Assembly (NCBI GenBank): GCA_025435355.1
Contig: JANJFQ010000007.1
Coordinates: forward strand, 1-35,682
Length of the DNA: 35,682 nt
From: Candidatus Methanophagales archaeon
GTDB taxonomy: Archaea > Halobacteriota > Syntropharchaeia > Alkanophagales > Methanospirareceae
Reading direction: 5' to 3'
In this document: positions 1-35,682 of the stretch, piece by piece
Position numbering within the stretch: the stretch's first letter is position 1
Layout: each line of letters begins with the position of its first letter
Program-made: the position numbers and the translations under genes
Notes under the pieces: model-generated
Databases searched by the model: none
What the model saw: the letters and a program-made list of their open reading frames with translations, nothing else
What the model was told of the DNA's origin: nothing

Positions 1-306
1 TCCATCAACGGTGATCTCTTCCGTCGTGAGTTGCAGAACCGTGCCATCGGGTTTCATGACAGAGACTTCGGGTACAGATGCCACATCAAATAATATGTGC
101 TCGTAGGGGTGTCCCCACATTATATACACCGTCTTTGTTTCTCCAAGCTCTGCTGTGTAGTCTTCGGGTGTCACATCCCATACGGTATCCTCACTATCAC
201 TTGGGAAGACCATCGTAAAATGCGCACTTGCCATCCCAACTGCACTCGCAAGGAATATCCCTACTAAAAGAATAGTCGCTATCGTAGCTGCTTTTTTTCC
301 TTTCAT
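1..306 (-). CDS. Secreted DUF4198/NikM-like protein, N-terminal part (runs off window start)
   Basis: Own translation of the reverse strand from ATG at 306: MKGKKAATIATILLVGIFLASAVGMASAHFTMVFPSDSEDTVWDVTPEDYTAELGETKTVYIMWGHPYEHILFDVASVPEVSVMKPDG...; signal peptide, His right after the signal, GGAGGTG ribosome-binding site upstream. Confidence 0.7.
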   Translation of the reverse strand, partial: MKGKKAATIATILLVGIFLASAVGMASAHFTMVFPSDSEDTVWDVTPEDYTAELGETKTVYIMWGHPYEHILFDVASVPEVSVMKPDGTVLQLTTEEITVDG

Positions 307-491
307 CTTCTTTTTTCACCTCCTTTTGTTTTTAATATTTACTTTCTTAATGAAAATATTTTTTGCTATTTAAAAGCTTTTTGGTTTTATTTTGCTTCAG
401 CCTTATGCTAAATTTATTTTACGATTGTATTCTTATAAATTTATTATTCACACAAACCTCTGCGTTTAATTGCAAAAACTACCTATCATTT

Positions 492-2606
492 TCATCCCGG
501 AACAGCCTGCAAATCATTCGATATGCTTCGCTCTCGCTCCTGAATGACAATATCACGCACTGCCTGCGATGTTAAATCCGCGATGGGATAATATTTTCCT
601 ACCGAATAGCTTGCTATGTCTCTGCAATATCCAAGCTGCATTTGTACGAATGAGTTATTAATTACTTCGGTATCAATCACAATCACGTGTATACCCTTAG
701 CTCGTGCTTGCTCAGCGAGCGCTAATAATTCCTTCTTAATGTCTTCATTTGACCCAGAGCAAACATTTGCGCGACCGTCAGATATTAACAGTAAGATAGG
801 TATCACTTCTTCATCCTTCTGCTTCTCAGTCATCAGAAGATTTAATCCTCTTTCCAGACCTGCTGATAGCGGTGTTCTTCCGCCGGTTGGCAGTTCCTTC
901 AATCTTTTATATGCCAAATCCACACTTGAACATAGAGGAAGCAACACATCTGCCTGGTTACCTTTAAACGCAACCATTCCAACCTTGTCTCTTTGTTGAT
1001 ACGAATCCAGTAACAAAGAGAGAACGGCACCTTTTGCACTCTCCATCCTTCGATTCGCACCCATTGAACCCGAGGCATCCACAACAAACATCGTTGCTGT
1101 TGACGCTTTCCCTACACGAATCTTCTCTCGTATATCCTGAGCTTTTACAACAACAGCTAAATCAGAATCAACCCGTCTCTCTTTCTGATATGGAGCTGCT
1201 ACACGTATCGTAGCATCAAGCGCAACATCCTTTATTTCTCCTTTCGGGAATCCATAGCGCACATACTTCCCGTTATTGCGAAGAGAGAGTGTGGGAATCC
1301 TTCTTCCGGATATCTTCCTGCGATAAGTTCTATCTTTATTTTGTTTTTGCCTTACCGCTCTTGTATCAATTGCGTCGCCAATACCAAAAACAGATTCTTT
1401 TTGCTGCGGTTCTTTTATATCCTCATTTTCATTTGGAGTTCCTGGATTTTCCGAATCTTGGTGCTCATTTTTATGCTGGTGCTCACCCTTTTCCTTCTTT
1501 TCTCTTTTCTCTTCCCTTTCTTTCCTTTGCTGCTGCTTATTCTCTTCTTTATCCCTTTCATGTTGCTTTTTTGTCTCTGACATCATATCATCGAGTTTTT
1601 CTGTATCCAAACTTGGCGGCTCAAATGGCTTTCTGCGCATTCTGTGCGGAAGTGCTAATTCCATCGCCTCTTTTATGTCCTCAAAAGTGACTTTTTTTCT
1701 GCTATCAAATGCAGCAATCGTTTTTGCCGCTCTATTTATAACGATTTCTGCTCTGTGTGTCTTGACACCGAGTTTAATGCACGTATCTGCCATCAGATTT
1801 AACAAATCATCGCTAATCTCCACCTCATTAACTATCTGTTTCGCTTGCACAATTTTCTCTCTCAACTCTTTTTGTTTTTCCTCGAATTTCTCTTCGAACT
1901 CTCCCGTGCCCCTTTCAAAACTTTCTACAAGCTTCACTATTTCTACCCTTTTATCCGCATCATCTATACTTTCTACACTTGCTTGTAGACCAAATCTATC
2001 CAGGAGTTGAGGTCTGAGCTCGCCTTCCTCAGGGTTCATTGTTCCAACCAGGATGAATTTAGAGGGATGAGAAACCGAAACACCTTCTCTCTCGACAACG
2101 TTTATTGACATCGCAGCCGAATCCAAAATGACATCGGCAACGTGGTCATCTAAAAGATTTACCTCGTCAATATAGAGAATGCCTCTATTTGCAGCAGCTA
2201 ATATCCCTGGCTCCAGCGCCTTTATTCCTTCTTTTATTGCCTTTTCAACGTCTATTGAACCCACGACCCTGTCCTCGGTCGCACCGAGCGGAAGGTCTAT
2301 GACCCACGTCCTTCGCCTTATAGCGTTCGGATTTTCACCATTCGATTTTTTAGCGTAACATAGGTCGCACATCTCACGCTCGTCATAAGGATTGCAATTG
2401 AAGGGACAGCCATTAACCACTTCAATTTCTGGTAGCAGTTCTGCAAGAGCACGAACAGCAGTGGACTTCGCGGTTCCTTTCTCTCCCCTTATAAGCACTC
2501 CGCCTATACGTGGGTTAATGGCATTCAAAATCAACGCCTTCTTCATCTTCTCCTGCCCTACAATTGCCGTAAACGGTAATAGCTCCCTTCTAATGTGGTG
2601 TGTCAT
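492..2606 (-). CDS. Mg/Co-chelatase motor subunit, ChlI (AAA+) - ChlD (VWA) fusion
   Basis: 704 aa; Walker [47 protein letters not shown], acidic/Gln-rich linker, [23 protein letters not shown]. Confidence 0.93.
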
Positions 2607-2760
2607 TATCTCACCTTTTCCTTTATTCCACTCTTTAATTTATAACTATTTAAAATAATATAACAATATTGATGCTATATAAGTTTTTCTATATTGATTT
2701 TAGTATCTCTAAAAAGCTAAATTTATCGTTTTTTATTAAAAAAATCTTTTCTTTAAACAT

Positions 2761-3732
2761 TTAAATTATCAGTAATACTATTATGAATAACACGTCTATG
2801 ACAAGCGTAGTTGCAGCATTTACCGCAACAGTTTTGCTTCCCAACTTGGGACCAAACAGCGATACATGCAATGGCAATGAATGTTTTACAAATCTCGTTG
2901 AGAATGATACTACTGTGCCTAATAATAAGGCGATTAACACTCCTTTTGTCGTTATTAGCCCTTTATCCAGAAGGCTGCCTGCAAGGATTAACCCGGAATA
3001 AGTGTTCACAGTCTCAGTTGCGCTGATTAGAACGACTTCGCTTTCCAATCCCAAAATGTTTGTGAACGGTTCCAAAATTGTAGAAAATGAATCGAAAAAG
3101 TTCAGCTCCATCGCCACGGATACCAGAAACAAAGTGATGAACATCGTGGGCACGATCCTTTTGAGCATTTTGTAGGTGCTCTTGACGCTTTTATTCAATG
3201 CACTTCTATTATCCTCAACCGGAGCATTATCATGATTGGTGGATAACCGGGATTTGGATGAGAAGGTTTTTGCATCTTTTAGCCATAGCCTCGCAAGGAA
3301 TATTCCAAAACACGTTTTTAAGAATGCTGCAAGCCCCACGAGGCACACATAGATTGAACCGGCAGTGAGACCGAGAATGGGAATCACTACGGGCATGAAA
3401 AACGGTAAGAGGTGAGAGAGGATGCTTGGAAAAGAACTGATTAACGTGGTTGCGATTACCTCTCGCTCAGAAATCATTTTCTCGTTCAGTCCATCAGATA
3501 GCATGGAGTAACCTGCGGTAGTGCTAAACGTGCACGTTACCACCGAGAGAGCCGATAACGTGCTGATATTCGCTTTACTGGAAAGAGGTTTGATTAGCCC
3601 GTCAAACTTTTTCATCAGCCCGATGTTAACTGCGAAACTCGTTACAAAGATGCCTATGGCTATGACTGGAACAATTTTTGCCACCCAGTAAAGAGCATAT
3701 ATCAAAGAAGTATGCATAATATAGCTAATCAT
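2761..3732 (-). CDS. Polytopic membrane protein, nucleoside-recognition/Gate-domain family
   Basis: 323 aa, multiple hydrophobic helices; FSTTAGYSMLSDGLNEKMISEREVIATTLISSFPSILSHLLPFFMPVVIPILG resembles Gate-domain proteins. Confidence 0.6.
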   Translation of the reverse strand: MISYIMHTSLIYALYWVAKIVPVIAIGIFVTSFAVNIGLMKKFDGLIKPLSSKANISTLSALSVVTCTFSTTAGYSMLSDGLNEKMISEREVIATTLISSFPSILSHLLPFFMPVVIPILGLTAGSIYVCLVGLAAFLKTCFGIFLARLWLKDAKTFSSKSRLSTNHDNAPVEDNRSALNKSVKSTYKMLKRIVPTMFITLFLVSVAMELNFFDSFSTILEPFTNILGLESEVVLISATETVNTYSGLILAGSLLDKGLITTKGVLIALLLGTVVSFSTRFVKHSLPLHVSLFGPKLGSKTVAVNAATTLVIDVLFIIVLLII

Positions 3733-3803
3733 TTACTTTGCAATTACTCCTAATACCACCAGCATAGACGTTTTTTCCAGCGAAGAGAGTCTATTTCATA
3801 TCT

Positions 3804-6800
3804 TCACCTTTTTAAAGAATCAACTTCTTTCCACTCCTTTTGTATGTCTTTCACCTTTGCCTCCAATACCTTGACATCCTCCATCGTCATCACATCTATC
3901 GCCCCTCCTTGAAAATCTCCTTTTACCTCGCCCATCTTCTCTTCTATCCATCCTTCCATCTCAAGGTATGCACTCTTCAAACCTTCAATCACCTCTTCGT
4001 CTGCGTCCCATAGCCCACGCTCATAAGCTTCTAACAACCTCCTTCCAATCTCCTCAAGCGCCCATGGATTATTCTCCTCAAAGAACTCCCTCATTTCTTT
4101 ATCTAAAACGAACGTCCTTGCAATGTCATCGAATATCCAGTCATCTACCTCCTGCGTTGTCGCTTCCCAACCGTAAACTCTTCCTATTCGTTTTGATATG
4201 TCCCCTGCACCTTTGTATCCATGACGCTTCATCCCTTCTATCCACTTTGGATTCAGCAACTTTGTTCGAACGACCCTTCTCATCTCGTCTGCAAGGCTTC
4301 TTACTTCTATCTTATCCTGGTCTCTCGTATCACCGTAATATGCTGAAACGTCATGTCCCGAGATCTCTCTTGCAGCAGTTGTGAGTCCCCCGTGCGTTCC
4401 AAAGTAGCAACAACAGCCGCATAGATCGTATTCATCTGTAACTGTCTTATTGAACGTCAAATCAACGGTTTTAAGCTGTGATACAAAACTATCGTGCGCT
4501 TCAACACCAAAATTGTTTTTCCCGTAGGCATATCCGTTCCAATGCACGAAGACATCCGATAAATCCTTCTCCTCTTTCCATGCCGATGCATATACCGCCA
4601 AATTCACACCATTACCATACGTGCCTGGCTTACTTGCGAATATACGTGCAAATTCAGTCCCATTTTCAGTCGTATTTTCACTGCGCATGTTCTCCAATGC
4701 CAGTGCATGCTTTCTCAAATAGTTCTTTTCTATTGGCTCATCAAGCATTGCGACCTCCTGTATCGCCTCGTCTAAAAGTTCGATGCAATTGTAAAAGCAA
4801 TCTCTCGTAATCCCACTCACCCTTACCGTAACGTCTATTCTTGGGCGACCGAACTCTTCCAAAGGAATTACCCTGTATCCTTTTACCCTGCCATCTTTCC
4901 AGACAGGCTCTACACCGATTAGATGCAGTATCTGTGCGAGCTGCTCTCCATCTGTCCACATGACGTCGGATGCCATCCAATACATTGCGATGTTTTCTGG
5001 GATCTTTCCGTTCTCCGCCTCATATTTCCTTACCACACCATCTGCAAGTCGCTTACCAATCTGCCATGCAGCCTTTGTTGGGATTTTGAAAGGGTCGAGG
5101 GAATAAAAGTTCCTGCCAGTTGGAAGTATATCGGGCTTACCCCTTGTTATGAGCCCGGAAGGTCCTGGTTCGACGTATCCTGCATCAAATCCGTGGAACA
5201 AACCACCCATCTCATCCGATGCGTCTATCCTTGAAGAAATATCCATTACCTTTTCCCTCAGCAGAGAAAGCTTATTTTCATTTCTTTTCTTCAATCTATC
5301 GCCTAATATCCTATTCGCTACTTCTAAAGGCTCTTCTTCAGATAAGAAAGCAGAAATAAAATCCTTTGCAATGCCATCTACCTCGGCTAAAAACTCGCTT
5401 TCTGCCTCTGAAGGCTGAATATCGAGTCCCATAAGCACAAAAATCAATTTCCTCAGCTCGGAATCGTGTCTCAGTATCGAATTGATGAACTCAACCTTTT
5501 TATCACCTTCCGGAACTTCTCCAAATATGTGCATTCCATCAGGAATCTGCGTGTTGTATATGCGAGTGATAGCCTCATGTGCAATTTCTATTATTTTCTC
5601 AAAGGAATACCCATTCTCTAACCTTTTATCAAGTCTTATCTCCTCTGATAGTTTCGTTTTCCTTATCAAATCAATAATAATGTGCTCCAGGGCATGTGCT
5701 CTTGCCTTGTCCGACGTTTTTGTCCTGTTATATTCAGCAATATGGTCTTCAAGCTCCTTTAAATCGCCATACAAACCACTTCCGGTCATAACGGTTTGCA
5801 TGTGGTCTATGAGCGTTGCATAACTTCTTCTCTTTGCGATTGTCCCTTCCGGTGGATTATCAGAGTTATATATGTATAGGTGGGGCAAATTTCCGATAGC
5901 AATGTCGGGGTAGCAGCTTTCTGAAAGTGCAACAGATTTCCCGGGCAAGAATTCCAGGTTTCCATGCGTTCCTACATGGATAATCACATCAGCGCCGAAC
6001 GTGGTTTCCAGGTAATGATAGGTTGCGAGATATTGATGAGGAGGAGGCACTTCCGGGTCGTGAAGTATCTTGCATACCTGTCCATCACATCTTGACCCCG
6101 CACAGCCTCGCTTCGGCTGCACGCACACCACTGCACTTCCATATCGAACGCCGGTTATCACGATTTTACCATTGTAAACCATTGCTGCACCTGGTGGATT
6201 GCCCCAGGCTTCACACGTCCTTTCCTTTACTTTTTGAGCAAGCGTATCAAACCATTTTTCATAATCAGCCTTGCTTATCAGCGCGAGTGCACCGCCCTTA
6301 TCCACGATTTCATCCACGGTTGTCCATCTGAACTCAGAAATTGCTTTACGATCCATAATGGTTTCAACGAGTTCTTTTCCACTCTCCGGAGGTTCGACTG
6401 AATATCCCGCCTCTTTCATCTTTTCCAATATCCTCGCTACACTTTCCAGGGTATCAAGATGTGAACCGCTTCCCACTGTTGCCTCAACGCTTGCACAGGG
6501 ATTGTTGTGGAGGATGAATGCAACTCTTCTCTCGGATTTTGGTTTATCTTTTAGCGCTATCCATTTCTTCACCCTATTCACGATCTTGTTTACCCTTTCT
6601 TCTATCTGCGTATGCCGCTCAAATTCGTTATCTCTTCTTGACGCTCCGATAATTATCGGTTCGATTACGCCCTCTAATTCCGGCATCGCAACACTCCAGC
6701 CAACTTCCATGCTGCTTAATCCTTGACTATCTGCTCTCCATTCTTCTTCTGTGCTGTGGTATGCCATCAGTGGGTGGAACATCGGAACATCGAGTTTCTT

Positions 6801-7550
6801 CACTGCATTTACAGAGTCTTCATTGCTCCCAATATGGAATACCGATTGAAGGTTTATGAGTGCATCTACCCTGCTCATAAAGAATGCTTCAACGACTTCA
6901 CTGCTCGATTTAGCACCTAATTCTTTATCACCCGATCCATAGCAGAAGGCAGGAATTACATCAAACTCCTTTTCCAAGTCACGAATTAAGACATTCACGA
7001 TCTCAAGGTCTCTGTTCGTCCAATATGTACGAAAGAAGAGAATACCAACCTTGTGTTTATGCCGCGACGGTTTATACCATGCGAAATAGTCCTCTATGCT
7101 CTCGAAAGCAGTTTCGGCATCAGGATGATAGAATCCCTGCCACATCGTCTCCTTCGGATTCTCGTATTTATAATCCAGACCTAAAACCTCTTTCCCGATG
7201 TATCTTAGCATATTCTTTATGTTCTCTGCCCCGCCATATACATGGTAGGCATTGACCGTTGCGACGACCTCTAAGGAAACGTTTGAAAGCGACCAGAAGG
7301 ATGAATCATGCCCAAAAGAGATCGTTGGCACATCATTATTCAGTCTCTCAACTATCTCATCCCAATGTCCCTCATTTGATGGATGTAAGAGGATGACGTC
7401 CGCCTGCCCAAAAGATTTTATGCAGTCCTTTCGCTTCTTCTCTTCGTCCACATCATGTGTAGACCATGCGTTTAATTCTACTCCGAGCTCCTTACTTGCC
7501 TCAATTAAAAGAGGCTTATCACTTCCCCACGTTACTGCCGTTACCTTCAT
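3804..7550 (-). CDS. cobN: CobN/BchH-family chelatase large subunit (paralog 1)
   Basis: 1248 aa; HVGTHGNLEFLPGKSVALSESCYPDIAIGNLPHLYIYNSDNPPEGTIAKRRSYATLIDHM, LLNPKWIEGMKRHGYKGAGDI are CobN hallmarks. Confidence 0.93.
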   Translation of the reverse strand: MKVTAVTWGSDKPLLIEASKELGVELNAWSTHDVDEEKKRKDCIKSFGQADVILLHPSNEGHWDEIVERLNNDVPTISFGHDSSFWSLSNVSLEVVATVNAYHVYGGAENIKNMLRYIGKEVLGLDYKYENPKETMWQGFYHPDAETAFESIEDYFAWYKPSRHKHKVGILFFRTYWTNRDLEIVNVLIRDLEKEFDVIPAFCYGSGDKELGAKSSSEVVEAFFMSRVDALINLQSVFHIGSNEDSVNAVKKLDVPMFHPLMAYHSTEEEWRADSQGLSSMEVGWSVAMPELEGVIEPIIIGASRRDNEFERHTQIEERVNKIVNRVKKWIALKDKPKSERRVAFILHNNPCASVEATVGSGSHLDTLESVARILEKMKEAGYSVEPPESGKELVETIMDRKAISEFRWTTVDEIVDKGGALALISKADYEKWFDTLAQKVKERTCEAWGNPPGAAMVYNGKIVITGVRYGSAVVCVQPKRGCAGSRCDGQVCKILHDPEVPPPHQYLATYHYLETTFGADVIIHVGTHGNLEFLPGKSVALSESCYPDIAIGNLPHLYIYNSDNPPEGTIAKRRSYATLIDHMQTVMTGSGLYGDLKELEDHIAEYNRTKTSDKARAHALEHIIIDLIRKTKLSEEIRLDKRLENGYSFEKIIEIAHEAITRIYNTQIPDGMHIFGEVPEGDKKVEFINSILRHDSELRKLIFVLMGLDIQPSEAESEFLAEVDGIAKDFISAFLSEEEPLEVANRILGDRLKKRNENKLSLLREKVMDISSRIDASDEMGGLFHGFDAGYVEPGPSGLITRGKPDILPTGRNFYSLDPFKIPTKAAWQIGKRLADGVVRKYEAENGKIPENIAMYWMASDVMWTDGEQLAQILHLIGVEPVWKDGRVKGYRVIPLEEFGRPRIDVTVRVSGITRDCFYNCIELLDEAIQEVAMLDEPIEKNYLRKHALALENMRSENTTENGTEFARIFASKPGTYGNGVNLAVYASAWKEEKDLSDVFVHWNGYAYGKNNFGVEAHDSFVSQLKTVDLTFNKTVTDEYDLCGCCCYFGTHGGLTTAAREISGHDVSAYYGDTRDQDKIEVRSLADEMRRVVRTKLLNPKWIEGMKRHGYKGAGDISKRIGRVYGWEATTQEVDDWIFDDIARTFVLDKEMREFFEENNPWALEEIGRRLLEAYERGLWDADEEVIEGLKSAYLEMEGWIEEKMGEVKGDFQGGAIDVMTMEDVKVLEAKVKDIQKEWKEVDSLKR

Positions 7551-7676
7551 TTTTCATACCACCTCTTATTTTATATACACTATTTTATAAAAATATTGTT
7601 TATTTTATATCTTTTATGATATTAAAATTCCCAAAAAGTTATATTTTAATATATACATATTATAAACAATAGGAGG

Positions 7677-8567
7677 ATGAAAAGATTGGAATATTCTATT
7701 GAAACGCATGACCTAACGAAGAAGTTCGCATTGCAAAAAGGATTTACCGAGTTTCTCATGCATCCCTTTAGAAAAGATGAGATAACGGCGGTAGAGAAGG
7801 TGAACATAAGGATTGGAAAAGGTGAATTGTTTGGTATTCTCGGACCAAATGGAGCTGGCAAGACCACGCTAATAAAGTTATTATGCACGCTGATTTTACC
7901 CACAGAAGGAATTGCATACGTAAACGGGTATAACATCGCTGAAGATAGTGGAGATGTCCGCGAATCTATTGGTTTCATTACTACCGATGAACGAAGTTTC
8001 TACTGGCGGCTCACCGGGCGGCAAAACCTTAAATTTTTCGCTTCTCTCCACAATTTTTATTCTTATGATGCACAAAAAAAAGTAGATGAGCTATTAAATA
8101 TTGTTGGTTTAAAAAATAGAGCAGATGATAGGTTTCTAAGTTATTCCACCGGAATGAAACAACGAATGGCTATTGCAAGAGGGCTGTTGAACAATCCGGA
8201 AGTTGTGTTTATGGACGAACCAACTAAGGGTTTGGACCCAAGAACGGCACAAAATTTACGGGGATTTGTTAAAGAGCGTATCGTAAAGGAGCAGGGAAAA
8301 ACGGTTTTTCTCTCGACACACCACCTTGGCGAGGCAGAGCAATTATGCGACAGGATTGCGATTATTGACGAAGGCGAAATAAGGGTGATTGGGAGTCCCG
8401 AAGAGCTGAAAAGTACGTTGGACAAAACCAACCCCACATTAGATGACGTGTTCTTACATTACACAGGCAAAGAGTTCAAAGAAGAAGGAACACCAAAACA
8501 GCCTTACTTAGGACGTAGAAGGATGATGCATGGAGGACATGGAAGGCTTGGAGGGATGATGCATTGA
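7677..8567 (+). CDS. ABC-2-type transporter ATP-binding protein (DrrA/NodI-like) with His/Met-rich C-terminal tail
   Basis: 296 aa; GPNGAGKTTLIKLL, YSTGMKQRMAIARGLLNNPEVVFMDEPTKGLDPRTA; tail GRRRMMHGGHGRLGGMMH. The start may be slightly downstream, because AGGAGG abuts the listed ATG. Confidence 0.92.
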   Translation: MKRLEYSIETHDLTKKFALQKGFTEFLMHPFRKDEITAVEKVNIRIGKGELFGILGPNGAGKTTLIKLLCTLILPTEGIAYVNGYNIAEDSGDVRESIGFITTDERSFYWRLTGRQNLKFFASLHNFYSYDAQKKVDELLNIVGLKNRADDRFLSYSTGMKQRMAIARGLLNNPEVVFMDEPTKGLDPRTAQNLRGFVKERIVKEQGKTVFLSTHHLGEAEQLCDRIAIIDEGEIRVIGSPEELKSTLDKTNPTLDDVFLHYTGKEFKEEGTPKQPYLGRRRMMHGGHGRLGGMMH

Positions 8568-8587
8568 GCGAGAAGAGGAGGAATAAG

Positions 8588-9406
8588 ATGAGTCTGGAGA
8601 TACACAAAAAAGCGTTTTCCTTTATAATAAGAGACCTTGTACTTCAAACGAGTTATAAATTCGAGTTCTTCTTGAGACTGTTCTTCATGTTTTTCTCGAT
8701 TTTGACCTTCTATTTTATTGCCAAGCTGATTGGAGGTGCGGGAGTGCACTATCTTGAACCCTACGGAGGAGATTATTTCTCCTTTGTGCTGATAGGCATA
8801 GCCTTCTCAGGGTATCTAACGACGGCGCTGAGGGGCTTTTCGGAAAGCATTCGGGGTGAGCAGATGATGGGCACATTAGAAGCAATGCTTGTAACCCCGA
8901 CTAATACCTCAACGATAATAACTTTATCTTCTCTCTGGAGTTTTATCTTCACTTCTTTTAGAGTGCTGATATATCTTTTGATTGGTGCCTTCTTGCTGGG
9001 TGTGGACATGAGTAATGCAAATCTGGTTGCTGCTATGGTTATTCTCATTCTGACAATAATATGCTTCAGCAGCATTGGCATAATCTCTGCCAGCTTCATT
9101 ATGATACTTAAAAGAGGTGACCCGATAAACATGTTATTTATGAGCACATCTGAACTCTTTGGAGGAGTGCTTTTTCCGATTACGGTTTTACCTGGGTGGC
9201 TGCAAAATGTCTCGCATATTTTGCCGATTACATATTCGCTAAGCGGGATGCGACATGCACTTTTGCAGGGATACTCACTGCATGCCCTGGCTCCAGATAT
9301 AACCGCATTGGCAGTATTCACAGTTGTGCTGGTGCCTCTGGGTTTATTGGCGTTTAAGTACGCGGTAAAAAAAGCGAAGGTGGATGGAACTATTGTTCAG
9401 TATTAG
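8588..9406 (+). CDS. ABC-2-type transporter permease
   Basis: ORF track starts at TTG 8564; ATG at 8588 has a better GAGGAGG site just upstream. Hydrophobic, ends with ABC-2 motif LFGGVLFPITVLPGWLQNVSHILPITYSLSGMRHALLQG. Confidence 0.88.
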   Translation: MSLEIHKKAFSFIIRDLVLQTSYKFEFFLRLFFMFFSILTFYFIAKLIGGAGVHYLEPYGGDYFSFVLIGIAFSGYLTTALRGFSESIRGEQMMGTLEAMLVTPTNTSTIITLSSLWSFIFTSFRVLIYLLIGAFLLGVDMSNANLVAAMVILILTIICFSSIGIISASFIMILKRGDPINMLFMSTSELFGGVLFPITVLPGWLQNVSHILPITYSLSGMRHALLQGYSLHALAPDITALAVFTVVLVPLGLLAFKYAVKKAKVDGTIVQY

Positions 9407-9437
9407 ACCAAGGGTATTTGTATAGCTCCTTTTATAT

Positions 9438-9466
9438 CCACAAGATTACACGGATTTCCACGAGAG
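9438..9466. repeat. CCACARGATTACACRGATTTYCACGAG-type dispersed intergenic sequence
   Basis: Related copies at 9534..9560 (inverted), 11401..11433 and 20294..20316. Confidence 0.55.
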
Positions 9467-9622
9467 AACAATAATAGGAATCTGGTTTCAGTGTTCCATC
9501 GGTGATTTTGTCACCTATTAACCTCCTTTTCTTGTGTTAATCTCGTGAAATCTCGTGGTTTATTACTTGCAATTTATTACGGGAATGACTATATTCTTAT
9601 GGAACCCACGTGTCTACAAGAT

Positions 9623-10393
9623 TCACACTCCACTCCTCTCAAACAGATATGCCGCAAGCAGGACAACTACAATGTCAAATACGAATAGTACTGTGAGTAT
9701 AGAGGGCAATGAGAAACTGCTTGTGCCGACCATGAAAAGCCTCAAGCCATCCACGCCATACGTTAAAGGATTGAAAACCACCATGGTTAAGAGCCACGAC
9801 GGAAGTCTCTCGATTGGAAAAAATGCACCACTCAAGAAGAATATAGGCATGACAATAAGCTCAACGATGAAACCGTATCCCTCTAAACTTTCCATCTTTG
9901 TCGCTATTGCGATTGCAAACCCTCCAAATCCGATCGCTATGAGAGCTATGACAAGCAACACACCTAAAAAATCCCAAATGCCTACATGAAGTTCGATTAT
10001 CACGCAGAAAAGGATGGTTATCAGTATTGCACGCAGAAAAGACGTTAGCATTCCCCCAATTAACTTTCCAATAACTAAAGAAACCCTTGAAACCGGTGCG
10101 ATGAGTAATTCCTTTATGACACCAAATTCCTTATCCACGATGATTGATATTCCGGACAAAGTGGATGCGAACAAAACGGTCATTGCAACTATTCCCGGTG
10201 CTAAAAACTCTGCATATCCGAGACTGCCGTATCTTACATCGAATGCAGAGCCAAGTCCAAATCCGAATGCACAAAACCAGATAAGTGGAACCGCTATTGA
10301 ACTTACTATCCTTGATTTCGCACGCAAAAACCGTATAACTTCACGATAACTGATGGCACGTATTGCCCTCAAGTCGCTCACACTAACTTCCAT
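9623..10393 (-). CDS. ABC-2-type transporter permease
   Basis: 256 aa; FFLSGAFFPIERLPSWLLTMVVFNPLTYGVDGLRLFMVG. Confidence 0.9.
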   Translation of the reverse strand: MEVSVSDLRAIRAISYREVIRFLRAKSRIVSSIAVPLIWFCAFGFGLGSAFDVRYGSLGYAEFLAPGIVAMTVLFASTLSGISIIVDKEFGVIKELLIAPVSRVSLVIGKLIGGMLTSFLRAILITILFCVIIELHVGIWDFLGVLLVIALIAIGFGGFAIAIATKMESLEGYGFIVELIVMPIFFLSGAFFPIERLPSWLLTMVVFNPLTYGVDGLRLFMVGTSSFSLPSILTVLFVFDIVVVLLAAYLFERSGV

Positions 10394-11406
10394 TAAATAA
10401 ATCCCCTCCTCATGAGTGGATGACGTCTGTGTTCAGAAGCCTCGTCCCTTATCTCCTTTCCTGTATAATATATGAAAACATCGTCGAGAGTCGGTTTCTT
10501 CACATTAAACAACTCAACGTCGTTTTGCATATCGCGGACAACATCGTAAATTTCGGAAATGCCCGCGTTCGTTGTGTGTATCTGAATTGAATTTCCCTGA
10601 ATTTCGCTTTCCATCCCCAAAACACTCAAAATCTGCATCATATCTCCAGGATTTTTTACCTTAACGGTAATAAGATTACTGTTCAGAACGGATTTCAGCT
10701 CTTCCGAAGACCCAATGGCAACTATTTTCCCATCGTCTATTATTGCAATCCTATCGCACAATTTGTCTGCTTCTTCCATGTAATGCGTAGTTAAAAATAT
10801 AGTGACGTCTTCTTCTCTGCTCAGCGATTCGATGTAACTCCAAATCTTCAGCCTCGTCTGGATATCAAGACCCAGCGTTGGCTCATCAAGAAACAATACC
10901 TCTGGATGATGGACCAATCCCCTTGCAATTTCTAATCTCCTTCGCATCCCGCTGGAATATTGCTTTATGGGGGTATCTTTCCACTCCTTCAAATTGAAGA
11001 GTATCAAAAGTTCCTGTATGCGAGCCTCACTGGAATTGTATATCCCGGCATGGAGACGAAGATACTCCCAGCCAGTAAGCCACTCATCGCTGGTATGGTC
11101 TTGAAATACGACACTTATGCTCTTTCTGACCTTATTTGGTTCCTTGACAACGTCATATCCGCAAATTTCCGCCCTGCCACTGCTCGGTTTCAGAAGTGTT
11201 GTGAGCATCATAATCGTGGTGCTCTTCCCCGCACCATTAGGACCTAGCAGCCCGAAAATCTCACCTCTTCCTATACTGAGGCTTACGTTATCCACTGCCC
11301 TGAGTTCTCCATACTCCTTTGTCAGATTTATGGTTTGAATTACGTGCTCGTTCATATCCATTATATTTTTTTTCATGGCTGTTTGGCTCTCTTTCTTTAT
11401 AACCAC
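10393..11406 (-). CDS. ABC-2-type transporter ATP-binding protein
   Basis: 337 aa; GPNGAGKSTTIMML, YSSGMRRRLEIARGLVHHPEVLFLDEPTLGLD. Start may lie downstream (MDMNEHVIQTINLTKEYG). Confidence 0.92.
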   Translation of the reverse strand: MVIKKESQTAMKKNIMDMNEHVIQTINLTKEYGELRAVDNVSLSIGRGEIFGLLGPNGAGKSTTIMMLTTLLKPSSGRAEICGYDVVKEPNKVRKSISVVFQDHTSDEWLTGWEYLRLHAGIYNSSEARIQELLILFNLKEWKDTPIKQYSSGMRRRLEIARGLVHHPEVLFLDEPTLGLDIQTRLKIWSYIESLSREEDVTIFLTTHYMEEADKLCDRIAIIDDGKIVAIGSSEELKSVLNSNLITVKVKNPGDMMQILSVLGMESEIQGNSIQIHTTNAGISEIYDVVRDMQNDVELFNVKKPTLDDVFIYYTGKEIRDEASEHRRHPLMRRGFI

Positions 11407-11438
11407 AGGAGTTAATCTCGTGAAATCTCGTACCTCAA

Positions 11439-12335
11439 CTAACCGCCTCCAATCAAGTGTTCCTCTCTCGTTTTTTGTCTGATGCGCTGTGCTAACCCCG
11501 CCAGTTCTTCCTTTGATAATGGAGTTGGTGAAACTGCTTCTTTATTTTCATAGATTCTTGTTGCTAAATCCCTAAACATATCTGCAATTTTCGAGTTTGA
11601 ATTAAGTCCTATCGTTGTTTTAGCATATAACTCGCCTTCCATTATCGTTTGGTCATTAGGGATAGCTCCTATGACCTTTGAACCCACGCTCTGTGCAAAT
11701 TCCTCCACAAGGGCAAGATCATCAATGGCACCCCTCACATTATAGACAATGCCGCCAAGTGGTGAGCCCTCTCTATTAGCATGGCGATAAATGCCCTTGC
11801 AGATATTGTTAGCAGCGTATATGGCCAAATAGTCTGCGGAAGTAACAATAAAGACATCATCTGCCAGTCCTCTTCTTAAAGGCAGTCCAAAACCTCCACA
11901 CACGATGTCCCCCAGAACATCATATATGATCACGTCGAGGTCGAATCCGTCATAGAGTCCCAATCTCTTCAACAAATCAACAACGACGATGACGCCACGC
12001 CCTGCACAACCAACTGCGGGTTCTGGACCCCCTGCTTCCACGCACAGAATTCCTTTATAGCCCTTATACACGATTTCATCCATGTCCACTTGCTTACCGC
12101 CCACAAGTTCGGTTAATCCGAGTTTTGCCACCCCTTTCTCTCTTAACACGTCCAATACCGTGGGAATATCAACGTCTCCACGCAGATTTCGCGTGCAATC
12201 TGCCTTTGGATCGCATCCGATCACCATCGTATTAAGTCCACGTTCGGCATAAACAGCCGCGAGATTCGATGCTACCGTTGATTTCCCTATGCCTCCTTTA
12301 CCATAGAAAGCTATTTGCCTTATTTCTTTTTCCAT
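11439..12335 (-). CDS. NifH-like reductase (NflH/CfbC/BchL superfamily), copy 1
   Basis: P-loop [17 protein letters not shown]; cluster Cys in PEPAVGCAGRG and DVLGDIVCGGFGLPLR. Confidence 0.93.
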   Translation of the reverse strand: MEKEIRQIAFYGKGGIGKSTVASNLAAVYAERGLNTMVIGCDPKADCTRNLRGDVDIPTVLDVLREKGVAKLGLTELVGGKQVDMDEIVYKGYKGILCVEAGGPEPAVGCAGRGVIVVVDLLKRLGLYDGFDLDVIIYDVLGDIVCGGFGLPLRRGLADDVFIVTSADYLAIYAANNICKGIYRHANREGSPLGGIVYNVRGAIDDLALVEEFAQSVGSKVIGAIPNDQTIMEGELYAKTTIGLNSNSKIADMFRDLATRIYENKEAVSPTPLSKEELAGLAQRIRQKTREEHLIGGG

Positions 12336-12361
12336 TTTTTCTTACCTCCGCATAATTATTT

Positions 12362-13321
12362 TTAGGTTTTTAAAGCTCCAGATGTTCCTCCTCTTATTTC
12401 CGTCCTCCATTTCGCTAACTCACTCTTTGACAATGGTTCTGGAATTGTGCATTCATTGTCACGAAAAATCATGGTTGCAAGTTCCCTAAGCTGGTCTGCA
12501 ATTTCCGAATCAGGCTTATATTCGATAACGGTCTTTGCATATATCTCACTTTCCGAGATGAGCGGGTCATTGGGAAGTGCCCCTACCACTTTCGTGCCCA
12601 CGATGCTCGCAAGCTCCTCTACAAGTGCAACATCATCGAGCGTGCCTCTCATGTTGTAGATGAAACCGCCTAAAAGAGCTCCTCCTCTTTTCGCATGCCT
12701 CTTCATACCCATGCAAATGTTATTTGCGGCATAAATCGAAAGATAATCAGCAGATGTGACGATATATACCTTATGAGCTAAACCCTTTCTTAAGGGCATG
12801 CCCAAACCACCGCAAACAATATCCCCCAGAACATCATATATAATCACATCTAAATCAAATCCATCATATACACCCATTCTTTTCAAGAGATCAACCGTGA
12901 CAATGACGCCTCTTCCTGCACATCCAACCGCAGGTTCCGGACCGCCTGCCTCCACACAAAAAACTCCTTTATGCCCTTTATACACTATTTCATCCATATC
13001 CACATGCGTACCAGCTTCAAGTTCATATAACATCTCGACAAAACCATCTTCTTCAATGGAGTAATGTATGTCTATTTGTTTATCACTCATAAGTTCGCTT
13101 AATTCTATTTTTGCTGCACCCTTCTCCCTTAACACTTCCGAAACAGTGGGGAAATCCACATCTCCTCTCAGGTTTCTTGTGCAATCCGACTTTGGATCGC
13201 ATCCAATCAACATAGTATTAAGACCTCGTTCGGCATATGCCGCAGCAATGTTAGAAGCTACTGTTGACTTCCCTATGCCACCCTTCCCATAAAATGCTAT
13301 CTGTCGTATTCGATGTTCCAT
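12362..13321 (-). CDS. NifH-like reductase, copy 2 (with extra internal segment)
   Basis: ORF track 12362..13348; start [20 protein letters not shown] at 13321 preferred because it removes the overlap with the upstream gene. Both [4Fe-4S] Cys motifs present. Confidence 0.9.
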   Translation of the reverse strand: MEHRIRQIAFYGKGGIGKSTVASNIAAAYAERGLNTMLIGCDPKSDCTRNLRGDVDFPTVSEVLREKGAAKIELSELMSDKQIDIHYSIEEDGFVEMLYELEAGTHVDMDEIVYKGHKGVFCVEAGGPEPAVGCAGRGVIVTVDLLKRMGVYDGFDLDVIIYDVLGDIVCGGLGMPLRKGLAHKVYIVTSADYLSIYAANNICMGMKRHAKRGGALLGGFIYNMRGTLDDVALVEELASIVGTKVVGALPNDPLISESEIYAKTVIEYKPDSEIADQLRELATMIFRDNECTIPEPLSKSELAKWRTEIRGGTSGALKT

Positions 13322-13337
13322 GTTTCGTGTCCGATTT

Positions 13338-14624
13338 TTACAACTCAATGTAATTATTTATTACCGAATTTATAATTCTCTCGGTGAGATGTATTGTTCC
13401 TTTGAATCCTGCATAAGGTGCGTCAGAGACCGATACTTCATCCAATACAGGGTAAAAAATCCTGAACAGTGGAACTCCGAGTTCCCACGCCAATTTCTTC
13501 TCCATCGAAGACGCGAAAATCATCTCCACTCCTTCTGTTTTTATTACTTCGTTCATTTCAAATCTATCTGGCTCTATGAGCAGTGTTTCAGAATCACTAT
13601 TTTTATCATCGGAAATAAGGTTTCTCGAGGTGACCGCCAGAACCTTTACATTGAGACAGAGTTCATCGCTAAGGAACTTAGCAAGCTCAAACGCACGAGC
13701 ACTATCTCCAACCACTGCAACTGACATATCGTAGATGCCCTGCAAGAAAAGGAATATACGCTCTATACGCTCTTTAATACGGTCTTTCTCTGCGGCAATA
13801 AATTCCTGATTAACCTCCTTGTTCAAACCCCTGGTTACACTTTCCAGGAAGTCTATGCTGTTATTCAATCCGAAGGGGTAAGAAGTTATAACGTAAGGCA
13901 TATCAAATTTTTCCTGCATTATTTTTGCACTTTCGAGTCCATCTCCTCCAAGCACGATATTTAGTGATGCTTTTGGTGCATTTTTTATCTCCTCGAAACT
14001 GGAATTGGTTAAAATAGCGTTAATGGTTATACCCTGGCCGTTTAACATCCTCTCGATCTCCGAAAGATCGGCAGATGACCTGATGTCATCCTGTTTAAAG
14101 CCAATCAGGTTTACTTTGTCATTTTCTTTTTCGCCGGGAATCATATATCGGGTAAGTTCTGCCAGCGTCTCCTCATAGCCAACCCACGCTGGACCTTCGT
14201 AGCCACCGGTGCTTAAAGAAAAGATTTCAGCAGGGACTTCCTCTTTCATTGCGTGAATAACTCCTTCTACATCGTCACCCATGATTGCAGGTGCACTGCA
14301 ATTAAGATTAGCAATTAACGACGGCTTGAAATTTTTATATGATAGTCTTATCGAAGCAGCCAGTCTTCCTTCTGCACCATATACCATATCCTGAGCTCGG
14401 AAGCCACTGCTTACTATTCTAATATCGTTTTGATTTGAGCCAAGTGCTCTGAGGAGTAATACGCCGCAATGGCAGCCAGGTCGAGCATGAACGATAGTTA
14501 TAGAATCTTTAACACCACTAAGTGCTCTTACCGCACCCACCAGTTTACAGTCCTGTGTAGGGTCATAAACCAAACCTTCTCTTCCCTTTGTTTCTTTTCT
14601 TTTTATTTCACTCATATTTACCAC
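13338..14624 (-). CDS. Nitrogenase-like NifD/K-family subunit (module 1, small subunit)
   Basis: 428 aa; DPTQDCKLVGAVRALSGVKDSITIVHARPGCHCG, NLNCSAPAIMGDDVEGV, C-terminal DAPYAGFKGTIHLTERIIN; paralogous to 17060..18226. Confidence 0.88.
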   Translation of the reverse strand: MVNMSEIKRKETKGREGLVYDPTQDCKLVGAVRALSGVKDSITIVHARPGCHCGVLLLRALGSNQNDIRIVSSGFRAQDMVYGAEGRLAASIRLSYKNFKPSLIANLNCSAPAIMGDDVEGVIHAMKEEVPAEIFSLSTGGYEGPAWVGYEETLAELTRYMIPGEKENDKVNLIGFKQDDIRSSADLSEIERMLNGQGITINAILTNSSFEEIKNAPKASLNIVLGGDGLESAKIMQEKFDMPYVITSYPFGLNNSIDFLESVTRGLNKEVNQEFIAAEKDRIKERIERIFLFLQGIYDMSVAVVGDSARAFELAKFLSDELCLNVKVLAVTSRNLISDDKNSDSETLLIEPDRFEMNEVIKTEGVEMIFASSMEKKLAWELGVPLFRIFYPVLDEVSVSDAPYAGFKGTIHLTERIINSVINNYIEL

Positions 14625-14642
14625 CTAACTCCTCTTTTACAC

Positions 14643-16199
14643 CTATATGGTGTACATACTGTCGTACCTATCTTTATCACCCACTGCACCCTGTCTAAGC
14701 GTGCCAAACATGTCCGCCAATGCTGCCCATTCTGGAATCAGATTGGTTCTATATGGATCATATTCCAGCATGCTCAGAAGCGGGTTCCTCTTTCGAGGTT
14801 TTTTAAGTGCCTCTTTTAATTGCATGGCGAGTTCGATAGGAGCTTCAAAGCCGATTCGTTGATGACGGAGCATGAAATTCATGGGATTAAATGTCCTTAT
14901 GCCTTCCTTATTATATTTATGAGCAGTTGCACCCATGGAAATAACCAGATCAGTTCCAGTTTCTTTGATAGCTTTTAGCTCCTCTTCGATGGTTGGATTT
15001 ACAACAACTTCCGGGTCTGAGCCATACTTTCTTGCCAACTCGACATTTATATCCAGCATTTCATTTATCGCCTCTGAGGTCAGACGGCTCTCTAAAGCCT
15101 GTGTCTTATAGATAATAACACTTGCTTTTATTCCCACATCTCGTAACAATGTCATTCCGATACCGTGAATGCCGCCCATAATAGCAACTTCTTTATCCTC
15201 GAGACCTTTCTTAACTTTAGAAAGCCGTTCAGTTGCATCCTTTTTCCTTCTTTCTATTACTTCCTCTGCCTCCGCTTCCTTGCCAAATCGTTGTGCGATT
15301 TCCATAAAGACCCTCGCACTTCCTTCGAATCCGTATGGGCTGAATAACTCTGGATTCCTTGTTTCTTTATATCTATTCCATGCCAGGATCTCGTAGTGGT
15401 CAACACCAAATCGTTCCTTCATCAATCTTGCCCAAGCCATTGGATAATCGGTTATTGTAAGTTCAGCCTTGGGCAGATCATACAGGTCTTTTACAGTGGT
15501 ATGGTCAAAACAAATCTTGTTTATCTTAATTCCCATTTCGTTTAGCACAGATACCATCTCAGCTACCTTTAACCCTGCACCATGGATAGGGAATGAGACA
15601 ATATTAACAGATTCCTCATTTCGTTCTATCTCTTCTCTTTTTATACCATTGCACAGCACCTGATCTGTAATAGCAAAAAGAGCATCTTGATACCCAACTG
15701 GCTTTGTTTTACCAACAAAATCGCCTGTCGTATAGACAACATCGCAACCAACATCTCCTTTTGCTTTTATCTCTTCTACCACCGCCTTGAAATCGTCCCC
15801 AATTAAATCACTTGGACACGTGGTTATCACCACAATCAGATTTGGGTGATACTTCTCGTAAGTCTCTCTAATTCCCAGGCTTAATTTGTCCTCACCACCA
15901 TAAACGACGTCTACATCGTTCATATCGGTACAGGGGGTCTCGTAGAACGGGAGATACGGTCTAAAAGGATTTATCTTCCTCTGAAACGCGCATCCAATTG
16001 GACCGTGGATCAGGGGCACAGCATCCTCAATAGAGTCGACAACCATCAAAGCCCCTGAAATCTTTCCGGGTATAGCAGTCATCCCATGCAAGGGCAGCGT
16101 GCTGTACGCACTAATTAGCGGCCTCAAAAACCCCTCATTCCTCACATCTCCATTTCCAGATTCACTTCCTATTTCCACCGTTTGTTCTCCATACATCAT
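14643..16199 (-). CDS. Nitrogenase-like NifD/K-family subunit (module 1, large subunit)
   Basis: 518 aa; DAVPLIHGPIGCAFQRKINPFRPYLPFYETPCTDMNDVDVVYGGEDKL, VVITTCPSDLIGDDF; paralogous to 18228..19847. Confidence 0.88.
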   Translation of the reverse strand: MMYGEQTVEIGSESGNGDVRNEGFLRPLISAYSTLPLHGMTAIPGKISGALMVVDSIEDAVPLIHGPIGCAFQRKINPFRPYLPFYETPCTDMNDVDVVYGGEDKLSLGIRETYEKYHPNLIVVITTCPSDLIGDDFKAVVEEIKAKGDVGCDVVYTTGDFVGKTKPVGYQDALFAITDQVLCNGIKREEIERNEESVNIVSFPIHGAGLKVAEMVSVLNEMGIKINKICFDHTTVKDLYDLPKAELTITDYPMAWARLMKERFGVDHYEILAWNRYKETRNPELFSPYGFEGSARVFMEIAQRFGKEAEAEEVIERRKKDATERLSKVKKGLEDKEVAIMGGIHGIGMTLLRDVGIKASVIIYKTQALESRLTSEAINEMLDINVELARKYGSDPEVVVNPTIEEELKAIKETGTDLVISMGATAHKYNKEGIRTFNPMNFMLRHQRIGFEAPIELAMQLKEALKKPRKRNPLLSMLEYDPYRTNLIPEWAALADMFGTLRQGAVGDKDRYDSMYTI

Positions 16200-16203
16200 T
16201 TTT

Positions 16204-17055
16204 TTATATCACCTCAGTTGTTTCTTCCTTTTCTCGCAACAAAATATCAATCTCCTCATTTATTTTGTCGAGTTCGTCGTCTGAAAGAGGCTCAGGCATT
16301 ATTCTATCCTTGTTCAAACAAATAGTGAGAGCCAGGTCTCTGAACATATCGGCGATTTCAGAGTCGGGTGCATACTCGAGCACGGTTTTACGGCGTATTT
16401 CAGCTCTTGGTATGAGCTCGCTCATCGGTATCCTACCCATTACCTTCGCACCCAATCTTGCGGCAAAACTCTCGACTATTGATGGTTCGTCCACAACGCT
16501 TCTGCCATTATAAATCAGCCCGCCAAGGAAAACCGCACCACGGTCTGCGAAACGTTTTATGCCTTTACAGATGTTATTTGCAGCATAGATTGCCATTGGG
16601 TCGCAGGTCGTGACAACATAGACATCATCTGCCAGACCTTTTCGCAGTGGCATTGCAAACCCGCCGCACACCACGTCTCCCAGCACATCGTATATCACAA
16701 CGTCAGGCTCCAGGTCATTGAAAGCACCGAGGCGTGCAAGCATATCTGTTGCGGTTATTACTCCTCGACCAGCACAACCCACACCTGGTTCCGGTCCACC
16801 GGACTCGACACAGTACACGCCACCGAACCCTTCAAAAACGATCTCTTCTAATTTCATTTCGTCTGGCCCCTTCGCACGGAAAACATCGAGCACGGTGGGT
16901 ATCCTTCTACCGATTAAATTTCGACTCATATCTGACTTCGGGTCGCAGCCCATTACCATAACAGTCTTACCATCCTCTGCCAGAGCCGCAGCTATGTTTG
17001 AAACAACCGTGGATTTGCCAATCCCTCCTTTCCCATATATGCAGAATTTTCTCAT
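16204..17055 (-). CDS. NifH-like reductase, copy 3
   Basis: 283 aa; [48 protein letters not shown]. Confidence 0.93.
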
Positions 17056-17059
17056 TTTA

Positions 17060-18226
17060 TTATCCCTCTTCTGTTTTAATAGTTAGACCCCCAAACTTAT
17101 CACCAAAACCCATAACTGCGTTGAGTATCGTCTCGGTCAAGCAAACCGCACCCCTGAAACCTGCATAAGGCGCATCATCATACACGCACACGTGATCAAA
17201 CACCGGGTAAGTAAACCTAACGAGTGGTATTCTCAACTCCGAAGTAATATTTCGCTCAAAACTGCTTCCAAAGAGAATTGTTGTGTTAGAATTCCTGACG
17301 TTCTGCTCGAAGATGAAGTAATCATCCTCATTGCCGGCGAGCACTTCGATGTCGAAACCCAGTTCGCTATCCAGAAAGCGAGCCATGTGTTCTGCATGAG
17401 AATCACCAATGACTGAAACTGGCGTTCCGTAGAGTTCGTGCAAATAAAGATATATTCTTTTGAAAGGTTCTAAATCAGGCTTTTTTTCGTTCACACCTGC
17501 GTGCAAATGCTCACAGATTGCATTGATAAAATCCGCGGTGCCTTCAAGCCCATATGGATAATCCACTTCGAGGTATGGCACTCCAAACTCCTTTTTCATG
17601 TGCTCCGCAAGCTCGGTTCCCTGTCCCATTACCACATTTAGCTCTGCCGCAGGAGCATTAACGAACTCATCCAAACTGCACTTTGATATAACACAGTTCA
17701 CTTTTATTCCTGCGTTGTTCAGCAATCTTGTTAACTCCTTTACGTCGGCATCAACCTTAAATTCATCAGGACAAAAGCCTATCAGATTAACAGAATTTTT
17801 TATCACGGTGCGTTCTTTCATCAATTGTGCTAAGCGAACCAACGCCTCCTCATATCCCTTTCTCATGGTGCCCTTAAATCCCGCGGCATCCACACAGACA
17901 ACTTCCTTATTCAATGTAACTGAATCTATCACACCCTCAACGTCATCTCCGATTATTGCAGGAGCATCGCCCGTGATAACCACAAACAGCGGAGTGTTAT
18001 ACAGCCGATTCGCACGCACCAGTGCCTCTCGCAGTGCCTCTTCTCCACCAAAGACGATCTCACGTTCGTGCATCACGGTGCATGCCTGCCTGATATCAGG
18101 CTGATTCGAGGTGCTTTTGAACATCGCAGCACCCCAATTACACCCGACCGGAACGTGGGTAAGCACTACTGCATCCTGTATTCCTGAACATGCGCGAAAT
18201 GCGCCAAAGAATTTACCGCCGTCCAT
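17060..18226 (-). CDS. Nitrogenase-like NifD/K-family subunit (module 2, small subunit)
   Basis: 388 aa; [62 protein letters not shown]. Confidence 0.88.
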
Positions 18227-18227
18227 T

Positions 18228-19847
18228 TTATCCTTCGCCCGTTTCCCTTAATTCTTTTTTACTCTTCATACCCCACATTGTAAACCACATTTCCCGGGAC
18301 GCCATGCACATCGGATCTGCAAGAAGCGGGTAATAGGTGGTGTCGTAATCAAACCGGGACATAATGGGTTTTCGCTTCGTCTGTCCCCGGTGCAGCACGC
18401 TTGCAAGGTATTCACCAAATTCAACGATTCCACTAAAGCCAGTTCTGAAGAGAAGATACCTGGTGGTTGAGATATCGATCATGCCAATTTCACCTCCTTT
18501 CTCGTACAACGGCGGCGTGATGCGGTCGCTCAGCACATGGTCAACTTTCTTTGCGATCTCTGACATCTCATCGAGAGTAGGGTTCATTACAACCTCAAAT
18601 CCCAGGTCCCAGTTCAAAAACGCCTCTTCCATGTTTTTCATCATGATTTCTATCGTCACGTCAGATATGTTAAGACCTTTTAGCAGTTGTGTATCAACGC
18701 AGAGGTATTTTATAGGAAGTTTAAGGTCTTGAGCATACATGCTTACGAGATAAGGTGTGAAGAAGAATCCCTGTGTCGAAACTGCGAAATCATCCCTGGC
18801 AAACATCCGCTGGTATCGCCCAAGTTCTCCCAGAGCTTGCTTCTTCTCCTTTTTGACAGCAGCATCTGCCTCGCCATCTAAACCCAGTTTCGATGCCACA
18901 TCGTGGTAGAATTTCTCAACGCCATCGAAACCAAAGTAAAAGAACCATTTTCGAAGATAATCGTTCTCAAATTTCTCCTTCATCCGTTCTGCCCAGCGTA
19001 TATTGCGTGTTACGATGTTGAGCTCGGCAGCCGGCGCACGCTTTATCTCCGCAACGGTACAGGTGGGAAGCGTCAGATTCACACTGACGCCCATCTCACC
19101 AAAGATGTGTTTGATCTCTTTAAGCTCGCTTTCAAATCCGTATGTGAATCTGCCAAAGGATTCGATGTTTACAAGATTTTCGACTATATCCTGCTCTTCC
19201 ATCAACTGATCCACAAGCGAGAACATCACCTCTTCGTGCCCGCAGCCACGTAGGTCGTATGCCGGGGATCTCGTAGGGTCCTTCCATGACTCTGCAAAAT
19301 CTCTCATCATCAGATCGAGCGACTCCCTGCTCCTGTGAGCAAAACCCTCAGATGGAACATATAAGACATCACATGGAACTTCGACTTCTGTGATTACTCC
19401 CTGTACGTCATCGCCGACCAGACCTGAGACACACGTTGGAAGGACCGCAATCAATGAGGGATGGAATCTGTGATAAACCTCGTATATCTTCTTTCGCAGC
19501 TTTTCCTCTCCACCATATATCACGTCATTCTCATCCAGATCTGTGTAGGGTAGATTATAGATAGGTGCATACATCTTGCGTGGCGTCAATCGCTGGTGAA
19601 AAGCGCAGCCATTTGGTCCGTGTATGAGCGGGATTGCACCATCAATCTCTGATACTGCATAGACCGAGCCAGAGAGCTTGCAGTTGAGTCCATAGCGGTG
19701 AAACTGCCATGTTGTTCCTTGATAGATGCCGTTGAAGACGCGATCACGGAATACGTTCTGAAGCACACCGTTACTTGCAGTTTCACGTGGTTCTAATGCT
19801 TTACCATATCCTGCTGTCTTAACATCTACCTCAACATCTATTTCCAT
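18228..19847 (-). CDS. Nitrogenase-like NifD/K-family subunit (module 2, large subunit)
   Basis: 539 aa; YGLNCKLSGSVYAVSEIDGAIPLIHGPNGCAFHQR, LPTCVSGLVGDDVQGVI. Confidence 0.88.
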   Translation of the reverse strand: MEIDVEVDVKTAGYGKALEPRETASNGVLQNVFRDRVFNGIYQGTTWQFHRYGLNCKLSGSVYAVSEIDGAIPLIHGPNGCAFHQRLTPRKMYAPIYNLPYTDLDENDVIYGGEEKLRKKIYEVYHRFHPSLIAVLPTCVSGLVGDDVQGVITEVEVPCDVLYVPSEGFAHRSRESLDLMMRDFAESWKDPTRSPAYDLRGCGHEEVMFSLVDQLMEEQDIVENLVNIESFGRFTYGFESELKEIKHIFGEMGVSVNLTLPTCTVAEIKRAPAAELNIVTRNIRWAERMKEKFENDYLRKWFFYFGFDGVEKFYHDVASKLGLDGEADAAVKKEKKQALGELGRYQRMFARDDFAVSTQGFFFTPYLVSMYAQDLKLPIKYLCVDTQLLKGLNISDVTIEIMMKNMEEAFLNWDLGFEVVMNPTLDEMSEIAKKVDHVLSDRITPPLYEKGGEIGMIDISTTRYLLFRTGFSGIVEFGEYLASVLHRGQTKRKPIMSRFDYDTTYYPLLADPMCMASREMWFTMWGMKSKKELRETGEG

Positions 19848-19854
19848 TTTATCT

Positions 19855-20274
19855 TTATCCCTCCTCCTTCTTTTGCCGAACTGTCGAATATATCTCCTCT
19901 ATCTTTACCAGAACCGCAGATTTTACCTTCAGGTCTGCGTGCCCACGCCATCTATTTTTCATGTCTTCCACCATTTTCTCCGCACGTTCAAACATCTCAC
20001 CATTTGTGAACACCTTTGCATGCCCTTTGAGCTGATACCCACGCGGCATTCCTTTTCCTAACACTTCGACTGCAATTCCAACCTGCGGGTTCGCGAGCAG
20101 GTTTTTTTTTGTCTTGTCGAAGAGAACATCTACAATCAGTAACTCGCTGTCACTTATTGCACGTATACCACCCACTGGAACCACATTTGGTTTACCATCC
20201 TTAGACGAGGTTGCCAGATGAACCAGGTTCTCGTTTATTATAGCCTGCATTTCCTCACTCATCACCATTTCCAT
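19855..20274 (-). CDS. Pyridoxamine-5'-phosphate-oxidase-like (split-barrel, FMN/heme-binding type) protein
   Basis: 139 aa; LVHLATSSKDGKPNVVPVGGIRAISDSELLIVDVLFDKTKKNLLANPQVGIAV. Confidence 0.82.
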   Translation of the reverse strand: MEMVMSEEMQAIINENLVHLATSSKDGKPNVVPVGGIRAISDSELLIVDVLFDKTKKNLLANPQVGIAVEVLGKGMPRGYQLKGHAKVFTNGEMFERAEKMVEDMKNRWRGHADLKVKSAVLVKIEEIYSTVRQKKEEG

Positions 20275-20323
20275 TTTTTCATCTCCTTTTTATAACCACA
20301 GATTACACAGATTTTTTTCATTT

Positions 20324-21160
20324 TCATTCCTTCCTCCACGATATCATAGCAGTCCTCAGTTTATGCCTCAACCAGAGCGAACCATTCTCTTTTACCAGAT
20401 TCCCGGATAGGTACAATCGAAGTCTTTCTTCATCAGCTCCGGATACGTTCATCCAGGTCTTATAATGCTGAACCGCAGCTTCTAACTCAGGAAATTGCAT
20501 GTTATGGTTGGCGTCAATTATCTCAACGTTTGCATAAATGCCGAGCTGGTAAAGGATGTTGTAGAGATAAATGTAGTCAGGGCGTAGTCCCGGCTTTTCT
20601 CGATTAAACAAAGACCAGAGCGAGCTACCTTCTTTTTCGTTTCGGCGTCCTGCAACGATAAAGATGTAAACGCTGCGCTTAACAGCTTCGTTTATCTTTA
20701 CAAGTGCGTTTTTGATGTCCTTCATAACAAGTGAATGTGAAGCAATAACAACGTCATGTCCTTTGGCTTCTATGTCGTTTCCTATTTCTACGTCTTCCCA
20801 CTTCTTGGGTATGTAAGTTATGTTTTCCAGATTCTCCTTCGCTACATTCTCCTTCAAGCGAGCAAGCATGCCATTGGATGGTTCTACAACAGTCACGCCC
20901 TTCACATTCTTTGCAAGTGGTATCGCGGTAGTACCAGGACCTGCACCGATGTCAAGAACCCTGTAATCTGGTTCTATTTTTAGTCTTGACATAATCATTC
21001 CTGCACGGTCGCTCTGCTGCACCAGCTCCTCAAACCAGTCAACACGCTCATCCCAGAACTCAGGCATTCCTGCTCGTTGTCCCCAACGCGAGCCCTCTAT
21101 CGCATTATTCCACATTTCCGTCCAATCAAAATCTTCTATTGTTTTCATTTTCATCCCCAT
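20324..21160 (-). CDS. Class I SAM-dependent methyltransferase
   Basis: 278 aa; motif I DYRVLDIGAGPGTTAIPLAKNVKGVTVVEPSNGMLARLKEN. Overlaps the upstream ATPase gene; start may be at an internal Met. Confidence 0.88.
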   Translation of the reverse strand: MGMKMKTIEDFDWTEMWNNAIEGSRWGQRAGMPEFWDERVDWFEELVQQSDRAGMIMSRLKIEPDYRVLDIGAGPGTTAIPLAKNVKGVTVVEPSNGMLARLKENVAKENLENITYIPKKWEDVEIGNDIEAKGHDVVIASHSLVMKDIKNALVKINEAVKRSVYIFIVAGRRNEKEGSSLWSLFNREKPGLRPDYIYLYNILYQLGIYANVEIIDANHNMQFPELEAAVQHYKTWMNVSGADEERLRLYLSGNLVKENGSLWLRHKLRTAMISWRKE

Positions 21161-21932
21161 TTGGTTCCATAGAACGTATAGGCACGATATATGGTCTTCC
21201 TGACTCGTTCTTCACGACAGCCACAACGCCATAAACCTGTTTTAGGTTCTCAGGGTTTAATACCGAAGAAGGATTGCCAGCAGCAAAAATACTTCCCCCG
21301 TTCAGCATGACCATTTTGTCTGAGTACCTGGAACCGAGGTTTAGGTCATGGATGGCCATAATCGCGGAAATCTCCTTCGCTCTCACCAGATTTTTTATTG
21401 CACCCATCACGTCAAGCTGATGCCGTATGTCGAGATTTGAGGTAGGTTCGTCAAGCAAAAGAACGTCAGGCTCCTGCGCAAGTGCCCTCGCTATAAATAC
21501 TTTCTGTTGTTGTCCACCACTGATCTCGTTAATGTCGTGCATGGCGAGGTCTTCGATATTCAGTATCTGCAACACATCTAAAACCTTCTCTTCGTCTTTT
21601 TCGCTACTTCGCCAGCCAATGTGCGGGCGTCTACCCATGAGAACGGTATCAAAGACCGTAGCAGGAAAGGCATGACCAGCGGTTTGAGGAATATACCCCA
21701 ATTTTTTCGCCAGTTCCATTCTGCGCATCTCTTTTATCTCTCTTTCATCCAGCAGTATGCTTCCTTTCTGCGGTGCTAAAATCCTGTTTATACATCGAAT
21801 CAGCGTGGATTTTCCTGCTCCATTTGGACCCACGATACCGAGCATCTCCGATTGAGCAAGCTCCAGACATACACCCTTAAGTATGGGCACACTTGTGTAG
21901 CCAAATTCCACTTCTTTTATTTTTAGTTTCAT
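21126..21932 (-). CDS. ABC importer ATP-binding protein, FecE/BtuD type
   Basis: 268 aa; GPNGAGKSTLIRCINRIL, EISGGQQQKVFIARALAQEPDVLLLDEPTSNLDIRHQLDVM. Confidence 0.93.
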   Translation of the reverse strand: MKLKIKEVEFGYTSVPILKGVCLELAQSEMLGIVGPNGAGKSTLIRCINRILAPQKGSILLDEREIKEMRRMELAKKLGYIPQTAGHAFPATVFDTVLMGRRPHIGWRSSEKDEEKVLDVLQILNIEDLAMHDINEISGGQQQKVFIARALAQEPDVLLLDEPTSNLDIRHQLDVMGAIKNLVRAKEISAIMAIHDLNLGSRYSDKMVMLNGGSIFAAGNPSSVLNPENLKQVYGVVAVVKNESGRPYIVPIRSMEPNGDENENNRRF

Positions 21933-21959
21933 TTCTTTTCACCTCCTTCTTATTTTTCC

Positions 21960-23045
21960 TTACCAATACTCCCTCTTTCTTCTCATTATCAGGTAAAGGA
22001 ACAAAGGACCGCCCACGCAAGATGTTATGATTCCCACAGGAAGGATCACGGGCGCTATGATTCTTCTCGCAATGGTATCAGCACCGAGCAAAAAAGCAGC
22101 TCCGAAAAGACCAGATGCTGGAATTACAAATCTGTTATCCCCACCGATACATATACGAGTTATATGCGGAGCAACCAGCCCAATGAATCCAATCAGTCCG
22201 GTGAAGCACACAATGACTGCTGTAAGGAGGGATGCGATTATCATTACAACTATTCTATCACGCTCGACATTAACGCCAAGACCTTTTGCAGTTTCGTCTC
22301 CTGCACCCATTACATTGAGGTCCCATGATTTCCATATAAGCAGTGGAATGCAAACTCCAATCGTGAGAGATACCGCGGATAAATCGCTCCATGTAACTCT
22401 TCCAAGGTCCCCCATCATCCAGACTACCAGGTCCTTTAGCGCCTCAGCCTCAGAAAAGTAGTGAAGCAATGATGTGACCGCAGCAAAGATATACCCCATT
22501 GCAATACCTGCAAGTATCATCATTTCGGGCGTAGCCTTTTTAAATCGTGCCAATGCAAAGATAACACCTGCTGGTATCAGAGAGAAGAGGAATGCATTTC
22601 CTATCAAAAGAAACTTTCCACCAAAGAAGCCAACGCCAATGATAAAAGCAAGACCAGCACCTAATTGAGCACCGGCAGCAATTCCGATAGTAGTGGGACT
22701 TGCAAGAGGATTTCTCAAAATACCCTGCATCGCTGTTCCTGCAATTGCGAGTCCTATCCCAGCTAAAACGCCCATTACGATGCGAGGTAATCTCAACTTC
22801 CATACGATAATCCCTTCTGTTGTGTTACTGACATCTTGAAATAACCCGTGAAAGATTATGGAATACACCTCTGAGACTGTAATTGGATAAGAACCAAGCG
22901 TTGTGGATATGCCTGCGATAATAAATATTACGGTGATACAAGAAAGAATAAAGATAATCTTTCTTCCGATAAACTTTTTATATTGCTCTTTTATCTCTGC
23001 TCTTTTTGTTCCTATTTCAGTTATCGCCTCGCTGCTTGACGTCAT
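21960..23045 (-). CDS. ABC importer permease, FecCD/BtuC type
   Basis: 361 aa; LRLPRIVMGVLAGIGLAIAGTAMQGILRNPLASPTTIGIAAGAQLGA, GLIGFIGLVAPHITRICIGGDNR. Confidence 0.94.
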   Translation of the reverse strand: MTSSSEAITEIGTKRAEIKEQYKKFIGRKIIFILSCITVIFIIAGISTTLGSYPITVSEVYSIIFHGLFQDVSNTTEGIIVWKLRLPRIVMGVLAGIGLAIAGTAMQGILRNPLASPTTIGIAAGAQLGAGLAFIIGVGFFGGKFLLIGNAFLFSLIPAGVIFALARFKKATPEMMILAGIAMGYIFAAVTSLLHYFSEAEALKDLVVWMMGDLGRVTWSDLSAVSLTIGVCIPLLIWKSWDLNVMGAGDETAKGLGVNVERDRIVVMIIASLLTAVIVCFTGLIGFIGLVAPHITRICIGGDNRFVIPASGLFGAAFLLGADTIARRIIAPVILPVGIITSCVGGPLFLYLIMRRKREYW

Positions 23046-23162
23046 TTTTAGTTCTTACCCCGCTTCAGAATATACCTTATTCACCTTCACTTCTTCGCCT
23101 TCGCTTCCACATATTCACGTCTTTTTTCCTACTTATCTGCAAAAGATAATATCTCATTATAT

Positions 23163-23176
23163 GATTTTCGGTTTTT
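23163..23176 (-). promoter_or_regulatory. Putative BRE/TATA-type core promoter upstream of fecC (AAAAACCGAAAATC + ATATAAT)
   Basis: Same 14-mer gattttcggttttt (plus strand) at 23163, 26161 and 29266, each upstream of a transporter gene. Confidence 0.5.
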
Positions 23177-23279
23177 ATCGAATTCGTGGATGGGTAACTA
23201 TAAAAATAGGATAACTTTTTATTCCTATTTCTCTTCTCGATATTATTTTACTATTTTTAACACCTTCTTTTACCATGTT

Positions 23280-23432
23280 CTCCTGCAAACATTCCAGCAT
23301 GCTCTTAGATGGGTCTATCACTGTTATACTCTTCACCCGCTTTGCTCTCTTGTCCCAGAAACTACCCGCAGGGGCTTATCGAGTTCGAGAGTTCTCTTCC
23401 ATAGCGAACTCGATCTCATCGTCTTCCACAAC
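23280..23432 (-). pseudogene. SAM-methyltransferase relic (post-motif-I part)
   Basis: Reverse-strand reading APAGSFWDKRAKRVKSITVIDPSKSMLECLQENMVKEGVKN matches FWDERV... and KNVKGVTVVEPSNGMLARLKENVAKENLEN of the intact methyltransferase. Confidence 0.6.
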
Positions 23433-23492
23433 TCATTTTATTTCCGCCCTTTTTGTTCCTGTTCCAGTTATCAGCTCGCTGCTCGATGTCAT
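23433..23492 (-). repeat. fecC 5'-end relic forming a 19-codon ORF (copy after PBP-D)
   Basis: MTSSSELITGTGTKRAEIK*; preceded by GGTGAATAAA. Confidence 0.75.
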
Positions 23493-23502
23493 TTTATTCA
23501 CC

Positions 23503-24603
23503 TCAAATTGGTTCTTCTGGATACACGAACACACCTTTCTTATCCAGATCAATGTCCAGTCCCTGGAATTCGGTCAGATATTCTTGATGGATTGCCTTTG
23601 GGTCTAAATTTTCGAAGAGGGTAGAATTGAACCACTTTGCCTGGTATGCTATTTGGACGAAGGCTCTGCAACTATTAGAGACGGTACCGCAGATCTCAGA
23701 GGATATTATGTAAACACTTCCATTTTTTACTATAATATCCGGGTTTTGCGCTGCTACCTTTTCAGGATCCACAAAACCACCTGCACCGGGAAAGATGTCA
23801 ATGCCACCTGTAAAATCAATGTACGAATGCGTACCAGCTACTGACTTGTACTTAGTGCTGGACTCATAGTATACCTTTGGTTTATATCCGTCTGGAGGAA
23901 TATTTTCTACCCTCTCTTCAATCGAATTCAGAATATTCTCATAGAAATCAATGAGTTCTTCGGCTTCAGTCCTTTTATCAAGGATGTATCCAAGCTTTTC
24001 CGCTTCCACTAAGTAAATGTCTGGTTGATTAAAGTTTAAACGAAAAATCGTGATGCCCACTGCTTCGCATGCATCCTGAACTGGATCAAATCTAACACCA
24101 AAGCCGGCATGTAGAATGACAGCATCTGGATGCAGCTCTAATATTGCTTCAATATCTGGCGTGAAGCATCCAACATTTGGGACCTCACTGAGCTCCGGGT
24201 AGAACACTTGATCTGTGTAACCCATACCAACTATCGTTTCTTCTATCGGCACCTTAAGAGAGCGCATTGTTTCAACAGGGTGCAAGAAAAGGGGGATGAT
24301 TCTCTCTATTGGTCTATAGATTGTTACACTTCTCCCTTGGGTATCCTCAATCGTCTTCGACTTTCCACCCCAATATGCATACACCCACGAAGCATCTCCA
24401 ACGTCATCTAAAGTATAAGTTTCCTCATCAAGCATATATGGAAGAATTGCATTCACAAGCTCTTCCTCTGTTAGTTCGTCATTTCCATCAGCATCACATG
24501 GTATTTTCTTTTCATATGCAGTCGCAGGCGTGATTGCCAGCGGCACCGCAGATGCAAGAAGCACCATTACCAATGCAATAGATAATATTTCTTTCTTTCT
24601 CAT
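23503..24603 (-). CDS. FecB-like substrate-binding protein with N-terminal EF-hand/dockerin-like segment (PBP-D)
   Basis: 366 aa; signal peptide, CDADGNDELTEEELVNAILPYMLDE, GRSVTIYRPIERIIPL, IEAILELHPDAVILH. Confidence 0.88.
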   Translation of the reverse strand: MRKKEILSIALVMVLLASAVPLAITPATAYEKKIPCDADGNDELTEEELVNAILPYMLDEETYTLDDVGDASWVYAYWGGKSKTIEDTQGRSVTIYRPIERIIPLFLHPVETMRSLKVPIEETIVGMGYTDQVFYPELSEVPNVGCFTPDIEAILELHPDAVILHAGFGVRFDPVQDACEAVGITIFRLNFNQPDIYLVEAEKLGYILDKRTEAEELIDFYENILNSIEERVENIPPDGYKPKVYYESSTKYKSVAGTHSYIDFTGGIDIFPGAGGFVDPEKVAAQNPDIIVKNGSVYIISSEICGTVSNSCRAFVQIAYQAKWFNSTLFENLDPKAIHQEYLTEFQGLDIDLDKKGVFVYPEEPI

Positions 24604-24624
24604 TCCACATCACCCCCTATTTTT

Positions 24625-24712
24625 GCTCTGCAATAATCCTTCAAACATTTCATGTTTTCACATTGCTCTTTTTTCTCGCTGCTTGTTCCTGTACTTTCTA
24701 CTGTTATCACAT
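24625..24712 (-). repeat. Diverged fecC-relic-like spacer between PBP-C and PBP-D
   Basis: Reverse strand ...gagcaatgtgaaaacatgaaatgtttgaaggattattgcagagcaaaa aligns with gaggaatacggaaaatatgaaaggtttgaaggattactgcggagcaaa in the relic after PBP-B. Confidence 0.5.
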
Positions 24713-24714
24713 TC

Positions 24715-25965
24715 TTACCTCCCCTCTGGATACTTCTCCGGATGATACACGAAGACACCATGCTCGCTCACATTAAAGTTCAGATGGTGGAACCTATCTA
24801 GATATTCCTGATGAATCGCAGCAGGATCTAAATCCTCGAAGAGCTTTGGATGGAACCATTTTGCATAGTATGCATTGCCTATAAGGTGTCCTGGTCCGAT
24901 CTGAAGATGTCCACAATCGATGATGTAAACGCTCCCGTTCTTCACTGCATTGACCTCAGCCAAAACATCACGGTTCATGATTTCTTCTCTTATCGCCTTC
25001 ACTTCTGACGGGTCATCCAAACCATAGCCCATGTTAGTTTCTCCATACATAGACTCTGTTTTGACGATTATATTGGGATTCTGGTCTGCCACCCATTCAG
25101 GACTTACCTTAGCCGACCATTTTGTTGGACCCGGCAACGAAGCAGCTATGTTCCTTCCTCCAGCTATCTCACATTCACGCACTTGGCGAAAAGCCCCCAT
25201 GGACTCTTACCAGTTTCAATATATACCAGCGGCTTCTCATCCTCCGAAAGCCCTACCGTTTTGTCTTTGATGGTATTTATCTCCTCTTCGTAAAAATCAA
25301 TGAGTTCTTCAGCTTCGTCCTCTCTATCAAGGATATATCCAAGCTTTCTCACCGTTTCTGCGAAGACCTCTGGCTCACCCACGTTTAGACAAATAATTGT
25401 AACGCCCGGGAGTTTCTCCTCGAAATATCTCTTGCTTGATTCTTGGAAATCTGTCCATATCTATCCATGGGTAGATAGCGTCAGGATTAACGCTAAGTAC
25501 CGCCTCGTAGTCCATTCCCCATTGGAATGGATATCCAACCGGTGGCAATTTGCTAATCTCTGGAAAAAAGACAGTCAGCGTCGCGGTGTATCTGTCGATA
25601 CCAATGAGCTTATCTCTTGCACCGAGTGCCCTCACTATTTCAGCGTTATCAACCCATCCTGTGACTATGCGTTTTATTGGCTTATAGATTGTCACATCTT
25701 CTCCAAGCATGTCTGTAATCGTCTTCGGCTTTCCACCCCAGTATGCATATACCCACGAGGCATCTCCTACGTCATCCAATGTGAAATCTCCTTCGTCAAG
25801 CATGTATGGAAGAATTGCATTCACAAGCTCTTCCTTCGTTAGTTCGTCATTTTCATCGGCATCACATGATATTCCTGCTTCTTGTGCACCCGCAGGCGTA
25901 ACTGCCATCGGCACCACATATGCAAGAAGCGCTATTATCAATATACAAGACACTATTTTCTTCAT
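24715..25965 (-). pseudogene. FecB-like substrate-binding protein broken by two compensating frame changes (PBP-C)
   Basis: Three overlapping minus ORFs (25375..25965, 25164..25382, 24715..25200) together give one full-length paralog; reading frame shifts near 25440 and near 25170-25200 and returns to the original frame. Confidence 0.75.
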
Positions 25966-25969
25966 TCTA

Positions 25970-26252
25970 CGTCACCTCCTATTTATAACCCCTCTTCTTC
26001 TTTCACCTTCGTCCCATATCGCATCATGCAAGGGGTGCCATATACCCCTCTCTCTCTCATCTTAGCCATTTCTTTCTTACCCCCTATCCCACCTATCTTT
26101 CCCTCCTTCATCTTAACTCTATGTGAATTATTAACAAGTTTCTGTTAAAATTAATAAAAAGATTTTCGGTTTTTGCATTATAAATGAAAATTCATATTAT
26201 ACATTGCTATTTTTCTATATCTTTTCTTAAACCTTTTCCCAGAACCAACCCA
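25970..26252 (-). promoter_or_regulatory. Upstream/leader region of PBP-C, direct repeat of 29086..29362
   Basis: Near-identical stretches, e.g. acctccttcatcttaactctatgtgaattattaacaa and aataaaaagattttcggtttttgcattataaa. Confidence 0.7.
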
Positions 26253-26306
26253 GAGGGTGTAGAAAGAAAAAAGATGCGCAGATGGCTACGTAGCATCGTG
26301 TTTAGG

Positions 26307-26323
26307 GTAACAGAATCTGTTAC
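26307..26323. promoter_or_regulatory. 17-nt near-perfect palindrome GTAACAGAATCTGTTAC
   Basis: 8-bp inverted arms around one central base, upstream of the TA pair; possible operator. Confidence 0.35.
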
Positions 26324-26478
26324 TTCGGATTAAAAGATAGGGAAATACTAGGAACAAAACTTAAGTTTGTTTATCTTTCCAAGAAGAGGTTCTTCGATTT
26401 CAATCCTGTTTCAATCTCAAACCTCGAAGTTAAGGTTTTTTATATGATTAGCATCTAATTATTATATGGTGATAGTTT

Positions 26479-26781
26479 ATGGCTCAAACGGTGATAGATA
26501 TAGGCATAGAAGATAAGTTATTGGAATTGGTAGAAAAAATAGCAAAAATACAGCATAGAAGTAAATCAGAGGTCATAAGAGATAGTATTTACAGATATGC
26601 TAAATCTTTTCTTACAATGGAAGAGCTCAAAAAAATAGCAATTGAAAAGTACTCAAATGGAGATATGAACTTTGATGAGTTAGCAAGGATAATCGGGTAC
26701 GAAGAAGCGCTAACATTTCAAGTTGGTTCAAAGACGATTAAGGAGAGCATAGAACTTGCGGACAAATTGTTCAAAGATTAA
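26479..26781 (+). CDS. RHH/CopG-like (UPF0175-type) antitoxin
   Basis: 100 aa; IAKIQHRSKSEVIRDSIYRYA, followed by MNFDELARIIGYEEALTFQV; overlaps a PIN gene. Confidence 0.7.
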   Translation: MAQTVIDIGIEDKLLELVEKIAKIQHRSKSEVIRDSIYRYAKSFLTMEELKKIAIEKYSNGDMNFDELARIIGYEEALTFQVGSKTIKESIELADKLFKD

Positions 26782-27280
26782 GATTGTTGCAGACACTTCT
26801 TCGTTGATTTCGTTGCAAACCGGTGATCTTTTAGCACTATCAGTAGAACTATTCGATATATCAATTCCAGAAATTGTTGTAACCGAGCTAAAAGGGGTAG
26901 CTGGTTTTAATGATACACATGGAAAAAGTGCAAGAAATGTGCTGAAGTTGATAAAAGAAAATAGAATTAGCGTCAAAGAACTTATTGTTATTTCAGAAAC
27001 AGAATCAAGGGTAGATGTGGGAGAGATGGATTGTTTGACTCTATGTAAACAGGAGCAGATACCTATGCTTGTAACTGATGACTGGAAGGCATTACCAAAA
27101 CTAATCGAAAAATCTGCATCCATAAATGTTGTGGTCTCCGCATTTGTTATTCGCTCTCTACTAAACAACCACATGCTAACCCGAGATGGTGCAAAAGCAG
27201 TATTGGACAAGATTGCACACGATAGGGATTGGCTTGAATCGAAGATTTATGAAGAATCGAAGAAATGGTTAACAAAATGA
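26756..27280 (+). CDS. PIN-domain-like (DUF3368-type) toxin nuclease
   Basis: 174 aa, TTG start; IVADTSSLISLQ, VTELKG, GEMDCLTL, PMLVTDDWKA. Confidence 0.78.
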   Translation: MRTNCSKIKIVADTSSLISLQTGDLLALSVELFDISIPEIVVTELKGVAGFNDTHGKSARNVLKLIKENRISVKELIVISETESRVDVGEMDCLTLCKQEQIPMLVTDDWKALPKLIEKSASINVVVSAFVIRSLLNNHMLTRDGAKAVLDKIAHDRDWLESKIYEESKKWLTK

Positions 27281-27457
27281 GATCAACCGATCTTGTCGCT
27301 CCCATTTTTCTTTCAACACCAAAGGTTTATAAACAAAATAGCAACATTTGACCCCGATTTCAAAAGGGTTGATTTCTTGGAGGTTATTACGCCGGAATAA
27401 TACATTTCCTTCCGTTTATTTATACCTTTTTAAGTACCAACAAGATAACTATTTCAC

Positions 27458-27592
27458 ATGGAAAAAATACCTTCATGGATTGAAAGATTGCTTCTGCCAA
27501 AAGCAAGGATTCCTGTGATGGAGAAGATGGCAGAGTTCGAAGTCCGGCTTGCCAAACTTGAAAAGAAGTTAAGCGTGCATGCAAAGATTTAA
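27458..27592 (+). CDS. Small protein MEKIPSWIERLLLPKARIPVMEKMAEFEVRLAKLEKKLSVHAKI (44 aa)
   Basis: Own translation; amphipathic/coiled-coil-like; not in ORF track (below length cut-off). Downstream of the TA pair on the same strand. Confidence 0.5.
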   Translation: MEKIPSWIERLLLPKARIPVMEKMAEFEVRLAKLEKKLSVHAKI

Positions 27593-27598
27593 TGATTA

Positions 27599-27823
27599 TC
27601 ACATTTTTTCTGTATTCCTTGATTCTAACGCGTCCGCAACCACATCAATCGTGTTTGAGGGACCAAAACCTGATCTAGGAAATAGGAAAACAGCATCTGG
27701 ACGTAGCCCCAATATTGCTTTGCTCCGCAGTAATCCTTCAAACCTTTCATATTTTCCGTATTCCTCTTTTATTTCCGCCCTTTTTGTTCCTGTTTCAGTT
27801 ATCAGCTCGCTGCTCGATGCCAT
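27599..27823 (-). pseudogene. Composite relic: fecC N-terminus fused to a binding-protein fragment
   Basis: MASSSELITETGTKRAEIKEEYGKYERFEGLL matches FecC N-terminus MTSSSEAITEIGTKRAEIKEQYKKF; it continues ILGLRPDAVFLFPRSGFGPSNTIDVVADAL, which resembles a PBP segment. Confidence 0.6.
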
Positions 27824-27833
27824 TTTATTCACC

Positions 27834-29081
27834 TCAAATTGTTTCTTCTGGATACACAAACACACCTTGCTTATCCAGATCAATGTCCAGTCCCTGGAAT
27901 CTCGTCAGATATTCTTGATGGAGCGCTTTTGGATCTAAATCGCCGAAGAGAGTGGAATTGAAGCATTTTGCCAAGTATGCTGGTCCTACAGAGTGATGTG
28001 TACTGGAAAAGAGTCTTTGGCCGAGCAGATAAACTTTGTCGCTATTCACCGCTGATATATTTTCCCATCCTGGGTGGTTCATGATTATATCTCTCACATC
28101 CTCCATCTCTGCTTCTGTTGGCTTATCCGTCCTATAGTCTATTACAGATGTGCCCGCTATTATGATGTCCGGATTCTGCTCTATCACCCACTCAGAATTT
28201 ACATCAGGAGAGCCTGAAGTATCTGTCCCGATATCAGCAGCGATGTTAATGCCACCAGCACTCACGATCGCTTCATGAATGACATTCAAGCGATTAACGG
28301 TGGAGTACCTCGTCGGAAAAAAACTGGGAAGCGTGTAGAACACCCTCGGTTTATCATCAGAAAGCGTCTCCACCTTCTCTTTAATCTGATCCAGGCATTC
28401 CTCTTGGAAATCAAATAGGTCTCCTGCTTCCTCTTCTCTATCAAGGATATATCCAAGCTTTCTCACATAATCGTTATAGACATCTGGCTTGCAACCCATG
28501 TATGAACAGCTCATACGGACCACTGTGACACTAGGGGCAATAGACTCAATCTTATCAGCGACTTCATCACTACGCTCTTCTCCATACACAAAAACGACTT
28601 CTGGTTGGAGCCCTACTATCTTCTCATAATCATAGATACCACCATAACCACCTCCAACGCTAGGCAAATCCGCGAGTTCTTGAAAAAATATCTTCTTTTT
28701 TGCAAGGTCCCCAATCACGCCGACGATTTTATCTGTTGCCTTAAGTGACCGTATTACCTCAGTAACATAGCTGCTAAGTGGAATAATGCGTTCCAGTGGT
28801 CTATAGAACGTCACCGTTCTATCAGCCTGATCTACAATCGTCTTCAGCTCCCCATCCCAGTATGCATATACCCACGAAGCATCTCCCACATCATCTAAAG
28901 AGTATTCTCCCTCATCAAGCATATACGGAAGAATTGCATTCACAAGCTCATCCTTCGTTAGTTCATTGTCTCCATCATCACAGGGTATTTTCTTTTCGTA
29001 TGCAACCGCAGGCATAACCACCAGCGGCATCGCAGATGCAAGAAGCACCATTACCAATACCAATCCTAACATCCTTTTCAT
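27834..29081 (-). CDS. FecB-like substrate-binding protein with N-terminal EF-hand/dockerin-like segment (PBP-B)
   Basis: 415 aa; CDDGDNELTKDELVNAILPYMLDEGEYSLDDVGDASWVYAYWDG, IVGLQPEVVFVYG. Confidence 0.88.
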   Translation of the reverse strand: MKRMLGLVLVMVLLASAMPLVVMPAVAYEKKIPCDDGDNELTKDELVNAILPYMLDEGEYSLDDVGDASWVYAYWDGELKTIVDQADRTVTFYRPLERIIPLSSYVTEVIRSLKATDKIVGVIGDLAKKKIFFQELADLPSVGGGYGGIYDYEKIVGLQPEVVFVYGEERSDEVADKIESIAPSVTVVRMSCSYMGCKPDVYNDYVRKLGYILDREEEAGDLFDFQEECLDQIKEKVETLSDDKPRVFYTLPSFFPTRYSTVNRLNVIHEAIVSAGGINIAADIGTDTSGSPDVNSEWVIEQNPDIIIAGTSVIDYRTDKPTEAEMEDVRDIIMNHPGWENISAVNSDKVYLLGQRLFSSTHHSVGPAYLAKCFNSTLFGDLDPKALHQEYLTRFQGLDIDLDKQGVFVYPEETI

Positions 29082-29085
29082 CCCA

Positions 29086-29362
29086 CATCACCTCCTTTTT
29101 ATAACCCCTCTTCTTCTTTCACCTTCGTCCCATATCGCATTACGCAAGAGGCGCCATACACCCATCTCTACCCTCTTAGCCATTCCTTTCTTACCGCCTA
29201 TTTTTCCCACCTTCATCTTAACTCTATGTGAATTATTAACAAACTTTTATCATAATTAATAAAAAGATTTTCGGTTTTTGCATTATAAAGGAAAATTTAT
29301 GTTATATGGTGCTATTTTACTCTATCTTTTCTTAAATATGTTCCCAGAACCAACATCCAGAA
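29086..29362 (-). promoter_or_regulatory. Upstream/leader region of PBP-B, direct repeat of 25970..26252
   Basis: Same aligned blocks as the PBP-C upstream region. Confidence 0.7.
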
Positions 29363-29537
29363 CCGTATACGCTGGATTCAACATGATTTTCGCTATTTAT
29401 CTTTCAGCACGTTCTCTATTCTGCATCATGGACTCATTAAACCGCTTTGCTCTCTTGTCCCAGAAACTACCCGCAGGGGCTTATCGAGTTCGAGAGTTCT
29501 CCGCCATAGAGAACTCGATCTCATCGTCTTCCACAAC
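29345..29537 (-). pseudogene. SAM-methyltransferase relic (N-terminal and motif I part)
   Basis: Reverse-strand reading FWDKRAKRFNESMMQNRERAER*IAKIMLNPAYTVLDVGSGN matches FWDERVDWFEELVQQSDRAGMIMSRLKIEPDYRVLDIGAGPG. Confidence 0.65.
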
Positions 29538-29597
29538 TCATTTTATTTCCGCCCTTTTTGTTCCTGTTTCAGTTATCAGCTCGCTGCTCGATGTCAT
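29538..29597 (-). repeat. fecC 5'-end relic forming a 19-codon ORF (copy after PBP-A)
   Basis: MTSSSELITETGTKRAEIK*; preceded by GGTGAATAAA. Confidence 0.75.
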
Positions 29598-29607
29598 TTT
29601 ATTCACC

Positions 29608-30864
29608 TCAAATCGGTTCTTCAGGATACACAAACACACCTTTCTTATCCAGATCAATATCCATCCCTTGGAATTCCGTCAGATATTCTTGATGGAGCAC
29701 CTTTGGGTCTAAGTCCTCAAACAGTTCTGGATGCTTTTTATGATTGAACCATTTTGCCTGATATGCACGTTGAAGGAAGTGCCTGCATCCGCTACCTGGC
29801 ATGAAAGCCAGCGTACGAGTGGTCATTATGTAAACTCGCCCCTCTATTACTGCGGTCACATTCTGCAATTCAGCTCTGTTCATAATCTCGTCTCTCACTT
29901 CCTCTAACGATGCGGTATCATCCGCGTCCAGCTCATAACCACCAGCCAGTGCAAAACGTCCACCTGCACCACGCGCACCCCAGATCGCTTTGACTATAAT
30001 ATCTGGGTTTAGCTTTGCCACTACTTCTTTATCTATCATACCTTCCATATCTGGAAAGATGTCCATGCCGCCTGTCTCTTCAACGTATGAATATGTACCT
30101 CTAACAGTGTAGGGGTCCGCGGACTCGAAGTACACCGTTGGTTTATCTTCTGGTGGAATTCCCGCTACGGTATCTTCAATTGGATTAACTATTCCATTAT
30201 AGAAATTGATAAGTGCTTCAGCTTCTTCCTCTTTTCCCAAAATATGTCCTATCTTTTCCACTTCCTCTAAGTAAATATCTGCCTGATTGGTATTGAAACG
30301 GAGCACCGTAACGCCCGCCGATACTAACACATCCTGGACTGGATCAAGTGCAACGGCCCTTCCCGTAGAACTGGAATGTAAAATAACAGCATCTGGATGC
30401 CGATTTAATATCGCTTCAACATCAGGATCCCACATAGTTCCAATAACGGGTATCTCATCAAACTCTGATAAGAACACCGACTCCGAAACACTTCCGACAG
30501 CAACTATTATATTTTTTGCCTTAAGTGATCTTAACGTTTCAACATTCCCCGTGTAAGGGCAAACAATTCTTTCTATTGGCCGATAGATTGTTACACTTCT
30601 CCCTCCGGTATCGATTACCGTCTTTGGCTTCGCACCCCAGTATGCATATACGTACGCCGCATCACTCACATCATCTAAAGTATAAGCTCCTCCTTCATCA
30701 AGCATATACGGAAGAATTGCATCCACGAGCTCATTCTTTGTTAGTTCGTTATCTCCATCATCACATGGTATTCCCGCTTGCTGTGCACCTGCGGGCGTAA
30801 CCGCCAACGGCACCGAAAATGCAAGCAGCACCAATACCAACACACAAGATATTATCTTTTTCAT
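29608..30864 (-). CDS. FecB-like substrate-binding protein with N-terminal EF-hand/dockerin-like segment (PBP-A)
   Basis: ORF track 29608..30981; start at 30864 (MKKIISCVLVLVLLAFSVPLAVTPAGAQQAG, preceded by GGTGAAAGAAGA) preferred because the upstream part aligns with the non-coding leaders of paralogs. Confidence 0.85.
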   Translation of the reverse strand: MKKIISCVLVLVLLAFSVPLAVTPAGAQQAGIPCDDGDNELTKNELVDAILPYMLDEGGAYTLDDVSDAAYVYAYWGAKPKTVIDTGGRSVTIYRPIERIVCPYTGNVETLRSLKAKNIIVAVGSVSESVFLSEFDEIPVIGTMWDPDVEAILNRHPDAVILHSSSTGRAVALDPVQDVLVSAGVTVLRFNTNQADIYLEEVEKIGHILGKEEEAEALINFYNGIVNPIEDTVAGIPPEDKPTVYFESADPYTVRGTYSYVEETGGMDIFPDMEGMIDKEVVAKLNPDIIVKAIWGARGAGGRFALAGGYELDADDTASLEEVRDEIMNRAELQNVTAVIEGRVYIMTTRTLAFMPGSGCRHFLQRAYQAKWFNHKKHPELFEDLDPKVLHQEYLTEFQGMDIDLDKKGVFVYPEEPI

Positions 30865-31044
30865 TCTTCTTTCACCTTCCCGTTTTACCGCTTCGCCCCT
30901 CTCGGAACTGCACCACGTAAGGGGCGTCGTTACCAATTTCATGCTTTTTACTTTCTTTTTCATACCTTTGCTTTTTTTCATCCCTAGAAATAATACATTA
31001 AATTTCTAATGTTGACGTTACTTTTAAGTTTTTCTATTTTTTTC

Positions 31045-31119
31045 TTATTTTTCGTATTGCGCTTTTAGTTCCCCGCTCTTTGTTCCTGTTCCTGATATGG
31101 TCTCAGTGCTTGATTTCAC
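31045..31119 (-). repeat. Diverged fecC 5'-end relic after cobN paralog 2
   Basis: GTG-start VKSSTETISGTGTKSGELKAQYEK*, alignable with MTSSSEAITEIGTKRAEIKEQYKK. Confidence 0.5.
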
Positions 31120-31152
31120 GCTTTCAACTCGGTTCCAGATAGATTTAACTAC

Positions 31153-34100
31153 TCATAACGATTCTTCTATCTCACCTTCAAGTTCTAAATATGCTCTTCT
31201 CACTTTCTCCATTTCCTCTTCTGTTGCCTTCCAGTATCCTCTCTTTTCGGCTTCAAACAGCTTTTCCAATATTTCTGCGGCTGCGAATTTGTTGTTCTCT
31301 TCCAATCTTCTCCTCATTTTCTCGTCGAAAACAAAACGTTCTGCAATAGAAGACCATATCCAGTTAGGAACGGCATTTGTGGTGGCTGCCAAGCCCAACG
31401 TATTCTCTACACGGTCTGCAATTTGCTGTGCTCCATGATAGTCATGTTCCAGCATTCCGTCTATCCATTTCGGATTCAGCAACCTTGTCCTTGTCCCTCT
31501 TACTATAACGTCTCCAACGTCTTCGGTTTTTATCACCTCTTTTGTGGTATCAGTGACCATCATTGCCGCTTTTTCGCCTTTAACCGTTTCTACCGCCTTT
31601 GATAGCCCACCAAAGAACTCGTAGTAATGGTCGAGGTCAACTATTTCATAGTCATGTGAATCTCTGACTTGCGACACCAACTCTATTTTTGCGAGATTTT
31701 CTCTGAATAACGAATCTCTTTTCTGTGCATGAATATTTTCCACGTATAAATGGCTCATAGACTGGATATAGACTTCTGCAAGGTCTTTTTCCTCTTTCCA
31801 GATGGAGTCCTCGACTAATGGAAGCATTCTTGTGCCATACTCCCCGGCTTTAGGACCGTATATTCTTCCGCATGCAATTTTAGTTCCAGTTTTTTCGTCT
31901 ATCGCACCTTTTTCAATCTCCGTTTTTAGCATTTCCAGGTTTTCAAGCGAGTGTTTCCTGACAAAATTCAGGTCTATTGGTTCATCGAGACTTGCCGTGA
32001 GCGTAAATGCTTGATTCAGCAGTTGAATGAGGTTTGGGAACATGTCACGGAAGAAGCCGCAGATATTGATTAGACAGTCAATTCTTGGTCTTCCAAGTTC
32101 CTCTAAAGGTATGACTTCCAATTCAGGATACCATGAACCCTTTTCTTTAATGAGTTTCACACCTAAATAATGAAGAATCTGTCCTATGGACTCCCCACCT
32201 GTTTTTGTCGTTTCAAATCCCCATAGCACGATACCAACACTTTCAGGATATTTGCCATCCTTTCCTAAGTATCTCTTTATCGTATTCTCTGCTATTTCAG
32301 CTCCTCTTTCTGAGGCTGTCGAAGTTGGTATTCTATTAGGGTCAAATTGATTAATATTTCTCCCGGTAGGAAGAACTTCTGGTGTCCTTACTACATCCCC
32401 ACCAAGACCTGGTTCGATAAACTCCGTATTCAAGCCACGCAAGCAACTTTCCAGCTCATTAGAATTATCCGCATAATTCGCTGCCACTTCTATTCCAAAC
32501 GCTAAAGTCTTATTCAAATCCTTTCTGTGCTTACTATCTGCGTTGCTATTCTTGACTGCACTTTTAACCGATTCCTCAACACAACAATCTACAAGGTCTG
32601 CACATTTATTGTCTATGTTATCCAACTGCGAAGCATATTTGTCTTTGTTCCTCAATGCTAAGTCGTAATCAATACCCAGTGATTCTGCTAATATTCGGTT
32701 TATAGATTTTATGCCCTCTCGGTCATACCTCAGTATAAATTCGGTAAATTTCTTGAGGTCCTCTTTATCATATCGCTGCCCAACTATGTGGAGTCCTTTT
32801 GGTATGATGCTTCTTTTCATCTCATAGAGCTCTTCATGAATCTTCTCGATACTGTCACCCTCAAATTTCAATTCCTTTGCCTTCTCCAAGATTTTCTCGT
32901 TCACTTTCTCGCTTCTCAACCGGTCTTCCAGCATGGCTTCGTGATATTCATCAATCAAATCCTGTAGCTCTACATAGTCCTCATACAGGTCTGAAGTGGT
33001 GTAAGGTGGGGAATTATAGCTTATCATCGTGCCATAAAGTCGCCTCTTTGCTATTGTTGATTCCGACGTGTTCAACACGTGGTAAATGTAAAGATGCGGC
33101 ATATTACCAATCAAGATGTCCGGGAAACAACAGGAGCTCATTCCCACTTCCTTACCCTTCATAAATTCTGCCAGACCGTGAGTTCCAACGTGAAACACTG
33201 CATCTGCGCCCCATACTTCCTGCAACCAGAAATAGAATGCGAGATATTGATGATGAGGCGGTTTTGTTTTGTCGTGTGCGGCTTTAGCTAAGTCAGATTC
33301 ATCAAGCGGAGGTCTTGCTGGTTGAATTCCAACGAATACGTTGCCGAGTTCAATCCCGGGTATCAGGAGTGTGTTATCAACGGTCATTACATTTCCCGGA
33401 GGTTCTCCCCAATCCGCTATAACATCGTTTTGCACCTCCTCAGGTAGTGCGTGAAAAAAATCAAGATAATCCGCCATATCAATAGAATAGCAATTTTTTA
33501 GCGTTTTATCCTCCCAGAACCATGTTCCAGAGTTTACAATTGCCCTCTCCTCAAATAAATCGTATAATTCTTTCTCCGGAAGCTCTACCTTATATCCACT
33601 CTCTTTTAAACGTTCTAACAAACGTTTCACGGATTGAAAAACGTCAAGATAAGCCGCTTTTCCTATATTCTCCTCGCCTGGTGGATAGTTGTAGATTATA
33701 ATAGCAAGCTTCTTTTCGTTATTTTGCATCTCCTTCAATTTCAGCCAATTTCTTAGCCTGCCTGCAATGCGTTCAACGCGGTCGTCAATTGGTGCGATTT
33801 CTTTTGCTTCCATCTCCCCAACCATTATATCCTGCATTCCACAGGAAGGTATGGGCTCAATGCATCCATCGAGTTCTGGCCAGACCACAGCAGCAATAAT
33901 CTCGATTGACGAAAGACCTGTTGGCGATGCGTTCCATTTTTCCACCTCTCGCATGAGCATAGGTGCGGGAGCGAAAATAGGCACGTTCAACTCTTTCAGT
34001 AATTCCGCAGTCAAAGCAGGGTTTCCACCAAGAGGACCGCCGTTTATCCTGAACCACATCAAATTTATTACCGCGTCAACGAGGGGTTTACCATTTCTGA

Positions 34101-34917
34101 AAAAATAGCGTTTTATCGCTCTCAAGTTATGAACGCCATTGGCATAAACAGGAATGATGTTAAATTCCTTAAGCTCGTTTATGAAAGCCCTCACGGTTGA
34201 TACACTCTGGCCAAAGTGCATCCCGCCGTAGAAAAGAATGCCAATCACTGGACGCATTTCCTCAAAATCTGATGCCTCCATGAACTCTTCTAAGTCCGTG
34301 AAATGCCCATAAAGAGGATGGTAGATGCCGTATTCCGGGAATTCAACTGGTTCTTTTGCCTTTGGCAGTTCGTATTCAAAGTATTCGCGGAGAAGAAGCA
34401 GGAACAGATTATAATAATTCTCCTTGCCTCCGTATCTCCAGTATTTGGTTATCCTAATATAATTTCTCGCATCCTTTATGGATTTGATTGGTAAGACCTT
34501 TCCTGCCGTCTCCACCATATTTTGAGCTCGCTCTATCTTTTGCCACAGTTCTTCGGGATTGTCCACTTCTGTGGAAGAACTTATTCGAGATGCAATTTTC
34601 GTACCTGAGAAAGAGCCTAACCTTGTTATCTCCATTAGCTTACTCATGGGACCTACAAGGTTTAAGACGATGTTTTTCGCATCTTTTAACGCATCGTAAG
34701 CGATTTCACTTGACCGCCCTCCACCTCTTATGTCAATCAAAACGGTGTCTGAACTTCGCAAATCATTTTTTACGATTTCACTGTCAACTTCTTCTTCATC
34801 TATCTGGTTAGGATAGTATATTTTAAAATCCACGTCTAATTCAAAGTCTTTGTTTAGTTCATTCATTGCCTCCGCGAGTGCTGGAGTTGGAACCGTCGAG
34901 ATGCAGGTGATTTTCAT
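31153..34917 (-). CDS. cobN: CobN/BchH-family chelatase large subunit (paralog 2)
   Basis: 1254 aa; HVGTHGLAEFMKGKEVGMSSCCFPDILIGNMPHLYIYHVLNTSESTIAKRRLYGTMI, LLNPKWIDGMLEHDYHGAQQI. Confidence 0.93.
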   Translation of the reverse strand: MKITCISTVPTPALAEAMNELNKDFELDVDFKIYYPNQIDEEEVDSEIVKNDLRSSDTVLIDIRGGGRSSEIAYDALKDAKNIVLNLVGPMSKLMEITRLGSFSGTKIASRISSSTEVDNPEELWQKIERAQNMVETAGKVLPIKSIKDARNYIRITKYWRYGGKENYYNLFLLLLREYFEYELPKAKEPVEFPEYGIYHPLYGHFTDLEEFMEASDFEEMRPVIGILFYGGMHFGQSVSTVRAFINELKEFNIIPVYANGVHNLRAIKRYFFRNGKPLVDAVINLMWFRINGGPLGGNPALTAELLKELNVPIFAPAPMLMREVEKWNASPTGLSSIEIIAAVVWPELDGCIEPIPSCGMQDIMVGEMEAKEIAPIDDRVERIAGRLRNWLKLKEMQNNEKKLAIIIYNYPPGEENIGKAAYLDVFQSVKRLLERLKESGYKVELPEKELYDLFEERAIVNSGTWFWEDKTLKNCYSIDMADYLDFFHALPEEVQNDVIADWGEPPGNVMTVDNTLLIPGIELGNVFVGIQPARPPLDESDLAKAAHDKTKPPHHQYLAFYFWLQEVWGADAVFHVGTHGLAEFMKGKEVGMSSCCFPDILIGNMPHLYIYHVLNTSESTIAKRRLYGTMISYNSPPYTTSDLYEDYVELQDLIDEYHEAMLEDRLRSEKVNEKILEKAKELKFEGDSIEKIHEELYEMKRSIIPKGLHIVGQRYDKEDLKKFTEFILRYDREGIKSINRILAESLGIDYDLALRNKDKYASQLDNIDNKCADLVDCCVEESVKSAVKNSNADSKHRKDLNKTLAFGIEVAANYADNSNELESCLRGLNTEFIEPGLGGDVVRTPEVLPTGRNINQFDPNRIPTSTASERGAEIAENTIKRYLGKDGKYPESVGIVLWGFETTKTGGESIGQILHYLGVKLIKEKGSWYPELEVIPLEELGRPRIDCLINICGFFRDMFPNLIQLLNQAFTLTASLDEPIDLNFVRKHSLENLEMLKTEIEKGAIDEKTGTKIACGRIYGPKAGEYGTRMLPLVEDSIWKEEKDLAEVYIQSMSHLYVENIHAQKRDSLFRENLAKIELVSQVRDSHDYEIVDLDHYYEFFGGLSKAVETVKGEKAAMMVTDTTKEVIKTEDVGDVIVRGTRTRLLNPKWIDGMLEHDYHGAQQIADRVENTLGLAATTNAVPNWIWSSIAERFVFDEKMRRRLEENNKFAAAEILEKLFEAEKRGYWKATEEEMEKVRRAYLELEGEIEESL

Positions 34918-34952
34918 TTTTTTCTTCTCCTATTTTCAAAAAAAGGGAAGTT

Positions 34953-35682
34953 TTAACTCCCCTCAAACCTTATTGCCGGAATCCAATTGTTGTACACCTT
35001 CCCATTTGAGTCTATGAACTCTTGGCATTTTATTGTTCCACCATCAGCATCTAATTCATCAGTATGATGAATCTGCGGATAAGAGCCTGTTTTAATGGTG
35101 TAGTTGTAAGTCATACCTGCTTCCAGGGTGAACGGTTCATCAAAAGTGATAGTATGCCAATCGTGTGCATAGCCATTCCAAGAGCCACTCACGTCCCACC
35201 CAGTAGCATTCCAAATCTTTACATATTCCGAATGCCCACCAGTTCCCTCGCAAGCATAAGTATACATTCTTTCTACTACGATGGGACGTGTTACCTCCAA
35301 TGTCCCATTGTGAACACCAGAAATGCTGGGGTAGGGGTTAACTGGAGCGCAGGTATCAAAAAAGAAGCCTGTTTGGACTATAACGACCATTGCATTTGCT
35401 CCAGGAAGTACGCCAAAAGGTGTTTGTGCAAGCACTCTACCGGAAATAGAAGCACTGCCAAGTAAACCGCTTGGGTCAACAGTTGCATTCAATATCTCGT
35501 TTACTGCCTCTTCCCCGGCTGTGGTTAGCCATATATCGGTATCGGTAAGTAAATCTCCCTTTCCAATAGTGGTATTTACACTCCCCATCGTCCAGCCTAC
35601 TGGAGAAGATAGTACTGCTGTTATGGCGTAATTTCCAGCAGTGAGGTTAGAGAACGTATAATTCCCATTGCTATCAGCGGTT
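34953..35682 (-). CDS. Large extracellular/surface protein, C-terminal part (runs off window end)
   Basis: ORF 34953..35588 extends in frame to the window edge (TADSNGNYTFSNLTAGNYAITAVLSSPVGWTMGSVNTTIG); SdrD_B/carboxypeptidase-regulatory-like repeat, Thr/Asn-rich. Confidence 0.7.
   Translation of the reverse strand, partial: TADSNGNYTFSNLTAGNYAITAVLSSPVGWTMGSVNTTIGKGDLLTDTDIWLTTAGEEAVNEILNATVDPSGLLGSASISGRVLAQTPFGVLPGANAMVVIVQTGFFFDTCAPVNPYPSISGVHNGTLEVTRPIVVERMYTYACEGTGGHSEYVKIWNATGWDVSGSWNGYAHDWHTITFDEPFTLEAGMTYNYTIKTGSYPQIHHTDELDADGGTIKCQEFIDSNGKVYNNWIPAIRFEGS

Follow-up and report, generated by a model that had tools for sequence, protein, structure and literature searches.

Two nitrogenase-like modules with different conserved cysteine patterns at the predicted interface cluster site in an ANME-1-type archaeon

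The window, which is the whole 35,682-nucleotide stretch of DNA analysed here, comes from a methane-cycling, ANME-1-type archaeon and contains two complete nitrogenase-like gene sets side by side (Table 1). This arrangement raises the question of which iron-sulfur cluster each set might hold between its alpha and beta chains, and on which substrate the two might act. No earlier description of these modules was found in the open-access literature searched. The component-1 chains are named below by the first coordinate of their genes.

Gene content and relatives of the two modules

The four component-1 chains scored well above the PF00148 cut-off and three ATPases were assigned to the NifH family (PF00142), as expected of the nitrogenase-like superfamily. 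All three NifH-like proteins contained the P-loop and both cluster cysteines in a motif check, and copy 1 of module 1 has an internal insertion of ~30 residues. The AF2 single-chain model of 13338 (pLDDT 87) showed TM 0.84 with both BchB and AnfK, and the fold comparison of 18228, made from a weaker model, gave a TM of about 0.5.

Table 1. Nitrogenase-like genes, ligand-position codons and neighbouring genes in the window.
Feature	Position	Strand	Evidence
ChlI/D-type chelatase ATPase	492..2606	-	TIGR02442 788.8 bits, cut-off 779.45
CobN-type chelatase large subunit	3804..7550	-	PRK05989 1794.8 bits, cut-off 1468
ABC-2 type exporter (ATPase + permease)	7677-9406	+	Pfam
ABC-2 type exporter (ATPase + permease)	9623-11406	-	Pfam
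Module 1 NifH-like ATPase, copy 2	11439..12335	-	Fer4_NifH 7.4e-95
Module 1 NifH-like ATPase, copy 1	12362..13348	-	Fer4_NifH 1.6e-91
Module 1 beta, NifK/AnfK/BchB-like, 428 aa	13338..14624	-	PF00148 3.1e-77
13338 codons C26; C51; C53; C109; S110	14547-14549; 14472-14474; 14466-14468; 14298-14300; 14295-14297	-	
Module 1 alpha, NifD/E-like, 518 aa	14643..16199	-	PF00148 6.2e-61
14643 codons G45; C70; C128; C90	16065-16067; 15990-15992; 15816-15818; 15930-15932	-	
Module 2 NifH-like ATPase	16204..17055	-	NCBIfam PRK13230 465 bits, cut-off 350
Module 2 beta, NifK/BchB/BchZ-like, 388 aa	17060..18226	-	PF00148 3.3e-68
17060 codons G4; C29; D87; C49	18215-18217; 18140-18142; 17966-17968; 18080-18082	-	
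Module 2 alpha, NifD/E-like, 539 aa	18228..19847	-	PF00148 4.2e-50
18228 codons C56; C81; C139	19680-19682; 19605-19607; 19431-19433	-	
PNPOx-fold flavoprotein-like, adjoins module 2	19855..20274	-	PF01243 2.9e-15
SAM methyltransferase	20324..21160	-	PF13649 5.9e-11
BtuCD/FecCD-type importer (ATPase + permease)	21126..23045	-	Pfam FecCD 4.3e-88, ABC_tran 1.6e-34
BchH-type chelatase large subunit	31153..34917	-	TIGR02025 989 bits, cut-off 829

In a phylogenetic tree that left out Mar, Isr and Nfa, the chains fell in clades separate from the Nif, Bch and CfbD references, and they may represent a new heterotetrameric branch of a known, nitrogenase-like kind that stands apart from Nif, Bch and CfbD only. 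The branching of the alpha clade (40 rows, support 100) was mirrored in the beta clade (39 rows, support 99), which supports the pairing of the two chains. Modules of this kind are patchily distributed among genomes of the class, and one MAG (G036) contains at least six alpha/beta pairs. The gene order P1a-P2b-H-P3a-P4b(-H) was conserved at loci L075, L076, L078 and L088. Because module 2 was found without module 1 at L077, L079 and L080, the modules appear to be separable enzymes.

The modules are flanked by chelatase genes on both sides in the window, and in G011 C10 and L080 the contig with the modules also encodes chelatases. Furthermore, homologues of the PNPOx-fold protein adjoin modules in L037, L075, L076 and L088, those of the ABC-2 exporters in L072, L075, L077 and L088, and many periplasmic binding proteins are encoded beside modules. 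The methyltransferase of the window has CpaM, UbiG and CbiT as its nearest NCBIfam families, each under its cut-off, and methyltransferases adjoining modules in L075 and L088 resemble BchU, with 57.9 bits against a curated cut-off of 276.1. No nif cofactor genes were recognised beside the modules. CobN-type genes occur commonly among these genomes whether modules are present or not, and the module-bearing G056 gave no chelatase match, so the link between chelatases and modules is circumstantial.

Cysteine positions of the alpha and beta chains

The chains were aligned with NifD/K/E/N, BchN/B/Y/Z and CfbD, and hhalign profiles were run independently. As most of the remaining cysteines of 18228 and 14643 are also invariant in their orthologues, conservation alone cannot pick the ligands of these two chains, and the alignment to solved families does so.

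The alpha and beta chains of module 2 read C-C-C (18228) and G-C-D (17060) at the three positions of the P-cluster cysteines. The profile alignments placed C56/C81/C139 of 18228 at C44/C69/C130 of NifE (Bradyrhizobium numbering) and G4/C29/D87 of 17060 at G10/C35/S94 of BchZ. Among the orthologues C56 and C81 were each present in 9/9, and C139 as well as C29 of 17060 in 10/10; the G-C-D of the beta chain was common to all. The combined pattern was repeated in all ten adjacent module-2 pairs, the window included and one pair being cut at its 5' end.

Module 1 reads G-C-C (14643) and C-C-C (13338), that is, 2+3. G45/C70/C128 of 14643 correspond to S26/C51/C106 of CfbD, and C26/C51 of 13338 to C70/C95 of NifK, both in the alignment and by hhalign. 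The third cysteine of 13338, C109, aligned with T152 of NifK, one residue ahead of C153, and the canonical site is taken by S110. In the AF2 model of 13338 alone, C26, C51 and C109 were located at the loop/helix junctions expected of the cluster site. The ligand-site cysteines were found in every orthologue (14/14 for 14643 and 13/13 for 13338), and the same five-cysteine pattern recurred in 13 of the 13 adjacent module-1 pairs, with that of the window counted.

A sequence-only reading of the locus had assigned three cysteines to 18228, one to 17060, two to 14643 and three to 13338. The alignments described above placed the listed motifs as claimed, except that in 13338, where three cysteines are present and C26 and C51 are in register, C109 is shifted by one residue. 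The 3+1 and 3+2 counts it had given for modules 2 and 1 proved to be fixed across the pairs. These pairs come from ANME-1, Methanothrix-type and Methanogasteraceae MAGs, and on the agreement of ten module-2 and 13 module-1 pairs the cysteine patterns are evolutionarily fixed and not a product of drift or chance. Further conserved cysteines lie close to the site, namely C49 of 17060 (10/10 orthologues), C90 of 14643 (14/14) and C53 of 13338 (12/13), and these could alter the ligand count.

Interface cluster and substrate of the modules

From what was seen directly, namely the genes, their homology, the conserved cysteine patterns, the operon conservation and the lack of the FeMoco cysteine, we favour with modest confidence an explanation by which the modules are two separate, complete nitrogenase-like reductases with a [4Fe-4S] interface cluster and, most likely, a metallo-tetrapyrrole substrate. 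Each module would form an alpha2-beta2 heterotetramer with its own NifH-like ATPase, and ATP-driven electrons would pass from the NifH-like protein through the [4Fe-4S] cluster at the alpha/beta interface to an organic substrate, a FeMo-type cofactor being absent. The cluster of module 2 would be held by three alpha cysteines and the single position-2 cysteine of the beta chain in the style of BchYZ and NifEN, and that of module 1, with opposite polarity, mainly by C26, C51 and C109 of the beta chain together with alpha C70; the fifth cysteine, alpha C128, would probably be redundant. Chain pairing, cluster type, exact ligands and substrate are the predicted parts of this explanation. Judged by gene context alone, the chelatases, methyltransferases and transporters of the flanks point to a metallo-tetrapyrrole, probably a ring of the heme or vitamin B12 type, as the most likely substrate. 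More tentatively, the whole radiation of modules in ANME-1, Methanothrix-type archaea and relatives could make or remodel a reduced, methylated metallo-tetrapyrrole, the interface cysteines having shifted between the chains and ranging from six to three. No significant compensation between alpha and beta cysteine numbers was detected over eight module types (r = -0.25).

A less probable reading is tetrapyrrole salvage, in which imported heme- or B12-like rings would have their metal removed or exchanged by the CobN/BchH homologues and would be reduced by the modules for reuse or disposal. The numerous periplasmic binding proteins and the FecCD importer adjoining the modules agree with it, as does the removal of iron from heme by the CobN homologue HmuS (PMC12583661). 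However, de-chelation by HmuS needs no ATP (PMC12583661) and a ChlI/D-type ATPase partner is present here, and the ABC-2 exporters and methyltransferases suggest that a compound is synthesised and exported.

With respect to the [4Fe-4S] cluster of the favoured explanation, module 1 might instead hold a larger P-cluster-like cluster with five cysteines and one non-cysteine ligand, so that the modules would differ in cluster type, as the sequence-only reading had predicted. We regard this as unlikely, although all five cysteines are fixed in the 13 pairs, a paralogous module (L038) has the complete 3+3 set, and the nitrogenase-like MarDK can hold a P-cluster (PMC12552129). Within the module-1 clade one sister has lost the third alpha cysteine (G-C-D + C-C-C, 1+3) and others the first and third beta cysteines (A-C-C + T-C-S; G-C-C + D-C-A), and their persistence suggests that not all five are required. 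In addition, the third beta cysteine of module 1 is one residue out of register, and each of the 25 rows of the clade has Gly or Ala at alpha position 1, where a P-cluster has a terminal ligand. The sister losses suggest a [4Fe-4S] cluster with a spare cysteine rather than another cluster type, and they would fit a larger cluster no better than a four-ligand one in which the polarity of the chains is swapped.

It is improbable that the modules supply the methyl-coenzyme M reductase of ANME-1 with a modified F430 or participate in the synthesis of its F430. The form used by ANME-1 is 17(2)-methylthio-F430 (PMC11256747) and the alpha chain of module 1 shares an x-C-C pattern with CfbD, but ring reduction is not required for a methylthio group, and the modules are patchy whereas most genomes of the class encode the true CfbD by a gene of its own (a fragment in that of the window), for which reason the modules were set aside as CfbCD. 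Similarly improbable is a substrate other than a tetrapyrrole, for instance a C-S compound, as for MarHDK or IsrHDK, whose subunit plan is matched; the cysteines of IsrDK are likewise asymmetric (PMC11423573). Against it, no radical-SAM NifB/MarB/IsrB-like gene was recognised among the window genes scanned, and the cysteine ligand of FeMoco and the Mar cofactor is missing in all alpha chains. Decay of one or both modules into degenerating paralogues is very hard to credit even with position-1 and position-3 cysteines missing from many paralogues, as the reading frames are open, every orthologue across distant archaea has the identical pattern, and the position-2 cysteine is retained in all alpha chains covering that site and nearly all beta chains.

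Each characterised relative of nitrogenase that is cited here has a single ligand arrangement, and the paralogues of the present modules, often within one genome, comprise 3+3, 3+2, 3+1, 2+3, 1+3 and 2+1 cysteine sets. They may offer a natural series for how the electron relay shifts from chain to chain and between clusters of 8Fe and 4Fe. The locus is relevant, too, to the question of what archaea do with their many CobN/ChlH/HmuS homologues, as the role of archaeal CobN-type homologues was called unclear by the authors of the HmuS study (PMC12583661).

Comparison with known nitrogenase-like systems

Mo, V and Fe nitrogenases differ from the modules in the FeMoco cysteine (NifD C275), the equivalent of which is absent from all 40 alpha chains aligned, and in the six P-cluster cysteines, in place of which module 2 has 3+1 and module 1 has 2+3 with one off register. 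MarHDK is a heterotetramer with its own NifH-like protein, as the window modules are expected to be, and MarDK has a 3+3 cysteine P-cluster and an [Fe8S9C] cluster (PMC12552129), but both ligand sets are incomplete in the window modules. IsrDK has a 1+3 arrangement with three cysteines in K and one in D (PMC11423573); this opposite polarity is that of the 1+3 sister of module 1, whereas module 1 itself retains the second alpha cysteine. The likeness to IsrHDK is taken from the publication and not from sequence, and its radical-SAM neighbour IsrB was not recognised at the window modules. The ten CfbD sequences of ANME type that were examined have S/N-C-C where the alpha chain of module 1 has G-C-C; CfbD is a homodimer with no beta chain, which the window modules have, and tetrapyrrole chemistry, known for CfbCD, is only a candidate for them. 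The window chains scored at most 64.5 bits against the TIGR03282 cut-off of 268.4.

The sequence-only reading had likened module 2 to DPOR (BchLNB), whose interface cluster is likewise asymmetric (3+1) and whose fold is shared, but the beta position-2 Asp ligand of DPOR is replaced by Cys29 in 17060 and Cys51 in 13338. The proton donor Asp274 of DPOR is not retained either; in a distant alignment, 17060 has Tyr and 13338 has Glu at this site. The cluster of COR (BchYZ) is ligated by three alpha cysteines and one beta cysteine at position 2, as the alignment also indicates, and of the two modules only module 2 has this arrangement. BchZ reads G-C-S where the module 2 beta chain reads G-C-D, neither enzyme has FeMoco, and BchH/ChlID-type chelatases are likewise neighbours of the window modules. 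However, the sequences of COR (BchXYZ) are very distant (long branches, with an unreliable BchY match), the window modules are archaeal, and 17060 scored 64.5 bits against the curated BchZ cut-off of 529. The L-cluster ligand site of NifEN has no cysteine in the window alpha chains, yet both chains have NifE among their nearest matches. In NifEN three NifE cysteines and an interacting Cys44 of NifN have been described (PMC13031127), and the S-C-G pattern of NifN makes it a 3+1 system. Since BchB has Asp and 17060 has Cys at position 2, BchYZ and NifEN are closer parallels to module 2 than DPOR.

Cysteine sets of the four chains and their conservation

The alpha and beta chains of module 2 (18228 and 17060) and of module 1 (14643 and 13338), named by the lower coordinate of each gene, were aligned with NifD/K/E/N of Bradyrhizobium (locus L058), BchN/B/Y/Z of Roseobacter litoralis (loci L057 and L069) and CfbD. 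At the three P-cluster-type Cys positions (1-2-3), 18228 reads C-C-C, 17060 G-C-D, 14643 G-C-C and 13338 C-C-S, with a Cys immediately preceding the Ser. The hhalign profile alignment was consistent with the sequence alignment, although some positions stayed unaligned with some references; BchY, and BchN for the most part, were too distant for a match. Thus, the Cys sets assigned to the four chains by the sequence-only reading were all borne out, except that the third Cys of 13338 lies one residue before the canonical position (C109 aligns with NifK T152 and S110 with NifK C153). The paralogues have this Cys either in the canonical place (LLDACAPAIV) or in both places (LSCCAPTII), and the alignment suggests that a Cys doublet may be ancestral, with one Cys retained per lineage. 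In the AF2 model of 13338 (pLDDT 87.2), helices begin at C26 and C51 and C109 is located between strand 103-108 and helix 110-115; Foldseek matched this model with AnfK (TM 0.84), BchB (0.84) and NifN. The model of 18228 was weaker (pLDDT 74, TM ~0.5). The additional conserved cysteines 14643 C90, 17060 C49 and 13338 C53 are close to the cluster site and could be further ligands, which could alter the exact ligand count. The first two precede a conserved Thr (PCT or ACT) ~20 residues past position 2, and this Cys is conserved in most of the alpha chains and in the module 2 beta chain; 18228 of the window has Tyr at this site and most of its orthologues have Cys.

For comparison, related loci were drawn from eight genomes sharing the class of this archaeon and from the species collection (20 loci), with several contigs common to both sets. 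With the window counted, the module 2 pattern was found in 10 orthologous pairs (nine of them complete, the tenth truncated at its 5' end) and the module 1 pattern in 13/13. L075, L076, L078 and L088 repeat the two-module gene order, module 2 occurs without module 1 in L077, L079 and L080, and module 1 occurs without a recognised module 2 in the incomplete MAGs G003, G011 and G022. The ligand-position Cys are invariant among orthologues, which is telling for 17060 and 13338 because several of their non-ligand Cys vary; most Cys of 18228 and 14643 are invariant, and therefore conservation by itself does not pick out the ligands in these chains. One locus (L045) has the module 2 beta gene and its NifH with no alpha gene in front, and the rest of this MAG (G021) yielded no 18228 orthologue. 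At another (L040, G036:C129), identity to the window chains is 84% for beta (17060) and only 59% for the neighbouring alpha (18228), and the order is altered (14643-like, alpha, beta); the unequal identities and changed order suggest alpha replacement or recombination.

Module types among the paralogues

In a tree of 120 rows, built by a quick method and with several references on long branches, 40 alpha and 39 beta chains formed two clades (SH-aLRT 100 and 99) with mirrored branching, separate from the references, which comprised Nif, Bch and CfbD but no Mar, Isr or Nfa. At least six module types besides the two of the window were found. Written as alpha plus beta Cys counts, they include 1+3 (G-C-D + C-C-C, beta-NifH-alpha order; L050, L052, L054 and L055), 2+1 (A-C-C + T-C-S in L043 and L053; G-C-C + D-C-A in L039), 3+2 or 3+1 (C-C-C + C-C-Y or S-C-H), 2+3 with a Cys doublet (L051) and a paralogous 3+3 pair keeping all six P-cluster-type Cys (L038). 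Position 2 is Cys in all alpha chains covering it and in all beta chains except the locally disturbed L048. The alpha position 1 Cys is missing in 25/25 rows of the module 1 clade. The further losses differ among sister modules inside this clade (third Cys of alpha in some, first and third Cys of beta in others), suggesting that one Cys of the five is dispensable. A test across eight module types gave no significant compensation between alpha and beta Cys counts (r = -0.25); sums at least as even arose in 37% of random pairings. The earlier prediction of different inter-subunit clusters is half borne out: the modules differ in ligation, with fixed 3+1 and 2+3 patterns, though the clusters themselves may be alike.

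Locus organisation and candidate substrate

The window spans all of contig G000:C67, part of an archaeal MAG of 2.16 Mb with 82% completeness. The minus strand encodes, in order, a BchH-type chelatase, periplasmic binding proteins, a FecCD/BtuD importer, a methyltransferase, a PNPOx-like protein, module 2 (alpha, beta and one NifH-like gene), module 1 (alpha, beta and two NifH-like genes), an ABC-2 exporter, a CobN-type chelatase, a Gate-domain membrane protein and a ChlI/D-type ATPase; a second ABC-2 exporter is on the plus strand.

Coordinates of the module genes and accompanying features
Feature	Location	Coordinates	Remark
Module 2 alpha	window, minus strand	18228-19847	
Module 2 beta	window, minus strand	17060-18226	
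Module 1 alpha	window, minus strand	14643-16199	
Module 1 beta	window, minus strand	13338-14624	
First NifH-like gene after module 1	window, minus strand	12362-13348	~30-residue insertion
Second NifH-like gene, in tandem	window, minus strand	11439-12335	
Relative of the second copy	G056, L037	1-504	95%
Binding proteins	window, minus strand	23503-30981	
Binding proteins	L051	1142-2893	
Binding-protein gene as two short frames	window	24715-25965	broken copy suggested
Ribbon-helix-helix-like gene overlapping PIN-like gene	window	26479-27280	VapBC-type-like pair amid the binding-protein cluster, called by eye
Module 2 beta and its NifH	L045 (G021:C40)	5183-5787	
3+3 pair	L038 (G056:C41)	4756-7500	
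True CfbD, fragment at contig end	G000:C164	5-259	

The first of the tandem NifH-like genes looks like a lineage-specific duplicate because in G056 the relative of the second copy comes directly after the beta gene. The binding proteins start with a repeated CDxDxNDELTxxELVNAILPYML, dockerin- or EF-hand-like in appearance, and a cohesin-domain protein is encoded near a related locus in G022; given these two features, the binding proteins may be held by a surface scaffold.

The two large chelatase subunits and the ChlI/D-type ATPase of the window all scored above curated cut-offs, chelatase genes share a contig with modules in G011 (C10) and L080, and methyltransferases adjoin modules, some being nearest to BchU and far under the BchU cut-off. 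This gene context points to a tetrapyrrole-type substrate. Against this substrate, chelatases are common in the class (42/58 genomes), with several in G006, which lacks any module, and G056, with several modules, yielded none; in addition, neither beta chain of the window retains the proton donor of DPOR. By analogy, an HmuS-like salvage role for the locus is conceivable; the authors of the HmuS study considered the role of archaeal homologues unclear (PMC12583661). Routine F430 synthesis was rejected as the module role because the true CfbD is a separate gene.

Mechanism and comparison with known systems

The NifH-like proteins contain the P-loop and both cluster Cys, and by homology would pass ATP-gated electrons to the interface cluster and thence to the substrate. 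A FeMo-type active site is unlikely because the Cys binding FeMoco or the L-cluster is absent from 40/40 alpha chains and none of the scanned window genes was recognised as NifB-like. Judged from sequence, the system appears to be a new branch of a known enzyme kind with unusually variable ligand sets. Module 2 had been likened to DPOR; its 3+1 count stood, and the Cys arrangement is that of BchYZ and NifEN. The O-cluster of NifEN is ligated by NifE Cys37, Cys62 and Cys124, and NifN Cys44 interacts with it (PMC13031127). Module 1 is similar to IsrDK, which is reported to have the reverse arrangement, D keeping one Cys and K keeping three (PMC11423573).
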